A stretch of 64,000 nt of DNA from Candidatus Synechococcus calcipolaris G9 (GCF_029582805.1 NZ_JAKKUT010000002.1:892001-956000), one strand, 5' to 3'; positions 1-64,000 are shown, counted from the first letter of the stretch. Made by a program: numbers and translations. Notes: generated from the letters alone by a model not told the origin.

Positions 1-61
1 TCCTGCATGATTGCATGAAATCAAGATAAAAATTGGAAAAAACTAGAATTTGATGTTGGGC

Positions 62-1111
62 TTAGAATTTGATATCCGGCCAGGTGGCGATCGCCTCGGT
101 AGATTTGACAATGTGCATCCCGGCATCGGCAAAGCGTTGAAAGGCCTGATCCGCCTGCTCACTAAAGTCCACCACCCCAGGAACGACGACGGGGGACGTG
201 CAGTCTTCCAGGAGATACACTTTTTTAACCAGGTCTGACCCCTGGGCCTGAAGCTCTGTGAGCAGATCCGCAATTGTCCAGGCCACACAATGGCTTTTGG
301 CTTGTCCGGCAATAATGACCACATCAAAATCCAGCAACCGTTGGATAAAGCGGGTATTTCTCTGGGCGATCGGGTGTCCTTGGCTACTCTCTAAGACCTC
401 GGGCTGGAGGACAGAATAGTTTTCCGTCAGGGGATTACCGCCCTTAATTTCAAACCGAGTCTGGCTATGGCGAGCCATATTGTGGAAAAAACAGGCTTCT
501 TCCACGGCCGCAACCAGGGCATGGCCGATTCCCCCCAAGAGAGAGTGGTAGGGCCAAATCGTCAGCGGGAATTTCCCGACCTGATCCAATGTTTGTACAT
601 AGTGGAGAGCGTGTTGTTGCAGGCCCATGTAGTTCCCCGCGGCTAAACTATGGGCGATCGCCGGGTTTACTTTCCAGCGGCCGGTTTGCACATCGGTCAA
701 TGTAATGGTTTGGAGAGGTGCGGGGTGATGCCCCCCATCATCAATCCAAAAAACAGCATGGAAAATTTGGCTGGCGGTGTGGGTGTCCATTGTCGGCGCA
801 ATTTCCGTAATCACACCCAGGTTGCGATAGATAAATTCACAGAGGCGGCGATTGTCCTCTACCGCACCCATCCCAGATGTTCCCCCCACAAACAGTTCAA
901 AGCCAGGAATACAAAAGGTATTTTGCACATCCACGAGCATTAAACAAATACGGGTTTTATCCGTAACCGCTGGAGCTAAAGGGTGGTACTTGGCCCAGGC
1001 CTGCGCCTCACTGGCCCGCTGTTGATAGGGCACTCGCCAGACTTCGCCGACGCGATCGCCGTGAAAATGTTGGGGAATGGGTAGTTCCGTAAGAGTTGGT
1101 GTTTTCATCAT
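62..1111 (-). CDS. Nicotinamidase-like (isochorismatase fold) cysteine hydrolase
   Basis: This is a cysteine hydrolase of the isochorismatase/nicotinamidase superfamily. The expected catalytic triad is visible as Asp near residue 62 (LVDVQ), Lys near 224 (FEIKGG) and Cys near 276 (AGQAKSHCV). An MDTH motif near 109-112 matches the metal-binding D-x-H of nicotinamidases. At about 349 residues it is much longer than PncA (about 210), so the substrate may differ from nicotinamide. The ATG at 1111 was chosen because an AGGA lies seven bases upstream; a TTG sits one codon before. It starts about 9 bases after the kinase-like gene and is the last gene of the PP2C-ADP-ribosylglycohydrolase-kinase operon. 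The fold is clear; the substrate is inference. Confidence 0.8.
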   Translation of the reverse strand: MMKTPTLTELPIPQHFHGDRVGEVWRVPYQQRASEAQAWAKYHPLAPAVTDKTRICLMLVDVQNTFCIPGFELFVGGTSGMGAVEDNRRLCEFIYRNLGVITEIAPTMDTHTASQIFHAVFWIDDGGHHPAPLQTITLTDVQTGRWKVNPAIAHSLAAGNYMGLQQHALHYVQTLDQVGKFPLTIWPYHSLLGGIGHALVAAVEEACFFHNMARHSQTRFEIKGGNPLTENYSVLQPEVLESSQGHPIAQRNTRFIQRLLDFDVVIIAGQAKSHCVAWTIADLLTELQAQGSDLVKKVYLLEDCTSPVVVPGVVDFSEQADQAFQRFADAGMHIVKSTEAIATWPDIKF

Positions 1112-1120
1112 CAAGGTTTC

Positions 1121-2974
1121 CTAAAGTATCTGTAGATATTGAATGGATTGGGGGTGAATCCCATAGAGGCCCTGCCGAGCCGGTAATAACTGGCAATGGC
1201 TATTCACAAAGGGTTCCGTTTCCGTAAATAAACGGGTGGGTTGCAGGTGTCCCTGCTGGAGTTCCAGCCGCAAAATTCCTGCATCTGTGGGGACAAACAA
1301 CTGATCTGCGATTGGGCAGGATCCACGACTGGCTAACCAATGATCCTCTTGATCGCTGGTGAGACTGGCTTCAATGTGGCCCTGAGCCTGGATGACGAGG
1401 AGGTGATAGTGACGTTTACCTTGACATTGGCTGGTGGCAAAGAGCCAGGCCCGATCGCCACTAAAGCAGCAGTGGAGGGTTAACAGTTGGCCCGGCCAGG
1501 CAGGAACGGTGAGGTGATCCTTGATGCCGGGGCGATCGCAATCAAAGATCAAAAGGGTCGTCAGGGTATCCATTCGATACAATCCCAACCCAAACGGGCC
1601 CACCCAAATAGCCGTTTGATGGAGGAGAACATCGCCCATATAAACCGGTGCCATTGGGCTCCCACGCAAGAGTTGGCCCTGATGAATCCAGTAGTAATGG
1701 CGATCGTTGCCCGCAAAACTGTGGCCCGGTAAATGGCAGGGATCCAGCCCAAAACGTTTCCTTAGATGGGGGCGATCGCCCAGAAGAACTAATTGGCCAC
1801 CGTTGCTGATGAGTGTAGCGGCTCCGTGGAGCATAAATTCTAGGTGGGGAGCGGGGGTTCCTTCTCCAACAATGGCCCCGTCCTCGCGGTGAAACCCCTG
1901 ATGATCGTGATAGAGCCAGCATAATTGATCTCCTTGCACAGTGGCAGTCACAATAATTCCTTGGGTTTGGAACAGCGTTTTTACATGGAGCGTCCCAGAT
2001 TGCAGGGGTGGCGCAATCACCCTAAGTTGGGCGAAACAGTTGGGACAGGTGGGTTTGGCGTGGTCTAGGCCACAGGTCGGACAGGTCTGCCACCTCAGTT
2101 GTCGCAGTAAGGTTTGGGGGAATACCCCGCGCTGATCCTGGCGAAAAACCTGCTCAAAATAATCTAGAATCGCCTCTGGTAAACAATGGAGAGGTAAGGC
2201 AGGCTTGGGATACCTAACCTGGGGGTCAAAAATACTGATGCGATGGAGCGATCGCGCCCCCTGGGGAATTTTATGGGTAGGATTTTTCGGTTGATAAACT
2301 CCGCCGTAGGGATGGACAAAAAGAAGACATTGCATCACCATCACCGTAAAGGCATACCAATCCGACTCATCGCGATAGGGTTGATCTAAACAAAGCTGAT
2401 GGCCGTGGTTACAAAGCTGGGGATCTAAAAATCGCTCCGTAAAGACACGGCAGGGAAAGGAACCAAACTGAAACGAATCCACATCAATAAAATAGGCTTG
2501 GTGATCCTGCACCAGAAGATTGAGATCATTAAAATCACCAATGATCATTCCCTGTTGATGGATTTGGGCCACCGTTTGATGCAGGTCTAACAGCATTGCC
2601 GTCACCTGTGGGGCCGAGATGCCCTGATGCCGAATCCGGCGATCGCCGTAGTCCAGTAAGGGGCGAGATGGCCTTAAAAAACGCATCGTATAGCCGACAA
2701 TTCTGCCGCTGCGATCGTAGGCAAACTCCTGAGGGGCAATGACCCGATCCGGTAAGCCTTTGGGAAGTTGGTGTAATTTTTCCTGGTGTTCCTGTAGCCG
2801 TACCTGTACCGCCTGTTGGAGGGGAGAAGAGGCTTGATAATCCGGGTGATGGGCTTGCTTAAAGAGTTTTAAGACCTGACCTGTGCCCAGATCATAGACT
2901 TCCGCCTCGCCGCCGTTACCAATTAACTGTTGCCGCCGAATAGAAACCTTTTTTTGATTCAGATAGATATTCAT
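1121..2974 (-). CDS. Atypical protein kinase-like protein with zinc ribbon and C-terminal beta-rich region
   Basis: The N-terminal 280 or so residues look like a divergent protein kinase. There is a glycine-rich loop (LIGNGGEAEVY, about 17-27), a VLK lysine near 36, GDFNDLNLL at about 146-154 in place of HRDxKxxN, and IDVDSF at about 164-169 in place of DFG. Such D-x-N-D-x-N loops occur in YegI-like kinases. A four-cysteine zinc ribbon follows (CPTC to CPNC, about 298-313). The last 300 residues are rich in short Trp/Gly strands and could be a beta-propeller-like sensor; this is inference. It sits 6 bases after the ADP-ribosylglycohydrolase gene and 9 before the hydrolase, co-transcribed with a PP2C phosphatase that could reverse its action. 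Kinase activity is plausible but not provable from sequence. Confidence 0.75.
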   Translation of the reverse strand: MNIYLNQKKVSIRRQQLIGNGGEAEVYDLGTGQVLKLFKQAHHPDYQASSPLQQAVQVRLQEHQEKLHQLPKGLPDRVIAPQEFAYDRSGRIVGYTMRFLRPSRPLLDYGDRRIRHQGISAPQVTAMLLDLHQTVAQIHQQGMIIGDFNDLNLLVQDHQAYFIDVDSFQFGSFPCRVFTERFLDPQLCNHGHQLCLDQPYRDESDWYAFTVMVMQCLLFVHPYGGVYQPKNPTHKIPQGARSLHRISIFDPQVRYPKPALPLHCLPEAILDYFEQVFRQDQRGVFPQTLLRQLRWQTCPTCGLDHAKPTCPNCFAQLRVIAPPLQSGTLHVKTLFQTQGIIVTATVQGDQLCWLYHDHQGFHREDGAIVGEGTPAPHLEFMLHGAATLISNGGQLVLLGDRPHLRKRFGLDPCHLPGHSFAGNDRHYYWIHQGQLLRGSPMAPVYMGDVLLHQTAIWVGPFGLGLYRMDTLTTLLIFDCDRPGIKDHLTVPAWPGQLLTLHCCFSGDRAWLFATSQCQGKRHYHLLVIQAQGHIEASLTSDQEDHWLASRGSCPIADQLFVPTDAGILRLELQQGHLQPTRLFTETEPFVNSHCQLLPARQGLYGIHPQSIQYLQIL

Positions 2975-2980
2975 GGCTAA

Positions 2981-3751
2981 TTAGGTGCAAAATCGGAACC
3001 GAAAGTCTTGGCTGGTCTGCCAAAGTGGCTCGTCTAAGGTTTCTCGGACAAGATTAAGAATTGGATCAGGAATTTCGCCATAAAATGCCTCGGCAATTCC
3101 CCCGGTAATACAGGCGATCGTGTCACTATCGCCGCCAATGGAAATGGCATTGCGAATAGCATCTTCAAAATCTGTAGATTCCAAAAAAGCAATGATGGCT
3201 TGGGGAACGGAGCCTTGGCAAGACACATCAAATTGATAGTGGGGGCGAATCTCATCCAAGGTTTGATCCAAGTTGTAACCAAAGGTTCTTTGGATATAGG
3301 TTTTAATCTCCTCTTTTGACGTGCCGGTGCGCGCCAAGAAAATTGCGGCGGCGGTGGATTGGGCCCCCTTAATACCTTCCGGGTGGTTGTGGGTCACGGA
3401 CGCACTGGCTTTGGCAAGCTCTAAAACCGTATCGAGGTCTTGGCCCACATAGGCTACTGGACTTACCCGCATTGCCGAGCCATTGCCCCAACTGTTATAG
3501 GGTTGACGGCGTTTCAAGGTTGCCCAAAGGGTAAAATTTTTGCCGTAGCCCGCTAGGGGATAACGCCAATAATAGTGATGGAGGGTCTCAATGTAATTCT
3601 TCCCGTGGAGATGGGCATCCGCAATGGCAACGGTCAGCACGGTATCATCCGTAAACCGAGTCATCAATTTTTTCAGGGGAAAATCTTTTGTTTTGACATT
3701 ACGCCATTCATAGGCGGAGCCAATAATATCCCCTGCAATTGCACCTAACAT
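2981..3751 (-). CDS. ADP-ribosylglycohydrolase (DraG/ARH family)
   Basis: This 256-residue protein belongs to the ARH/DraG family, which removes ADP-ribose from proteins, nucleic acids or small molecules. Both metal-binding signatures are present: FTDDTVLT at about 33-40 and GGDSDT at about 206-211, together with the N-terminal GAIAGDIIGS. Length is normal for a single-domain enzyme. Its start overlaps the end of the PP2C gene by 7 bases and the kinase-like gene follows after 6 bases, so translation is probably coupled. The neighbours suggest a signalling role rather than nitrogenase control; no nitrogenase or DraT gene is in the window. Substrate unknown. Confidence 0.9.
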   Translation of the reverse strand: MLGAIAGDIIGSAYEWRNVKTKDFPLKKLMTRFTDDTVLTVAIADAHLHGKNYIETLHHYYWRYPLAGYGKNFTLWATLKRRQPYNSWGNGSAMRVSPVAYVGQDLDTVLELAKASASVTHNHPEGIKGAQSTAAAIFLARTGTSKEEIKTYIQRTFGYNLDQTLDEIRPHYQFDVSCQGSVPQAIIAFLESTDFEDAIRNAISIGGDSDTIACITGGIAEAFYGEIPDPILNLVRETLDEPLWQTSQDFRFRFCT

Positions 3752-4548
3752 AATGAGTTCTCCAGTTGTTTACGGCGAATTAAAACCAGCGTTGTATCAT
3801 CTTCTAAGCGGCCACCTTGGCGATCGAGTACCTGGTTGTCCCAATCAGGGTGAATAATTTCACGATTACATTGGGCTAAATATCGCCGTAGTCGATCTGG
3901 ATTTTGGAAGATACGCGGATCCTCTGCCAAGGCTGCCATAGCAGGAAGAATGGAGCCAGCGGGGGCTAAATCTTTAACACCATCACTGCCCAAAACCAGA
4001 GTATTCACCGTAGCCGTGGGGCGGACAATCACTTGAAATTGCACGTTGGCATCCCGTTCTAGAGTTGGCACTAAGCCATAGGCCAAAAAGGGTGGACAAT
4101 TATCCACTACGGAACCCTTGAGGATCACCTCCTCATTGAGAATCACCACCCCATCTCCTAGGGAAAAAATGGCGGTTTGATCAGGGGTTAGTACCGCACC
4201 CACAATGGTGAACAGAAAATAATCCCGCATCACCGTTAGGGAATTTCCCATGGCACTGATCATTTGCTGCAACTGGGTTAGAAGTTCTTGGCGCAGGTCT
4301 TGCCAAAAGTCTGGACTAAACTCTAATTGCCCCCCATCTAGGGCCCGTTTCAGGGCAGATAAAACCAGCCGCGTCCCTAATTTGGCTCCCACCTCGGAAT
4401 GGGGAGAACTACCACAACCATCACAAACAATGGCGATCGCCCTGTTCGGACTCAGATCAATGGCATAGGCATCCTGGTTATTACGACCTAAATGGCGGTG
4501 CGATCGCCCGATAACCGTACCCGCAGCAAGTTCAAAAAGACGGTTCAT
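3745..4548 (-). CDS. PP2C-family serine/threonine phosphatase
   Basis: This is a PP2C-type metal-dependent phosphatase of about 267 residues. Visible motifs are NNQDAYAI near the N-terminus, CDGCGSSPHSEVGA (the D-G metal motif), LGSDGVKD, and DDTTLVLI near the C-terminus. A GTG start at 4572 is possible on paper, but the promoter -10 box lies at 4575-4580, so transcription should begin about 4568. That makes the ATG at 4548 (MNRLFELAAG) the credible start. It is the first gene of a four-gene operon and overlaps the ADP-ribosylglycohydrolase gene by 7 bases. Paired with the downstream kinase-like protein it probably forms a reversible phosphorylation switch; this is inference. Confidence 0.88.
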   Translation of the reverse strand: MNRLFELAAGTVIGRSHRHLGRNNQDAYAIDLSPNRAIAIVCDGCGSSPHSEVGAKLGTRLVLSALKRALDGGQLEFSPDFWQDLRQELLTQLQQMISAMGNSLTVMRDYFLFTIVGAVLTPDQTAIFSLGDGVVILNEEVILKGSVVDNCPPFLAYGLVPTLERDANVQFQVIVRPTATVNTLVLGSDGVKDLAPAGSILPAMAALAEDPRIFQNPDRLRRYLAQCNREIIHPDWDNQVLDRQGGRLEDDTTLVLIRRKQLENSLC

Positions 4549-4574
4549 TTGCTTTTGGTGTTTAACATACACTA

Positions 4575-4603
4575 ACTATAGTGTCAAAAAAACACTTTGT
4601 CAA
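4575..4603 (-). promoter_or_regulatory. Promoter of the PP2C-ARH-kinase operon, with alternating ACACT/AGTGT
   Basis: On the minus strand TTGACA (4598-4603) and TATAGT (4575-4580) are separated by exactly 17 bases, a near-perfect sigma-70 type promoter. The pentamers ACACT (4569-4573), AGTGT (4580-4584) and ACACT (4592-4596) alternate through it, giving two small overlapping inverted repeats across the -10 and spacer. These could bind a repressor. Confidence 0.7.
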
Positions 4604-4755
4604 TCCTAGAGTGCGCCAAAAATTCCTTAGGAGGACATTAAGGGGATGCTAAGAACGGTGAAATGTTAACCCAGATATAACGTGGCAGTAACCGGGCCTT
4701 GTTTTTCCCTTGGTAGGATCCACTTAGTGCTATTTCTCTGGGGGATGTTTTCACT

Positions 4756-5925
4756 GTGGATTCGTCTAAGCTTAAAAAACTCTCACCAGAAAGTACCCTC
4801 GCAGATCTACCCACCTATTCGTTCCGAGTAGAACCTGAGACATCGGGGCAAGTGGTAGCCCAACAATTCAAGGCCCAACCCCAATTGCCCGGTGTGGTGA
4901 TCATGGCAGATCAAGACCTGATTGGCGTGATCTCCCAAGCCAAATTTTTCGAGCGCATGAGTCAACGATTTAGTTTAGAACTCTACCTAAAGCGTCCCAT
5001 TCAACTCCTCCCGGAAGTGGCGACTCCAACCGTTGCCCCCTTGGTTCTGCCGTCGTCCTGCAAAATTGGCCCAGCAGTGGAATCTGCCCTAGGTCGCCCC
5101 AGTAGCTTTGCCTACGAACCGATCTTAATCCGTAAAGACCATGAGATTTATTTGTTAGATTTGCATGATGTTCTTTTAGCCCAAACCCAAATTTTAGGGA
5201 CAATTAATAAATTTATCGAGAAGCAACACCAACAAACCCGCCAACTCCTGGAGAGTCTGAAGGTTGAGCAGGCTCGGACAAAGGAATATGCGGCTCGCCT
5301 TGAAGAGGAACAGTCAGAAACCCAGCGGGTGAACCAAATTTTAGAGAATCAGCAGCAGGAAATGCGCCAGCAAGCGAAGCGGATTACCCGTCTGAATCAT
5401 CGCTTCATTAATATTAGCCAACTCCTCTCGTCGGAAGGGAAAAAAGCCTTTGAAGCGACATTTATGGGGGTCAGTGCCATTTCTAAGGATACCGATCGCG
5501 TGTTTCGGTTGGGAGAACTGCTAGAGCGGGATTTAGAAATTGTGGATCAGGCAACCCACCAAATTGAGCATGTGAGTCGCCAAGTGAAGCATTTAGCCCT
5601 GCAAGCGAGTTTAATCGTCAGTCGTTCCGGTGGGCAGATTACCGGCTTTGACTTTATTACCAATGAAATTAATAAACTCGGAAACCAGGCGGTTATTGCC
5701 AACCAACAGGTGGATGAAATTGCCAATCGCTTTCGCCAACGGATTCGCGAAGTCATTGATGCGGCCCAATCGGGGGAACGCACTGCCCAATCCTTGATTC
5801 AGGAAATTCAACAGGCGGAAACGGCCTTAGCTCAATTGGAGGCCCTCGTCAATGAACAGGAAGGTCATCAGGGGGTATCCGCTCCTAGCCCTAGGGAGCC
5901 AATGGCCGCCATTTCCCTGAATTAG
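4756..5925 (+). CDS. Soluble CBS-like / chemoreceptor-like coiled-coil protein
   Basis: The first 150 residues resemble a CBS-pair-like sensory region (FRVEPETSGQVVAQQF, PGVVIMADQDLIGVIS, YEPILIRKDHEIYLLDLHDVL). A long Gln/Glu-rich coiled coil follows at about 155-225. The C-terminal 150 residues are helical and reminiscent of a methyl-accepting signalling domain (TDRVFRLGELLERDLEIVDQATHQIEHVSRQVKHLALQASLIVSRSG is the clearest stretch, about 240-290). No transmembrane segment is visible, so it should be cytoplasmic. The start is GTG at 4756. It is transcribed divergently from the PP2C operon. Family placement is by general resemblance; the signal it senses is unknown. Confidence 0.5.
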   Translation: MDSSKLKKLSPESTLADLPTYSFRVEPETSGQVVAQQFKAQPQLPGVVIMADQDLIGVISQAKFFERMSQRFSLELYLKRPIQLLPEVATPTVAPLVLPSSCKIGPAVESALGRPSSFAYEPILIRKDHEIYLLDLHDVLLAQTQILGTINKFIEKQHQQTRQLLESLKVEQARTKEYAARLEEEQSETQRVNQILENQQQEMRQQAKRITRLNHRFINISQLLSSEGKKAFEATFMGVSAISKDTDRVFRLGELLERDLEIVDQATHQIEHVSRQVKHLALQASLIVSRSGGQITGFDFITNEINKLGNQAVIANQQVDEIANRFRQRIREVIDAAQSGERTAQSLIQEIQQAETALAQLEALVNEQEGHQGVSAPSPREPMAAISLN

Positions 5926-5949
5926 ACTGGGATTTCTAGGGATTAGGCC

Positions 5950-6240
5950 TTAGGTCCAGTCATCTTTTTTGTTGCTACTCACCTTATAAAGGCCGCCCCG
6001 CTGATGAATGGCGCGGGTTTGCTCAAATAGTTCTGCTTCCGTCAATTGCCAACGGTCTAGGGCTGCCTTTAGATTGGCTTGAATATCCTTTGCGCCAGGA
6101 AACCCTTGGTAGCGAATGATCAATCGCCCTAGTTCCACTAGATGGTAATCCGTGGCCTCTCCCTGGAGTAGGCGTTCTGAGATCAGGCGATCGCCCCCGG
6201 CCCGAGGATGTTGCTGCTCTTTTTGTTCTGGATTTGCCAT
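5950..6240 (-). CDS. DUF3288 family protein
   Basis: A 96-residue protein resembling the cyanobacterial DUF3288 family, with the typical run from EQQHP through TDYHLVELGRLIIRYQGFPGA and KDIQ. Function is unknown. No signal peptide or membrane segment is seen. It ends 25 bases from the converging coiled-coil gene and lies downstream of the DUF4168-like gene on the same strand with a gap of about 30 bases, so the two may be co-transcribed. Confidence 0.75.
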   Translation of the reverse strand: MANPEQKEQQHPRAGGDRLISERLLQGEATDYHLVELGRLIIRYQGFPGAKDIQANLKAALDRWQLTEAELFEQTRAIHQRGGLYKVSSNKKDDWT

Positions 6241-6272
6241 GGATCAAAACCTAGTCAAAACCTACTCGAAAT

Positions 6273-6719
6273 CTACTGTAGTAGCCGCAGCATTTCCTGT
6301 TGAATGCGTTGACTGAAATTGGCATCCACCTGGGCCCGCTGGGTCATGGCATTAAACTGCTCTAGGGACATATTATATTTTTGCAAGATTTGCAGGGATT
6401 CCCGCAGATAGTCTTCACAAATACCTTCTAAACCGTTGGGAATATTCTGGCGATTGTAACCAAAGCAGGAATTGCGTGGCACAGTCCCGGAAACGACCTG
6501 CTGGGCCTGGCGATAGTATTTACGGCGAATCGGTTCAATCTCAAGGACGACACGGGCATAGTTGCTCACATCGGCTTGCACAAAAAGCAGAGACGGCTCT
6601 GGACTGGATTGGCCTCTAAGGGAAGAGTAGACCCCCGGCAGTACCGCAATCAGCAGGGCGATCGCGACCCCTTGGGTTAGTTTTCCTAGGCTCCATGGAT
6701 TATTCACCTGTCGCAACAA
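6273..6719 (-). CDS. Exported DUF4168-like protein
   Basis: A 148-residue protein with an N-terminal hydrophobic segment (GVAIALLIAVLPGVY, about 17-31) that should act as a signal peptide or anchor. The rest is helical and ends in LEQFNAMTQRAQ and RIQQEMLRLLQ, as in DUF4168 proteins. The start must be a TTG at 6719 (or the next TTG), because an in-frame TGA lies immediately upstream and no ATG fits. Function unknown; probably periplasmic. Confidence 0.65.
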   Translation of the reverse strand: MLRQVNNPWSLGKLTQGVAIALLIAVLPGVYSSLRGQSSPEPSLLFVQADVSNYARVVLEIEPIRRKYYRQAQQVVSGTVPRNSCFGYNRQNIPNGLEGICEDYLRESLQILQKYNMSLEQFNAMTQRAQVDANFSQRIQQEMLRLLQ

Positions 6720-6757
6720 TCATCATCTCCCATGAATTCGCATCTAGTGGTATCTAG

Positions 6758-7117
6758 TTACTTTGAATGATCATTGTAGAGGAGAGTTCCCGCATAAATT
6801 TGGGATGGGGGTAAGGTTTTATGGTAGTAGGCACCACGATAGGCATAAATACCTAATTCTTTCTCAGTATGTTGAAGTAAGGCCTGGGAGTTGGCCAGCG
6901 TTGCATCCACCCACAATTTGAGGGAGGTGTTGCCTTCGACCAATAGGCTAAAAATTCCCAACTGAAGACAGTAATGGGACACGCCAATGGCCACCTTAAA
7001 CTCTGTTTTCCGAAAGGAATAGAAGGGAATTAAATTTTTACCCTGAAAATGAAGTTCCTCCGACTCGGGTGCAAAGTACCCCTGGTGGGCTAAATCCCCA
7101 TGGCTCATCATCAGCAT
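6758..7117 (-). CDS. Hypothetical protein
   Basis: A 119-residue protein that I do not recognise. It has no signal peptide, membrane segment or clear motif; the composition is that of a folded soluble protein with aromatic-rich strands (FKVAIGVSHYCLQLGIFSLLV). It has an ATG start and lies about 40 bases upstream of the DUF4168-like gene on the same strand. The coding frame is clean, with normal codon use, so it is probably real. Confidence 0.6.
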   Translation of the reverse strand: MLMMSHGDLAHQGYFAPESEELHFQGKNLIPFYSFRKTEFKVAIGVSHYCLQLGIFSLLVEGNTSLKLWVDATLANSQALLQHTEKELGIYAYRGAYYHKTLPPSQIYAGTLLYNDHSK

Positions 7118-7360
7118 GTTCTACTTGCCCCCATCTCTGCGGCGATCGCTGGCTGTACTCGTCTGTAATTAATGTATCTTTTAATACAGATTTTTTCTAG
7201 AATCTTCAAAATTCTTCCTAAACCCCTTAAGAAAACGTCATCTTAGAACCCATCCCAAAAGGGTCAGATTGGGGGAGGCAGGACTCATCACACTGGGGGA
7301 GGTGAGGTATGGGGCGAACCAGGGATAGTGGGGATAACCCTACATTACGTGACTAGGATT

Positions 7361-7558
7361 ATGTTGCAGTTATCTATGAAAGAACTAAATCTTCAAATCG
7401 GCCAAAAACTCTATTTACGGGATGAGTTGTTCGAGATCATTGCCCTACGCCATGAGTTGGTTGTAGTGAAATCCCAAGAGCGGTCAGAATTGAGTTGGGT
7501 AGTGGCTAAAAGGGATTTACTCAAGTATTTCCGGGATTGCGAAGTGTCATCCTATTAG
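7361..7558 (+). CDS. Small hypothetical protein
   Basis: A 65-residue soluble protein starting MLQLSMKELN, rich in charged residues with a beta-strand pattern (QKLYLRDELFEIIALRHELVVVKS). The frame can extend upstream to a GTG at 7328, but the ATGs at 7361 or 7376 look more natural. It stands alone between two minus-strand genes. The family is not recognised; small cyanobacterial proteins of this type are common. Confidence 0.55.
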   Translation: MLQLSMKELNLQIGQKLYLRDELFEIIALRHELVVVKSQERSELSWVVAKRDLLKYFRDCEVSSY

Positions 7559-7599
7559 GAACACCTTAGGATACTGCCCCTGCCAGCACAATAACCCCG

Positions 7600-8202
7600 T
7601 TAGTAAAATAACCAGGTGGTGAAGGCGTATTTAGTGCCCTGGGTAACGGGTAAGGCGGCATGGGGATGGGTGTAGTAGGAGGGAAAGGCAATGACATCGC
7701 CGGTAGCGGGTTTGATTTTAATGTCTTGGCGATCGAAGTAGGTCTCGCCCCCTTCAAACTCATCGTTTAAGTAGCCCACAATACTAATATCTCGGGTGGG
7801 GATGCCCTGGGCCAATTCCATCATCCGGCTGGCTAAAAGGAGGTTATCCACATGGCGACGATAGCTCTCACCGGGACGGTAGCGCAGAATGGAAAACCCT
7901 TCCACCTGGGGAAATTTAATCCCATAGTGCTGGTAGAGGGCCCGTTGGATGAGTTGAATTTTTTCGTAGAGAAGCTGCTGGGTCGATCGCTGTACGGGGT
8001 GTTGAGCATCTAGGGGAAGAATGCCGCCACTGCGGACCTCTGGATCCACCGTTCCCATCAAGATCGAGGAGGGATCAAACGTGATCCATTCCGCCACCTG
8101 AATAATTTGCTGGCAAACCTCTGGGGAGAGTAACTGCCGAAACAGTAAAATATCTGCCCCGACATCTGTAAAGCTAGGTTGGGTCGCCTTAGGTTGGGTC
8201 AT
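7600..8202 (-). CDS. 2-oxoglutarate/Fe(II)-dependent dioxygenase (prolyl hydroxylase-like)
   Basis: A P4H/PKHD-type dioxygenase of about 200 residues. The double-stranded beta-helix core shows the iron ligands in YRRHVDN (H-x-D) and in [11 protein letters not shown] (distal His), with a following [10 protein letters not shown] strand. The partner substrate (protein or small molecule) cannot be told. A longer frame begins at 8244, but starting at [10 protein letters not shown] (8202) limits the overlap with rlmN to 14 bases. Co-transcription with rlmN is likely. Confidence 0.85.
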
Positions 8203-9250
8203 GGGTCTGGACGGCCCTTTGGGCATCTTGGCGTAGTTGGCCACAGGCGGCTTGGCGATCCAATCCCCGCGATCGCCGGATACTGGCAGTGAGGCCGTAG
8301 TCCTCTAGTTCCCCTAAAAAGGCCTCTATATCCTGACCATGGGGCCGGGCATAGGGAGCATCGGCAATGGGATTATAGGGAATCAGGTTGACATGGCTCT
8401 GGAATCCCCGCAGGTGGTGGGCGAGTTCCTGGGCATGGTGGGGCTGATCGTTGACACCGGCAAGGACGGTATATTCAAAACTAATCCGGCGGCCGGTCTG
8501 CTCCACATAGTATCGGCAATCGGCTAACAGGGTGTCCAGGGGATAGTGCTGGGCACTGGGAATTAATTGGCAGCGCAGGTCTTGATTGGATGCGTGGAGG
8601 CTAACTGCCAGGGTAATCTGGAGATCGTAGCGGGCTAAACGGCGAATCTGTTGGGGAATACCCACCGTCGAGACCGTCAGATGGCGTTGACCAATGCCCA
8701 CATCCCGATTGATGGAGGTGAGGGCGGCCAAAACATTCTCTAAATTGAGGAGGGGTTCCCCCATACCCATAAACACCACATGGCTGACGCGCTGCTGAAA
8801 GTCTTCCTGGACGGTTAAAACTTGATCAATAATTTCGTGGGGGGCAAGATTACGACTAAATCCCCCTTTCCCGGTGGCACAAAAATCACAGGCCATGGGA
8901 CACCCCACCTGGGAGGAGACACAGACGGTCAACCGTCGCGCCGTGGGAATCCCCACGGTTTCAATAATCTGATCATCCCCTAGTCTCAAGAGGTATTTAA
9001 CCGTCCCATCCTTGGCTTCTAAACGCTGCTCAATGTGCGATCGCCCTAGGGGAATATGGTTCAGATCATCCCGCCATTTTTGGGGAAAGACGGTGATCTG
9101 TTGCAGCGATCGCACCCCCTTTTGATACAGCCACTGGTGTAATTGGCGGCCCCGATAGGCGGGTTGATGATGTTCCGTCACCCAAGTCTCTAATTCGGAT
9201 TGGGAACGACCTAATAGGGGACGATCGTCCAGGGCAGTGGGAGCATTCAT
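8189..9250 (-). CDS. rlmN: 23S rRNA (adenine-2503-C2)-methyltransferase RlmN
   Basis: A radical-SAM enzyme that methylates C2 of A2503 in 23S rRNA and A37 of some tRNAs. The [14 protein letters not shown] cluster motif and the [11 protein letters not shown] and AVSLHA segments are characteristic, and a cysteine near the C-terminus (DRQAACGQL) matches the methyl-carrying residue. At about 353 residues the length is normal. The ATG at 9250 was chosen over a TTG two codons upstream. Its 3' end overlaps the dioxygenase gene slightly. Confidence 0.96.
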
Positions 9251-9686
9251 CGGCAAGTATGATAACTATCGCTAGGGCTAGGCCATTTTAACGCGCAGCC
9301 CAGTCAATGGGGAAATAAAGGCGGAGGGGCGATCTCCCCAAAATAGTCAATTCATCATTGCCAGTGGCCAGCTTGTTTATTGGCACTCCATGGCAACAAA
9401 AGGTGCAAGTCTGTGAATAGGATTATTTGCAATGATTTAGTAATATTTTAATAATGATCGCTTTTTATATTAAATCTTATTAAATCTTACGTGCAATTAT
9501 CCTTTTTTATATATAGTTCTGTGTATTTATGTATAGTTGCCTCAATAAATTGGGTAGCCTTAAGGGTATAGAACCAGCTTTAATGGTACTTTTTCCCTTT
9601 GAATCCCTTCTAGAACATCTTGATCCGTAAACCCGCTGTAAATTCGTATCCTTTTTATATTCCTTTATCCGTAACTTATGTAGATA
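9251..9686. other. Intergenic region without a recognisable gene
   Basis: An AT-rich spacer between the divergent rlmN and multi-PAS genes. It contains runs such as repeated TTAAATCTTA (about 9470-9490). I see no tRNA, no credible short coding frame and no consensus promoter that I would defend. Confidence 0.5.
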
Positions 9687-12600
9687 ATGGCCTTTCCAGA
9701 ACCTCAACTCATCCAGGTCATGGAGCGATTGCAAAGTGCTATCTTTGGTTGCGATCGCCATGGGCGACTGATATTTGTCAATGCCTATGGGGAGGCACTT
9801 GTCGGTCAACTCGCCAGCAGTGTTCAAGGGGTCTACCTGTGGGATATTTTACCTACCTCCCTTGGGTTGACTGCCGCAAAAGTCTTAATATGCCTGGAAA
9901 ACCAAACGGATTACCATTGGGATTGTTACGATCCCCTTGAGGAGAAGTGGTGGCAAGGATTTCTCTACCCGGATCAGGTGGGACTCACCCTGATGATGAC
10001 GGATATTAGCCAGCGGCAGCAGAGTCAAATTCTCCAGCAAGCCCAAGTCATCGAACTGGAAAAATGGTACCACCGCTTCCAAACCATGGGCCATCTCAGT
10101 CGTCAGATTTTTTGGGAATGGCATCAGGACACCAACTGGGCCCTGTGGAGTGGTGATACGATGACGGTTTTGGGCCATCCCCTCGAATCCATGCCCCGCT
10201 CCATTGAGGACTGGATGGGCTGGATCCACCCGGAGGATCAAGCTTGGTTCCAGGATTGTTTTTGGCAGGCCTGTGAAACAAAGACCTGTTTTGCCCAGGA
10301 CTACCGTCTTAGGGATGGCGATGGAGCCTACTACTGGGTCAGCGATCGCCGCGAGTTTGCCCAGAGTACAGAAGGACAGACCCATGGGTGGGGAATTATT
10401 GTCGATATTCACGATCGCAAGATCATGGAGTTAGCCCTCGCCGAAAGTGAATATCGCTGGCGCACGATTTTTGAAGCGGCGGCCCTGGGAATTGTCATTG
10501 TGGAGCCAGGGAACAACTATAAATTAGTCTCCTGCAATCCATCCTTCTCTGAATTTGTCGGCTATAGTATCCCCGAACTCCTAGACTTACATCCAGCGGA
10601 TCTCACCTTTCCTGAGGACTGGCAGAGGGAGCAAGCCCTCATTCACCAGTGCTGTGAACAGTCAAAAAAGTTCTATCAATTCAAAAAGCGATATCGTCAC
10701 AAAAATGGTCAGGTTCTCTGGGCGAATTTAACCCTATCCTACGTTCAAGATGATCAACACAATCTGCAATTTATTGTTGCCCTGATTGAAAATATTAGCG
10801 ATCGCCAGACCTTAGAAGACTCCCTGGAGACAGAACGCTTTCGCTATCAACAACTGGTCGAAAACTCCCCCAATCTCATCCTCAGTCTAGATGCCCTTAA
10901 ACATCTCAAAACCATTAACTGGGCTGCCCTAGACGTTTTAGATTCCCTGGATACCGATGAGGGCCAATCCTACCAAAAGTTACTCCATCCCCAGGAGTCT
11001 ATCGAGCGGGTTGAATACCTCCTCGATCGCGTCCTCCAGGGTGAATCAATCAGTGACATCGAGCTTATTTTCAATAGCCCCGATGGTCAACCCCATTATA
11101 TGCTGACCCACCTCTATCCCCTTGTTAGCCATCACCAGCAACAGGATTCCACTGGCTGTGTTTTGATTAGCACCGATATTACCGCCCAAAAGAAAGCCCT
11201 CCAAGACCTGAACGAACGGGAAGCCCAATATCGCAGTGTGTTTGAATCCGTCACCGATGGCCTCCATGTTTTTGATATGGATACGGGCAAACTAGTGGAA
11301 GCAAATCCGGCGGCCTGTGCCATGCATGGCTATACCTACGCAGAGTTCATGGATTTAGACCCACGGCAGTTTGTCCACCCCAATTGCCATGCCATGTTTA
11401 GCAATTTTATGGAAACGGTTCGGGCTGGCAAACGTTTTGAATCCGAGGCTCAAAATATCTGTAAAGATGGCTCCATCATTGATATTCATGTCTATGGTTT
11501 ACAGTTTACCTACCGCGGTCGCCCCCATGTCCTATCCGTGGTACGGGACATTACCGAACTCAAACAGATTGAAGCAAAACGGCAGCAGGTTGAAAACCAA
11601 CTTCGGGAAAGTGAAAACCTCTTTCGATCCCTGATTCATGACCTGAATGTGGGTGTCATTGTCTATGGTCAAACGGGAGATGTGCAAATCGTCAACCATA
11701 AGGCCTGTGAACTGCTTGGTTTAACGGAGGCGGAATTTCTCGGGAAAACCTGCTTTGACCTAGACTGTCAACTCCTCAATGAAGAGGGCAGCCCCATCCC
11801 CATGGAGCAGCATCCGGTAGCCCAGGCGATCGCCCAAAGGCAGTGCATTCCTAATCGAGTAGTCGGTGTTCACAACCATCAAACCCATGACCTCCATTGG
11901 TTGCAAGCCACCGCAGATCCGCAAACTACGCCCCAGGGAACCGTTGGCCGCGTCATTGTTACCTTTAGTGATATTAGCGATCGCAAACGCACCGAGGATC
12001 AACTGCGTCACCAGGCAGAGCGGGAACAGGCCCTTAACCATGTGATTCAGTCCATCCGCGACTCCATTGACATTGAAACAATTTTTACGACCACGGTGCA
12101 GCAAATCGGCTCCCTCCTGAAGCTCGATCGGGCCCTGATTACGGAATATATGCCGGAACAAAAGGGTTGGGTTGCCATTCATGAGCATCGTCCCGATCCA
12201 TCCACACCCACAACCCTGGGGGTGATTATTCCTGAGGAAGATAACCCCGTCAGTGATCAGGTCAAACAGGGAAAAATGGTACGCCTCGATCGGATAGCTG
12301 ATACTGATTTAGCCAACGATCACAATAATCCCTGTGCATTCATTGAACAATCCGGCGGCTGGTTAATTTTTCCCTTGGTTATTAATCATCAAACCTGGGG
12401 AACCTTGACCCTTCAGCGGTACGATGAACATCCCAATTGGCAGGATCATGAAATTGCCCTCGCCCAGTCCGTTGTCAATCAACTGGCCGTCGCCATTCGC
12501 CAAGCCCAACTTTATCGGGATTTGCAACACGCCAACGCCGAACTCTCACGCCTGGCCACCATTGATGGATTAACCCAAATTGCCAATCGGCGGCACTTTG

Positions 12601-13115
12601 ATCTCCATTTGTCCCAAGAATGGCAACGCTGTTTACGGGAGCAAGCCTGTTTATCCCTAGTGCTGTGTGATGTGGACTACTTCAAACCCTACAATGACCA
12701 CTACGGCCACCAAGCGGGGGATGATTGCCTGATTCAAATTGCCCAAACCCTGGCCCAAGCTGCCCGTCGCTCCACGGATTTAATTGCCCGCTACGGTGGT
12801 GAAGAGTTTGCCTTAGTTTTACCCAATACCGATTTAGACGGTACGTTACGGGTGATCCACAAAATTCAAGAAGCCCTACATCGACTCAATATCCCCCATT
12901 TAGCCTCGTCTATTGGCGATCGCATTACCATTAGCTTTGGTGTTGTCACCCTTACCCCCCATTCCTCCCGTTCCCTAGACGAGTTCTTAAACGCCGCAGA
13001 TCAATCCCTCTACCACGCCAAGCAGTCCGGCCGCAATACCTACTGTATCCATTATTTGAGCTATTCTAATCCGGCTTCACCGGAGACGACCTCACCGGAT
13101 TTACGAATCACCTAA
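9687..13115 (+). CDS. Multi-PAS, GAF sensor diguanylate cyclase
   Basis: A 1142-residue cytoplasmic sensor that should make cyclic di-GMP. Roughly six PAS-type units occupy residues 1-780 (repeated patterns such as EYRWRTIFEAAALGIVIVEP, REAQYRSVFESVTDGLHVFD and ENLFRSLIHDLNVGVIVYG, each ending near a DISDRK- or DITELK-like linker). A GAF domain lies at about 790-945 and a GGDEF domain at about 965-1120 with RYGGEEFALVLPNT, an active-site-competent GGEEF. No transmembrane segment is visible. The GAF domain lacks an obvious bilin cysteine motif, so it may not be a phytochrome. It stands alone in its transcription unit. Confidence 0.93.
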   Translation: MAFPEPQLIQVMERLQSAIFGCDRHGRLIFVNAYGEALVGQLASSVQGVYLWDILPTSLGLTAAKVLICLENQTDYHWDCYDPLEEKWWQGFLYPDQVGLTLMMTDISQRQQSQILQQAQVIELEKWYHRFQTMGHLSRQIFWEWHQDTNWALWSGDTMTVLGHPLESMPRSIEDWMGWIHPEDQAWFQDCFWQACETKTCFAQDYRLRDGDGAYYWVSDRREFAQSTEGQTHGWGIIVDIHDRKIMELALAESEYRWRTIFEAAALGIVIVEPGNNYKLVSCNPSFSEFVGYSIPELLDLHPADLTFPEDWQREQALIHQCCEQSKKFYQFKKRYRHKNGQVLWANLTLSYVQDDQHNLQFIVALIENISDRQTLEDSLETERFRYQQLVENSPNLILSLDALKHLKTINWAALDVLDSLDTDEGQSYQKLLHPQESIERVEYLLDRVLQGESISDIELIFNSPDGQPHYMLTHLYPLVSHHQQQDSTGCVLISTDITAQKKALQDLNEREAQYRSVFESVTDGLHVFDMDTGKLVEANPAACAMHGYTYAEFMDLDPRQFVHPNCHAMFSNFMETVRAGKRFESEAQNICKDGSIIDIHVYGLQFTYRGRPHVLSVVRDITELKQIEAKRQQVENQLRESENLFRSLIHDLNVGVIVYGQTGDVQIVNHKACELLGLTEAEFLGKTCFDLDCQLLNEEGSPIPMEQHPVAQAIAQRQCIPNRVVGVHNHQTHDLHWLQATADPQTTPQGTVGRVIVTFSDISDRKRTEDQLRHQAEREQALNHVIQSIRDSIDIETIFTTTVQQIGSLLKLDRALITEYMPEQKGWVAIHEHRPDPSTPTTLGVIIPEEDNPVSDQVKQGKMVRLDRIADTDLANDHNNPCAFIEQSGGWLIFPLVINHQTWGTLTLQRYDEHPNWQDHEIALAQSVVNQLAVAIRQAQLYRDLQHANAELSRLATIDGLTQIANRRHFDLHLSQEWQRCLREQACLSLVLCDVDYFKPYNDHYGHQAGDDCLIQIAQTLAQAARRSTDLIARYGGEEFALVLPNTDLDGTLRVIHKIQEALHRLNIPHLASSIGDRITISFGVVTLTPHSSRSLDEFLNAADQSLYHAKQSGRNTYCIHYLSYSNPASPETTSPDLRIT

Positions 13116-13262
13116 TTCTATCCATAGCCTGTCCATAAAAATTTTGGTGACAAGAATTTCCCCATCCCTGATAATAGAGACTTTGCCCCAATGAATATCT
13201 TGCGGGGTTGAGGTCATAATTTTGGACACATTTTATTTCGGACGCATTTTGATGGTTTTTGC

Positions 13263-14282
13263 ATGAACAAGCAACGGGTCTTATCAGGAGTTCAGCCCAC
13301 CGGCAGCCTCCATCTGGGGAATTATTTGGGAGCCATTCGCACCTGGGTTGAGGGTCAAGCAAATTACGATAACTTTTTTTGCGTCGTGGATCTCCATGCC
13401 ATTACGGTTCCCCATGATCCAACCCTATTAGCCGCCCAAACCTATGGTGTTGCCGCTCTCTACCTTGCCTGTGGCATTGATCTCGTCCATTCAACGATTT
13501 TTGTCCAGTCCCATGTGTCCGCCCACGCCGAACTCACCTGGTTATTGAACTGTATTACCCCCCTGAATTGGCTAGAGGCGATGATTCAGTTTAAGGAAAA
13601 AGCAATTAAACAGGGCGAAAATGTTGGTGTTGGTCTTCTTGATTATCCCGTTTTAATGGCCGCCGATATTTTGCTCTACGATGCCGATCGCGTCCCCGTG
13701 GGGGAAGATCAAAAACAACACCTAGAACTGGCCCGGGATATTGCCAGTCGGGTTAATTTTCTCTTTGGTTCAGGAGAAGGAGAACAAGTCATTCTCAAGC
13801 TGCCCCAACCCCTCATTCGCACCGAGGGAGCCAGGGTAATGAGTTTGACCGATGGCCGCCGGAAAATGTCGAAGTCTGACCCCTCCGAGCAAAGCCGGAT
13901 TAACCTTTTGGATTCCGCCGCAGACATCCAACGGAAAATTAAGCGTTGCAAAACCGATCCGGTACGGGGACTGGTCTTTGATGATCCCGATCGCCCGGAA
14001 TGCCATAACCTCCTTACCCTCTATATGGTGTTATCCAACCAAACCAAAGAACAGGTGGCTAGGGAGTGTGCCGATATGGGCTGGGGACAGTTTAAGCCCC
14101 TGCTAACGGATACGATCATCCATGGACTAGAACCCATTCAAACCCGTTACCAAGAAATCATGGCCGCACCGGATTATTTAGACCAGGTTCTCCGCCAGGG
14201 TCAGGAAAAAGCCGCCGCCGTAGCAACCACAACCTTAGATCGGGTCAAGCAGGCCTTTGGATTTGCTCCCAATGTTAAATAA
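13263..14282 (+). CDS. trpS: Tryptophanyl-tRNA synthetase
   Basis: A class I aminoacyl-tRNA synthetase of 339 residues, charging tRNA-Trp. It has SGVQPTGSLHLGNYLGA (HIGH-type motif) near the N-terminus and KMSKS near residue 202, with the family's GEDQKQHLEL segment. The length is typical of bacterial TrpS. ATG start. Confidence 0.97.
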   Translation: MNKQRVLSGVQPTGSLHLGNYLGAIRTWVEGQANYDNFFCVVDLHAITVPHDPTLLAAQTYGVAALYLACGIDLVHSTIFVQSHVSAHAELTWLLNCITPLNWLEAMIQFKEKAIKQGENVGVGLLDYPVLMAADILLYDADRVPVGEDQKQHLELARDIASRVNFLFGSGEGEQVILKLPQPLIRTEGARVMSLTDGRRKMSKSDPSEQSRINLLDSAADIQRKIKRCKTDPVRGLVFDDPDRPECHNLLTLYMVLSNQTKEQVARECADMGWGQFKPLLTDTIIHGLEPIQTRYQEIMAAPDYLDQVLRQGQEKAAAVATTTLDRVKQAFGFAPNVK

Positions 14283-14475
14283 CCCAAAGCCAAATAAAAT
14301 GTTAACTAAATGTTAAGTAACTGATCGATTTCTCATTTCTCAAAAAACTGCTGCTATACTCTTGTTCTTGAGTTCTCCTTTCGGCCCGGCTGAATTTGCA
14401 TCCCATTGTGCATAAACCTGTTGTTGCCTACCGATAACTCCTTGACGTTTTTTACATGAATCACCGGAACAGTAT

Positions 14476-14667
14476 ATGCGGGAACCCACTCAACTGGTTG
14501 ACTATTTAGAGCAAGAGCTATCCTTAGCACCAGCAACCATTCAAATGGCCCTAAAACAATGGCAGGAGCATCGCGGCCCCCTACCCATTATTCTCTGGCA
14601 GTACGGCTTCATTACCCTGGAGCAGTTGGATAAAATCTTTGATTTCATCGAGACCAAAGAGCGATAA
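14476..14667 (+). CDS. DUF2949 family small protein
   Basis: A 63-residue protein matching the pattern of the cyanobacterial DUF2949 family (LVDYLEQELSL, WQYGFITLEQLDKIFDF). Function unknown. It lies between trpS and recQ, about 55 bases upstream of recQ on the same strand, and may be co-transcribed with it. Confidence 0.7.
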   Translation: MREPTQLVDYLEQELSLAPATIQMALKQWQEHRGPLPIILWQYGFITLEQLDKIFDFIETKER

Positions 14668-14722
14668 CGCCTAACTCGCCCAACTTGTCCAAGGTCTTTA
14701 TCGTCACTCCGGATGTCTAGGA

Positions 14723-16177
14723 ATGACCGAATTAAGTTTGCAGGATGCCCGCCACGCCCTCCAGCGAATTTGGGGCTATTCAGACTTTCGCCCACCCCAG
14801 GCCGAAGTAATTCAAGCGATTATTCAGGGACAGGATGCCTTAATTATTTTGCCCACAGGGGGAGGGAAAAGTCTTTGTTTCCAACTACCCAGTATCCTAA
14901 AAACCGGCTTAACCCTGGTGATTTCCCCCCTCTTGGCCCTGATCGAAAACCAAGTTGCCGAACTGCGGGAGCGAAATTTAGCGGCCGCCGCCTTTCATAG
15001 TGAATGCTCCAGGGGCGATCGCCAGCGGGTACTCCATGATCTCGATCGCCAAAAACTACGTTTACTGTACCTATCCCCCGAATCTCTGTTTAGTCCCAAA
15101 ATCTGGCAGCGGCTCATCCACCCCGATCTGCTGATTAATGGCTTGATTTTAGATGAGGCCCATTGTTTAGTGCAGTGGGGGGATAGTTTTCGACCAGCCT
15201 ATCGCCGCTTGGGTACGGTGAGACCGGCCCTAGAACAAGCAAAACCCCATCATCCTCGCCCAGCGATCGCTGCATTTACCGCCACCGCAGATCACCAGGT
15301 TCGCCAAACCATTGAACAGGTTCTCGGTCTAAAGCAGCCTCACCGGGTCTGTCTCAATCCCTATCGGGCCAACCTGAGTCTCGGGGTAAAATCCGTCTGT
15401 AGTCGGGGTCATCGTCGCCAACAGGTGATTCAGTTTATTCGCCAGCAAAGGGGAACCTCTGGCCTGGTCTATGGCCGCAGTCGTCGTGACTGTGAAACCT
15501 TGGCCCAGACCTTGAATGAATTGGGCTGGCAAACCCTGCCCTACCACGGCGGCCTCAGTGCGGGCGATCGCCGTTCCATTGAACAGGACTGGATCAGTAA
15601 TCAACTTCCCTTTGTAGTCTGCACCAGTGCCTTTGGTATGGGGGTCAACAAGCCCGATGTGCGTTGGGTGTGCCATTACCAAGCCCCCCTCCATTTAGGG
15701 GAATACATCCAGGAAGTGGGCCGGGCCGGTCGGGATGGCAATGCGGCAACGGCCCTAACCCTCATTAGTGAACCCACGGGCTGGCTGGATCCCGAAGATC
15801 GGCAACGACAACGTTTTTTCCAGCAACAGGCCCAAGCCCAACGCCAAGAGGCTCTAGACCTGGCCAACCGCTTACCCCGCCAAGGATCTATTCAAGAGAT
15901 TAGTCAACGCTACTCCCAGGGGGCGATCGCCCTAGCCCTGCTCCATCAACAGGGTCGCCTCGTCTGGACAGACCCCTTCCATTACCAAATGAAACCGACC
16001 CCCCAGGGCCCCACACCTCCCTTAACCGATGCCAGCAAAACCGATTTGGGCCAAATGCAAGCCTATGTTCACTACCGGGGCTGCCGTTGGCAAGCCCTCC
16101 TCCAAGCCTTTGGTTTTCTCCAGGAAGCCCACGCCATGGCCTGTGGCCGCTGTGATAACTGTAAACGCCAAAAATAA
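14723..16177 (+). CDS. recQ: ATP-dependent DNA helicase RecQ
   Basis: A 3'-5' superfamily 2 DNA helicase of 484 residues. Motif I is LPTGGGKS, motif II is LDEAHC, and motif VI is QEVGRAGRDG. The RecQ zinc-binding motif is at the C-terminus (CGRCDNCKR). It ends right after the zinc finger, so the winged-helix and HRDC domains of longer RecQ proteins are missing, as in many short cyanobacterial RecQs. Confidence 0.93.
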   Translation: MTELSLQDARHALQRIWGYSDFRPPQAEVIQAIIQGQDALIILPTGGGKSLCFQLPSILKTGLTLVISPLLALIENQVAELRERNLAAAAFHSECSRGDRQRVLHDLDRQKLRLLYLSPESLFSPKIWQRLIHPDLLINGLILDEAHCLVQWGDSFRPAYRRLGTVRPALEQAKPHHPRPAIAAFTATADHQVRQTIEQVLGLKQPHRVCLNPYRANLSLGVKSVCSRGHRRQQVIQFIRQQRGTSGLVYGRSRRDCETLAQTLNELGWQTLPYHGGLSAGDRRSIEQDWISNQLPFVVCTSAFGMGVNKPDVRWVCHYQAPLHLGEYIQEVGRAGRDGNAATALTLISEPTGWLDPEDRQRQRFFQQQAQAQRQEALDLANRLPRQGSIQEISQRYSQGAIALALLHQQGRLVWTDPFHYQMKPTPQGPTPPLTDASKTDLGQMQAYVHYRGCRWQALLQAFGFLQEAHAMACGRCDNCKRQK

Positions 16178-16193
16178 GATTTCACCTTTGCGC

Positions 16194-16308
16194 TATAGCT
16201 GTCGCCTGTTTCCCTAGGACATTTCGGACAAGGGGGGTGTGGGGGCTTCGCCCCCAGCCAGGGGTTCCACCCCTGCACCCCGTCCTAGACAAACCATTGG
16301 TTGCTATA
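16194..16308. repeat. Hairpin-rich dispersed repeat, copy 1 (MITE-like)
   Basis: A copy of a short repeat also found at 54,609-54,718. Both begin TATAGCTGTCGCCT and share TAGGACATTTC and an identical 43-base block (16,245-16,287 here) holding two small GC hairpins (GGGGGCTTCGCCCCC; GGGGTTCCACCCC). An outer pairing of TAGGAC with GTCCTA encloses them. The ends carry imperfect inverted CTATAGC/GCTATAA. It has no coding capacity. It lies just after recQ and before the pncB promoter. Confidence 0.7.
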
Positions 16309-16313
16309 ACAGT

Positions 16314-16360
16314 GTTGACATTTATGGGACGTTGACATTTATGGTGAAATCTACTATAAA
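16314..16360 (+). promoter_or_regulatory. Promoter of the NAD operon with duplicated TTGACATTTATGG
   Basis: TTGACA (16,332-16,337) and TATAAA (16,355-16,360) are spaced by 17 bases. The 14-mer GTTGACATTTATGG occurs twice, at 16,314-16,327 and 16,331-16,344, so the -35 region is duplicated with a 17-base period. The duplication may be an operator; the NrtR encoded downstream is the obvious candidate, which is inference. Confidence 0.65.
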
Positions 16361-16388
16361 TAAGATATTCTAATCGCGACCCTTTGCC

Positions 16389-17723
16389 ATGACGGCTTTG
16401 AATCTCAGTGCTGACGACTACGGATTACTGACGGATCTCTATCAACTCACCATGGCTGCGGCCTATGTGGGGGAAGGCATTGCCGAGCAGCCCAGTAGTT
16501 TTGAACTAACGGTGCGGCGGTTGCCCCTGGGCTATGGCTATTTAGTGGCCATGGGACTTGCCCAGGTGGTGGACTACCTAGAGAATTTTCATTTTAGCCC
16601 AGAGCAGATTGCCTATCTCCAAAGCCTAGAGGTTTTTCAGCGGGCACCGGACTCCTTTTGGACATTATTGGCAGGGGCACGATTTTCCGGCAATCTTTGG
16701 GCCGTTCCCGAAGGCACCGTTGTCTTTGCCCATGAGCCGCTATTGCGGATTGAGGCTCCCCTTTGGCAGGCCCAGATCCTCGAAACCTATATTCTCAATA
16801 CGATTAATTACCAGACCTTGATTGCCACACGGGCGGCCCGGCTTCGGGATATGGTGGGCCCCAAGGCTCCCCTATTAGAATTTGGTACCCGGCGGGCCTT
16901 TAGTCCCCAGGCATCCCTTTGGGCGGCGCGGGCGGCCTTGGCGGGGGGGTTTACGGCCACCTCCAATGTTTTGGCGGCCCAGCGGCTAGGGGTTGTCCCC
17001 GCTGGCACCATGGCCCATGCCCTAGTGATGGCCCTAGAGGCCACCCAGGGTTCGGAGCAACAGGCCTTTACCACCTTTTCCCAGTATTTTCCCGGCTCTG
17101 CTCTCCTGATTGACACCTTCGATACGATCGCAGCGGCAGAAGTCCTGGCCCAGCGGCGGGAGGCAGGGGAATTAGAAATTACAGCGGTGCGGATTGATTC
17201 GGGAGATCTGGTGCATTTATCCCAGCAGATTCGCCAACTCTTACCGGATGTCAGTATCGTGGCCAGTGGTGATTTGGATGAAACGGAAATTATGCACCTG
17301 CAAGCCTCTGGGGCCTGTATTGATGCCTATGGCATTGGCACCAAACTCGTCACGGGTACGCCGGTGAATGGGGTTTATAAGCTGGTGGAGTTTAATGGCA
17401 AGGGAGTGATGAAGGAATCCAGCGGCAAAATGACCTTACCCGGTCGGAAGCAAATTTTCCGATCGCCCGAGGCGGATATCCTGGGCCTGATGACAGACAC
17501 CTCGGTTCCGGGGGTACGCCTTTTGATGCCAATTATGGATGAAGGAAAGCTAGTTGCCTTGATGCCTCCCCTAGGGGACATTCGCCAACATACCCGCGCC
17601 TCAGTGGCCAATCTGCCGACAATGGTACGGATTAATGCCCAGCCGGAACCCTACCCGGTCGCCTATTCCCTCGCCCTCCAGGAACTGGTGGATCGCATTC
17701 AACAGCGGCGGGCCCTATGCTAA
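16389..17723 (+). CDS. pncB: Nicotinate phosphoribosyltransferase
   Basis: This enzyme converts nicotinic acid and PRPP to nicotinate mononucleotide in the Preiss-Handler salvage route. The 444-residue protein has LLTDLYQLTMAAAY at the start, LEFGTRRAFSPQ, and the phosphoribosyl-binding RIDSGDL and GIGTKLVTG segments. It leads the operon, and its stop overlaps the nadD start by 7 bases, so the two are probably translationally coupled. Confidence 0.95.
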   Translation: MTALNLSADDYGLLTDLYQLTMAAAYVGEGIAEQPSSFELTVRRLPLGYGYLVAMGLAQVVDYLENFHFSPEQIAYLQSLEVFQRAPDSFWTLLAGARFSGNLWAVPEGTVVFAHEPLLRIEAPLWQAQILETYILNTINYQTLIATRAARLRDMVGPKAPLLEFGTRRAFSPQASLWAARAALAGGFTATSNVLAAQRLGVVPAGTMAHALVMALEATQGSEQQAFTTFSQYFPGSALLIDTFDTIAAAEVLAQRREAGELEITAVRIDSGDLVHLSQQIRQLLPDVSIVASGDLDETEIMHLQASGACIDAYGIGTKLVTGTPVNGVYKLVEFNGKGVMKESSGKMTLPGRKQIFRSPEADILGLMTDTSVPGVRLLMPIMDEGKLVALMPPLGDIRQHTRASVANLPTMVRINAQPEPYPVAYSLALQELVDRIQQRRALC

Positions 17724-18292
17724 GGATTGCCCTCTTTGGAACCAGTGCGGATCCGCCCACCCTGGCCCACAAGGATATTCTCCAATGGCTCGGAGATCGC
17801 TACGATCGGGTGGTGGTGTGGGCCGCCGACAATCCCTTTAAGGCCAATCAAACCCCCCTGGAACATCGCCAAGGAATGCTGAAATTATTGGTGGATCAAC
17901 TCAATGGGAGCCACCCCCAGATTGAACATCACCCGGAGTTGAGTTTTCCCTATACCCTTTATTCCGTCAATACCGCGCGGCAACGCTGGCCCCAGGCAGA
18001 GTTTAGTTTAGTCATTGGTACGGATGTTTTAGCTAAACTTCCCCACTGGTATCGGGTCGAGGATCTCCTAGACCAAGTGAACCTATTGATCTTGCAGCGA
18101 CCGGGGGTGCATATTTCAGCGGATATTTGGCAACAGGTAGCAGCATTATCCGCCAAGATGGAAATGGCCGACTACGTTGGCCCCGCCGTCTCCTCAACGG
18201 CCTGTCGCCAAGGGGAGCCTTCCGTTGCCCTGATTCCGGCGATCGCCTCCTACATTCACCAAGAGAACCTATACCAGTCCGGCAATCCATGA
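17717..18292 (+). CDS. nadD: Nicotinate-nucleotide adenylyltransferase
   Basis: It adenylates nicotinate mononucleotide to deamido-NAD. The N-terminal GTSADPPTLAHKDI is the nucleotidyltransferase motif, although family members usually read GGSFDPPHxGH: the second His position is kept (AHK) and the first differs (TLAH). At 191 residues it is normal in length. It overlaps pncB upstream and shares an ATGA with nrtR downstream. Confidence 0.9.
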   Translation: MLRIALFGTSADPPTLAHKDILQWLGDRYDRVVVWAADNPFKANQTPLEHRQGMLKLLVDQLNGSHPQIEHHPELSFPYTLYSVNTARQRWPQAEFSLVIGTDVLAKLPHWYRVEDLLDQVNLLILQRPGVHISADIWQQVAALSAKMEMADYVGPAVSSTACRQGEPSVALIPAIASYIHQENLYQSGNP

Positions 18293-19074
18293 CCAGTATC
18301 CATTCCCCCTCCTATCCTACCGTGGTGAATCCTGGCTCCCCCATTGCCGATCGACCAACGGTTTTGGCCGAGTTTGTGGTGGGGGTTGATAATGTCATTT
18401 TTTCAGTGGATACCCTGGAAAATCGCCTGCTGGTCTTACTCGTGAACCGTAGACAAGACCCCTTTGCTGGCTACTGGAGTTTACCGGGAACTCTGGTGCG
18501 CCAGGGGGAGTCCCTAGAGGCAGCGGCCTATCGGACATTGTCCGAAAAAATTCGGGTTAAAAACCTCTACCTGGAGCAACTCTATACCTTTGGTGGCCCG
18601 GATCGGGATCCCCGCGAATCTAGCACTGCCTACGGTACTCGGTATTTGTCCGTCAGTTACTTTGCCCTTGTGCGCTATGAAGATGCGGAACTGATTTGCC
18701 CGCCTGAATCTGGAACCACCCCCCAGCGAATTCGTTGGTTTTCGATGGAGCAAATTCCCGATTTGGCCTTTGATCATCGGCGAATTGTTCAGTACGGCCA
18801 ACGGCGATTATGCAGTAAATTAGAATACAGTCCGGTGGCCTTTGAGGTTCTGCCCGACACCTTTACTCTCAACGATTTATATCAACTCTATAGTACGGTT
18901 TTAGGGGAGAATTTTTCCGACTATTCTAATTTTCGGGCACGACTCCTAAAACTAGGAATTTTACAAGATACCGGCGAGAAAATCACCCGCGGGGCAGGCC
19001 GTCCCGCTAGTTTGTACCGCTTTGACCCGGATGCGTTTGCTCCCCTGAAAGATAAACCCCTCCTTTTTGTTTAA
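18289..19074 (+). CDS. nrtR: NrtR-type Nudix/winged-helix regulator of NAD metabolism
   Basis: A 261-residue protein with an N-terminal Nudix-like domain (about 22-165) and a C-terminal winged helix (about 175-250, with FTLNDLYQLYSTVL and a GAGRPASLYRF wing). This is the NrtR architecture, a repressor that responds to ADP-ribose-type ligands. The Nudix box (about 67-90) is degenerate: the catalytic R-E-x-x-E-E reads R-T-L-S-E-K and the final G is R, so it probably binds rather than hydrolyses. The start at 18,289 overlaps the nadD stop as ATGA; a longer frame from 18,127 would lie deep inside nadD. Position in the operon suggests autoregulation. Confidence 0.85.
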   Translation: MTSIHSPSYPTVVNPGSPIADRPTVLAEFVVGVDNVIFSVDTLENRLLVLLVNRRQDPFAGYWSLPGTLVRQGESLEAAAYRTLSEKIRVKNLYLEQLYTFGGPDRDPRESSTAYGTRYLSVSYFALVRYEDAELICPPESGTTPQRIRWFSMEQIPDLAFDHRRIVQYGQRRLCSKLEYSPVAFEVLPDTFTLNDLYQLYSTVLGENFSDYSNFRARLLKLGILQDTGEKITRGAGRPASLYRFDPDAFAPLKDKPLLFV

Positions 19075-19122
19075 GGCTCAGTTTTTTATTGATCCTCTCT
19101 TGAATTCTCCAAAGGTTTGAGA

Positions 19123-20022
19123 ATGCAACTAAGCCCACTCGAAGATCTCAAAAATGATGTGATTCCCTACGCCTATTACCGTCACGATGAGGGGGATAGA
19201 AGTGGGTTTTTCCATACCTATGATGGTTTGCAGCTAGACCCGGCAATCGATCAACCCCGCAAAGTCCATATCTTTTTGCCCCGGGACTACGAAACTAGCG
19301 ATCGCCCCTATCCGGTGATCTATATGAATGATGGTCAAACGGCATTTTGGCCCGAGGGTCTCAGTGCCTACTCCTGGGATGTCCGCCAAACCCTAGCAGA
19401 CCTCTATCAACTGGCCAGGATATCGCCGGTGATTATTGTGGCAGTCCATCCCCTCAATCGCGCCCACGAATACCTGCACGTCAAGGAATATTCAACACCG
19501 CTACGGAAAGAAGGGGGGGGATTACCCATCTACAGTGATTACATGGTCAGGTTAAAGAAATTTGTGGATGATCATTACCGTACCCTCAGGGATCGGCGTT
19601 GGACAACGGTTGTTGGTTCCTCCCATGGCGGTTTAGCGGCCTTTTACACTGGGGCTACCCATGGCCACTATTTTGGAAATTTAGCAGCCCTCTCCCCCTC
19701 ATTTTGGGTGGGAGGCGTGTTTAATCTACGGGATACTCCCTTAATGAGTGCCGTGCATCACTATCTTTTACCCACGAATCAAGATCGTCCCCGTATTTGG
19801 ATTGATTGGGGATTAAAGCGTTTCGGCGGTTTTCATAACTCCTTAATTGAACAGCAGGCGGCGAAATGGGGGAAGGAAATGGTGCGACTCCTGGAAATGG
19901 ATTATATGTATCGCAAAAACAAAGATCTATTTGTCTACAAAGATAAAATTGGCGGCCACGATGAACGATCCTGGGCCTATCGTTTTCGCCTAGTGCTGCA
20001 AACCTTTTATGGCCTCACCTAA
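19123..20022 (+). CDS. Esterase-like alpha/beta hydrolase
   Basis: A putative esterase of the esterase D/enterochelin esterase type, about 299 residues. The core reads PVIYMNDGQTAFW, a nucleophile elbow VVGSSHGGLAAFY (Ser in GSSHG), and a late HDERSWAYR that could give the catalytic His. No signal peptide is visible, so it is probably cytoplasmic. It lies between nrtR and nadE in an NAD operon; a link to NAD metabolism is possible but unproven. The ATG at 19,123 was preferred over an upstream TTG. Confidence 0.8.
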   Translation: MQLSPLEDLKNDVIPYAYYRHDEGDRSGFFHTYDGLQLDPAIDQPRKVHIFLPRDYETSDRPYPVIYMNDGQTAFWPEGLSAYSWDVRQTLADLYQLARISPVIIVAVHPLNRAHEYLHVKEYSTPLRKEGGGLPIYSDYMVRLKKFVDDHYRTLRDRRWTTVVGSSHGGLAAFYTGATHGHYFGNLAALSPSFWVGGVFNLRDTPLMSAVHHYLLPTNQDRPRIWIDWGLKRFGGFHNSLIEQQAAKWGKEMVRLLEMDYMYRKNKDLFVYKDKIGGHDERSWAYRFRLVLQTFYGLT

Positions 20023-20050
20023 TGGCTATCCCCCAACATCTCTGGCTGCC

Positions 20051-21796
20051 ATGAACATTGCGATCGCCCAGATTAATCCGATCATTGGTGATTTGGTTGG
20101 TAACAGCCAGAAAATTCTAGAGGTCGCTCAGGGAGTTGTAGAGCCGAATCGCTCCCCCGCCGTGGATCTACTGATCACCTCTGAGCTTGCCCTCTGTGGC
20201 TATCCCCCCAAGGATTTACTCATGGATCCCCATTTTATTGAGGCCATGGATCGGCAACTGGAAGAGCTAACCCTAAATCTACCGCCATCCCTCACCCTGT
20301 TGCTGGGAACTGTTCGTAAAAATAAACTTGCCCAGGACACTGGCGGAAAAACCCTCCTAAATGGGGCCGTGTTAATTCAGGATCAAGCCATTATTCAAAC
20401 CTTTGCCAAACGATTACTGCCCACCTACGATGTCTTTGATGAAGATCGTTATTTTGAACCGGGGCATACCGCTAATCATTTTGAATTAGACCTCCAGGGT
20501 AAATCGATCAAAATCGGTGTCACCATCTGTGAAGATCTTTGGAATGATGAGCAGTTTTGGGGACAGCGACGCTATCAGATCAATCCGGTGGCTGAGTTGG
20601 TGCAGGAACAGGTGGATTTGATTGTCAACCTTTCGGCCTCTCCCTATAGTCTGGGCAAACCCAAGCTCCGGCAACAGCTTTTAGCCCATACGGTACAGCG
20701 ATATGGCTGCCCGATCATCTATGTCAATCAGGTGGGGGGAAATGACGATCTCATTTTTGATGGCCATAGTTTAGCGGTGAATCGCCCTGGGGAAATCGTT
20801 GCCCAAGCTGCGGGTTTCCAGGAGGATATTCTAGTCGTGCCTTGGCAGCAGGGGGACTTGCAACCAAGCCGTAAGACCCCCCTGGCCCAGAGTGAACAGG
20901 AAGAAATGTGGCGGGCGTTGGTATTGGGGGTGCAGGACTACGCCCAAAAATGTGGTTTTCGGCAGGCGGTGATCGGTCTCAGTGGTGGTATTGATTCAGC
21001 CCTTGTGGCCGCGATCGCCACGGCGGCCCTGGGGCCCGAAAATGTCCTCGGTATTCTGATGCCCTCCCCCCATAGCTCCGATCACTCCATTACCGATGCC
21101 CTGGCCCTGGCCAAAAATCTGGGGATACAAACCCATACCCTGGCCATTGCGGATTTAATGAAGGGCTACGATCGCACCCTGGAGACCCTCTTTTTGGGAA
21201 CCACCCCAGGGGTAGCCGAAGAAAATATCCAGGCCCGGATTCGCGGTACCCTCCTGATGGCGATCGCCAATAAATTTGGCCATTTGTTAATCTCTACGGG
21301 TAATAAATCCGAATTAGCCGTGGGCTACTGCACCCTCTACGGGGATATGAGTGGCGGGTTGGCAGCGATCGCCGATGTTCCCAAAACCAAAGTGTATGCC
21401 CTCTGCCACTGGTTAAATGCCCAAGCAAAGCATAATCCCTTAAATTTAGCTGCCTTTAATTTAAGCCAAGGGCCCGCGAATATTATTCCAGAACACATCT
21501 TGACCAAACCCCCCAGTGCGGAACTCAAGCCTGGCCAAACCGATCAAGACTCCCTGCCGGACTACGATAGTTTGGATGATATTCTCGAGCAAATGATTGA
21601 TCACCACCAGGCCGATGCCGCCATTGTCAGCCGAGGCCATGACCCCGCCCTCGTGGAACGGATTCGCTCCCTGGTACACCGGGCGGAATTTAAGCGTCAG
21701 CAAGCGGCCCCAGGCTTAAAAATTACGGAGCGGGCCTTTGGTTCGGGGTGGCGAATGCCCATTGCTGCCAAAATCAGGATTCAACATCAAAATTAA
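20051..21796 (+). CDS. nadE: Glutamine-dependent NAD+ synthetase
   Basis: The last step of NAD synthesis: amidation of deamido-NAD using glutamine. The 581-residue protein has an N-terminal nitrilase-like glutaminase domain (SELALCGYPPKDL, VTICEDLWND with the catalytic Cys, NLSASPY) and a C-terminal synthetase domain with the pyrophosphate loop GLSGGIDSAL and STGNKSELAVGY. The start at ATG 20,051 (MNIAIAQINP) fits the family; the upstream frame overlaps the esterase gene. Confidence 0.96.
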   Translation: MNIAIAQINPIIGDLVGNSQKILEVAQGVVEPNRSPAVDLLITSELALCGYPPKDLLMDPHFIEAMDRQLEELTLNLPPSLTLLLGTVRKNKLAQDTGGKTLLNGAVLIQDQAIIQTFAKRLLPTYDVFDEDRYFEPGHTANHFELDLQGKSIKIGVTICEDLWNDEQFWGQRRYQINPVAELVQEQVDLIVNLSASPYSLGKPKLRQQLLAHTVQRYGCPIIYVNQVGGNDDLIFDGHSLAVNRPGEIVAQAAGFQEDILVVPWQQGDLQPSRKTPLAQSEQEEMWRALVLGVQDYAQKCGFRQAVIGLSGGIDSALVAAIATAALGPENVLGILMPSPHSSDHSITDALALAKNLGIQTHTLAIADLMKGYDRTLETLFLGTTPGVAEENIQARIRGTLLMAIANKFGHLLISTGNKSELAVGYCTLYGDMSGGLAAIADVPKTKVYALCHWLNAQAKHNPLNLAAFNLSQGPANIIPEHILTKPPSAELKPGQTDQDSLPDYDSLDDILEQMIDHHQADAAIVSRGHDPALVERIRSLVHRAEFKRQQAAPGLKITERAFGSGWRMPIAAKIRIQHQN

Positions 21797-21854
21797 CGGC
21801 TCAAGCTACAATAGCCCTAATTGATGCCCTATAGCTCCTTCACTTCATAAGCTA

Positions 21855-23177
21855 ATGATCGAAATCGACTATCATCAACGACGCAAACAGTTACTTGAAA
21901 AAATTGGTTCTGGGGTTGCCGTCTTTGCCAGTGCCCCCATGGCGGTCATGCACAATGATGTAGAGTATAACTTCCGTCAAGATAGTGATTTTTATTATTT
22001 AACGGGCTTTAATGAACCCAGGGGCGTGGCAATTTTCGCCCCGAACCATCCCGAACATCAGTTTATTTTATTTGTCCAGCCCAAGGATCTTGCAAAGGAA
22101 ATTTGGACTGGGGCGAGGGTGGGGGTAGCCGCCGCCCAAGAGCAGTACGGCGCGGATCAGGCCTATGCCATTGGTGACTTAGACGAGCATTTAGCCAGCT
22201 ACCTAAAAACGGGGGATAAAATTTACTATCATTTTGGCCGCGATCGCCGCCTCAATGAACAGATTCTTGGCCATTACCAGCGATTATTAACCACCTATGC
22301 CAAGCGGGGAACGGGGCCCCTAGGGATTGCGGATCCGGGCCCCCTCTTGGCCCCCATGCGCCAGATTAAAACCGAAGCGGAGTTAGACCTGATCCGCCGG
22401 GCGATCGCCATTAGTGCCGAAGCCCATAACCTGGCTCGGGAAATGGCCCAACCGGGGTGTTACGAGTACGAAATTCAGGCCGAGATGGAGCATTTATTTC
22501 GCCTGCGCGGTGGCGATGGCCCGGCCTACCCCTCAATTGTTGCCTCCGGCCCCAATGCCTGTGTGCTGCACTATACCGAGAATTCTCGCCAAATGGAGGC
22601 TGGGGATCTATTGCTCATTGATGCCGGCTGTGCCTACCGCTACTACAACGCCGATATTACCCGCACCTTTGGGGTGGGGCGGCCCCTAAGTGAGGAGCAG
22701 CGCGTCCTTTACGAATTAGTATTGGCGGCCCAAAAGGCGGCCATTGACCAGGTTCAGCCCGGAAATACCTACGACCAAATCCATGACGCTGCGGTGCAGG
22801 TAATTGTGGAGGGACTGGTAGACCTTGGTTTACTGGCGGGAGATATTGACACCTTGATCAATGAAGGGAAGGACGAACAAAAACAAAAATATCGTACCTT
22901 CTTCATGCATGGCACGGGTCACTGGTTAGGCCTAGATGTCCATGACGTGGGCATCTATAAACACAATAAAGACACCTGGATCAGCCTACAACCGGGCCAT
23001 TTACTCACCGTTGAACCGGGAATTTATATCCATCCTGAAGCTGAACCTGCGGAGGGCCAACCCGCCATTGGCGATCGCTGGCGGGGGATTGGCATTCGCA
23101 TTGAAGATGATGTGTTAGTTACGGCAGCAGGCCCTAGCGTCTTAACTAGCGATGTGCCCAAAGAACTCATGTCCTAG
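21855..23177 (+). CDS. pepP: Xaa-Pro aminopeptidase
   Basis: A metal-dependent aminopeptidase removing N-terminal residues before proline. The 440-residue protein shows YLTGFNEPRGVAIFAP in the N-terminal domain and the pita-bread metal ligands DAGCAYRYYNADITRTFGVG, HGTGHWLGLDVHD, TVEPGIYI and RIEDDVLVT. Length is typical. Its stop overlaps the convergent diguanylate cyclase gene by 4 bases. Confidence 0.95.
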   Translation: MIEIDYHQRRKQLLEKIGSGVAVFASAPMAVMHNDVEYNFRQDSDFYYLTGFNEPRGVAIFAPNHPEHQFILFVQPKDLAKEIWTGARVGVAAAQEQYGADQAYAIGDLDEHLASYLKTGDKIYYHFGRDRRLNEQILGHYQRLLTTYAKRGTGPLGIADPGPLLAPMRQIKTEAELDLIRRAIAISAEAHNLAREMAQPGCYEYEIQAEMEHLFRLRGGDGPAYPSIVASGPNACVLHYTENSRQMEAGDLLLIDAGCAYRYYNADITRTFGVGRPLSEEQRVLYELVLAAQKAAIDQVQPGNTYDQIHDAAVQVIVEGLVDLGLLAGDIDTLINEGKDEQKQKYRTFFMHGTGHWLGLDVHDVGIYKHNKDTWISLQPGHLLTVEPGIYIHPEAEPAEGQPAIGDRWRGIGIRIEDDVLVTAAGPSVLTSDVPKELMS

Positions 23178-24349
23178 GACGGAACCGTGGGGACTTTGAC
23201 AATAGGGTGTACCACCACTTGATTGCGGCCCCGCCGCTTCGCTTCATAGAGGGCTTGATCCGCTGCATTGAATAATAACAGGGGGGAATCCTGGCTTTCG
23301 GGGTACATGGCAGCAACGCCAAAGCTCATGGTGAGGCAAGAATGGATGGGAGATCGCCCATGGACAATACAGCGTTGATAGATAGCTTGACGCAAACTCT
23401 CGGCAATTAACTGGGCCCCACTGGCATCGGTATTGGGTAGCACTAATACAAATTCTTCTCCCCCATAGCGGGCGGCCATATCCCGGGGGCGGCGAATGGA
23501 TTGACGCAGGGTTTCCGCGACCTGTTTTAAGCAATCATCTCCGGCCTTATGACCATACTCATCGTTATAAAGCTTAAAAAAGTCTACATCCGCCAAGACT
23601 AGGGCTAGGGGGTAGCGATCGCGGATTGCACTGAGCCATTCCTGATGGAAAAAGAAATCAAAATGCCGCCGATTGGCCAACTCCGTTAATTGATCCGTAA
23701 TCGACAGCCGCATCAGTTCTCGGTTAGCCCGTTCTAATTCAGCGGTGCGGGCGGCAATAATTTCCGACTGCTGGGCCACCACCCGCTCGAGTTCTTCATT
23801 GGCCTTAGCCAGTTCTTCGTTAAGTTGCCGCAGGCGATAATTTTGTTCATCAATCTTGCGATCCTGTAAGTAGCTATGCACCGCATCTAGAACCGTAAGT
23901 TTTAAATCCTCAGGGTTCCAGGGTTTAGAAATATAGCGATAGAGTTTAGATAGCTTCAGGGCATTACTGACGGCTTCTAGGTTAGCCTGGCCCGTGAGCA
24001 TGATTTTGAGGGTTCCCGGCGACATCTCATGGACGCGGCCGAGGAGTTCATCTCCCTTTAGATCCGGCATAATATAGTCGGACAGCACTAGGGCAATTTC
24101 ACAGTCTTCTTGCTTGAGTTCCGCCATGAGGGAAAGGGCATCTTCGGCCCCTTCAGCGGTTTCAATAATACATTCATCGCCTAGGGCCCGCCGCAGTTCA
24201 ATCCGCAAACTTTCTAAAACCGCTGGCTCGTCATCAACACAGATCACAACAGGCTTATTGTGAAGGGGTTTTCGCTCTTCGTCCAAGATATTATCCACTA
24301 GAATAAAGACTATGGATAGGATGCATTTTCTAGGGTCATTGTGACCCAT
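23174..24349 (-). CDS. Response regulator diguanylate cyclase (REC-GGDEF)
   Basis: A two-domain c-di-GMP synthase. The receiver domain begins around KPVVICVDDEPAVL and holds the phosphoacceptor Asp in VLSDYIMPD and the KPWNPE lysine. A coiled coil (EQNYRLRQLNEELAKANEELERV) links it to a GGDEF domain with ARYGGEEFVLVLPNT. The start is uncertain: ATG 24,349, a TTG at 24,373 and a GTG at 24,295 are all possible, none with a good ribosome site. Its sensor kinase is not in the window. Confidence 0.92.
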   Translation of the reverse strand: MGHNDPRKCILSIVFILVDNILDEERKPLHNKPVVICVDDEPAVLESLRIELRRALGDECIIETAEGAEDALSLMAELKQEDCEIALVLSDYIMPDLKGDELLGRVHEMSPGTLKIMLTGQANLEAVSNALKLSKLYRYISKPWNPEDLKLTVLDAVHSYLQDRKIDEQNYRLRQLNEELAKANEELERVVAQQSEIIAARTAELERANRELMRLSITDQLTELANRRHFDFFFHQEWLSAIRDRYPLALVLADVDFFKLYNDEYGHKAGDDCLKQVAETLRQSIRRPRDMAARYGGEEFVLVLPNTDASGAQLIAESLRQAIYQRCIVHGRSPIHSCLTMSFGVAAMYPESQDSPLLLFNAADQALYEAKRRGRNQVVVHPIVKVPTVPS

Positions 24350-24424
24350 AAAATATAAGGATAGCTGATCCAATGAACTTTATTTATTTTTTAGAATAAT
24401 TTAACTGCGATTTTTGATAACTCC

Positions 24425-26206
24425 ATGGCTCTAGCTGGCCCCGTCCCTAGTAATCTAAATAGTCTCTGGTCTTCGATTCTCTTTGAAACCCTATTTCGCC
24501 TAGGTCTCAGGCAGGTGGTTGTTTGTCCCGGTTCCCGATCCGGGCCCTTGGCCGTGGCGGTCGCCGAGCATCCACACCTAGAAGCGATTCCTATTCTTGA
24601 CGAGCGATCTGCGGCATTTTTTGCCCTAGGCTTGGCCCGTCAGTCCCATACACCCGTGGCCCTGATCTGCACATCGGGAACCGCCGCCGCTAATTTCTAT
24701 CCAGCGGTCATTGAAGCCAGTGTGAGCCATGTTCCCCTGTTGATTTTGACTGGCGATCGCCCTCCAGAATTGCGCTTTTGTCATGCTGGCCAAGCCATTG
24801 ATCAGACCCAATTGTATGGGGGGTATAGCCGGTGTTTTCGGGAATTGGCTCTACCGGAGTTAAATCAGTGTGGGTATCTGCGGCAAACCATCCAACAGCT
24901 TTGGCATCGGTGTCTATCCCCGGATCCCGGTCCCGTACAGATTAATATTCCCCTGCGGGATCCCCTGGCTCCCCTGCCGGATCCTGAATTTCAGGCAACG
25001 TTCCAGGAATGGGTCGCCGCCAAGTCTTGGGGGGAAACCTTCTATCAGCATCTCGCTCCCCACCCTAGGGTCAGCCCCAGTTCATTTCTCTTTCCCTGGC
25101 GAGATTGGCAGGCCCATGGTCGAGGGGTGATTATTGCCGGCCCGGCCCAACCTCCGGTTCCCTTAGACTATTGCCGGGCGATCGCCCAATTAAGTGCAGC
25201 TTTGGGCTGGCCCGTATTGGCGGATGTTCTATCCCCCTGTCGTCACCACCAAGATGTCATTCCCACGGTCATCAGCGGTTACGATCTTCTCCTACGAGAT
25301 AGTTCCTGGGCAGATAGGTTGGCCCCTACCGCCGTGATTCAATTGGGAGAACTCCCCACCAGTAAACCCCTACGGGCTTGGTTATCAGAGTTTCAACCCC
25401 AACGTTGGATCATTGACCCCTATGGCGATAATTATGACCCCCTCCATGGCCCCAGTATTCCCCTGCAAACTGGGGTTGAGGCCCTATTGCGATTAGACTC
25501 GGTGACTTTGGAGGATCAACCAGCAGGCTGGTCAGATTACCTAGAGGATTGGCTACGGGGCGATCGCCAGGTTCAGGAACAGCTAGATCACCTCTTTGCG
25601 GAAACAGATTGGCTTTGGGAACCCAAAATAGCCTGGACTCTGGCAAAAATGTTACCCCCCCAAACCCCCCTCTTTATTGCCAGTAGTATGCCGGTGCGGG
25701 ATGCAGAAACGGTCTGGCCCGCCAATGATCACCATATTCAGCCCTGGTTTAATCGCGGAGCCAATGGGATTGATGGTACCCTCTCCACCGCCCTAGGGAT
25801 TGCCCACCGCCACACTGCCGCCGTTCTGCTGACCGGGGATCTGGCCTGCCTGCACGATACCAATGGGTTTTTAATTGCACCCCAATTCCAGGGATCCCTA
25901 ACGATTGTATTAGTGAATAATCACGGGGGTGGGATTTTTGGCATGTTACCCATTGCCCAGTTTGATCCACCCTTTGAAACCTACTTTGCCACCCCCCAAT
26001 CCGTTTCCTTTGCCACATTAGCCGCCGCCTATGGCATCCATTATCAATCCCTTCACACTTGGCCAGATTTGGAAAAAGCCCTAGAAATCCATGAACTCAA
26101 CCGCCCAGGTATTCGTCTATTAGAACTCACCTGCGATCGCCAACGGGATGCCCACAATCGGAAAACCCGGTTGTATCCTTTACTTAGCAACTCCTTCCAT
26201 TCGTAA
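24425..26206 (+). CDS. menD: 2-succinyl-5-enolpyruvyl-6-hydroxy-3-cyclohexene-1-carboxylate synthase
   Basis: A thiamine-diphosphate enzyme of menaquinone/phylloquinone synthesis; in cyanobacteria the product serves photosystem I. The 593-residue protein has the N-terminal CPGSRSGPLAVAVAEHP, DERSAAFFALGLARQS and CTSGTAAANFYPAVIEA, and the ThDP region TGDLACLHDTNGFL with NNHGGGIFGMLPIAQ. It is divergent from the diguanylate cyclase gene. Confidence 0.96.
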   Translation: MALAGPVPSNLNSLWSSILFETLFRLGLRQVVVCPGSRSGPLAVAVAEHPHLEAIPILDERSAAFFALGLARQSHTPVALICTSGTAAANFYPAVIEASVSHVPLLILTGDRPPELRFCHAGQAIDQTQLYGGYSRCFRELALPELNQCGYLRQTIQQLWHRCLSPDPGPVQINIPLRDPLAPLPDPEFQATFQEWVAAKSWGETFYQHLAPHPRVSPSSFLFPWRDWQAHGRGVIIAGPAQPPVPLDYCRAIAQLSAALGWPVLADVLSPCRHHQDVIPTVISGYDLLLRDSSWADRLAPTAVIQLGELPTSKPLRAWLSEFQPQRWIIDPYGDNYDPLHGPSIPLQTGVEALLRLDSVTLEDQPAGWSDYLEDWLRGDRQVQEQLDHLFAETDWLWEPKIAWTLAKMLPPQTPLFIASSMPVRDAETVWPANDHHIQPWFNRGANGIDGTLSTALGIAHRHTAAVLLTGDLACLHDTNGFLIAPQFQGSLTIVLVNNHGGGIFGMLPIAQFDPPFETYFATPQSVSFATLAAAYGIHYQSLHTWPDLEKALEIHELNRPGIRLLELTCDRQRDAHNRKTRLYPLLSNSFHS

Positions 26207-26228
26207 ATTTAGTAATAAGGCCTTGCCG

Positions 26229-27110
26229 ATGACGTTTATGTTTACCTACCAACCCTCAAATAGCTCACGATGGATGCCCCTTGGGATGGTGATCACCGTG
26301 CCGATGGTGATGGCTACCCTACCCGTTGCCGCCCTAGAGGTTGTGGTTCGCCCCGATCGCGCCTCCCTGGGGGATACCCTATCCATTGAAGTGCAAACCA
26401 CGGAAACAGAGCCGCCCCAAGTGGAAGTAGCCGGTAAAATTGTGCCGGTCTTTCCCCTAGGAAACAATCGCTGGCGATCGCTGGTTCCCACCACCCCCCT
26501 GCAAACCCCCGGCCGCCGTTCCCTCATTGTTCGTTCCGGTGCAGATACCCGCAATATGCTGGTTTGGGTAGGAAATCGTCAGTTTTCAGTACAGCGCATT
26601 TGGCTTCCCCCCGGCAAAGATTCCAGCGGTACAGATTTTGAATTTGATCGGGTGGATGAATTTAAGGCCCTCGTCACCCCCGAAAAACTGTGGCAAGGCC
26701 CCTTTCGTCGCCCCCATGCTGGCCCCGTCACCACTCCCTACGGTGTGCGTCGCTACTACAATGGTGTCTTTGCGGAAAATTACTTCCATCGCGGTATTGA
26801 CTATGCGGGTGGCACTGGCTCCCCTGTCCTAGCCGCCGCCCGCGGTCGCGTTGCCCTTGTGGGTCGAGAATCCCAAGGTTTTTTAATCCATGGCAATACG
26901 GTGGGAATTGATCACGGCCAGGGGGTAATTACTATTTATCTACACTTGCACAATATTCGCGTCCAGGAAGGCGATATGGTCACAGCCGGGCAGGTGATTG
27001 GTACCGTTGGCAATACAGGCGCGTCCACAGGGCCCCATCTCCACTGGGGATTGTACGTCAACGGCGAATCTGTGGATCCCCGCTCCTGGTTAGGCCAGGG
27101 ATGGGAATAA
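26229..27110 (+). CDS. Exported M23 (LytM-like) peptidoglycan peptidase
   Basis: A 293-residue protein with an N-terminal hydrophobic segment (MPLGMVITVPMVMATLPVAA) for export, a beta-rich middle part and a C-terminal M23 domain. The zinc ligands are in HRGIDYAGGTG and TGPHLHWGLYVNG. It probably trims cell-wall cross-links in the periplasm. The start at ATG 26,229 was chosen because the longer frame runs 60 bases into menD. Confidence 0.88.
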   Translation: MTFMFTYQPSNSSRWMPLGMVITVPMVMATLPVAALEVVVRPDRASLGDTLSIEVQTTETEPPQVEVAGKIVPVFPLGNNRWRSLVPTTPLQTPGRRSLIVRSGADTRNMLVWVGNRQFSVQRIWLPPGKDSSGTDFEFDRVDEFKALVTPEKLWQGPFRRPHAGPVTTPYGVRRYYNGVFAENYFHRGIDYAGGTGSPVLAAARGRVALVGRESQGFLIHGNTVGIDHGQGVITIYLHLHNIRVQEGDMVTAGQVIGTVGNTGASTGPHLHWGLYVNGESVDPRSWLGQGWE

Positions 27111-27175
27111 TCTGAATATTTAATGCAGAAAGATTAAAAAAGAGCCAGCATTTTGCGCTATGCTAGGTCTGCTAC

Positions 27176-27256
27176 GCGGATGTGGCGGAATTGGTATACG
27201 CGCACGTTTGAGGGGCGTGTGGCTTTGCCTTGCGAGTTCGAGTCTCGCCATCCGCA
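27176..27256 (+). tRNA. tRNA-Leu (GAG)
   Basis: The acceptor stem GCGGATG pairs with CATCCGC and is followed by discriminator A. There is a long variable arm, as in all leucine tRNAs. The anticodon stem CACGT/GCGTG encloses the loop TTGAGGG, giving anticodon GAG. The T-loop GTTCGAGTC is intact. CCA is not encoded. Confidence 0.95.
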
Positions 27257-27293
27257 TAACTATTCACTATTCCCAGGACATCAACCCCAATCC

Positions 27294-27650
27294 CTACAGG
27301 GGTGATTCCGACGAGCTATCTGGCCCAGAGGGTTTTGGCCCATAGGTCTCCAGTAGAGCCAGCACTGCTTCAATGTCATCGGGGGTAATGATCATTTTGA
27401 TAGGATGGCCGTCATCAATGAAAATCCCTTCTTCCTTCTTGGGGCGATTCGGATCCAAGTGAAACCAGTGGGGGATCAGACCCATTCCCCACAGTCGCCA
27501 TTTCCCTTCAAAACCTAGCTCTAGTTTTTCATAGCTTTGAATAGATGAGTAGGGCACTGACTTATCGCCAAAGGGAAAGTAATACCAGCGAATGGTCAGA
27601 CCCTGGCGATCGCAACTAATATACGTGTCTTCGTAAAGAATCTCATCCAT
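27294..27650 (-). CDS. Hypothetical PH-like protein
   Basis: A 118-residue soluble protein with an alternating beta-strand pattern (EDTYISCDRQGLTIRWYYFPFG, PYSSIQSYEKLEL) and a final helix after ITPDDIEAVLALLE. This resembles bacterial PH-like domains, for example proteins with a PH-type barrel and a predicted C-terminal helix. No function is known to me. ATG start; it stands alone. Confidence 0.6.
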   Translation of the reverse strand: MDEILYEDTYISCDRQGLTIRWYYFPFGDKSVPYSSIQSYEKLELGFEGKWRLWGMGLIPHWFHLDPNRPKKEEGIFIDDGHPIKMIITPDDIEAVLALLETYGPKPSGPDSSSESPL

Positions 27651-27759
27651 GGTTATTCTTCAGCCTCCAAAAAGGGAGTATGACCGCTATCATGCCCTGT
27701 TCCCTTCCTTTAGGCAAGGGAGTAGACGGACGAGTAAATAGTTTAAATAATGCCGAGAA

Positions 27760-28197
27760 TTAGGCGAGATTGGGGGGCAAGGTCAGAGCCTGGATAATTT
27801 TCTGTTGCAACTGGGCACGGGAGACCTCCGAACTATTTTCCGTCGCCCCATCCTCCAGGATTAAAAGGCTATCCACTGGCTCCATGGCCAAAAGTTGAAA
27901 GAGTAAATCAATAATCGGAATCGGACAGGCCCCTAACCCTCCCCCTCCATGGCTCAGGGCCATGGCCTCACTGCCGTAGGCATAGATCACAGACTTTGTT
28001 TGACCGGGATGGCGACGGTGTTCCAGGGTGACAACTTGCCACTGTTGGTTTGGGGTTTGTAATACGTAATAAATTAACTGGGGAAACATCTGGGCCTGGG
28101 CTACTAGAATTGGTGCGATCGTCCGTATTGCCTGGGGAGTTTGACCATCCTGGGGGGCATCGGCAATCAAACGGTTGGCTTGTTCCTGTAAATTCAC
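27760..28197 (-). CDS. Hypothetical cyanobacterial protein
   Basis: A soluble protein of about 145 residues that I do not recognise by name. It has an alpha/beta pattern (QQWQVVTLEHRRHPGQTKSVIYAYGS) followed by a glycine-rich linker and helices. The GTG start at 28,197 was chosen because AGAGGA precedes it by a normal distance; a TTG lies 7 codons upstream. No membrane segment. Confidence 0.6.
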   Translation of the reverse strand: MNLQEQANRLIADAPQDGQTPQAIRTIAPILVAQAQMFPQLIYYVLQTPNQQWQVVTLEHRRHPGQTKSVIYAYGSEAMALSHGGGGLGACPIPIIDLLFQLLAMEPVDSLLILEDGATENSSEVSRAQLQQKIIQALTLPPNLA

Positions 28198-28218
28198 AGG
28201 GGATCCTCTTGAGTGCAA

Positions 28219-28587
28219 CTATCCCTACTCTATCTTTCTTGCCATGACCGGCCGCAGCAACACCATTAATGAATCATTGCTAAATCGTTACCATTCCCTT
28301 AGGGGAAACGAACTCTACCCAGAACTTCGCCTATGGTTTAGCTTATGAACCCAGATATTTTCCAGAATACTTATTTTATGCAGATAAAACAAATTAAAAT
28401 TGTAAATCTTCAGTCAAAAATCCAAAAATTCACCTAGATCAGGCCTAAAACAACTTGAATAACTGAAACGAATATGCTTTGCTTATTAATAGGCTGTCAA
28501 CACAACGTTACTGTAAAGTAAAAGTCCAAAAATTGTACAGCATGATGGAATATGTTCATTGTGTTTTAACTCAAAGGTAGGTTAGGA
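28219..28587. other. AT-rich regulatory-looking spacer upstream of cyAbrB
   Basis: No coding frame or RNA gene is recognisable. A small inverted repeat, TTACT-GTAA-AGTAA (28,508-28,521), lies about 70 bases before the cyAbrB start and could be an operator. The stretch is markedly AT-rich. Confidence 0.4.
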
Positions 28588-28986
28588 ATGGCGCGGAAAC
28601 GACATGAAGTCTTGACGGGCAGAGCACTTGTGGAGAAGGTTAAAGAACTGGATCACCTAACTAAAGAGGAAAAGGCAAAGGCCTGTGGTTACTACAGCAT
28701 GACTAAAGGTGGTACTGAACGAGTCAGTATGATGAAATTTTCCAATGCCCTTCTGGATGCCTTGGGAATGAACTTAGATGGTAGAGGTTCCTCTCGCAAT
28801 CGGGGCGGGCGCAGTGCCAGCTATCGGATTACGGTTCAAGCCAATGGCAATTTACTCATTGGTTCTGCCTATACGAAGCAAATGAATTTGGAGCCTGGGG
28901 ATGAGTTTGAAATCTCCTTGGGGCGCAAACACATTCATCTGAAGCAGTTATCTAATGAGGAAGAGGAGGATGTGTCCGCCGCTTAG
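28588..28986 (+). CDS. cyAbrB-type transcriptional regulator
   Basis: A 132-residue cyanobacterial AbrB-like regulator. The N-terminal part (VLTGRALVEKVKELDHLTKEEKAKACGYYS) is the conserved cyanobacterial extension, and the C-terminal AbrB/SpoVT swapped-hairpin domain holds YRITVQANGNLLIGSAYTKQMNLEPGDEF. Such proteins act as global regulators of carbon and nitrogen metabolism and toxin genes. The gene is monocistronic, with an AT-rich upstream region. Confidence 0.92.
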   Translation: MARKRHEVLTGRALVEKVKELDHLTKEEKAKACGYYSMTKGGTERVSMMKFSNALLDALGMNLDGRGSSRNRGGRSASYRITVQANGNLLIGSAYTKQMNLEPGDEFEISLGRKHIHLKQLSNEEEEDVSAA

Positions 28987-29031
28987 TTATGACCTAACTA
29001 GGTTTGGGGCCTCAACAAGAACTTATAACTC

Positions 29032-32000
29032 TTAGGGCTGACCAAAGCCGCCGCCACCGGGAGTTTCAATTCTAATTTGATCACCAGGTTCAACCCTTAG
29101 GGTGATAGTGCCAGGTAGGGATAGGGGGTCTGCGTTTTTACGTTGAAGCCAATTCTGTCCCCCTTGGCCACTCTTGCCTCCCTGAAGACCAAAGGGATGA
29201 ATGCGGCGACTTTGGGATAGAATGGTTACGGTCATTGATTGACAAAATTCTATACAGCGAATGGCCCCATTTCCCCCCTTAAAGGCTCCAGTTCCCCCAC
29301 TATTGGGCCGCACTGCAAAGGTTTTGACTAGAACGGGAAAGCGGTTTTCTAAAACTTCAACATCCGTTAGGCGAGAATTGGTCATGTGAGTTTGCACCGC
29401 ATCGGCTCCGGCAAATCTAGCTCCGGCTCCGGCTCCGCCACAAATGGTTTCGTAATACTGATAGCGATCGCCACCAAAACTAAAATTATTCATCGTCCCT
29501 TGACTGGCGGCCATCACCCCTAGGGCCCCGTAAAGAACGTTAGTAATCGTCTGGGATGTTTCCACATTTCCGGCGACAACTGCCGCTGGGGGATGGGGGT
29601 TAAGAAGGCAACCAGGGGGAACAATAATATCTAGGGGTTGGAGACAGCCGGCATTCAGGGGAATTTCGTCTTGGATGAGGGTACGGAAGACATAAAGAAT
29701 GGCAGCTTTTGTGATGGCTAGGGGCGCATTAAAATTGTCCTGGGTTTGGGCAGATGTGCCCCTAAAATCCAGGGTCGCCCGTTGGCGATCGCCCCGGATT
29801 GTAATTTTCACCTGAATGCGACTGCCATTATCCAATTCACAGCTAAATTCCCCATCTTCTAGGGTAGTTAAACAACGACGTACACAGTCGGCTCCATGGT
29901 CTTGACTAAACCCCATATAGGCTTGAACCATGGCTTGGCCATAGCGATCGCAGAGGCTTTTTAACTCCATTACTCCCCGCCGATTGGCGGCAACTTGGGC
30001 CTGGAGATCCGCAATATTTTGATCTGGGTTACGGGCAGGATAGGGGCCGGCGCAAAGTAAGGAGTATAGGGTTTCTGATTGCAGGCGATCGCCCTCCACA
30101 ATCAGGACATTATCGAATAACACCCCTTCTTGATCCACCTGGGTACTATTGGCGGGCATGGAACCGGGACTGATACCGCCAATGTCGCTATGGTGTCCCC
30201 GGGACGCAACAAAAAACTGCGGCTGAAGTCCACCTTGTCCATCTAAAAAGACCGGCGTAATCACCGTAATATCCGGTAAATGGGTGCCGCCCCGGTAAGG
30301 ATTGTTACTGGCATAGACTTGACCGGGTTTAAGGGTAAGTCCGTTTTGGAGGAGAGCCTGGACACTATCCCCCATGGAGCCAAGATGGACGGGAATATGG
30401 GGGGCATTGGCCACTAGGTTGCCTTGGCGATCGAAGAGGGCGCAGGAAAAGTCCAGGCGTTCTTTAATGTTGACGGAGGCACTGGTTTGCTGAAGCGTAA
30501 TGCCCATTTGCTCGGCGATCGCCTGGAAGAGATGGTGAAAAATTTCCAGTTGAACCGGATCCCAGGTCAGGGGTTGATCGGAGTTGGCGGCGATTTCAGA
30601 GCAGTGATTCCCATCCCGATACTTTGTAGGCGCGATCCCTTGGCGTTGAATTTTTAGACCGCCTTGGCTAAGTTTGACCGCTTGCCAGCCCATTTCAATG
30701 ACATTGGTTCCCGTGGCATCAATAATTAGGGCCGGGCCAGGAATCGGCGACCCTGGGGTGAGGTGTTCCCGTTGTAGCACTGGAGCTAAATGCCAAGCAT
30801 TGTTACTATACATCTCTACCTGGGTGGGTTTCCCTGGCGGGGATGGGGCAGTGGCGATTGGTAAATCCCCATTCACGGGGGCCTGGCCAATGCCCTCTAC
30901 TTGCAAACGGGTTATGATCAGCGGGCGATCGGGAAAGGTAAATCCATAGAGTTGCTGATGCTGCTCCCTAAAGCATTCGGCCATGGTCTGGGGGTCTGCT
31001 AGGGCCACCACCAAGGAGGTATCCGTTCCGATGTAGCGCACATACACCCGCTGGAGGCAATCCATGGCCGCTAAGGGTAATTCCTGGGCAACTAACTCCC
31101 CTTGCACGGCTTGACTGAGATCATCGGCCTGGGCCTGCACCTGGCGATAGTGATCCTCATCGAGGGGGGCTTCAATGGTTTGCTCCTTTATCACCCGCAG
31201 CTCTGCCCTACCCATGCCATAGGCCGATAGCACCCCCGCGTAGGGATGGATAAAAATTTCAGGAATACCCAGTGAGTCCGCAATCAGACAGGCGTGTTGC
31301 CCCCCCGCCCCGCCAAAACAACAGAGGGTATAGTCCCGCACATCATAGCCCCGCTCTAGGGAGATTTTTTTAATGGCTTGGGCCATCTTGGCCACGGCGA
31401 TCGCCAAAAATCCCGCCGCCACCTGCTCTGGGTTTGAATCAATGCCGGTTTGTGCCTGGATGTCTCGACTAATGGTCTGAAACATGGCTTGGACAATGGG
31501 TTTATTTAGGGGTTGATCCCCTTGGGGGCCAAAACACTGGGGAAAAAATTCCGGCTGGACTCTCCCTAGGAGGACATTGGCATCCGTAAGGGTTAAGGGC
31601 CCTCCCTGGCCATAGGCCGCGGGCCCGGGATTAGCTCCGGCGGAGTCGGGGCCAACTCGATAGCGACTGCCATCAAATTTCAAAATGGATCCGCCTCCCG
31701 CCGCCACCGTATGGACCGCTAACATCGGCGATCGCAGGCGTACTCCCGCTACTTCTGTTTCATTAAAGCGTTCGTATTCTGCCCAGGGGGATTTTTCGCT
31801 ATGGCGGTAGTGACAGACATCCGTTGAAGTGCCCCCCATATCCAGGCCAATTAGCCGCTGAATCCCTACCGCCAGAGCCGTTTGCACGACCCCCACCATG
31901 CCCCCCGCCGGCCCGGACAACAAACTATCTTTCCCTTGGAAGAAATTAGCTTTGACTAAGCCGCCATTGGACTGCATACAAAAGAGGGGCACATTACCTA

Positions 32001-32718
32001 ATTCATGGCTCACCTGCTGGATATAGCGATGCAACACGGGAGACAAATAGGCATCCACCACGGTGGTATCTCCCCGGCTCACCAGTTTGATTAGCGGACT
32101 CACCTGATGGGAAACGGAAATCTGGCTAAACCCAATCTGCCGCGCCAACTCGGCCACCTGCTGTTCATGATCCGGGTAACGAAAACTATGGAGTAGGACA
32201 ATGGCGCAGCCACGAATACCGGCAGCAAAGGCCGCTTCCAGTTCTGGCCTGAGGCGATCGCAATTTACGGGTTCCAATTCTTCCCCGGTGGCACTGTAGC
32301 GTTCCTGTACCTCAATTACCCGCTCGTAGAGCATCTCCGGTAAGATAATTTCCTGGGCAAAAATATCCGGGCGATGTTGGTAGCCAATGCGTAGGGCATC
32401 CCGAAATCCTGCCGTAATCACTAATAGGGTGCGATCTCCGCTACGCTCCAGTAGGGCATTCGTCGCCACCGTCGTTCCCAGCTTAATGGCACTAATGTTT
32501 TCACTGGGGATGGGGTCATGGGGGCCCAAACCTAAGATTTCACGAATTCCCTGTACCGCTGCATCAGGATACCGCTCTGGGCATTCGGAAAGGAGTTTAT
32601 GGATGGTTAATGTTCCCGTGGGCGATCGGGCGACAATATCCGTAAATGTGCCACCGCGATCGATCCAAAATTGCCATTTCCCCAATGCAGCGTCTTGTTT
32701 CAAAATCAAGGGTTCCAA
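29032..32718 (-). CDS. 5-oxoprolinase (hydantoinase A/B fusion)
   Basis: A 1228-residue ATP-dependent 5-oxoprolinase type enzyme, opening pyroglutamate to glutamate. The N-terminal HyuA half has [28 protein letters not shown] and [13 protein letters not shown]. The HyuB half (after about 720) has [19 protein letters not shown] and ends in [19 protein letters not shown]. Both halves are fused, as in eukaryotic OPLAH. The start is a TTG at 32,718; no ATG fits better. It converges on cyAbrB. Confidence 0.92.
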
Positions 32719-32770
32719 ACCAACAAGATAAACTAAAAAATACTAAACCATCTCCTCCCCTATCCAGATT

Positions 32771-33730
32771 ATGAAAACTCGTACCCTTGGCACAACGGAT
32801 ATTCAAATTACCCCCCTGATTATGGGGACTTGGCAGGCGGGCAAACGCTGGTGGGTGGGTATTGACGATAGCGAATCCATTAAAACCATTCGGGCGGCGG
32901 TGGACGCGGGGATGACGACCATTGATACCGCTGAAGTCTATGGGGAGGGCCATTCAGAGCGCATTGTGGCCGCTGCTCTCAAGGATATTCGCCATCGCTG
33001 TGTCTATGCCACCAAGGTATTTGCCAATCATCTGCGCTATCAGGAGGTTTTGGCGGCCTGCGATCGCTCGTTGCAAAATCTACAGACCGACTATATTGAT
33101 CTCTATCAAATCCATTGGCCGGCGGGTTCCTTTAACAGTGACATTGTTCCCATTGCCGACACGATGGCGGCCCTCGTCAAACTAAAAGAAGACGGTAAAA
33201 TCCGGGCGATCGGGGTATCCAACTTTTCCCGCCAGCAACTCCAAGAAGCCCTACAGTACGGCCCCATTGAGAGTATTCAACCCCCCTATTCCCTCTTTTG
33301 GCGATGGGCCGAGCAGGAATTAATGCCCTTTTGTGTGGAGCATCACATCACGATTTTGGCCTATTCGTCCCTGGCCCAAGGACTTTTAACGGGTCGCTTT
33401 AGCCGGAGTCATACCTTTCCGAAGGAGGATAACCGTGCCGCCAATAAACTTTTTCAGGGGGATGTTTATCAACGGGCCCTGGATGTCCTAGAGGAATTCA
33501 AACCCATCAGCGATCGCTATCAAACCAGCTTAGGGAATTTAGCCCTGGCCTGGCTCATGCACCAACCTCAAACCTGCGCCATTGTTGGTGCCCGTCATCC
33601 TGAACAGGCGATTGAAAATGCCCAAGCGGCCCATATCCATTTATCCCCAGAGGACAGGGACATCCTGGATCGCCTCAGTCGCCAAGTCAGGGATTTGCTG
33701 GATGATCAGCCCGTCATGTGGGAATGGTAG
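32771..33730 (+). CDS. Aldo/keto reductase
   Basis: A 319-residue NADPH-dependent oxidoreductase with a TIM-barrel fold. The catalytic tetrad is visible: Asp in TIDTAEVYGEGHSE with Tyr of the same motif, Lys in YATKVFANH, and His in QIHWPAGS. The cofactor segment near the end reads IVGARHPEQAIENAQA. It is divergent from the 5-oxoprolinase gene with about 50 bases between. Substrate unknown. Confidence 0.92.
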   Translation: MKTRTLGTTDIQITPLIMGTWQAGKRWWVGIDDSESIKTIRAAVDAGMTTIDTAEVYGEGHSERIVAAALKDIRHRCVYATKVFANHLRYQEVLAACDRSLQNLQTDYIDLYQIHWPAGSFNSDIVPIADTMAALVKLKEDGKIRAIGVSNFSRQQLQEALQYGPIESIQPPYSLFWRWAEQELMPFCVEHHITILAYSSLAQGLLTGRFSRSHTFPKEDNRAANKLFQGDVYQRALDVLEEFKPISDRYQTSLGNLALAWLMHQPQTCAIVGARHPEQAIENAQAAHIHLSPEDRDILDRLSRQVRDLLDDQPVMWEW

Positions 33731-33850
33731 ATGTGGGTAGGGTGGGAGAGCCTTGGATAGATTGTTTTTGCTGGTTGCCATAGGTTTTGCTTGCCGCTAT
33801 ACCGCTATACAATGTCCTATAACCATGATTCACTGGGTAGGCTGGGAACT

Positions 33851-34063
33851 ATGACCATTAAGAAGGGCAGTTTTGTGAAAGTGATCGAAGAAAAACTAGC
33901 CAATAGTCTGGAAAGTCAAGCCAGCGATCGCCGCTATCCGCCCTATATTTTTGCCGGACGGGGGGAAGTGGTGGATATTCAAGGGGACTACGCCCAACTT
34001 AAATTTCCTGTACCAACACCAACCATTTGGTTGCGCCTTGATCAACTCGAAGCAGGAAAATAA
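33851..34063 (+). CDS. ndhO: NAD(P)H-quinone oxidoreductase subunit O
   Basis: A small oxygenic-photosynthesis-specific subunit of the NDH-1 complex, working in cyclic electron flow and respiration at the thylakoid membrane. The 70-residue protein begins [19 protein letters not shown] and contains [14 protein letters not shown] and IWLRLDQLE, as in NdhO. The in-frame extension from 33,791 is unlikely. The stop is followed directly by the mdh start. Confidence 0.92.
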
Positions 34064-35002
34064 ATGTCTCCCTTGGTTGCCATCCTTGGGGCAGGAAATG
34101 TCGGTAGTGCCTTAGCTCAACGATTAATTGAAGCCAATATTGCCGATGTTGCCCTTTTAGATGTGGTTCCAGGGCGGGCCCAGGGGTTAGCCCTTGATTT
34201 GAGTCAAGCCGCTGTTCTGGAAGGCCACGATCGCCGGATTCAGGGCAGTACGGACTACGAGGCGATCGCCGGTGCGGATGTGGTGGTGATTACTGCTGGA
34301 TTTCCCCGCAAACCGGGTATGAGTCGAGATGATCTCCTGAAACTGAATGGGGCCTTAGTGCTCCAAGTGACTCGCCAAGCGATTCAAAAAGCGGCCGATG
34401 CCATTTTCATTGTGGTCACCAATCCCCTCGATGTGATGACCTATGTGGCTTGGCAATGTAGTGGTTTACCTCCCCACCGTGTCCTAGGAATGGCCGGGGT
34501 TCTGGACTCAGCCCGGTTTGCTGCTTTTATTGCCCAGGAATTGGATGTTTCTGTCTTAGATATTCGGGCCATGGTACTGGGGGGGCATGGTGACTTAATG
34601 GTTCCATTGCCTCGTTTTTCCTGTGTGAATGGTATTCCGATTACGGAACTATTAGAGCCAGAAGTGATTGATCGGTTAGTGGATCGCACCCGCAATGGCG
34701 GCGCAGAAATTGTGGAATTGCTCCAAAGTGGTAGTGCTTTTTATGCCCCTGCCTCATCCACCGCCCAAATGGTCGCAGCCATCCTCGGCGATCGCCCTCG
34801 CATTATGCCGGTTTCTGCCTATGCCCACGGACTCTACGGCATTCATGATGTCTACATGGGCTTACCTGCCCGCATCAGTGCCTATGGTGTTGAAAAAGTC
34901 CTAGAACTTTCCTTGACCCAGACCGAACTCAACGCCCTGCGAACCTCCGCTGCGGCGGTGAAGGCTCGGGTTGACCTGATTAAAGAGATTCTTCCGTTTT
35001 AG
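34064..35002 (+). CDS. mdh: Malate dehydrogenase
   Basis: A 312-residue LDH-like NAD-dependent malate dehydrogenase. It has the Rossmann loop GAGNVGSALAQRL, VTNPLDVMTYVA, the catalytic His in VLGGHGDLMVPLPR, and Arg in GMSRDDLL and DSARFAAFIA. The ATG directly follows the ndhO stop (TAAATG), suggesting coupled translation. Confidence 0.94.
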   Translation: MSPLVAILGAGNVGSALAQRLIEANIADVALLDVVPGRAQGLALDLSQAAVLEGHDRRIQGSTDYEAIAGADVVVITAGFPRKPGMSRDDLLKLNGALVLQVTRQAIQKAADAIFIVVTNPLDVMTYVAWQCSGLPPHRVLGMAGVLDSARFAAFIAQELDVSVLDIRAMVLGGHGDLMVPLPRFSCVNGIPITELLEPEVIDRLVDRTRNGGAEIVELLQSGSAFYAPASSTAQMVAAILGDRPRIMPVSAYAHGLYGIHDVYMGLPARISAYGVEKVLELSLTQTELNALRTSAAAVKARVDLIKEILPF

Positions 35003-35062
35003 CCCGCTATTATTTATAGATTAAGAGAAAATTTGGTTCCATCACTGTGCTAGGATCAATAC

Positions 35063-35158
35063 TGGCTCGGAACCATGCGATGACAACGCCTAAACCTTGT
35101 CAGGCCCGGAAGGGAGCAGCAATACGGGATGCTTGTGATAGGCGTGGTCTCCGGGTCA
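35063..35158 (+). ncRNA. ffs: Signal recognition particle RNA (small, 4.5S type)
   Basis: The conserved SRP RNA domain IV is clear: TGTCAGGCCCGGAAGGGAGC with the GGAA tetraloop and the following AGCA bulge. The ends TGGCTCGGA and TCCGGGTCA pair to close the hairpin. The length is about 96 bases. It lies between mdh and hisIE and is the scaffold for Ffh in membrane-protein targeting. Confidence 0.95.
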
Positions 35159-35178
35159 TGATTTTTTTTGCTTAACCT

Positions 35179-35808
35179 ATGACCAGTCTTAGTTCTATTC
35201 CCCTCGATCAGATCTGCTACGACGATCGCGGTTTAGTTCCAGCCATTGTCCAGGATTACTTGGATGGCACGGTGTTAATGATGGCCTGGATGAATCGGGA
35301 CTCCCTAGAAAAAACAATGGAAACTGGGCGTACCTGGTTTTGGAGCCGATCGCGGCAGGAACTATGGCCCAAGGGGGAGACATCGGGCCATGTGCAGTGG
35401 GTTAAATCCCTTCGCTATGACTGTGATAGTGATGCCCTTTTAATTGGGGTGGAGCAGGTGGGGGATATTGCCTGTCATACGGGGGAACGCAGTTGTTTCC
35501 ATCGAGACGCGGATCGGGTTGAACCGCCTCCCGCTGATACCCTCTCCCAAGTATTTGACGTAATTTGCGATCGCCGCGATCGCCCCCAGGAAAACTCCTA
35601 CACCTGTCAATTGTTTGCGGGGGGAGACAATAAGATTCTCAAAAAAATTGGTGAAGAATCCGCTGAAGTGGTTATGGCTTGCAAAGATGATCAGGCCGAG
35701 GCGATCGCCAGTGAAGTGGCCGACCTGTTTTATCACACTATGGTTGCCCTAGCCCACCACGGGGTTTCCCTGCGACAAGTCTATCAACAGTTACAACATC
35801 GTCGTTAG
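35179..35808 (+). CDS. hisIE: Bifunctional phosphoribosyl-AMP cyclohydrolase / phosphoribosyl-ATP pyrophosphatase
   Basis: Steps two and three of histidine synthesis in one 209-residue protein. The HisI half (1-120) has [33 protein letters not shown] and CHTGERSCF. The HisE half (about 125-209) has ENSYTCQLF and [13 protein letters not shown]. The length is standard for the fusion. The start lies 20 bases after the SRP RNA. Confidence 0.96.
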
Positions 35809-36041
35809 CTGGGCAGCTTATTGCCACACTTATGAGCGTTAGCCTAACGATCTAATCACCCTTCTATGATAGTATTTGCAGTAAAAGTCTCTCAATTGGG
35901 ATGTTATCCGGCATTTACGGAATAACTCTATAATATGATACTGAGAAATTTTAGTACCGACAGTGATTGATAATACCCTTCCGAGGGGAGTTATCATGCA
36001 GATGCGGTCTAATAAATAGTTATACGGCATAGGGTACCGCC

Positions 36042-36917
36042 ATGTTCTCTCAGAGAATGGGAATAACTCCAGCAGGCAAGATGGTGCAGGTCACATCAAT
36101 GGATAGCGACCTGAGAAATACACTGTGGAGTTTGCTAAATATATACTATTGGGAAAAATTTGATCTTCCAAAGTTTGCAAGTGGAGGTAGGGCAGACCAC
36201 ATTTCGCGAAGCAATGTTTGGCAGATATTTCTATCGCTGTGGATAAACTACTTCAAAAAGCCAACTGATACGATACCTCAGCTTTTTTACGACGATATAA
36301 ACACAGCAGGTGGGCTAGCGCAGATTAGAGAGTTTTTTTTTCGCTGCAAGTGGAACCAAGTCTATGACGTAATTGAATTGGTCTCCGAGTATGGCTCGAA
36401 GGAGGACAAAGGTACATTTCAACATACATGCAATCTTTATTTGGAAAAGGAGAATTCTGCCTACCGGTTTATAAATGGCGTTATCGCACCAATCAGCTCA
36501 TTGGAAGAGGTGAGCGAGGTAGAGGAAGCAATTAGACAAACGCAACCCCAACCCTATGATGGGGCTCGTCAACATCTCCAACAAGCACTTGTTTTACTCA
36601 AGGATAGAGAGAATCCAGACTATAGAAACTCGATCAAGGAATCTATTTCAGCAGTCGAATCGGTATGCAAGCAGATTGACAAAAGCAGTGCTAAAACGCT
36701 TGGTGCAGCGCTGAGCGCACTCGAACAGAAAGGTAAACTACATCCAGCCTTGAAGAAGGCGTTCTCGGCACTTTACGGATACTCAAATGACGCAAATGGA
36801 ATTCGCCACGCTCTCCTTGAGGAGAGCAATTTATCTAGCGCAGAGGCAAGGTTCATGCTTGTGAGTTGCTCTGCATTCATAAATTATGTGATCGTTGTTG
36901 TCGCAAATGCCGTATAA
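36042..36917 (+). CDS. AbiJ-like abortive infection protein (AbiJ N-terminal domain 4 type)
   Basis: A 291-residue protein whose N-terminal half (FSQRMGITPAGKMVQV, LRNTLWSLLNIYYWEKF, KWNQVYDVIELV) resembles the AbiJ-NTD4 domain of abortive phage resistance proteins. The C-terminal half (NSIKESISAVESVCKQI, LHPALKKAFSALYGYSNDANGIRHALL) is the partner domain usually found with it, helical and HEPN-like. A possible active site is R-H in IRHALLEE. Codon use and AT content differ from the core genes, and no HIP1 site occurs from about 35.6 to 37.9 kb, consistent with transfer. Family recognition is from memory of the pattern, not a search. Confidence 0.7.
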   Translation: MFSQRMGITPAGKMVQVTSMDSDLRNTLWSLLNIYYWEKFDLPKFASGGRADHISRSNVWQIFLSLWINYFKKPTDTIPQLFYDDINTAGGLAQIREFFFRCKWNQVYDVIELVSEYGSKEDKGTFQHTCNLYLEKENSAYRFINGVIAPISSLEEVSEVEEAIRQTQPQPYDGARQHLQQALVLLKDRENPDYRNSIKESISAVESVCKQIDKSSAKTLGAALSALEQKGKLHPALKKAFSALYGYSNDANGIRHALLEESNLSSAEARFMLVSCSAFINYVIVVVANAV

Positions 36918-37211
36918 AAAAATTCCTCCAACCGACGGCGGACTGGTCGTCTCGCTCACTGTGGTTAAGTTCAGCTATTAAGCTGCCTCAAGTCACTAAT
37001 AGAGCCATAGTAACAAGAAATTCCTGTAATAGAGTCAATTACGTCAGTAGCGATCCAGGCGATCTCGAAATATGCTCTTGCCTATAAGATGAATGATGAC
37101 AACATACTTTAGACTTGTTTATGGATCAGCAAACCTTCAAACTTCCATGATCGCTCAGTCAGTAGGTGGGTAGACTAAAGATGTAAGCTCTACAACTTAT
37201 GAGTACATGCT
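36918..37211. other. Spacer in decayed accessory region
   Basis: AT-rich sequence between the AbiJ-like gene and two broken genes. I see no intact coding frame, RNA gene or repeat; it may hold eroded remnants. Confidence 0.4.
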
Positions 37212-37421
37212 ATGCCCCTTACTGATGTTCATCCTATTGTTTGACAGCTTTCTACTGTGGATAAGCTAAGACTCATTCGAATTTTATCAGAGGAGCTAGA
37301 ACCAACGGAGGATATTTTACCTCTAGAACCCTTTAAGACCTATGACTTGCCGACACCTTACAACGGCTTTGGGACAGGAGCAGTGTTAATGAAAGCATTA
37401 GAGTTGGCAGATCAGCCTTAA
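37212..37421 (+). pseudogene. Short cyanobacterial protein gene broken by an in-frame TGA
   Basis: Read through, the frame is MPLTDVHPIV, a TGA stop at codon 11, then QLSTVDKLRLIRILSEEL, followed by LEPFKTYDLPTPYN and ending ALELADQP. The conserved-looking frame on both sides of the stop argues for a recent nonsense mutation (for example TCA to TGA). It resembles small cyanobacterial proteins placed just before retropepsin-like protease genes, the same order as here. Function unknown; antitoxin-like size. Confidence 0.65.
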
Positions 37422-37429
37422 TTGTTATT

Positions 37430-37836
37430 ATGCGTTTCGCTACTCCACCAGCGATCCAGCACAGAACGAGTTCGACAGCCTACCAAGGTTGCCAGTCATT
37501 CTCCGTTGTCAGGGGTGTACGGTTGAAACACTCGGTCTTGTTGACAGTGGCGCAACCGTCAACGTCATGCCCTACGAGCTTAGTCTGCAACTGGGAGCTA
37601 TCTGGGACGATAACAGGGCCATCATTCAACTTGCAGGCAATCGAGGTAGCCAACCCGCCACCCCTTTCTTCGCGGTGGTTTAAGTAGGGGATATTGCTCC
37701 AGTTCAACTGGCGTTTGCTTGGACTAAACGCCCCAATGTGCCCCTAATTCTGGGACAAGTGAACTTTTTCATGGAATTTGACGTCTGCTTCTGCCGCTCC
37801 AAGATGGAATTTGAAGTTCAACCCAAATCATCGTAA
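37430..37836 (+). pseudogene. Retropepsin-like aspartyl protease gene with frameshift and stop
   Basis: The frame FRYSTSDPAQ, LPRLPVILR, LVDSGATVNVMPYEL is a retroviral-type aspartyl protease (D-S-G-A active site). The ATG at 37,430 is one base out of phase, so a single-base loss in the second codon explains the break. A TAA at 37,681-37,683 interrupts it again, and the same frame then continues through VGDIAPVQLAFAW and VPLILGQVNFFMEFDVCF to a stop at 37,836. Without the two lesions it would be about 136 residues. It is a partner of the preceding broken gene. Confidence 0.72.
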
Positions 37837-38041
37837 GCTGTCTAGCTTACGGGCACCTCGAAAAATTGCTCGATCTGCTAAAAATAGAGGCTGAAACCAT
37901 TGAAATCTCGTTTGCGATCGCCCCGACTTTTGAATTAATCGAGGTATCCATAACATTAGCTGTTTCCGCAGAAGGCTATTAGACTCCTCTGTGAAAGTTG
38001 TCGGTTAGGGCACAAACAGGGCAAATTAATACCGCACATCA

Positions 38042-39175
38042 TCAACTGTGATTGCCATGATCTTTGATCCCTAAAACTAAATTATCTCGATGCACAATGG
38101 TTTCTGCTCCTTCGTAGCCCAAAATCTCTGGAATATCCCTTGATCGTTTACCTTGAATTTGATTCAGTTCCTGACGATTATAGTTGACTAATCCTCGGGC
38201 AATTTCTTCACCATTACTATTACATAGTTTGATCGCATCCTGAGCCTGAAAATCGCCTTTCACTTGAGTGATACCAGCCGCCAAGAGCGATCGCCCCTGA
38301 TGGACAATAGCCTCCACCGCCCCCGCATCCAGCCACAGTTCCCCCCGAGGGATCAATGCCCGGGCAATCCATCGCTTTCGGGCATTTATAGTTTTTGGCT
38401 GGGGGATAAATTGAGTTCCTAAGGCTTCACCCCCCAGAATTTTCAGAATATTATGGGGAAACTTTCCTTCCGTTATCGCTGTACGCACGCCGGCCTCACT
38501 GGCAATCTTTGCGGCCGTGATTTTGGTGGCCATACCACCTGTGCCCCATTCAGAGCCGCGATCGCCTAAGGTAATGGCCAAAGCATCAAGTTCTTCAAAT
38601 CGCTCCACCCGATCAATGGGCTTGGCATCGGCCTGATAACGGGGATCGGCGGAATAGAGGCGATCGACATCCGTCAATAAAAAGAGCCAATCCGCTTCTA
38701 CTAAACTGGCCACTAGAGCAGAAAGGGTATCATTATCACCAAATTTGAGTTCGTCTACCGCCACGGTATCGTTTTCATTCACGATGGGGATCACACCCAG
38801 ATCAAACAGTTCATGGAAAGTGTTGTAGGCATTTAGGTAACTCTGGCGATCGATAATGTCATGGCGTGTTAATAAAATCTGGGCGATCGGCTGCCCCAAC
38901 ACCGTAAACAAGTCATCATAGATTCTCATTAAATGCCCTTGGCCCACAGCGGCTACCGCTTGTTTTCGGGCTAATTGCCGTGGCCGTTCCCTCAAATTTA
39001 AGCGGGCTGCCCCTACCCCCACAGCCCCTGAGGACACCAATACGACGCGATCGCCCTGCTGCCGTAGTTGACATAGCACCTCTACAAGTTGGGCTAAGGT
39101 TGCAAGGGATAATCGGCCATTGATCCCGCCCGTGAGACTAGACGTACCAATTTTTATGACCAGAGTTTGAGTCAT
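38042..39175 (-). CDS. proB: Glutamate 5-kinase
   Basis: It catalyses the first step of proline synthesis, phosphorylating glutamate. The 377-residue protein has [42 protein letters not shown] and [12 protein letters not shown] in the kinase domain, and a C-terminal PUA domain from about 280 ([20 protein letters not shown]). It is an intact core gene beside decayed accessory DNA. Confidence 0.96.
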
Positions 39176-39409
39176 ATTTCAAACGTTGCGCTAGGAGAAA
39201 TATTAACAGTCAGTAATAAAATGTAACCAAAAGCAAAATGCCAGCCCCCCGATTTTCAGAGAACTGACACTTCACGCAGTATTAAAGGTGATTCAAAGTT
39301 AAGGTCTATATTGGGCTGACCTCATTTCAATATTTTAATCTTGGCACTTGATCCCCGTGATCCCGAAAGTTCTTAATAATTTCTTTATATTTTATATTTG
39401 TTCATTTGT

Positions 39410-39543
39410 TTACAGACAATACCGATATATTTCCTTGCGATGCAAGACGCGAACGAAGGTAATAATACCTTTGCCTTCTGATAAGCTAACTCGATAATTA
39501 CCAATTTGACCCTGTAAGCCTTGGTGCCCCCATTGAATCGCCC
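39410..39543 (-). pseudogene. C-terminal fragment of a RelE/ParE-like toxin
   Basis: On the minus strand the frame reads AIQWGHQGLQGQIGNYRVSL, then SEGKGIITFVRVLHRKEIYR, YCL and a stop at 39,410. The pattern of a strand, G-N-Y-R, then F-V-R-V-x-H-R-K-E-I-Y is typical of the C-terminal half of RelE-type toxins. The N-terminal half is missing: a stop codon and then the 50-base tRNA-Pro repeat lie just upstream. No antitoxin gene is seen. Confidence 0.6.
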
Positions 39544-39564
39544 TGTAAGTACTTCAAGCTCTAA

Positions 39565-39614
39565 TCGGGATGACAGGATTTGAACCTGCGGCCCCTTCGT
39601 CCCGAACGAAGTGC
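39565..39614 (-). repeat. Distal attachment-site copy: 3' 50 bases of tRNA-Pro
   Basis: These 50 bases are identical to 48,616-48,665, the 3' part of the tRNA-Pro gene from the discriminator through the anticodon loop. The match stops at position 39,615, where the tRNA 5' half would continue. This is the classic mark of a site-specific insertion into a tRNA gene, with the two copies as direct repeats bounding the element. Confidence 0.92.
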
Positions 39615-39755
39615 CATAAAGACATAGAAAGTAGACTAGGCAAGGGATAGGGAGCATTTGCAATAAGGCATGGGGGTTAAAGCGGGGGTAAACTCTGAAT
39701 CCCCACTAAGATGTGGGAGTTTTCTAGGATGGGCAAGAGAATTGATAAGGGTCAC

Positions 39756-39953
39756 TCATGGATCATTCCCTTGGGTCAATGCCTCCTCAAGCTTTGCTTG
39801 CCAATGTGGATCATTAGGTTGCAACTTCAGGCGATGTGGCCGGCTTCGTAATTCCGCATAGACTGCCGTAGCCTGGGGAGTGCCTTTGACTTCCCACAGC
39901 AAGCTAGTGAGTTGCTGGGTTGTCAGTTGGGTTAGGTCAAGAACATTAGACAT
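39756..39953 (-). CDS. Small hypothetical protein of the element
   Basis: A 65-residue protein beginning MSNVLDLTQLTTQQLTSLLW and ending near LEEALTQGNDP. It is soluble, helical and basic in the middle (ELRSRPHRLKL). I do not recognise it. Its ATG overlaps the stop of the upstream 64-residue gene (8 bases), so the three genes from 40,499 downward form an operon. It is the gene closest to the left attachment copy. Confidence 0.6.
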   Translation of the reverse strand: MSNVLDLTQLTTQQLTSLLWEVKGTPQATAVYAELRSRPHRLKLQPNDPHWQAKLEEALTQGNDP

Positions 39954-40140
39954 AGCCGATTTCACCATCTGGGTTAATGAACAAGATTGAGCGAGATCTC
40001 GGGGCATCATTCCGGGTTGTGTAAACGTAAAGGGATTTATCCTCTGGCAACTCCACAAAAACAATGACCGTAGATAATCGAACCAACTGATAGACCACCC
40101 GATAGAACGCTTTTAATTGTTCTAGGGTTGGCTCACTCAT
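39946..40140 (-). CDS. Small hypothetical protein of the element
   Basis: A 64-residue protein (MSEPTLEQLKAFYRVVYQL, VIVFVELPEDKSLYVYT, ILFINPDGEIGYV). A helix followed by three strands gives a compact alpha/beta look, similar in size to small phage or toxin-antitoxin proteins. Function unknown. It overlaps both neighbours: ATGA with the upstream basic-tail gene and 8 bases with the downstream gene. Confidence 0.62.
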   Translation of the reverse strand: MSEPTLEQLKAFYRVVYQLVRLSTVIVFVELPEDKSLYVYTTRNDAPRSRSILFINPDGEIGYV

Positions 40141-40499
40141 GGCTTGGACTCCACAGCGGTCTTCCGCGGTCGCCCACGCTTGCGCTTGGTAGGTTGTTCT
40201 GTCATCTCAGAGGATGGGGAAATATCCGCCGCCGGTGATGGGGTTGTACCTGGATGGGCGATCGCCCTGGATTCCTCCGGTGAGGGTGACATCAATTCTC
40301 GCTGTGCCGCTTCGGTGATGACACGGCGCACCCAGGGGACACGTTCTTTAGGTGGAAGACTGAACACGGCTCGGTCAATGTCTATGGGGAGCTTAATCCC
40401 TAGAACCCTACTGGATAGAGGCTGGGACACTTCACCAAATGCCTTAAACTGCTTTGCCTTGAATTCTGGAGTCTGAACCGGATTAGGATTACCCTTCAT
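40137..40499 (-). CDS. Putative DNA-binding protein with AT-hook-like tail
   Basis: A 120-residue protein. The first 85 residues contain LGIKLPIDIDRAVFSLPPKE and WVRRVITEAAQREL, which looks like a ribbon-helix-helix type segment (a strand, then two helices). The tail is rich in Pro/Ser/Thr and ends KRKRGRPRKT, an AT-hook-like minor-groove motif. It is the first gene of a three-gene operon and faces a divergent intergenic region with four GTTAAC repeats, so autoregulation is plausible. The DNA-binding role is inference. Confidence 0.65.
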   Translation of the reverse strand: MKGNPNPVQTPEFKAKQFKAFGEVSQPLSSRVLGIKLPIDIDRAVFSLPPKERVPWVRRVITEAAQRELMSPSPEESRAIAHPGTTPSPAADISPSSEMTEQPTKRKRGRPRKTAVESKP

Positions 40500-40507
40500 T
40501 TTTCCCT

Positions 40508-40623
40508 GTTAACTCTATACATTGCACTATATCACAGAGTTAACTGGGATAAGTGAAACTTATCTAATTTCGCGGTTAACAGCGTTAATTATTATATAAA
40601 TTTCGTTTCTTTTCTCGGTTAAC
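40508..40623. promoter_or_regulatory. Four GTTAAC-centred repeats in the divergent control region
   Basis: GTTAAC occurs at 40,508-40,513, 40,539-40,544, 40,575-40,580 and 40,618-40,623. The first two, read in opposite directions, give AGAGTTAACWGGG; the fourth is CTCGGTTAACTGGG. A TATACT box (about 40,629-40,634) follows the fourth copy in the rightward direction. The region lies between the leftward regulator operon and the rightward SWIM gene and looks like an operator array. Confidence 0.6.
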
Positions 40624-40702
40624 TGGGTATACTAGAAATTGTAAAGGGAAGGCACCCCACCAAGAGTAACCTTCCCAACACTCAACTAGGAGCTTTTCAA
40701 TT

Positions 40703-41143
40703 ATGACTTCTTTTAATGCACCCAAAGTTACCAAGACCGCCAAAGAGTTAATCTATTCGGTCAGTAATGCCATTCGCATTTTGGGACGCAAGTATCACGC
40801 TCTCAAGGTTGAAGTCTGGTTTAACTGTGTCTATGTTTGGGCAAAGGGTCAAGTTTCCCGATTCGTTTCCAAGAAAGCCTTTACTCAAAAGTTTGTAGAC
40901 TTCCGTAAAGCTGGTTCCGTTGGCTTGGAGGTTGTCAAAGTTCCCTTTGAGACGGGTGAGTACATGATCAAGTCTGCCAGTAAAGACGGTTCCTACTTGG
41001 TTCAATGTTTGACTGATAAGCTCACTTGCACTTGCCAAGACTATCAAGCTCAAGCCGCTGCTATGAATAAGGCTTGCTGTAAGCACTGCTACGCAACATT
41101 AAGTTATCTCGGTTTTGACTCTCTAGCCGCCTATATCGCTTAG
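40703..41143 (+). CDS. SWIM zinc-finger protein of the element
   Basis: A 146-residue protein. The C-terminal segment LTCTCQDYQAQAAAMNKACC followed by KHCYATL fits a SWIM-type zinc finger (C-x-C ... C-x-H/C), used for DNA or protein binding. The first 75 residues contain mostly basic and aromatic strands (FNCVYVWAKGQVSRFVS). ATG start with GGAG upstream (AGGAGC at 40,690). Its exact role is unknown; similar proteins are common on cyanobacterial plasmids and islands. Confidence 0.7.
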   Translation: MTSFNAPKVTKTAKELIYSVSNAIRILGRKYHALKVEVWFNCVYVWAKGQVSRFVSKKAFTQKFVDFRKAGSVGLEVVKVPFETGEYMIKSASKDGSYLVQCLTDKLTCTCQDYQAQAAAMNKACCKHCYATLSYLGFDSLAAYIA

Positions 41144-41205
41144 TTCCCGCGCCCTGGGCATGGCTCTAAACTGCCCTAAATAAACTACCTTTGGAGATGC
41201 AAATC

Positions 41206-41703
41206 ATGCACCCGTTTACTGAACTGGAAATGTATAAAATCAACCTACCAGGGTTGAGCTTTGAGATTGGCACTTGCCACCTAGACCAGTCTCATAAGGT
41301 TGCTAAATGTGACTATGGGTTAATGCCCACCATTGACAATTTAGCTCCGGTCTGGGAGTGGGCAAAGTCACAGGAAGTTTATATCTGTCACTGTTCTGAA
41401 TGGGGTGATAAACACTATCACTCCGCCCGTCGCGTAACGATTGAAGCGGCTTTAGTCCGTTTCCATGGCTATGCCCTTAGTCCGTTTTTATCCACCAAAA
41501 ATGGCTGGGTGTTGTCGTTTTCACCATACAAAATCGACCACAATGACTTGGGTTGCTTGTTGATTTCTGAGAGTGGTGATTGTTTTCTTGACCCGTCTGA
41601 GAACCACCTTAGTGAGTTTCTTTATATCGTCCCACCTAATTACATGGATCAATTTGAGATTGATGATGATGGGGAGGATTTAGAACCAGCGATCGCCCCC
41701 TAA
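41206..41703 (+). CDS. Hypothetical protein of the element
   Basis: A protein of 165 residues starting MHPFTELEMY. The ATG at 41,206 is preceded by GGAG at 9 bases, better than the ATG at 41,197. Cysteines and histidines cluster in the middle (CHLDQSH, CHCSEWGDKHYHS) and could bind a metal. The tail is acidic (DQFEIDDDGEDLEP). I do not recognise the family. It is followed by a clear terminator, so it ends the rightward transcript with the SWIM gene. Confidence 0.6.
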   Translation: MHPFTELEMYKINLPGLSFEIGTCHLDQSHKVAKCDYGLMPTIDNLAPVWEWAKSQEVYICHCSEWGDKHYHSARRVTIEAALVRFHGYALSPFLSTKNGWVLSFSPYKIDHNDLGCLLISESGDCFLDPSENHLSEFLYIVPPNYMDQFEIDDDGEDLEPAIAP

Positions 41704-41718
41704 GACCAAACTGCACCG

Positions 41719-41741
41719 CGCCCCTCCCTTGGGGCGTTTTT
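41719..41741 (+). terminator. Rho-independent terminator after the rightward genes
   Basis: The stem CGCCCC/GGGGCG (41,719-41,724 and 41,731-41,736) has a 6-base loop and is followed by TTTTT. Confidence 0.85.
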
Positions 41742-41746
41742 CATGC

Positions 41747-41780
41747 AAAAAAATCCCCCAAGCGGTTAGAAACTTGGGGG
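41747..41780 (-). terminator. Rho-independent terminator after the leftward genes
   Basis: On the minus strand CCCCCAAG and CTTGGGGG form a stem (41,755-41,762 with 41,773-41,780) followed by an A and a run of seven Ts. It lies directly against the rightward terminator, insulating the two transcripts. Confidence 0.85.
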
Positions 41781-41808
41781 CAAAGGAAGGCACGGAAAAG
41801 AGAATTAT

Positions 41809-42267
41809 CTAATCACATTCTAACTCGATTTCATCCTCATTGAATCGCAAATTTGTTGCAGACAGTAACGCTAACACGTCCGTTTTTGGTTGCCCTTCTA
41901 AACCGTTCAGCAAGTAGGTTAATAGTTCCTTGGTCTGCTTTTCTGCCTCTTTTTCAACGCGAGATTGTAAAGCCCAACGCTGAGGGTATCTGCGCTCTAA
42001 AAACCAGGCTTTCGATTGCCAAGTTGGGTCATCAAGTATGACTCGCAAAGCGTTAGATTCGGATTCGCTTTCAGCCCTTTTTATGCTGTCCCAAAGTTCC
42101 CGATAAACCCCTTCGGTTTCAAGTTTTCCAATCGAAACCTACCTATAAAAAGTCGTGGTAGAAATTCCCGCAGCTTTGCAAGCGGCTTCCCGAAAGTTAC
42201 CCTGTGCGATTGCCACTGAGATCGTTTCAATCATTTTGCGGTTTAGTTTGAGTTGGTTTCCTGGCAT
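41809..42267 (-). pseudogene. Terminase small subunit-like HTH gene interrupted by TAG
   Basis: The frame starts MPGNQLKLNRKMIETISVA, continues through a helix-turn-helix (REAACKAAGISTTTFYR), then meets TAG at 42,139-42,141. The same frame continues without another stop for 109 codons: VSIGKLETEGVYRELWDSI, ESNALRVILDDPTWQSKAWF, LERRYPQRWALQ. Family members carry Trp directly after FYR, so TGG to TAG is the likely change. The HTH and the WFLERRYP-type tail recall phBC6A51/small-terminase-like phage proteins. It may be dead, suppressed or read through. It starts 4 bases after the upstream gene ends. Confidence 0.75.
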
Positions 42268-42271
42268 GGTT

Positions 42272-42661
42272 TTAACTCCTGAATTTAATTTTGCCTTCAC
42301 GGATTTTCTGTGGCGCGCCAATGGGGTCAGCTTTGATGATCTCGTTCAGTTGGTCATGGTGGTAATAGGTCACGCCATCTGAACCCGTTTCACCACCGGA
42401 TTGTTTTTGTTGCTTTTGAAACGGTGAATCAATCAGGTTTGAAGTTTGACGCAATTCAGCGATCGCTGATTTAGCCGGCTTGCCGCCAACAGCAACCAGG
42501 TCGCCCACTCCATCAATTTCAAAATGCCGGTCAACCGCCCTACTCCAGTCTGCAAACTGCTCTGGGTCTCCCCCCATTTCCCGAAAATGGTCTTTCAAAA
42601 GCAGGTTTTTCAGCTTGCTTTTAAGTCGCCGTTCTAACTTGGTTTCGCTTGTTAATTCCAC
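42272..42661 (-). CDS. Hypothetical protein of the element
   Basis: A 129-residue soluble protein, not recognised. The N-terminal part is helical and basic (KLERRLKSKLKNLLLKDHF); the remainder is acidic and polar, with KIREGKIKFRS at the end. It lies directly upstream of the small-terminase-like pseudogene. AGGAG precedes the ATG. Confidence 0.6.
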   Translation of the reverse strand: MELTSETKLERRLKSKLKNLLLKDHFREMGGDPEQFADWSRAVDRHFEIDGVGDLVAVGGKPAKSAIAELRQTSNLIDSPFQKQQKQSGGETGSDGVTYYHHDQLNEIIKADPIGAPQKIREGKIKFRS

Positions 42662-42734
42662 AGGAAAAATCTCCTTTAGATAAGTAAATTATACCTTTGT
42701 TTCATTGAGAGTAGGGAACACTTAGCGATCGCCG

Positions 42735-43016
42735 CTATTCAATCGCGGTGACATTTTGGCGAATCCGATTAATATCACCTTCCATTTGTCCTGACTCAAT
42801 CTCCTGAATCATTTGATTGCCATAGAACTCAACCAACCTTAGATAGGCTTTGCGAGTTAGCAAACTCCCTCCGGCGATCGCCAGACGGCAAATCTCAACC
42901 TGCTCGTAAATCGATTTACCTAGCGGTAGCATCAATGCTGCTCGAATCGATTTTTTACGGTGAGCCTGTACCATTTCCCGCCGCTCGGCGATCGTTTTTC
43001 CAGCAAAATCAAACAT
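42735..43016 (-). CDS. Hypothetical protein of the element
   Basis: A 93-residue helical, soluble protein (ERREMVQAHRKKSIRAALML, YEQVEICRLAIAGGSLL). No motif is recognised. Its start overlaps the stop of the upstream 151-residue gene by one base, so it is in the primase operon. Confidence 0.62.
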   Translation of the reverse strand: MFDFAGKTIAERREMVQAHRKKSIRAALMLPLGKSIYEQVEICRLAIAGGSLLTRKAYLRLVEFYGNQMIQEIESGQMEGDINRIRQNVTAIE

Positions 43017-43471
43017 TATTTATCCTCCAAATAAATGTCTCGTTCAATGATTTGCCGGTCAAGTGAAGCCCACCGGCCACCATCGGATTCCAGTAAATAG
43101 AAGCCGTTATCGCACTGCTCCGCCACAGTCCACCATTCAGGACTATGCCCTAAAGATTCCAGCCAGTGCCGTAGATAGAACCTCGACCCCACAGGGATAG
43201 GGTCAGGTTCATTAGTGTGTGACACTTCTAAAAAATCGTCACATGACGAAGGCTGCATTTCACGATCTTTTTTTCTGGATTTCCCACCCCCTTGTTTTTT
43301 TGGTGTTACCGGTGTTACCGGTGTTACCGATCCTGGAAACCCTTGATATACATAGGTTTCATCGGTAACACCGGTAACACCGATTTTTAATAGGGGGGGG
43401 GAAATGCCGATCAAAGTTTTGTCTTTTGCATTTTCGGCTCCCAAAGTGTCACATACCTTTTCATTCCCCAT
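43016..43471 (-). CDS. Hypothetical protein encoding VTP/VTG repeats
   Basis: A 151-residue protein. Residues 30-60 hold GVTGVTDETYVY and SVTPVTPVTP, produced by a striking inverted and direct DNA repeat (43,302-43,381). The C-terminal half (GSRFYLRHWLESLGHSPEWW) looks folded and may carry the function. It overlaps the end of the primase gene by 11 bases. Function unknown; the repeats may matter as DNA or RNA rather than as protein. Confidence 0.62.
   Translation of the reverse strand: MGNEKVCDTLGAENAKDKTLIGISPPLLKIGVTGVTDETYVYQGFPGSVTPVTPVTPKKQGGGKSRKKDREMQPSSCDDFLEVSHTNEPDPIPVGSRFYLRHWLESLGHSPEWWTVAEQCDNGFYLLESDGGRWASLDRQIIERDIYLEDK
43302..43381. repeat. Tandem GGTGTTACC repeats forming a 21-bp perfect inverted repeat
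   Basis: GGTGTTACC occurs three times head to tail (43,302-43,328) and its complement GGTAACACC twice (43,364-43,381). Positions 43,311-43,331 and 43,361-43,381 are exact reverse complements over 21 bases with a 29-base loop. The structure lies inside a gene right after the primase gene. It could be an origin-type iteron set, a protein site or an RNA hairpin. Confidence 0.75.
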
Positions 43472-46130
43472 CTTGCACCTCCCAGAATGGAGTAAAAGCG
43501 TAGAATCGCTGATTTTTGCCCTCTACCTTCCGCTGCACCGGTGTTTTGTTGGTCGCCTCATCCCATTTCAGCCACCCAAGCGATCGCATTTGCGTGGTTA
43601 GCAGTTTTCGATCAATTCCTTGACAGAATTGGTCACGGTAAACAGACGGGAGGATCAAAATTTCACCGTTGAGCCGGCGATAACCGAGTAAATTGCCGCG
43701 TGGGGTGTCCCCCAGCCTGTTCTCAAGATCAAGTGGGACTAATCCGGTGTGATAGTTTTCCCGCAAAATTGCCTCAACCCGTTCTAGTGCGGCCTTCAGG
43801 TCGTGGCTCCCTAGCCCGCCCCGCAAGTTAAGCCAGGTTTGTAGCAATATTGCTGAGGCTTGGGTAGGCTCACCCTCTGGTATAGGCAATATCCCAAAAC
43901 GGATCGCTAACTCACCCGCTAGGGCAACCACCGCAAACCGCTCGATCGCCCGCCCTACCGCCGGATCAGCCACACCTGACGGGGTTAAAACCTCACGAAT
44001 AGCCCGAAAAGAGTCGCGCAGGTCGTCAAGTCCTTCGGATTCCACCTGAGAAACCAAGACCTCTAGGAAGCTGGTTAGGGCTGTGCCGTGGTGTTGCCGT
44101 GTTGCGGATTTCAGGTGGTTCGCTATACCTGCCCCATCTTTGAAGCCATGCAAGTTCTCAAACACCCCATGCTCACCGGCGATCGCCCCAATATCGATTA
44201 ATCGGATTTCCTGTCCACCCTTGACCGTTAAACTGTGCCCCTTGAGGTATTCGACAAAAGGCATCTCGCCGGTAGACAGAAACAGCGTCCGCCATGTTTT
44301 CGGGGTTTGCTTGCCGCCGGTACGGTTAGCTCGCTGCTTGCCAACACCATTAGCTAGTAGGTAGCTGGCCTGATCCACTACCTTCGGATGGCACTCCTTC
44401 AATTCGTCCAGAACTAGCGTCAGGTCGCTATGCTCTGAGGCGATCGCCTCTAACCCGTTGTCCGTAGCCCGCCAGCTACGGACAACTTTATCAGGATGAC
44501 CCGCAACGCTCGCCGCCACCTGTACCGCTGTGGTTTTGCCGCGTGACGTAGCTCCGTAAAGGTTGAACCCCCCACCTGGAATATCCAGCAATTCCAACAG
44601 CGGGCCTGCAAACGAACTCGATAAAGCAAACGCTAGGCGAGAGTTCCCCGCCGCATATTTGCCCACCTCCACTGCCCAGTTTTCAAGGGTTCCCTTGGGT
44701 TGGTAGGGATGCGTTAAGGGTGGCTCGAAACTCTGAAACCGCAACCGGCGATCGCCAATAGTGACATGAGGCAGTAGAAAAGATTTTTGCTCCTGAACAT
44801 CCGCCCAGCCAGTGGAAGGCATCAGAAGGAATTGCTCTTCAATCCCCGCCCCCAGCCCGTGGAGGTACGTCAGGAGGCGTGTTTTCTCGCCCCGCAAGAA
44901 CGAGTACGATCGCAGTAAAAGTTCGGCTATCACCTCGTTGCCATCACCGGCTAGGCTCCCCCGCCCCATTAGGTAAGTAGCTAGATACCCGTGGATTGTC
45001 TTGAAACTCAGCACCAACGCCGCGCCGTCGCCACTAGGACTTTGGCAATAACCTATTGCCTCTAGGTGGTTGCCGATAAAGTAACGTAGCTCGTGACCGG
45101 GCTGTGAGGTGCGATCCGTGTAGATTAACCCCCGATCCGGATCGGTGGAAAACCCACTTTTAGGGAGTTGCGCCCGTAGCTCCGCCTCGATATCGAGAGG
45201 TTCAAGAAGTCGCTCTATCTCAAACTCAAGAGCCGCTTGGATTTGCTCAACCGACCAACCCGAATAGGTCACTAAATCGTAAATATCGCCCTTGGTAGGG
45301 ATGCCGGGCCAAACCTCAGCCAAATCAAGAACGATTGTTTTAACGTGAACTTTTTCGAGTTGCGTTTTGAGCACCTCCCCCATCTCGCGACCGGTGGCAT
45401 CGTGATCAGGCAAAACCACCGCTAACTTGGACTTGGCGGCTTTTAGGAATAGGGCGATCTGCTTGAGTCCTGCGGTTGTTTTTTCACCGCCCTGATTGCA
45501 GATTGCTACCCCTCCAATGCCGCGCATAGCCTCTACTGACTGTTCACCCGCAACCACAAAAACGACAGAGCCAGGGGTCACCTCGTTTTGCCGATAAATG
45601 GGCCATTTCCCATCACCCTTGCCCCGATCGCTCCACCAGCCTTTAACCCCGTCAGCCACCATTGCTGGAGTGGGTTTAGCCCAGTGCCAGGGACGTATTT
45701 CCTTAGTTTTTTTGGATGCGCCACGACCGTAGGCTAACCGGCGATCGCTCCATTGTTTTCTTACCACCTTGCCCAACGGATCGCCGGTTATCGGGTCGGG
45801 GTAATGGTATTCAATAATCTGTTCCGAGTGTTTTCCGTCTTTGCTACCGGTGGGTTGCCACTGGGGGCCGTCCGATTTTGGCTCCCACTCCAGAGGCAAA
45901 ACGAGATCTGATAAAGTGCGAGGTTCGGCATAACTGCCAGTTTTAGCAAAGATCGGCCGTCCGTCTTTTGCCGTGCCCCGCTGTGAATAGCCTTCTGGCG
46001 GTGCGCTGATGCGATCGCAAATAAAGGCGGTCTCATTAATTAGGTAGCACCAGTCAGTACCACCACAGCCTGGGCAAGGATTATCCTTGTTGGCTTCTCT
46101 GCCCTGGTCGTTTAGATCTGTCTCAAGCAT
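43461..46130 (-). CDS. TOPRIM/DUF927 primase-helicase-like replication protein
   Basis: An 889-residue protein that should replicate the element. An N-terminal zinc finger (CPGCGGTDWCYLINETAFIC) and a TOPRIM-like region (VFVVAGEQSVEAMRG, LAVVLPDHDATGREMGEVLK) suit a primase. The DUF927-type ATPase domain follows at about 450-700 with Walker A GATSRGKTTAVQVAA and Walker B TLVLDELKE. It resembles phage and plasmid DUF927 replication proteins. An SD, GGAGGG, precedes the ATG by 7 bases but sits inside a hairpin. It is the first gene of the leftward operon running to 41,809. Confidence 0.88.
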   Translation of the reverse strand: MLETDLNDQGREANKDNPCPGCGGTDWCYLINETAFICDRISAPPEGYSQRGTAKDGRPIFAKTGSYAEPRTLSDLVLPLEWEPKSDGPQWQPTGSKDGKHSEQIIEYHYPDPITGDPLGKVVRKQWSDRRLAYGRGASKKTKEIRPWHWAKPTPAMVADGVKGWWSDRGKGDGKWPIYRQNEVTPGSVVFVVAGEQSVEAMRGIGGVAICNQGGEKTTAGLKQIALFLKAAKSKLAVVLPDHDATGREMGEVLKTQLEKVHVKTIVLDLAEVWPGIPTKGDIYDLVTYSGWSVEQIQAALEFEIERLLEPLDIEAELRAQLPKSGFSTDPDRGLIYTDRTSQPGHELRYFIGNHLEAIGYCQSPSGDGAALVLSFKTIHGYLATYLMGRGSLAGDGNEVIAELLLRSYSFLRGEKTRLLTYLHGLGAGIEEQFLLMPSTGWADVQEQKSFLLPHVTIGDRRLRFQSFEPPLTHPYQPKGTLENWAVEVGKYAAGNSRLAFALSSSFAGPLLELLDIPGGGFNLYGATSRGKTTAVQVAASVAGHPDKVVRSWRATDNGLEAIASEHSDLTLVLDELKECHPKVVDQASYLLANGVGKQRANRTGGKQTPKTWRTLFLSTGEMPFVEYLKGHSLTVKGGQEIRLIDIGAIAGEHGVFENLHGFKDGAGIANHLKSATRQHHGTALTSFLEVLVSQVESEGLDDLRDSFRAIREVLTPSGVADPAVGRAIERFAVVALAGELAIRFGILPIPEGEPTQASAILLQTWLNLRGGLGSHDLKAALERVEAILRENYHTGLVPLDLENRLGDTPRGNLLGYRRLNGEILILPSVYRDQFCQGIDRKLLTTQMRSLGWLKWDEATNKTPVQRKVEGKNQRFYAFTPFWEVQDGE

Positions 46131-46137
46131 TTAATTT

Positions 46138-46172
46138 CCCTCCAGGGAAGTTTGAAGTTTGTTCCTGGAGGG
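46138..46172 (-). promoter_or_regulatory. Hairpin sequestering the primase ribosome binding site
   Basis: Nine-base perfect arms CCCTCCAGG (46,138-46,146) and CCTGGAGGG (46,164-46,172) flank a 17-base loop. In the leftward mRNA the SD GGAGGG lies in the 3' arm, 7 bases from the ATG, so the fold would hide it. This suggests translational control of replication. Confidence 0.6.
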
Positions 46173-46215
46173 GTAGAATGGAATTGCTATTCGATTCAGC
46201 CCCACCAGGCATTTA

Positions 46216-46254
46216 GAACCCCCGCCCCGCACGGTTGGGGGTTCTCGTTTTTTT
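46216..46254 (+). terminator. Rightward terminator-like hairpin
   Basis: The stem GAACCCCC/GGGGGTTC (46,216-46,223 with 46,237-46,244) has a 13-base loop and is followed by TCG and a run of seven Ts on the plus strand. No rightward gene precedes it, so it may stop antisense transcription or act as the stem of a bidirectional element. Confidence 0.5.
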
Positions 46255-46453
46255 ATCTCTCTAACCAGTTAAGATACTCCTCGACCAATCGCTTGTGATC
46301 TGGCGAATTGAGATCATTTCTAATTAGAAAATCTTGGACTAGGACGCGGTTCCAGAAGATGCTCCGATTTGGCTGTATCCAGTAAATGCCTTTCGGTAAT
46401 TTTCGCCGCAGGTCGGACTGAATTTGCTTTTTTAGTCCAAAATTCCTGGTCAA
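46253..46453 (-). CDS. Small hypothetical protein of the element (possible excisionase-like)
   Basis: A 66-residue basic protein (LPKGIYWIQPNRSIFWNRVL, NSPDHKRLVEEYLNWLER) with a TTG start at 46,453 and no ATG available. Its size, basic charge and position between integrase and primase fit a small regulator or excisionase, but no motif proves it. It could also be a non-coding frame. Confidence 0.45.
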   Translation of the reverse strand: MTRNFGLKKQIQSDLRRKLPKGIYWIQPNRSIFWNRVLVQDFLIRNDLNSPDHKRLVEEYLNWLER

Positions 46454-46637
46454 AAAACTCGAATCGACAAATTGAAATTGGGGGGGGTAGCAGTTGGCAC
46501 AATTTACCTCCTAGGGTTTTCAAGTTTGGGGTTTTGGGGCTTTAGGGGGGGAGAAGCCGTCAGTAAGCTTTTAAGCTTCTTAAGCCTAATCGAATTTTTT
46601 ACAGGCAAACCGAATTTGGGATTAATCGCTAGAAGGC

Positions 46638-47366
46638 TTACAGAGTAAGCCTTTCAGAGGGGTGGAAAATTTTAGAGTCAACAGGAACCAAAGATCGCCC
46701 CCTTCCTCTCTGGTAAAGTTTCCCCTGTTGGATCACTAAAGTTGGACTCTTTTCCACCGATGACACCTCACACCTCAGTGCAGTTATCCAGGGCTTCCAG
46801 TATGCAGACCAGTAAGAGTGATCGCTTGCTGCAATTATTCGACTGGTTTCTATCATGTAGTGGATGTTGGGTAGGTCACGAGGATACGGATTCTCTAGCT
46901 TCACCAAAGGCACGATAATGAGCTTCCTTAAGTCATTCGCTACAGACCGCTGTGTCAGCCCTCTGATAGTTGCCTTGCAGGAGAACTGCCGATAGCAAGT
47001 AAACAAATGGAAAATGGTCAAATCAAACCAACACCAAGCAAACCAATCGATTTCTGATAGATGGGGGTAAACATCTGGGTGTTGCCCCCTCGACTTGGCA
47101 GAGCCGCATAGCTCAAATAGGGCAGAGTTCCTTTTACCTATCGCTTGCAATGCCTTCCTTTGTCCCCTGGTGAGCTTCCGTTTGAATCTGGGGTCTACCG
47201 TCTCTAGGAACAGGTAAAGCCCCGCTAATTCCCTATCAAAGTACAACATCAACATCCTCTCCTCGGCTTCGGTCTTGCCAGGGAGAATAGAGTAGGCTTG
47301 CCTGATTCTCTCCCGGAAGTCCCGATCCTTTTGCCGTAGCCTCTCCTGTAACTCTTCTTTGTTCAT
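46638..47366 (-). CDS. Hypothetical protein downstream of integrase
   Basis: A 242-residue protein, not recognised. It is charged and helical at the N-terminus (KEELQERLRQKDRDFRERIRQAY) and aromatic-rich in the middle (SEIDWFAWCWFDLTIFHLF). It starts 3 bases after the integrase stop on the same strand, so the two are translationally linked. No membrane segment strong enough for an anchor; the FHLFTCYRQF stretch is short. Confidence 0.65.
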   Translation of the reverse strand: MNKEELQERLRQKDRDFRERIRQAYSILPGKTEAEERMLMLYFDRELAGLYLFLETVDPRFKRKLTRGQRKALQAIGKRNSALFELCGSAKSRGQHPDVYPHLSEIDWFAWCWFDLTIFHLFTCYRQFSCKATIRGLTQRSVANDLRKLIIVPLVKLENPYPRDLPNIHYMIETSRIIAASDHSYWSAYWKPWITALRCEVSSVEKSPTLVIQQGKLYQRGRGRSLVPVDSKIFHPSERLTL

Positions 47367-47369
47367 GGA

Positions 47370-48476
47370 CTACGAAAACTCCACAAAAATAGAGCGATTC
47401 TCAATCACAGAAGCATAGCTCTTATAGAGAATCGCGGGATTATGACCCGCTTGGGTGGCCACCATCAACGGATTAGCACCATTCGCTAAAGCATGGGAAA
47501 CCGCTGTATGCCGTGTCGAATAGGGTTTCCTGTAATCAATCCCTAGCCGGTCAAGAATTGTCTTCCATGCTCGTTTGCGGAAGAGTTGATCACTCATTGA
47601 TCCACCATGGGGTGCAGGGAAAACAAGATCATCAGGCTTGGGCGATCGCCGGTCGTAGACTTGGGCAAGCAAGCCAGCAAGACCTGGGGATAACACTACC
47701 TCGCGTGCCTTACCCGTCTTGGTGGTACGCCGGTGATGACCTCGGCTAATAGTTTCCCCAATCCATGCGGTACTGAACCCCTGGCTTAGGTGTTTCCATT
47801 GCAGTGCAGCAGCTTCACCAAAGCGACAACCCGATCCAAATAGAAAACAAACCATCGGGTAGTAATGCCGGTAATGGCGATCGCTCTTGAACGCTTCGAG
47901 AATCTCTATTACCTCTCCCTCTGTGAAGGGTTTCACCTTCTGGGTAGAGTGAGGTCTGATCTTTGCCGCAAGACCTTGCCATGGATTGCTATCAGCTAAC
48001 CGATATTTGTCTTTTGCCCAATTCCAGCAAGACTCCAGTAGCCAAAGGTATTCCTTAGCAGTGCGGTCTGAAACGGTTTCCCGCAAGATTGAGGCAAAGT
48101 TGCCAGCACGTCGCTGGTCAACCAAGTCGGCATCAACATCTAGAGATCGTCGGACGTGCGACAAACACCCTTTATATCGGTGAATGCTACCAGGGGATAG
48201 TCCCTTATCCTTTGCAATATGCCGCGTAAACCGTTCAAATAGGTCTGAACAGCCAATGATGGTGGCATTCTTGCCGCGTTTCATCGGCTTGTACTTCAGC
48301 AGGGTAGTGTCGAATTGCCCTAGAAGGATGTCTCGCGTAATCTCATTTGAACGTTGAAGCGCGATCGCACGTCCGACCACATCATCCTTGACACCCAAAG
48401 ACAAGGTGTACCGCTTCCCATCGACTAGCCAGCGTAACCGTAACAATCCGCGATGATTTTCTGTTGTAATTTTCAT
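47370..48476 (-). CDS. Tyrosine-type site-specific integrase
   Basis: A tyrosine recombinase of 368 residues that should integrate and excise the element at tRNA-Pro. A core-binding domain (LFERFTRHIAKDKGLSPGSI) precedes the catalytic domain. The catalytic residues are Arg in FGSGCRFGEAAAL, Lys near TKTGKAREV, the box II pair in YSTRHTAVSHAL, His in AGHNPAILYKSY and Tyr in that motif. The start is ATG 48,476 (MKITTENHRG); a frame open to 48,518 is less natural. It lies about 140 bases from the intact tRNA, the usual arrangement. Confidence 0.92.
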   Translation of the reverse strand: MKITTENHRGLLRLRWLVDGKRYTLSLGVKDDVVGRAIALQRSNEITRDILLGQFDTTLLKYKPMKRGKNATIIGCSDLFERFTRHIAKDKGLSPGSIHRYKGCLSHVRRSLDVDADLVDQRRAGNFASILRETVSDRTAKEYLWLLESCWNWAKDKYRLADSNPWQGLAAKIRPHSTQKVKPFTEGEVIEILEAFKSDRHYRHYYPMVCFLFGSGCRFGEAAALQWKHLSQGFSTAWIGETISRGHHRRTTKTGKAREVVLSPGLAGLLAQVYDRRSPKPDDLVFPAPHGGSMSDQLFRKRAWKTILDRLGIDYRKPYSTRHTAVSHALANGANPLMVATQAGHNPAILYKSYASVIENRSIFVEFS

Positions 48477-48615
48477 GGGGGTAAAAATGGGGGTAAATGT
48501 ACAACCCCAATAACCCAAAAAGACCTATCTCTGTAGCCGTTATTGACATTAGAAACAGCCCTTAAGGATTATCAGGAATCCCCAAAAGCCTTACTGTGCT
48601 TGACTCCCCAGTCAG

Positions 48616-48689
48616 TCGGGATGACAGGATTTGAACCTGCGGCCCCTTCGTCCCGAACGAAGTGCGCTACCAAGCTGCGCCACATCCCG
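48616..48689 (-). tRNA. tRNA-Pro (CGG), integration target
   Basis: On the minus strand, acceptor CGGGATG pairs with CATCCCG and is followed by discriminator A. The anticodon stem CTTCG/CGAAG encloses TTCGGGA, giving anticodon CGG. The T-loop GTTCAAATC is intact. Its 3' 50 bases recur at 39,565-39,614. The element lies on its 3' side and the tRNA is kept complete. Confidence 0.95.
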
Positions 48690-48820
48690 AAGCAAAACTA
48701 TCCTAACATGGCATTCTCATCTCTTTCAGTGAGATATGACCCTGGGAATAAATGCCCATCTGCGGCAAAAATTTAAGGCGACAGAAGCTAAGGTGATCTA
48801 CCGCCGCTGATTTGAGCAGC

Positions 48821-49393
48821 TTAGTCCGTTGGCGTAGGTACAACCAAGTATAACCATTCCCAGGAATCACCCTCTGTGGATTTTGCTCCCCCTAGGCCGA
48901 TCACATAGAGTTCCACGGTGCGATCTTGGCTAACACGCGCCTGAAGGGATTGAATATCTTGAGTTCTCACCGCGACCCAGTAGGGGCGATCGTTTTCAAA
49001 CACCCGAACTTCGACTTGGTAGGATTCGGTATAGCCCAGGGGGTTGCCAGCATAACGACGAGTCCAATGATCAAGTACGTCTTTTTTGAGGCCTTCTAGG
49101 GGACGCGCTTCGCCGTCATAAATGACCTGTACCCGTGATGGCAGTACATTGGCTTGAATGATGAGAGCATCCCCTAGAATATCTCCGAGGGGATCCGTGC
49201 CTAATTTACTGGCTAACCCTGCTTGGGCGATCGCCGCCAAGGTTCGGGGTTGATAATCAGCCAAGGATCGAGGTGTTTTATTGCCTCCCCCAGGAGATCG
49301 ATCTTGGCTAGGGGAAGCCATGGGCCAAAGCCAAAAAAGAGAGCTAGTCAATAGCAGAAGGAATCTAGCCCTTCGCGTTTTGTTGGAAAACAT
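48821..49393 (-). CDS. Exported hypothetical protein
   Basis: A protein of about 190 residues starting MFSNKTRRARFLLLLTSSLF, which is a good signal peptide (basic start, hydrophobic core). The mature part holds helices then a beta-rich region (YQVEVRVFENDRPYWVAVRT). I do not recognise the family. The start at 49,393 replaces an upstream TTG. Probably periplasmic or outer-cell envelope. Confidence 0.6.
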   Translation of the reverse strand: MFSNKTRRARFLLLLTSSLFWLWPMASPSQDRSPGGGNKTPRSLADYQPRTLAAIAQAGLASKLGTDPLGDILGDALIIQANVLPSRVQVIYDGEARPLEGLKKDVLDHWTRRYAGNPLGYTESYQVEVRVFENDRPYWVAVRTQDIQSLQARVSQDRTVELYVIGLGGAKSTEGDSWEWLYLVVPTPTD

Positions 49394-49424
49394 GATCCAT
49401 ACCAAACATATTTATCCTAGGACG

Positions 49425-49808
49425 TTAACCTAGAAAGCGATCGAGGGCTGCCTTGAGTTCTTGCAGTTCGACTTCTATGGTTCCCTCTTCCGCTGCACGG
49501 GTAATACATTCACTCAGATGTTCGTCTAAAATAAGGCGGGCAACGCGATCCAAGGCTCCCCTCACCGCCGCAATCTGAATTAATACATCGGGACAGGGCC
49601 GCCCTTCTTGTACCATCACCTTAATTCCGCGCACATGGCCTTCGACCCGTGCGAGCCGATTCATAATGGCTTTCAGGGATTCTTCACTGTGAACATGGCC
49701 ATGCCCTGTACCATCCCTATGGGTATGGGAGGGATGAACTAAGGACGGTAGGACAGTATCCGCAGATGATTTAGGTTTAGACTCAGGGGGATTTTGCTCG
49801 TGAGTCAT
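49425..49808 (-). CDS. CsoR/RcnR-family metal-sensing repressor (InrS-like)
   Basis: A 127-residue regulator of the CsoR/RcnR family. The family helix MNRLARVEGHVRGIKVMVQEGRPCPDVLIQ holds the first Cys ligand; the later helix LILDEHLSECITRA holds the His and second Cys. This C-H-C set matches Ni(II)/Cu(I) sensors. The histidine-rich N-terminus (VHPSHTHRDGTGHGHVHSEE) recalls cyanobacterial InrS, which responds to nickel. No nickel-efflux gene lies beside it in this window. Confidence 0.86.
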   Translation of the reverse strand: MTHEQNPPESKPKSSADTVLPSLVHPSHTHRDGTGHGHVHSEESLKAIMNRLARVEGHVRGIKVMVQEGRPCPDVLIQIAAVRGALDRVARLILDEHLSECITRAAEEGTIEVELQELKAALDRFLG

Positions 49809-49842
49809 TCATCCTTAAATAGATCGTAATGATTAATTTTAA

Positions 49843-49914
<72 letters not shown>

Positions 49915-50102
49915 TTACTATCAGTGCCGGTCTTTAAGTATAACGGATTGCTAAGGCTTTCGCAACAGCTGACAACAGACTAAAAAAGACTAAAATAGCT
50001 GGGAAATTAAATTTTCCCCCGATAAATCTCCGTCTGTCTATTGGTTGTAATATAGTATAGGCTAGGTTGTTATATGCTAAAAGCTATGGATAGCAAGCTA
50101 CC

Positions 50103-50354
50103 ATGATTACGCCAGAGCAACTCACTGAAATTATTCAACGGGGCTTGCCCAACGCCATTGTTCAAGTTCAAGACCTGACGGGTGGCGGCGATCACTATCA
50201 AGCGGTGGTTGTTTCCGATGCGTTTCACGGAAAAGGACTGGTACAACAGCATCAACTCGTTTATAAAACCTTGCAAGGTCTGATGGCCAGTAATGAACTC
50301 CATGCCCTTGCTCTCAAGACCTATACCCCTGATCAGTGGGCCGAGGCTAGCTAA
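50103..50354 (+). CDS. BolA family protein
   Basis: An 83-residue BolA-like protein (DLTGGGDHYQAVVVSDAF, LVQQHQLVYKTLQGLM with the conserved His/Cys-type ligand region). BolA proteins pair with monothiol glutaredoxins and bridge a [2Fe-2S] cluster. The grxD gene follows 75 bases downstream on the same strand, as in many cyanobacteria. Confidence 0.9.
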   Translation: MITPEQLTEIIQRGLPNAIVQVQDLTGGGDHYQAVVVSDAFHGKGLVQQHQLVYKTLQGLMASNELHALALKTYTPDQWAEAS

Positions 50355-50429
50355 GGGAGACTAGCTAAGACAAAGGGTTTAGGGTTAGGGTTAATTTGCT
50401 CACGATTTTACGAGATTTACGAGGTGGTT

Positions 50430-50753
50430 ATGACTCCTGAGGTTCAAGCCAAAATTGAACACCTGCTCAAGTCCAACAAAATTATTGTCTTTATGAAAGG
50501 CAGTAAGTTAATGCCCCAGTGTGGCTTCTCCAATAATGCGGTACAGCTTCTCAATTCCTTGGGGGTTCCCTATACGACGGTGGATGTGTTAGAAGACTTC
50601 GACATTCGCCAAGGCATTAAGGAATACTCCAATTGGCCGACTATTCCCCAGGTGTATATCAATGGTGAATTTGTGGGCGGCTCTGACATTCTCATTGAGC
50701 TTTACCAGAAAGGTGAACTCCAGCAGCTTGTGGAAGTTGCCCTCGCCTCCTAA
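50430..50753 (+). CDS. grxD: Monothiol glutaredoxin (Grx4-type)
   Basis: A 107-residue monothiol glutaredoxin that carries [2Fe-2S] clusters. The active site CGFS follows VFMKGSKLMPQ, and WPTIPQVYINGEFVGGSDI is the glutathione-binding region. The ATG at 50,430 with GAGG 5 bases upstream is preferred over a GTG two codons before. With BolA it forms the known iron-sulfur partner pair. Confidence 0.95.
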   Translation: MTPEVQAKIEHLLKSNKIIVFMKGSKLMPQCGFSNNAVQLLNSLGVPYTTVDVLEDFDIRQGIKEYSNWPTIPQVYINGEFVGGSDILIELYQKGELQQLVEVALAS

Positions 50754-50773
50754 AGCAAGGATACTTAGCGTTT

Positions 50774-51763
50774 TTAGAGCGTTAACTCGTGCTTCAGGGG
50801 GTTACCCCGCTCAAAGTCTGAGATGCTGGCGATCGTGGTGCTGAAAATATTGTTGAGGGCATTTTTGGTAAAAAATGCTTGATGGCTGGTGATGACCACA
50901 TTGGGAAAGGACTGGAGGAGTTGAAAGGTGTCATCTTGAATGATGCGATCGGACCAATCAGCAAAGAATAGCTCATCTTCCTCTTCGTACACATCAATGC
51001 CAAAATAGCCCACTTTACCGGAGCGAATGCCTTTGATCACGGCTTGGGTATCCACCAGCTTGCCCCGACTGGTATTGATCAGCATCACGCCATCCTTCAT
51101 TTGGGAGATCGTTTCCGCATTAATAATATTGTGGGTTTCCGGCAGTAGGGGGCAGTGGAGGGAAATAATATCGGCTTGGGCAAATAACTCAGGTAAGTCC
51201 ACATAACGGGCTTGGGCGATCGCCGCAAACTCAGGATTAGGATACACATCATACCCAAGTAACTGACAGCCAAAACCAGCCATAATTTGGGCAAAAATCA
51301 GGCCAATTTTACCCGTACCCAAAATGCCCACACTACAGCCGTGGAGGTCAAACCCCAGTAAACCATCCAGGGTGAAATTATCATCCCGCACACGGTTATA
51401 GGCTCGATAGAGTTTGCGATTGAGCATTAAAATTAACCCCACCGTATGTTCAGCCACAGAGTAGGGAGAATAGGCTTCCACCCGCACGACTTTAATCCCC
51501 AATTGAAACGCGGTTTCCAAATCCACGTTATTGAATCCGGTACAGCGTAGGGCCACTAATCGGGTTCCTTGCTCTGCCAAAACCTGGAGGGTTTCTGCGC
51601 CAACATTATCATTGACAAAGACACACACCGCTGGAAAATCTGCCGCTAAGGAAGCGGTTTTCGGCTCTAAGCGGGTATCAAAGTAAACAATTTCATGGTG
51701 GGTATTGGCTTGATCTAAAAATTTGCGATCGTAGGGTTTGGTACTAAAGACAGCAACTTTCAT
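50774..51763 (-). CDS. D-lactate dehydrogenase-like 2-hydroxyacid dehydrogenase
   Basis: A 329-residue NAD-dependent D-2-hydroxyacid dehydrogenase. The Rossmann motif is VGILGTGKIGLIFAQIM; the substrate region holds RCTGFNNVDL, the catalytic Arg in LINTSRGKLVD, Glu in FGIDVYEEED and His in VVITSHQAFFTKNA. It matches the D-LDH type (LdhA/Ddh) used for fermentation of pyruvate to lactate. It converges on grxD. Confidence 0.92.
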   Translation of the reverse strand: MKVAVFSTKPYDRKFLDQANTHHEIVYFDTRLEPKTASLAADFPAVCVFVNDNVGAETLQVLAEQGTRLVALRCTGFNNVDLETAFQLGIKVVRVEAYSPYSVAEHTVGLILMLNRKLYRAYNRVRDDNFTLDGLLGFDLHGCSVGILGTGKIGLIFAQIMAGFGCQLLGYDVYPNPEFAAIAQARYVDLPELFAQADIISLHCPLLPETHNIINAETISQMKDGVMLINTSRGKLVDTQAVIKGIRSGKVGYFGIDVYEEEDELFFADWSDRIIQDDTFQLLQSFPNVVITSHQAFFTKNALNNIFSTTIASISDFERGNPLKHELTL

Positions 51764-52148
51764 GGTATCAAGGCTTCGAGTATCTGCCCTTAGACTATAC
51801 CTCAGGGCTTCAAACTCGGGTGCATCTTAGCTAGTAAACGAGTATATATAGCCCTTATCTGCCTGCCAGCATTCCCTCCCGTAGTTTAGCCTTCCAGCAA
51901 TCTCCTAAAGAGTTTCTTGGCAGTCTGTAGGGAGTCATGCTCTTCGCCAGCTAAATCTATAATCATTCACCTAGACCTCAATATTAAAGATACTAGGCTG
52001 TCATTCAAAAGCGGGTTAAGCCGTTCTATCTACTTCTACACTTTTTCTACACTTTCCTTATCAAAAGTAGAATCTTCTACCAGAAAAAAAGATATTCAGA
52101 AAGTCAGTAGAAGCCGTGTAACCCTTGCCTGGACTACGTTTCATGGTA
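51764..52148. other. Intergenic region with repeated TTCTACACTTT, no gene
   Basis: Upstream of the dehydrogenase gene. Between about 52,030 and 52,115 TTCTACACTTT is repeated twice and TCTAC/GTAGA pairs recur, which could form weak hairpins. An open frame that ends through tRNA-Val is not a gene. No RNA gene other than the tRNA is seen. Confidence 0.4.
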
Positions 52149-52222
52149 TGGACACAACTGGACTCGAACCAGTGACCCCCACGATGTCAACGTGGTGCTC
52201 TAACCAACTGAGCTATGCGTCC
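52149..52222 (-). tRNA. tRNA-Val (GAC)
   Basis: On the minus strand acceptor GGACGCA pairs with TGTGTCC, discriminator A. The anticodon stem CCACG/CGTGG encloses TTGACAT, giving GAC. The T-loop GGTTCGAGTCC is standard. CCA is not encoded. Confidence 0.94.
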
Positions 52223-52346
52223 CTGAATCATTAGGGTAACATTAAAATAACAATGATCAATAAAGTGTATTTAAAATTCCTTCAGTTTTTAATATTCGGT
52301 CAGGCCTGATATGATAAGAGATCGCTCTATACCCCTAAGCTGAATC

Positions 52347-52616
52347 ATGGTATTACTGCAACAAGACAAGCAAGAAATTATCAATACATATCAGACCCAT
52401 CCCACAGATACAGGCTCCGCAGATGTTCAGGTTGCCATCCTAACGGAACGGATCAAGTCCTTATCGGGTCACCTTAAAACGAACAGCAAAGATCACTCGT
52501 CTCGCCGGGGTCTGATGAAAATGATTGGTCAGCGGAAGCGACTCCTGGCCTACATTGCCAAGCACGATCGCCAGCATTACCGCGATCTCATTGCCCGTTT
52601 AGGTATTCGGGGTTAG
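52347..52616 (+). CDS. rpsO: 30S ribosomal protein S15
   Basis: An 89-residue primary 16S-binding protein of the small subunit. It has the family signature SADVQVAILTERIKSLSGHLK, KDHSSRRGLMKMIGQRKRLL and YRDLIARLGIRG. ATG start. The next gene begins 4 bases after its stop. Confidence 0.97.
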   Translation: MVLLQQDKQEIINTYQTHPTDTGSADVQVAILTERIKSLSGHLKTNSKDHSSRRGLMKMIGQRKRLLAYIAKHDRQHYRDLIARLGIRG

Positions 52617-52620
52617 TGCT

Positions 52621-53106
52621 ATGGCAGGGGAACAGAAACAGGGCAAGCAAAAAGAGTCTAACAAGGATGCTTCTGGCTCTGCCTTACCCTTTCAGCCAGG
52701 CAAAAAAAAGTCATCCTCCTCCACCAAAAAGCCTGCTTCTGTTAACTCGTCCCCTAAATCTTCATCTAATACAGCTAAAAACATGGGTATCCCTGATGCG
52801 GTCAGTCGGCGAATGGTCAGTCGCATGGCCGTCTGCTCAGGAATTCCTACCCTACTAGGATTTGTCACGTTTCCTTTGTGTTATGTGATTGTCCAGCAAC
52901 ATTGGCTTGAACTTCCGAATGTGGCAGTAGTTGCCATGAGCTTAGTCCTGTTTGGCTTAGGGGCCATAGGTTTGAGCTATGGAGTTCTATCGGCATCTTG
53001 GGAAGAAGATCAGGCTGGTAGTTTTTGGGGCTGGGAGGAGTTTCGACTGAATTTTGGGCGAGTGATTTCCGGTTGGCGATCGCCCAAGGATTCTTCTTCG
53101 ACCTAA
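52621..53106 (+). CDS. PAM68-like photosystem II assembly protein (DUF3464)
   Basis: A 161-residue protein. The N-terminal 60 residues are Lys/Ser-rich and probably disordered. Two transmembrane helices follow (about 80-100 and 107-130: LGFVTFPLCYVIVQQHW, VAVVAMSLVLFGLGAIGL). RMVSRMAVCSGIPTLLG and SWEEDQAGSFWGWEEFRLN are typical of PAM68/DUF3464. It helps photosystem II assembly in plants and cyanobacteria and is commonly next to rpsO, as here. Confidence 0.88.
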   Translation: MAGEQKQGKQKESNKDASGSALPFQPGKKKSSSSTKKPASVNSSPKSSSNTAKNMGIPDAVSRRMVSRMAVCSGIPTLLGFVTFPLCYVIVQQHWLELPNVAVVAMSLVLFGLGAIGLSYGVLSASWEEDQAGSFWGWEEFRLNFGRVISGWRSPKDSSST

Positions 53107-53222
53107 ATTACAATTATTTGTCGTCACGATCACTCATTTTGTGTTGAAGCGATCACCCTAGTTTCTCTAGTCTAGACCTATCTTAGAAGTATCAGGATTG
53201 ATCAATTTTCAGGAGAGCAACC

Positions 53223-54143
53223 ATGAATGCGCGTGACTTCAGTATCAATGTTATTTTAATGGGAGCATTTACCCTCACCACCGCTGGATTAACGAGTCTA
53301 GCTCCAATGCCCACTGCCCTGGCCCAGGCAGCGAATTACGATAGCTATATGCGAATGGGGTATAGCTTGGCAGCCAAACGGGATTACCAATCTGCGATGA
53401 TTAACTTCCGACGTGCTTTAAATCTGCGTCCCAGCGATCGCTATGCTCAAACAGCCATTCGGAATATGGAAGCCTATATTGCCCGCGATCGTATTGCTTC
53501 CCGACCTGGACAAAATCGTTTAGCCTATATTCCCTCTAACCTCAGTATGCCTGGACGCACTGTTGCCGGCGCATCCCGTGCAGGAGACTGTGTAAAAGGG
53601 AAGGTGCCTTTAACGGCTCTCCTACCTAACAATAATCTTGGACTTACCGCTGCGGCCCATCCCAGTTTATTTTTCTATATTCCAGAAACAACGGCTAAAA
53701 CTGCTGAACTGATGGTCTTTAATGAAGTAGGGGAACTCTTGGAAACCCAAAACTATGCCATCAGCAATGTCCCTGGCATTATTGAAGTAACCTTTGATAC
53801 CAGCAAATCTGCCTTAACACCTGGGGAGAAATATCGCTGGAATTTTTCCTTAACCTGCCGCACCGATCCCAGTGCGAATCCCTTTGTTGCCGGCTGGGTC
53901 GAACGGATCGAGATGGATCCCAATCTAGTTCAAGCCATGGTGGCATCTCCCCTTCAGGATCGTTTATCCCTCTATGCAGCCAATCAAATCTGGAATGAAA
54001 CCCTGAGTACATTGGTTCAACTTAAAACCAGTCAGCCCAATAATGCCGACATCACCCAGCAATGGCAAGATTATCTTAAGGATGCTGGCATTGATCAAAG
54101 CATTGCTGATATGCCCATTGTGGACTGCTGTAAGCCAATGTAG
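53223..54143 (+). CDS. Exported TPR-DUF928 protein
   Basis: A 306-residue protein with an N-terminal signal peptide (VILMGAFTLTTAGLTSLAPM, Ala-Gln-Ala cleavage-like site near 36), then TPR-like helices (YDSYMRMGYSLAAKRDYQSA, MINFRRALNLRPSDRY), and a C-terminal DUF928-type part with TALLPNNNLGLTAAAHPSLFFYIPETTA. DUF928 proteins are cyanobacterial and of unknown function. AGGAG precedes the ATG. Periplasmic by prediction. Confidence 0.82.
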   Translation: MNARDFSINVILMGAFTLTTAGLTSLAPMPTALAQAANYDSYMRMGYSLAAKRDYQSAMINFRRALNLRPSDRYAQTAIRNMEAYIARDRIASRPGQNRLAYIPSNLSMPGRTVAGASRAGDCVKGKVPLTALLPNNNLGLTAAAHPSLFFYIPETTAKTAELMVFNEVGELLETQNYAISNVPGIIEVTFDTSKSALTPGEKYRWNFSLTCRTDPSANPFVAGWVERIEMDPNLVQAMVASPLQDRLSLYAANQIWNETLSTLVQLKTSQPNNADITQQWQDYLKDAGIDQSIADMPIVDCCKPM

Positions 54144-54176
54144 TCCTACAACGTGGCAGACCCCTGACATTCTCGC

Positions 54177-54329
54177 TCACGGTAAAGACGATATCCGGGC
54201 ACGGGTCTTCATGTCCATGTATGCCCCAATCTCGGCAAACATTTCTCTAGGATTGCCCAGGCAATCGGCTTGCCGATTCAGAACGGTTTGCAGTCTTTGG
54301 TCTTCCAGGGTGACGCGGATGCTGGTCAT
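54177..54329 (-). pseudogene. Truncated phage-like (Mu gpG-type) protein fragment
   Basis: A 50-residue frame, MTSIRVTLEDQRLQTVLNRQ, LGNPREMFAEIGAYM, TRARISSLP, then stop. The start of Mu-like virion morphogenesis (gpG) proteins has this strand-helix-helix pattern, but these proteins are about 150 residues long, so only the N-terminus would remain. It overlaps the upstream broken gene (ATGA). The identification is tentative. Confidence 0.4.
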
Positions 54330-54495
54330 GCAGCGTTGACAAGGCCTTCTTCAGAATTTCCGTAGATAGCGTAAGCCAAGGCTTTGTCCCAGTCCTGGCG
54401 ATCGCCCATCATTTTCTCCAATTCAAGCCTTTGCTGGTTAGTTCATCTTCAATTAATTCCTGAAAATAATCAAAAGCGTTGTCCACTATGTCCAT
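54326..54495 (-). pseudogene. Small gene with a frameshift, unknown function
   Basis: It begins MDIVDNAFDYFQELIEDEL with a strong SD (GGGAGGA, touching the ATG) and, after a one-base slip near 54,435, resumes as TNQQRLELEKMMGDRQDWDK, ALAYAIYGNSEEGLVNAA, stop. Joined, it would be about 56 residues. Its stop overlaps the next fragment's start as ATGA, showing a former operon. Function unknown. Confidence 0.5.
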
Positions 54496-54608
54496 TCCTC
54501 CCTAGTCAGTCGCTGTATTTGCCGGTTGTTGAATATCAGGACAATTTCTGTAATTATTTCGTTGGGGTAATAAAAGAAAGCCTGTTGAACCCCACGATTA
54601 ATGCCACT
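54486..54608 (-). pseudogene. C-terminal gene remnant cut by the dispersed repeat
   Basis: The frame INRGVQQAFFYYPNEIITEI, VLIFNNRQIQRLTREEWT ends at 54,486 and overlaps the next start. Upstream it runs into the dispersed repeat at 54,609, whose insertion appears to have removed the gene's beginning. The protein family is not recognised. Confidence 0.45.
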
Positions 54609-54718
54609 TATAGCTGTCGCCTCTTCTCTTAGGACATTTCTGATAAGGGGGGGAGCTTCGCCCCCAGCCAGGGGTTCCACCCCTGCACCCCGTCCTAACC
54701 TAGGTGACGATAGCTATA
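54609..54718. repeat. Hairpin-rich dispersed repeat, copy 2 (MITE-like)
   Basis: The second copy of the repeat at 16,194-16,308. The left end TATAGCTGTCGCCT and the 43-base core (54,655-54,697) are shared exactly. The right end GGTGACGATAGCTATA is a near inverted copy of the left end, so terminal inverted repeats are clearer here. It interrupts a decayed reading frame. Confidence 0.72.
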
Positions 54719-54961
54719 CATACATTGTCTACTACGATGGGCGATCGCCACCGATTTATTGATATTGACTAGCAATATACTTAGGAAAAAGTATATTTTA
54801 ATTTTATTTTCTAAATTAATTTTATTTATGGGTAAAAACTGAACTTGCCTAGACATGAAAAGAGCAATTAGGCGTATCGTGAAAATACCTGATTAAATAT
54901 TTGACAAAAAATTAACATTCCAAGTAAAAACTACTATAATAATTCCAAACTTATTGATTTA

Positions 54962-54987
54962 TTTTCTCAATTATATAGTTGAGAAAA
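54962..54987 (+). promoter_or_regulatory. Inverted repeat upstream of isiB
   Basis: TTTTCTCAA (54,962-54,970) and TTGAGAAAA (54,979-54,987) form perfect 9-base arms with 8 bases between. A TATAAT box lies just upstream (54,935-54,940), so the repeat would be transcribed in the leader or act as an operator. It does not match a classic Fur box. Confidence 0.5.
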
Positions 54988-55039
54988 ATCTAACTATTGA
55001 ATTAATTTGTACTTAACTGATCAGTATCATGGAGACAAC

Positions 55040-55552
55040 ATGGCTAAAATTGGCTTATTTTACGGCTCTACTACAGGTAAAACGGCAGATGTTGCCGAGC
55101 AGATTAAAGCAGCCCTAGGGGGGGATTCGGTTCTTGATACCTACGATATTGCGGATGTGGAGGTTGCCCAGCTTACGGATTATGACTATTTAATTCTTGG
55201 CTGTCCGACCTGGAACATTGGTGACCTCCAAACTGACTGGGAAGGAATTTTTGATGACCTCGATACGATTGATTTTAGTGGTAAGAGTGTTTTTTACTTT
55301 GGTACAGGAGATCAGGTAGGCTATGCCGACAATTTTATGGATGCCATCGGCATTCTAGAGGAGAAAATCGCCAGCTTAGGGGGAGAAACCCTGGGCTACT
55401 GGCCCACCGATGGATATGACTTTAGCGACTCTCGGGCGATTCGCAATGGCAAGTTCTGCGGCCTTGTTCTTGATGAAGATAACCAATCTGACAAAACCTT
55501 AGAACGTATTCAGCAATGGACAACTCAAATCAAGCCTCTCTTGGGACTTTGA
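55040..55552 (+). CDS. isiB: Flavodoxin
   Basis: A 170-residue FMN-binding electron carrier that replaces ferredoxin under iron shortage. FMN phosphate loop GLFYGSTTGKTADVAEQI, the second loop TWNIGDLQTDWE and the third GTGDQVGYADNFMD are all present. The start is ATG 55,040 with GGAG 6 bases upstream; a frame from 55,007 would add a weak leader. Its end overlaps the Crp-type regulator gene by 37 bases. Confidence 0.95.
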   Translation: MAKIGLFYGSTTGKTADVAEQIKAALGGDSVLDTYDIADVEVAQLTDYDYLILGCPTWNIGDLQTDWEGIFDDLDTIDFSGKSVFYFGTGDQVGYADNFMDAIGILEEKIASLGGETLGYWPTDGYDFSDSRAIRNGKFCGLVLDEDNQSDKTLERIQQWTTQIKPLLGL

Positions 55553-56118
55553 ACTCAGCCCATTGTCCCTCAATCATTTACCGTTTTGAGCGTCATCATC
55601 GGTTGCCCACTCGGAAAAATTCACTGTGGCAAATCCATGAGGGCCTGGTGCGTACCGTAACTTGGGATGATGATGGCAGAGTTATCGTGTTGGGTTACTG
55701 GGGAGTTGGCAGTGTGGTGGGCTACGGCATTGATCAGATGGATCCCTACGACATTCAGCCCTTAACGGCGGTGAGTGTGACATCCATTAGTCTGAATTCA
55801 GCCCTAGCTAGCTCCTACTTGCTGGCCCATCAAAAGCAAACCAATGAACTATTGGGACTCCTCCATTGTCACCCTATGGATAATCGCCTATTGCGCTTTA
55901 TTATATGGCTAGCCCAGCGTTTTGGTGTATCGAAAAAGCATGGGATTGAAGTACGATTCCTCTTGACTCACCAAGAAATTGCGGAAACCTTGGGAACTAA
56001 TCGAGTGACCATTACTCGGTTGATCAAGCAACTCGAAAGCAATGGCAAACTACACTGGTCTCGCAAGCGCCGATTGATTCCCTATCAAACCTTTGATCGC
56101 TATGGTCAAACTCCCTAA
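55516..56118 (+). CDS. Crp/Fnr-family transcriptional regulator
   Basis: A 200-residue regulator. The N-terminal half (LWQIHEGLVRTVTWDDDGRVIVLGYWGVGSVVG is the cupin-like core, about 37-70) is a shortened cNMP-type effector domain without a clear cAMP pocket. The C-terminal helix-turn-helix is RFLLTHQEIAETLGTNRVTI followed by TRLIKQLESNGKL, typical of the family. Its ATG lies inside isiB, so the two are co-expressed; a role in iron or redox control is inference. Confidence 0.85.
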   Translation: MDNSNQASLGTLNSAHCPSIIYRFERHHRLPTRKNSLWQIHEGLVRTVTWDDDGRVIVLGYWGVGSVVGYGIDQMDPYDIQPLTAVSVTSISLNSALASSYLLAHQKQTNELLGLLHCHPMDNRLLRFIIWLAQRFGVSKKHGIEVRFLLTHQEIAETLGTNRVTITRLIKQLESNGKLHWSRKRRLIPYQTFDRYGQTP

Positions 56119-56151
56119 GTATACATTAGGGCTAAATTTAGGGATGGCTGA

Positions 56152-57750
56152 TTACTTCGGTAGTTTGGTAAACCAACTTTTCTTTGCCATGTCCAGTTGA
56201 CCTTGAAGGACACCCGTGGCACCGGTTAAATCTGCCCCACTTAAATCTGCCCCCTGCAAATTGGTTCGGGAGAGAGATGCTTCCCGGAGAATGGCTCCCT
56301 TTAGGTTGGCATTACTCATATCTGCATTTACAAAATAGGCAGCGGTAAGATTTGCTCCTGCTAAGTTTGCTTGCCGTAGATTGGAGCGACCAAAATTGCA
56401 ATTGGCAAGAATAGCATCTTTGAAATCCACATTTTCTAGTTTGGCATTGGCAAAATTACAGCCCGATAAATCATATTTACGCAAAACTAGGTTGGATAGA
56501 TCCGCATCTACAAAATCCTTTTGACCTTGGCGGTAGGCGTTGGCTAATTGGGCCGCTGTATATCGCTTAGCCTGGTTCCCCATATCTCCAGGGCGCAAAC
56601 GACCCGTATTAGAAGCTAGGGGTAAGCGTCCAGTCAAGGGGCGATCGCCGCCGAGGTTGCCATCACCCATGCGGGATTGACGATAGCGGGCGGCCTGGGC
56701 ATTGTTGCTCACCGAAGAGGCATAGCTACTTTTATTACTGCTTCTTCCCTGAGAATTTCCCTGGGAGCTGGGGGAAGGGGATTGGCGGCGAGGTGGTGCA
56801 GACAATGAACCACTCATGTCCTCATACTGATCATCTTCGGACGTCGAGGAGGGCTGGGCCTGCAAATCTCGAACGATGTCTAGGGCATTTTGATAGCGAT
56901 TTTTAACGGAATCCTCCAGCATTTTGTCTAAAATCTGGGCGAGGTGATCCGAAATTTGAACATGGTTCTTCCATTTCCATTCCCCGGTGCGATTATCCCG
57001 CTCAATTTCCTTGGGAGATTTACCCGTGAGTAAATAAATACAGGTTACCGCTAGGGCATAAATATCACTGGCATAGACGGGCCGCATTGCCATCTGTTCG
57101 GGGGGAGCGTAGACCGGGGTTCCCACCGCAAAGCTTGTGAAGGTACTCAATTCCGGGGCACCCTCAACCATGGCCTGGGTTACTTTATCTTTGACGGCCC
57201 CAAAGTCAATCAAAACGAGCTTATTGTCAATTTCCCGTCGAATGAGGTTAGCTGGCTTAATGTCTCGGTGGATCACCTCACATTTATGCAAATAATCAAG
57301 GATTGGCAACACTTCCAAAAGCACTTGGATTACGTATTGTTCATCTTTCGCCCCAAAGCGTTTTACTTCTTGCTGAAGGGTAAGACCGGCAACGTATTCT
57401 TGGACTAAGTAAAACTCACTTTCTGCTTCAAAGTAGGCTAAAAGTCGGGGAAGTTGGGGATGGTTGCCCACCTTGCCAAGGGTTGTGGCTTCCCGTAAAA
57501 ATAATTCCCGGGCCATGGCAAGAATATGGGGGGCAGAAACGGCAGGCCGGAGTTGCTTAATCACACAGGTGGGATTTCCGGGCAGCTTTACATCAATGGC
57601 TAGAAAAGTCGTCCCAAATCCACCCCGCCCTAAAACCCGTACCGCTTGGTATTGGTCTTGAAGTAGTAAAGATGACCCACAGGCTTCACAATTTCTTAAG
57701 CCATCGGGATTGTCAGGTTTGACACAATTTGGGTTTAGACAATAACTCAT
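56152..57750 (-). CDS. spkB: Serine/threonine protein kinase with zinc motif and pentapeptide repeats (SpkB-like)
   Basis: A 532-residue Hanks-type kinase. An N-terminal cysteine motif (CLNPNC, CEACG) precedes the kinase domain: GRGGFGTTFLA, VIKQL, IHRDIKPANLI, LIDFGAVKD and GTPVYAPPEQM. The C-terminal 110 residues are pentapeptide repeats (A-N/D-L-S-x type: NLRQANLAGANLTAAYFVNA and so on). This matches SpkB of Synechocystis. No transmembrane helix is seen. The start at 57,750 (MSYCLNPNC) fits better than 57,777. Confidence 0.9.
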   Translation of the reverse strand: MSYCLNPNCVKPDNPDGLRNCEACGSSLLLQDQYQAVRVLGRGGFGTTFLAIDVKLPGNPTCVIKQLRPAVSAPHILAMARELFLREATTLGKVGNHPQLPRLLAYFEAESEFYLVQEYVAGLTLQQEVKRFGAKDEQYVIQVLLEVLPILDYLHKCEVIHRDIKPANLIRREIDNKLVLIDFGAVKDKVTQAMVEGAPELSTFTSFAVGTPVYAPPEQMAMRPVYASDIYALAVTCIYLLTGKSPKEIERDNRTGEWKWKNHVQISDHLAQILDKMLEDSVKNRYQNALDIVRDLQAQPSSTSEDDQYEDMSGSLSAPPRRQSPSPSSQGNSQGRSSNKSSYASSVSNNAQAARYRQSRMGDGNLGGDRPLTGRLPLASNTGRLRPGDMGNQAKRYTAAQLANAYRQGQKDFVDADLSNLVLRKYDLSGCNFANAKLENVDFKDAILANCNFGRSNLRQANLAGANLTAAYFVNADMSNANLKGAILREASLSRTNLQGADLSGADLTGATGVLQGQLDMAKKSWFTKLPK

Positions 57751-58062
57751 GGGATGGTGCAGCGTGAGGGTAGGCAATCAATCTAAGACCATGATACCTG
57801 CAATGCAAAAAATCCTCCCTAAGGAATGGATGAGAAAAGTTGGCAGACTCCGTATATTTACGATACCGTTTCTGGTAAGAATTTACCTATCCGTAAAATT
57901 ACGGAAGTTCTAGGGCGGTGGGTTGACAAGAAGCGGAGTGGATAGACTTTTTAAGTCTGGGTTAACCCTATGTTTGGATCAACCCTAATGTCTATAGGGA
58001 TTGTTAATATGGTAATAGATTAGGATCAGAGAACGGTTGCATTTTCTCCTAGGGCAGGGCTA
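57751..58062. other. Divergent spacer with small palindromes
   Basis: It separates spkB and yqeK. It holds CCGTAA-AA-TTACGG (57,891-57,904), AGACTTTTTAAGTCT (about 57,945-57,959) and paired GTTAACCC-like motifs, which might be operators or a leader hairpin. No gene is seen. Confidence 0.4.
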
Positions 58063-58677
58063 ATGGTTTCCTTTGTAAGGATGTCTGCATATTCCTCTGG
58101 GATCGATCGTCCAGAAATTTTAGGCTGGCTGGAAAAACATGTTCCAGCTCCCCGTATCCACCATATCCTACGGGTTGAAACCATGGCTGCTGAACTGGCA
58201 GCCCGCCATGATCTAGATCCAGCGGAAGCTGCCCTAGCTGGGTTATTGCACGATTTGGCTAAATATTTTCCCCATGAAAAATTGATTAATATGGCGGAGG
58301 CGGCGAAGTTAGATTTGGGACCGGTGGACTATAGCAATCCCCATTTACTCCATGCGGATGTCAGTGCCCTTGTGGCTCAACAGGAATTTGGCATTGAGGA
58401 TGAACGTCTTTTAGGGGCGATCGCCAACCATACTCTGGGGCGACCCAATATGGATGCCCTTAGTTGCGTTGTCTTTTTAGCTGATAGCTTGGAACCGGGT
58501 CGGGGCGATACTCCCGAATTAAATTCCCTACGTCAGATTGCCCAAACCAATCTCCATCGGGCCGTATGGCGGGTGTGCGATCGCACCCTCTACTTTCTAG
58601 TGAATCAATCTCGGTCTATCCACCCACGCATGGTCTTAACCCGAAACTGGGCCATGGAGCAGGAACATCAATCCTAG
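58063..58677 (+). CDS. yqeK: HD-domain phosphohydrolase, YqeK-like Ap4A hydrolase
   Basis: A 204-residue HD-domain protein. The metal ligands read [16 protein letters not shown] (H-D) and [21 protein letters not shown] is typical of YqeK, a symmetric Ap4A hydrolase linked to nucleotide signalling. ATG at 58,063; a second ATG at 58,081 is possible. It overlaps the convergent chelatase gene by 4 bases. No rsfS or nadD neighbour here, unlike in many Firmicutes. Confidence 0.85.
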
Positions 58678-59714
58678 GGCACTTGCCAAATGCGCTGGTG
58701 ATAGGCATCTAAATCATCTAGATTAGGGCCGCCATGGTGGTGATGGCCATGGCTAGAGTGGGGGTGATCATGGCTGTGATTATGGTCGTGGTGGCTATGA
58801 TCATGGCTGTGGGGAGTCCCCTGACTGAGGGCAGAAAGGCGAAATTTACAGGCTTCACAGTTCATCTTCACCTCTCCCCGCTGGGTTTCCAATTCCCGCT
58901 GCCGAGTGAGATAAAACAATTGGGGATGTAAACCAATTTCCGGCAACTCTACACATTCAATGTCTGGATATTGGCTCTGCTGTTCAGCGGTAATCCGTTG
59001 GATCTTTTTGACGAGGGCACCGGTAAACATAAAGTGGGGCAGCACAATAATTCGACGGGGATGGTAAAGACGGGCGCGGGCAAAGCCTTCCTCAAGACGG
59101 GGATGGGTAATGCCAATAAAACAGGTTTCTACGGTACGATAGCGGCTGCCTTCCCAGAGCATTCGCGCTAATTTGAAAACATCGCCATTGGCATCGGGAT
59201 CACTGGAGCCACGACCCACCACCAGCAACACTGTGTCTTCCCGGGAGATTCCTTGGGGATTGTGGTCAGGATGATCTAAGGCATCAAGGCGATCGCGCCA
59301 GAGGGCTAAAATTTCTGGGCTAATGCCGTAATGCCGTCCGTAGTGAAATTGAATCTGGGGAAACTGTTGTCGGGCGCGATCTAGCTCATTGGTGACATCA
59401 AACTTATTGTGGCGGGCTGCAAATAATAAAATGGGAAGGGCGGAAAAGTCGGTGTATCCCTGGGCAACACAATCCTGGATTACTTGGAAAATAGAGGGTT
59501 CCGTCAATTCTAAAAAGCAGGGAAAGACTGGGCGGCTGGCATCTAACTCCTGGTATTTCTGAACAAACTCAAGAAAACAATTTCGACCATGGTCGTCTCG
59601 GGTGCCATGGCCAATCATGAGTAAGGGACGGGGAAAGACTAGGGGAGGTAGCTGAATGTTTGCTGTTAACGATGGTAGGGCCACCGTCGCCGACTCATCG
59701 ACAGATAAGACCAC
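58674..59714 (-). CDS. CbiX/SirB-like sirohydrochlorin chelatase with histidine-rich tail
   Basis: A 346-residue class II chelatase inserting cobalt, nickel or iron into a tetrapyrrole. It has a tandem chelatase fold with [15 protein letters not shown] and [14 protein letters not shown], and a His in [10 protein letters not shown]. Near the C-terminus a cluster [11 protein letters not shown] is followed by a histidine-rich stretch with repeated HDH/HSH (about 310-335), which could store metal. A cobalamin riboswitch precedes it, pointing to cobalt and B12 metabolism. Its stop overlaps yqeK. Confidence 0.88.
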
Positions 59715-59754
59715 TGAATAACTCCATTCCTGTGCAACGCAGGATCATAGAGTG

Positions 59755-59905
59755 AAGATGCAGCAGGTTGGTGTTCTGACTGAGGAGCTAACTCTGTTTA
59801 GCGTTAACTCTATTCACAGTTGCGGCACAGTACCAGACTTTCACTGGTTTTCCCAACGGGCTACCATTCACTAATAACGCCCTAATCATAACGAATTGGG
59901 GATCT
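59755..59905 (-). promoter_or_regulatory. Cobalamin riboswitch
   Basis: On the minus strand the conserved core reads GGGAAAACCAGTGAAAGTCT, then GGTACTGTGCCGCAACTGTG, and the 3' side holds AGTCAGAACACCAACCTGC. These are the hallmarks of the B12-sensing element. It sits 40 bases upstream of the chelatase start, so adenosylcobalamin (or related forms) probably shuts off that gene. The 5' edge is approximate. An open frame read across it is not a gene. Confidence 0.9.
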
Positions 59906-59935
59906 GTCTGTCTACAGCCCTGTGGGCCCTTGAGG

Positions 59936-60598
59936 TTAGGCGTGATGGGTTCCTTGGGGTGTAGCTGCCACCACAATGACTCCACAGACAGAGATATTGT
60001 GGGACTGAAGGGTTTGGGCCGCAGTTTGAACCGTGGTTCCTGTGGTGTAGATGTCATCACAGAGGAGAACGTGGTGATGCCTCTTTAGACCTGAACCAAG
60101 GCGAAAGGCATTCATGGCATTCCGTTGGCGATCGGCGAGGGACAGCTGAAACATGGCTAGGGTATTTTTCTGGCGAATGAGGCCTTGGGGTGCTAGGGGT
60201 AAACCGGTGATGCGACAAAACCCACGGGCAATGAGTTCTGCCTGGTTAAAGCCCCGCTGCTTCAGTTTTTCTGGGTGGAGAGGAATTGGTACCACGGTGA
60301 TTGCTCCCGTTGGCCGGGTGGGGTTAGCCAACCAGGATTCGGCTAACCATTGTCCGAATAACACCCCTAGTTCAGGATGCTGATCATACTTGAGATGGGC
60401 GATCGCCCGTTTCAGGGGGCCACCATAACTGCCCCAGGCAAAAAGGGGAAATAAACCCCGGCCATTCAAGAGGGATGATTTGAGTTGACAGGTCTGTAAT
60501 TGTCGCTGGCAATGGCCACAGATCAACGCTGGACTACGACGACCACAGCAGGGACAGGGATTGACAAATAGTAGCGTCCGCAGCGATCGCCAAAACAC
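59936..60598 (-). CDS. comF: ComF-like phosphoribosyltransferase
   Basis: A 220-residue protein of the ComF type. An N-terminal zinc ribbon (CPCCGRRSPALICGHC) is followed by a phosphoribosyltransferase-like domain with VVPIPLHPEKLKQRGFNQAEL and the PRPP loop LLCDDIYTTGTTVQTA. ComF takes part in DNA uptake for natural transformation in other bacteria. GTG start. It lies upstream of the riboswitch on the same strand. Confidence 0.9.
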   Translation of the reverse strand: MFWRSLRTLLFVNPCPCCGRRSPALICGHCQRQLQTCQLKSSLLNGRGLFPLFAWGSYGGPLKRAIAHLKYDQHPELGVLFGQWLAESWLANPTRPTGAITVVPIPLHPEKLKQRGFNQAELIARGFCRITGLPLAPQGLIRQKNTLAMFQLSLADRQRNAMNAFRLGSGLKRHHHVLLCDDIYTTGTTVQTAAQTLQSHNISVCGVIVVAATPQGTHHA

Positions 60599-60689
60599 CC
60601 CAAGCTCCTAGACTCAAACTCTTATACCCAAGTTTCTAGACCTAAGCTTCTAAATCATGCATCTAGCAAGGTATTGTATCTTGTCAATT

Positions 60690-61001
60690 CTAAATCGATT
60701 CTGCACTCACATCTACGGTGGGGCCATCCCCAGGAACCTCCTGTTTGGCCTTTTTATTTTTGAGGTGCTCCACTGCCATTTGGGTGATTTCACTGGCTAA
60801 TATGATCAAAACGGCGGCATCATCCAATTGACCCACAATGGGAATTAAATCCGGGGCAATGTCAATCGGACTCAAGAGATAGATTAAACTTCCGCCAATA
60901 ATAAACCAGCGATACTTGGGATGACGCAGGGTGTTGCGATACCAGTTATAGAAAGCGGTCATGGTTGGATTGTCCTCAACAGTCTTCCTAAATTCTGACA
61001 T
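60690..61001 (-). CDS. YkvA/DUF1232-like small membrane protein
   Basis: A 103-residue protein with NTLRHPKYRWFIIGGSLIYL and LSPIDIAPDLIPIVGQLDDA, the DUF1232 signature, and one or two hydrophobic helices. Function unknown; membrane-associated. Its GTG/ATG start lies 15 bases from the divergent gene start. Confidence 0.85.
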   Translation of the reverse strand: MSEFRKTVEDNPTMTAFYNWYRNTLRHPKYRWFIIGGSLIYLLSPIDIAPDLIPIVGQLDDAAVLIILASEITQMAVEHLKNKKAKQEVPGDGPTVDVSAESI

Positions 61002-61058
61002 ACTGCATAGGAGCTGGTGGTACGGAAAGCCGCCCCAGAATTAGCCAACGCTCTACCC

Positions 61059-61778
61059 ATGGATCAAGAAATACAAAAAATGATGAAATTATTAATGATT
61101 AGTTTACGCATTGCCCCAGCCCAAGAAGCGGCCTTTACGGAGTTTTACCACCATTCCTATATTCCCAAGCTCCTGGAGGTGGTGCCGGAAATTCACAGGG
61201 CCCATCGCTACGAAGAATATGGTGTGGCCGGTAGCCTGAAATGGTTTACGAAACGATTTTTAACAATCTATGAACTGGCAGCAAATATCAGCTTAGATGA
61301 TCTCAATCGGGCCCTCGATCGCCCAGGCCGGGAAGCGGAAAAATCGGAATGGCAACGCTGGCGAGGGGAGGGGCTAAGGGATGTGAGCCACACCACCTAT
61401 GAACAAATCTATGGCCACGATCGCCGCCCCCTGGATGGCTGGTTTGGCCGTCGTCCCTTTTTCATGGTAACGGTTGAGGTCAAACCGGAGGCAGATCAGG
61501 AGTTTCGCACCTGGTATGAGCAGGTTTATTTACCCAAAATCATGGCGGATGTACCCAGTTGGGCCGCCTGTCATCGCTATGTTAGCTGCGATCGCCAACC
61601 GATCCACTATCACACCGTCTATGAGACCCAAAGTTTAGCAGATTTGGAGGAGTCCTTTGCCCTGATGCGGGCCCCCTACCGCTATAGTTCCAATGCGGAT
61701 TGGGATCACTGGGTCGGCCCAGCCATTACGGAGCAAGATGCCTCCAGCTACCGACCCATTTACTGCCGCCCAAACTAG
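61059..61778 (+). CDS. Hypothetical tandem alpha/beta-barrel protein
   Basis: A soluble protein of about 239 residues with two similar halves, each beginning with a strand and an F-Y/W-H-x motif: LLMISLRIAPAQEAAFTEFY near the start and FFMVTVEVKPEADQEFRTWY near residue 140. This looks like two EthD/ABM-like dimeric alpha-beta barrels in tandem. The function is unknown. The frame is open back to 61,017; the ATG at 61,059 is used, 61,080 is possible. Confidence 0.65.
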   Translation: MDQEIQKMMKLLMISLRIAPAQEAAFTEFYHHSYIPKLLEVVPEIHRAHRYEEYGVAGSLKWFTKRFLTIYELAANISLDDLNRALDRPGREAEKSEWQRWRGEGLRDVSHTTYEQIYGHDRRPLDGWFGRRPFFMVTVEVKPEADQEFRTWYEQVYLPKIMADVPSWAACHRYVSCDRQPIHYHTVYETQSLADLEESFALMRAPYRYSSNADWDHWVGPAITEQDASSYRPIYCRPN

Positions 61779-61791
61779 ACTAGGCCCCAAA

Positions 61792-62520
61792 CTAGGCCTG
61801 ATAATTCACAATCCGCGCAAAACTATCGGACTTGAGGCTGGCTCCTCCCACCAAGACCCCATCAATTTCCGGCTGGGCCATAATGGCATCAATATTGCTG
61901 GGGTTAACGGACCCGCCATACTGAATGGGGACATCGGTATTGGTCAACTGGGAACGAATTAAACCCACCACCCGGTTGGCCTCATCATCGGCACAGGTAT
62001 CCCCAGTTCCGATCGCCCAGATGGGTTCGTAGGCAATCACAAGATTGGTCTGATCAACCTGTTCTAATCCTTTCTTTAACTGGCTTAAAATATGAGTCTC
62101 CGTTTCACCAGCATCCCGTTGTGCTTTGGTTTCGCCCACACATAAAATCGGTGTAAGACCATGGGCTTGGGCCGCTTTTGAGCGTAAATTGACGGTTTCA
62201 TCGGTTTCGCCAAAGTATTGTCGCCGCTCACTATGGCCCACCACCACGTAACGGACACCCAACTCCCGTAGCATCGGCGGGGAAATTTCTCCGGTAAAGG
62301 CACCATTATCCTGCCAATGGACATTTTGGGCACCCAGGCGGATTCTGCTTCCGTGTAAATTTTTAGATAGGGTGGAAAGGGCTGTAAAGGGGACACAGAG
62401 GACGATTTCCCGCTCCCCTGGGGCTGTGTCGATCTCATGAACAAAACTAGAGAGAAAATCTAACGCTTCCACCTGGGTTTTGTGCATTTTCCAGTTGCCA
62501 GCGATAATAATACTGCGCAC
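61792..62520 (-). CDS. tpiA: Triosephosphate isomerase
   Basis: The glycolysis/Calvin cycle enzyme interconverting dihydroxyacetone phosphate and glyceraldehyde 3-phosphate. Motifs: [13 protein letters not shown], the catalytic His in [13 protein letters not shown], Glu in [13 protein letters not shown], and phosphate loop [11 protein letters not shown]. The GTG at 62,520 gives the family-typical [11 protein letters not shown]; an ATG at 62,532 adds four residues but sits directly against its GGAGG. Length about 242. Confidence 0.96.
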
Positions 62521-62592
62521 CGATCCTTTCATACCTCCCACGTATTCAGTTCATCTACACTACCATGAAGGCCGGCCAATCTTGTTTGATTT

Positions 62593-63096
62593 ATGTCTAT
62601 TCATATTAAAATTCTTCCTTTCTTTCTGGCGATCGCCATTGGCATCGTTGGAGCCGTTATTCTCTCCCAATTACAGATTAGTTTTTGGTGGGAACCTAAT
62701 ATAGTGGATGCACCCACGCCCCTGATTGAAGCTGAACCCACCACCACCCCCACCGCCCTGCCACCGCCTATCCCACCCCAAGAACCCCAACGGGATGGCC
62801 TCAGGGTGAGTAATCAAACCAGTTACCCCCTACGGATTGTTCTCCTTAACTACAGCGATCGCTCTAGCCAAGAGGAACACACGACCCATTGGGATTTTGC
62901 ACCGATGGAAGGAAATATCCAAGGGTTGTTACTTTCCCTACCGGAAGGCAACCTCCGCCTTAAGTCTGGGGATATTTTAATGGCCTTTAGCCTGGATGGA
63001 TCAAAGCGATACTGGGGGCCCTACATCATTGGTGAGTCTCAACAACTTCAGCAGGATAGCCAAACCCAGGAATGGCAATTGACTCTCCGCCCCTAA
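62593..63096 (+). CDS. Membrane-anchored hypothetical protein
   Basis: A 167-residue protein. One N-terminal transmembrane helix (LPFFLAIAIGIVGAVILSQL, about 8-27) is followed by a Pro/Thr linker (PTTTPTALPPPIPPQEP) and a beta-rich domain (GLRVSNQTSYPLRIVLLNYS). It should face the periplasm. The family is not recognised. ATG start. Confidence 0.65.
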   Translation: MSIHIKILPFFLAIAIGIVGAVILSQLQISFWWEPNIVDAPTPLIEAEPTTTPTALPPPIPPQEPQRDGLRVSNQTSYPLRIVLLNYSDRSSQEEHTTHWDFAPMEGNIQGLLLSLPEGNLRLKSGDILMAFSLDGSKRYWGPYIIGESQQLQQDSQTQEWQLTLRP

Positions 63097-63108
63097 AAAA
63101 TCACCCCT

Positions 63109-63151
63109 AAAAAAATCCACCCTAGGGCTGAAATAGTGTCCTCAGGGTGGA
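63109..63151 (-). terminator. Rho-independent terminator of the glycogen phosphorylase gene
   Basis: On the minus strand TCCACCCT and AGGGTGGA (63,144-63,151 with 63,116-63,123) form an 8-base stem with a 20-base loop, followed by TTTTTTT (63,109-63,115). It is placed 80 bases after the glgP stop. Confidence 0.8.
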
Positions 63152-63233
63152 GATGAATCGCTGGTTGTCAATAAGTTGTCAACAGGTTGTCAGCACTTTG
63201 AACGTTTAGGATGCATTGATCTTTAACGGATCT

Positions 63234-64000
63234 TTAGCGTTTATTTACTAGGGGTTGGCTCCCTGCCAAGGAGGGGCGACAGGCTTCCAGGGAAACGGGA
63301 ACAGGCTCCACCCCCCAGATGTCCTGGCAGTACTGGGAAATGGTGCGATCGGAGGAGAATTTACCCATGCGAGCAACATTTAAGATCGCCATTTTTGTCC
63401 AGCGATCCTTATCTCGGAAGGCTTCTGCCGCCTGCTTTTGGCAGTCCACATAGGATTGATAATCCGCAAACAGCATATAGGGATCGCCATAGAGGAGGGA
63501 ATCCACAATGGGAGCAAATAGACCCGGATCCCGGGGACAGAAATAATCAGAAATGAGGCTGTCAATCACTTTTTTCAGCATTAAGTTACTGTTGTAGTAA
63601 TCCATGGGATTGTAACCCTCTGCCTTGAGACTCATCACCTCTTGGGCTGTTAAACCAAAGAGGAAAAAGTTCTCTGGGCCCGCCTCTTCCCGGATCTCCA
63701 CATTTGCCCCATCCAACGTACCTATGGTGATGGCACCATTGAGGGCAAACTTCATATTTCCGGTTCCCGATGCTTCCTTACCGGCGGTGGAAATTTGCTC
63801 GGAAAGATCGGCGGCAGGATAAGAAATTTCCCCTAGGGATACGGAATAGTTATTCAGGAAGACAACTTTTAAGCGACCATTGACATCACTATCGTGGTTA
63901 ACCATATCCCCCACGGCATTGATCAGCTTAATCACCATTTTGGCCATGAAGTAGCCCGGAGCCGCCTTACCACCAAAGATAAAGGTGCGGGGTTGAATGT
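63234..64000 (-). CDS. glgP: Glycogen phosphorylase, C-terminal part
   Basis: The frame is open to the window edge, so only the C-terminal 255 residues of a protein of about 840 are visible. The pyridoxal phosphate region is clear: [22 protein letters not shown] with the lysine that binds PLP, and [20 protein letters not shown] follows. It releases glucose 1-phosphate from glycogen. A terminator follows at 63,109-63,151. Confidence 0.95.

Follow-up and report, generated by a model that had tools for sequence, protein, structure and literature searches.

Gene content and organization of the locus

The 64,000-nucleotide window analyzed here (C2:892001-956000, from a cyanobacterial genome of 3.3 Mb) opens with genes that place a protein phosphatase and a divergent kinase beside enzymes of NAD and ADP-ribose chemistry, which raises the question of what these proteins do together. 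A preliminary description of the locus recognized four tightly packed minus-strand genes behind one consensus promoter, and both points were confirmed: ORF coordinates bear out the packing and placement, and the promoter (TTGACA-17-TATAGT, 4603-4575) matches at 11 of 12 bases. The operon does not, however, end at position 62, where that description stopped. A fifth gene, encoding a von Willebrand factor A (vWA) protein, starts at window position 8, 53 bases past the stop codon of the hydrolase gene NIC, and continues beyond the window edge, which truncates it. The features of the operon are as follows:

4575..4603, minus strand, sigma-70-type promoter TTGACA-17-TATAGT
3745..4572, minus strand, PP2C-type Ser/Thr phosphatase, 275 aa from GTG; PF13672 (PP2C_2), 84 bits
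2981..3751, minus strand, ADP-ribosylglycohydrolase ARH (ARH/DraG/ARH3 type), 256 aa; PF03747 (ADP_ribosyl_GH), 128 bits
1121..2974, minus strand, divergent protein kinase with zinc ribbon and C-terminal beta-propeller, 617 aa
62..1114, minus strand, NIC, divergent nicotinamidase-type hydrolase, 350 aa
1..8, minus strand, first bases of the vWA gene, 263 aa; whole gene C2:891217-892008

The ARH and PP2C genes overlap by 7 bases, and gaps of 6 bases separate the kinase gene from ARH and NIC from the kinase gene. For PP2C, an ATG start at 4548 (267 aa) is likelier than the GTG. The order PP2C-ARH-kinase-NIC-vWA constitutes one operon, and its recurrence in dozens of independent genomes puts this far beyond chance.

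Conservation and coevolution of the core genes

A kinase search of genome contigs yielded 29 loci from cyanobacteria, Desulfococcaceae, Parcubacteria, Komeilibacteria, Uhrbacteria, an Acidobacteria MAG, and an Aenigmatarchaeota MAG. The order PP2C-(ARH 0-3)-kinase-NIC-vWA was found in all sufficiently long contigs, bar a few inserted genes. Absence of the order in relatives had been set beforehand as the refuting result of a gene-neighborhood check; instead, the order is conserved across phyla. PP2C, kinase, NIC, and vWA form the conserved core, hereafter the quartet. ARH is an optional cyanobacterial part outside this core: it was carried by 17 of the 29 loci, every one cyanobacterial, with a copy number of 0 to 3, and was absent from all non-cyanobacterial and viral loci searched. 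We therefore reject ARH as a core member. Its earlier inclusion in the set holds for the present locus, where the metal motifs TDDT and GGDSDT are retained and the family profile finds ARH3 as its best structure matches (E = 1.7e-26), but not for the family at large.

The window NIC and vWA proteins are about 65 to 76% identical to those of other cyanobacteria and 60 to 66% identical to those of Parcubacteria and Komeilibacteria, whereas the kinase is far less conserved (38 to 48% identity to relatives). Kinase and vWA occurred in an identical set of 10 of the 291 cyanobacterial genomes sampled (chance probability of about 1e-18, phylogeny ignored); the three sampled members of the host's own family had neither. 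Distance trees of NIC, kinase, and vWA were correlated (Mantel r = 0.71 to 0.82, with 0 of 5,000 permutations as high), as expected of genes that mostly travel together.

Most sampled cyanobacterial NICs stand alone, so NIC does not depend on the putative phospho-switch to function. The NIC tree implies about four state changes between operon-borne and stand-alone NICs in cyanobacteria, with many branches weakly supported, and its outgroup NICs are all operon-borne. On the simplest reading, a preference rather than a proof, the quartet has a long history and NICs came to stand alone where the switch was lost. That NIC outlasts its regulators argues that NIC has its own part in metabolism and that the part of the other three genes is regulatory.

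A complete PP2C-kinase-vWA triad resembling TerY-P

The preliminary description likened the phosphatase-kinase pair to TerY-type triads and held that ARH and a nicotinamidase-like enzyme take the place of the vWA protein. The likeness stands and the replacement does not: the vWA gene is the next gene, just outside the window, whose edge hid it, so that the supposed substitution is an artifact. The PP2C-kinase-vWA triad is complete in this operon. In PP2C, the metal-site residues D26, D43, D132, D189, D250, and D251 were invariant among 33 homologues. The kinase carries a GxGGEA loop, K36, D147, N152, and D164, together with a four-cysteine zinc ribbon, as the preliminary description proposed; K36, D147, and D164 were invariant in 44 of 44 homologues, and the ribbon cysteines (C298, C301, C310, and C313) were present in 40 of 44. 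By itself the window protein matched Pfam Pkinase under the cutoff (E = 0.003), and 15 of 22 family members matched the model (best E = 1.2e-6). Assignment of a kinase domain thus relies on motifs and Pfam; structural comparison aligned residues 327 to 617 with WD propellers (Z of about 16), and the matches listed covered the propeller only. The vWA protein had no match to the Pfam vWA domain, and its probable identity is based on context and on a complete MIDAS motif (DDSGS...T...D), with D65, S67, S69, T134, and D170 invariant among 36 homologues. PADLOC, PHROGs, and NCBIfam returned nothing past weak matches for kinase, NIC, or vWA.

The TerY-P triad comprises a TerY-like vWA protein, a PP2C phosphatase, and a Ser/Thr kinase with a zinc ribbon (Anantharaman 2012, as cited in PMC11090510). 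Judged by sequence, the three proteins encoded here have the TerY-P features given in PMC11090510: three proteins with intact active or metal sites and a kinase with a C-terminal zinc ribbon. They differ in the extra beta-propeller of the kinase and, so far as the recognized neighbors show, in their associations, which are with a putative nicotinamidase, NrtR, and NAD salvage rather than with Ter genes or restriction and DNA-processing modules. Among annotated neighbors of the quartet, and some neighbors scanned with Pfam, no Ter or DNA-processing gene was recognized. Actinobacterial GAP1-N2 systems likewise contain a kinase fused to a zinc ribbon and a beta-rich domain beside PP2C and a stand-alone vWA protein (PMC7159879); unlike them, the present operon includes NAD enzymes, and no GAP1-N2 GTPase was recognized. 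A Deinococcus plasmid carries the triad without NIC.

NIC is a candidate nicotinamidase

The window NIC alone had no match in Pfam, and 4 of 21 NIC homologues matched the Pfam Isochorismatase model. The catalytic residues D61, K223, and C275 and the metal ligands D109, H111, and H189 were nevertheless invariant in 51 of 51 sequences, including viral ones. When a NIC profile was compared with the PDB, Mycobacterium tuberculosis PncA came first, weakly (E = 0.04), with alignment across three catalytic blocks. An AlphaFold2 model (pLDDT of 83) retrieved Acinetobacter baumannii nicotinamidase first in Foldseek (2wta, E = 9e-6). In VIA-align, the fly, pneumococcal, yeast, and Staphylococcus aureus nicotinamidases led (Z = 14 to 15; for 9u8m, Z = 14.9 over 211 aligned residues, rmsd of 3.4), with other isochorismatase-like hydrolases close behind. 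NIC thus shares the fold, catalytic D-K-C, and metal D-H-H of PncA/Pnc1 nicotinamidases but is only roughly 20% identical to them, falls under the curated PncA model, and is longer (350 aa versus about 200 aa in PncA, through an N-terminal extra of 50 residues and an insert).

That curated model (NF008623) had no match in the host genome, and NIC is consequently not filed as an orthologous PncA. NIC is the sole nicotinamidase candidate there; the only other PF00857 protein resembles YcaC-type hydrolases. Across the 291 cyanobacterial genomes, NIC was present in 71, pncB in 83, and both in 69 (Fisher p = 6e-50, phylogeny ignored). Canonical PncA exceeded the NF008623 cutoff in only 3 of the 291, none of which had NIC, and of the 8 genomes with NadV, none had NIC or pncB. 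Because of its fold, its invariant residues, its co-occurrence with PncB, and the near-absence of canonical PncA, NIC is the leading candidate for the role of nicotinamidase in cyanobacteria that use PncB, with nicotinamide its probable substrate. In one Komeilibacteria locus (L029), a PncA-like gene shares the NAD cluster with NIC; this is a counterexample to simple replacement, and in that setting NIC may act on a different substrate or serve in regulation.

Association with NAD genes and predicted control by NrtR

The quartet often lies beside pncB, nadE, or a gene for the Nudix-HTH regulator NrtR. In one genome (G073, L114), PP2C, kinase, NIC, vWA, NrtR, PncB, PRPP synthase (Prs), and NadE follow one another in a single direction, and the Komeilibacteria cluster L029 joins the quartet to NrtR, PncA, PncB, a Nudix protein, a NAD-kinase-like protein, and NadE. 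On a Variovorax megaplasmid, PP2C, kinase, and pncB are adjacent, while NIC and vWA occupy a separate site beside NrtR-like, Nudix, macro-domain, and NAD kinase genes. The earlier suggestion that a TerY-P-type pair is tied to NAD and ADP-ribose chemistry is upheld; kinase and ARH retain their active-site residues. Four NAD-related genes were recognized in the window itself:

16389-17723, plus strand, pncB; TIGR01513
17717-18292, plus strand, nadD, recognized by ORF reading
18127-19074, plus strand, second NrtR-like paralogue
20009-21796, plus strand, nadE, recognized by ORF reading

The operon promoter, in addition, is overlapped by two tandem palindromes of the NrtR type, and an NrtR ortholog is encoded elsewhere in the genome:

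4579..4597, no strand, palindrome 1, AAGTGT-N7-ACACTA, between -35 and -10, in the same place in relatives
4556..4574, no strand, palindrome 2, TAGTGT-N7-ACACCA, across the predicted transcription start
C2:1797881-1798567 (L040:6879-7568), NrtR ortholog, Nudix plus NrtR_WHD; PF21906, E = 1.3e-29

The palindrome TAGTGT-N7-ACACTA was found at 25 of the 29 loci, nearly always just 5' of PP2C and usually between the -35 and -10 boxes; three of the four loci without it are contigs that end short of the promoter. With at most one mismatch, only four sites exist in the whole 3.3-Mb genome, and two of them are at the operon promoter. By strict pattern, no palindrome was found 5' of the window pncB or the host nrtR genes. 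An NrtR-family gene adjoins or lies near the operon in 23 of the 29 loci, usually divergently oriented. The host ortholog is 68% identical to an operon-adjacent NrtR of Acaryochloris; its gene is unlinked to the operon, and a nadA-like gene lies a few genes away.

Rodionov reportedly described, in 2008, an NrtR regulon of NAD homeostasis. In the MsNrtR regulon, ADP-ribose releases the repressor from DNA, and NrtR boxes are known to vary between lineages (PMC6800001). The present locus resembles that regulon in its Nudix plus winged-helix regulator, its palindrome with a 7-base spacer over the promoter, and its NAD genes, and differs in box sequence and in the added phosphorylation module. By analogy with other NrtRs, the palindromes form an operator that the host NrtR would bind and ADP-ribose would free.

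Quartets in viral and huge-phage sequences

All four core genes were found on 17 IMG/VR contigs of 42 to 436 kb, some of which also encode PncB, NadE, or NadD. In three huge-phage records (LR756500, LR745208, and LR756511; 462 to 595 kb), the quartet falls within about 4 to 12.5 kb. Terminase matches (phrog_2), which speak for a viral nature, were obtained for 8 of the 17 contigs and 3 of the 3 phages; as phrog_2 also matched most bacterial control genomes, viral origin is not proven for single IMG/VR contigs one by one. Terminase_6N, used as a virus check, matched just 1 of 19 contigs.

A proposed mechanism and its alternatives

We propose, with a probability of roughly 60%, that this locus is an ADP-ribose-induced NAD+-salvage operon whose divergent nicotinamidase, NIC, is under the control of a TerY-P-like phospho-switch. 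The proposal starts from the observed gene content and order, catalytic residues, operator, co-occurrence, and fold. An NrtR-family Nudix-HTH repressor on the two palindromes would keep the operon off. NAD+ cleavage releases ADP-ribose, which would lift the repressor, and nicotinamide, which metal-dependent NIC would convert to nicotinate; PncB, NadD, and NadE would then lead from nicotinate to NAD+. ARH may take ADP-ribose off modified proteins and so also supply the inducer. Kinase, PP2C, and vWA would set how active NIC or its partners are, how these assemble, or the level of the response. This is the least supported step, and we infer the phosphorylation target with less certainty than NrtR binding, release by ADP-ribose, or nicotinamide as substrate. 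Having the best-conserved sequences, NIC and vWA are natural candidate substrates of the kinase. Counting against the proposal are the failure of NIC to reach the curated PncA model, its few Pfam matches, the canonical PncA of L029, the lack of a strict-pattern palindrome 5' of pncB and nrtR, and the many stand-alone NICs. The preliminary description had envisaged a signaling or stress system joining protein phosphorylation to ADP-ribose and nicotinamide chemistry; the tie between the PP2C-kinase pair and NAD persists in our proposal, whereas ARH is not core and vWA is not replaced.

The viral quartets raise the possibility, which we consider real though doubtful, that the locus is primarily a conflict module that rebuilds NAD+ after NAD-depleting defense or viral ADP-ribosylation, as phage counter-defense or host repair. 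Its presence on 17 contigs and in three phage records, with terminase matches in 8 and in all 3, would fit, as would published phage NAD+ salvage (PMC9503650; NARP1, PMC12774641) and predicted ARG-centered Nudix-HTH/vWA systems against viral ADP-ribosylation (PMC9503650, section 3.8). Yet no ARH turned up in the viral cassettes, cyanobacterial NIC tracks housekeeping PncB and outlives the triad, and a PADLOC scan of the locus gave no defense family besides one weak match. That match, of ARH to DISARM DrmD (E = 2e-4), was rejected as weak ARG-fold similarity only. A conflict role is compatible with NAD salvage rather than exclusive of it. NIC could also be an isochorismatase-like amidase acting on another amide, such as a modified nicotinamide or a NAD-derived signal, so that the operon would serve to produce or clear a signal instead of salvaging NAD+. 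The canonical PncA adjoining NIC in L029, the extra length of NIC, and the lack of an NF008623 match to it agree with this idea, which we regard as unlikely given the invariant nicotinamidase-typical triad D109/H111/H189, the co-occurrence with pncB, and the position of NIC as the only candidate in a host whose other PF00857 protein is YcaC-like. Nicotinamidases top its structural ranking as well, although other isochorismatase-like hydrolases rank nearly as high.

Far less probable is a metal- or tellurite-type TerY-P stress system that shares a transcript with NAD enzymes by happenstance. The vWA, PP2C, and kinase-zinc ribbon architecture equals that of TerY-P (PMC11090510), but no Ter gene was recognized among the annotated or Pfam-scanned neighbors, and NIC stays with the triad in nearly all loci over great distances, with agreeing trees; triads without NIC, as on the Deinococcus plasmid, show that the NIC-triad link is specific. 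Unrelated genes are often mixed in single operons, so chance or housekeeping cotranscription without functional coupling might be suspected. We give this virtually no credence, since a gene order shared by cyanobacteria, an archaeon, and phages already refutes it; kinase and vWA also have exactly the same distribution across genomes, which speaks against it as well.

If NAD salvage is the correct reading, a TerY-P-like kinase/phosphatase/vWA switch gains a concrete metabolic client, and a gap in cyanobacterial NAD metabolism is filled in genomes that have nicotinate phosphoribosyltransferase and lack a recognized nicotinamidase. Protein phosphorylation may then control NAD rebuilding in cells and phages, and huge phages carrying the quartet would possess a testable, regulated route to rebuild NAD+ against NAD-depleting defenses.

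Relation to published systems

A search of the freely accessible literature found no published description of the quartet with a nicotinamidase. The chances are about even that it represents a phosphorylation-switched module for NAD+ reconstitution, not previously described as a unit and shared among cyanobacteria, candidate-phyla bacteria, archaea, and huge phages, with NIC as the missing nicotinamidase of PncB-using cyanobacteria. Phage NAD+ salvage itself is an established theme (PMC9503650; NARP1, PMC12774641). PMC9503650 (section 3.8) predicts that ARG-centric systems with Nudix-HTH and vWA proteins reverse viral ADP-ribosylation; these have an ARG core with rhodanese-type (or HAD/HD/calcineurin) phosphatases and chaperones, and PMC9503650 makes no mention of PP2C, isochorismatase, or PncA. 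The present operon shares with them ARH, a Nudix-HTH regulator, and vWA. It differs in that ARH is optional (17 of 29 loci), the core is PP2C-kinase-NIC-vWA, and the phosphatase is PP2C rather than a rhodanese-type or HAD/HD/calcineurin enzyme. By theme, the ARG-centric Nudix-HTH system is the closest published neighborhood, and the defining core is not common to both.

PncB, NIC and the region upstream of pncB

Among genomes of the same family as the window, each of approximately 2.6 Mb, PncB is retained in G109, where NIC (the divergent nicotinamidase-type hydrolase) is in pieces, and in G199, where NIC carries a stop; in G203, both are present as fragments. In the window, the repeats upstream of pncB differ from the palindromic box over the PP2C operon promoter. 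These repeats, two direct copies of GTTGACATTTATGG at 16310-16345 (pncB start, 16389), are perhaps an operator for the second NrtR-like gene of the pncB NAD cluster.

Variation in the operon and plasmid-borne relatives

An in-frame TAG interrupts the kinase gene at locus L108 (genome G304), where the remaining operon genes appear intact. The Pseudanabaena operons have insertions at the kinase-NIC and NIC-vWA junctions:

L008:11954-12961, DUF4917 gene
L011:11886-12482, gene for a 198-aa protein
L011:13819-14331, OGFr_N gene
L016/L017, ~11883-13237, PIN-like toxin-antitoxin pair

A Deinococcus psychrotolerans plasmid (L137) carries a vWA-PP2C-kinase triad without NIC, adjoining transposases, and its kinase is a distant relative of the window kinase. 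On a Vibrio vulnificus plasmid (L136), a NIC homologue belongs to a run of genes that also encodes a TerD-family protein and an RNA ligase. The NAD genes of the Variovorax megaplasmid NZ_LR594667 (L138/L135) are flanked by RNase HII, AlkB, RecX and macro-domain genes, in a region that may derive from a jumbo phage or a phage-plasmid.

Within the window itself, 43016-48518 is a possible integrated element containing the following ORFs:

43461-46130, large primase/helicase-like ORF
47370-48518, tyrosine-recombinase-like ORF
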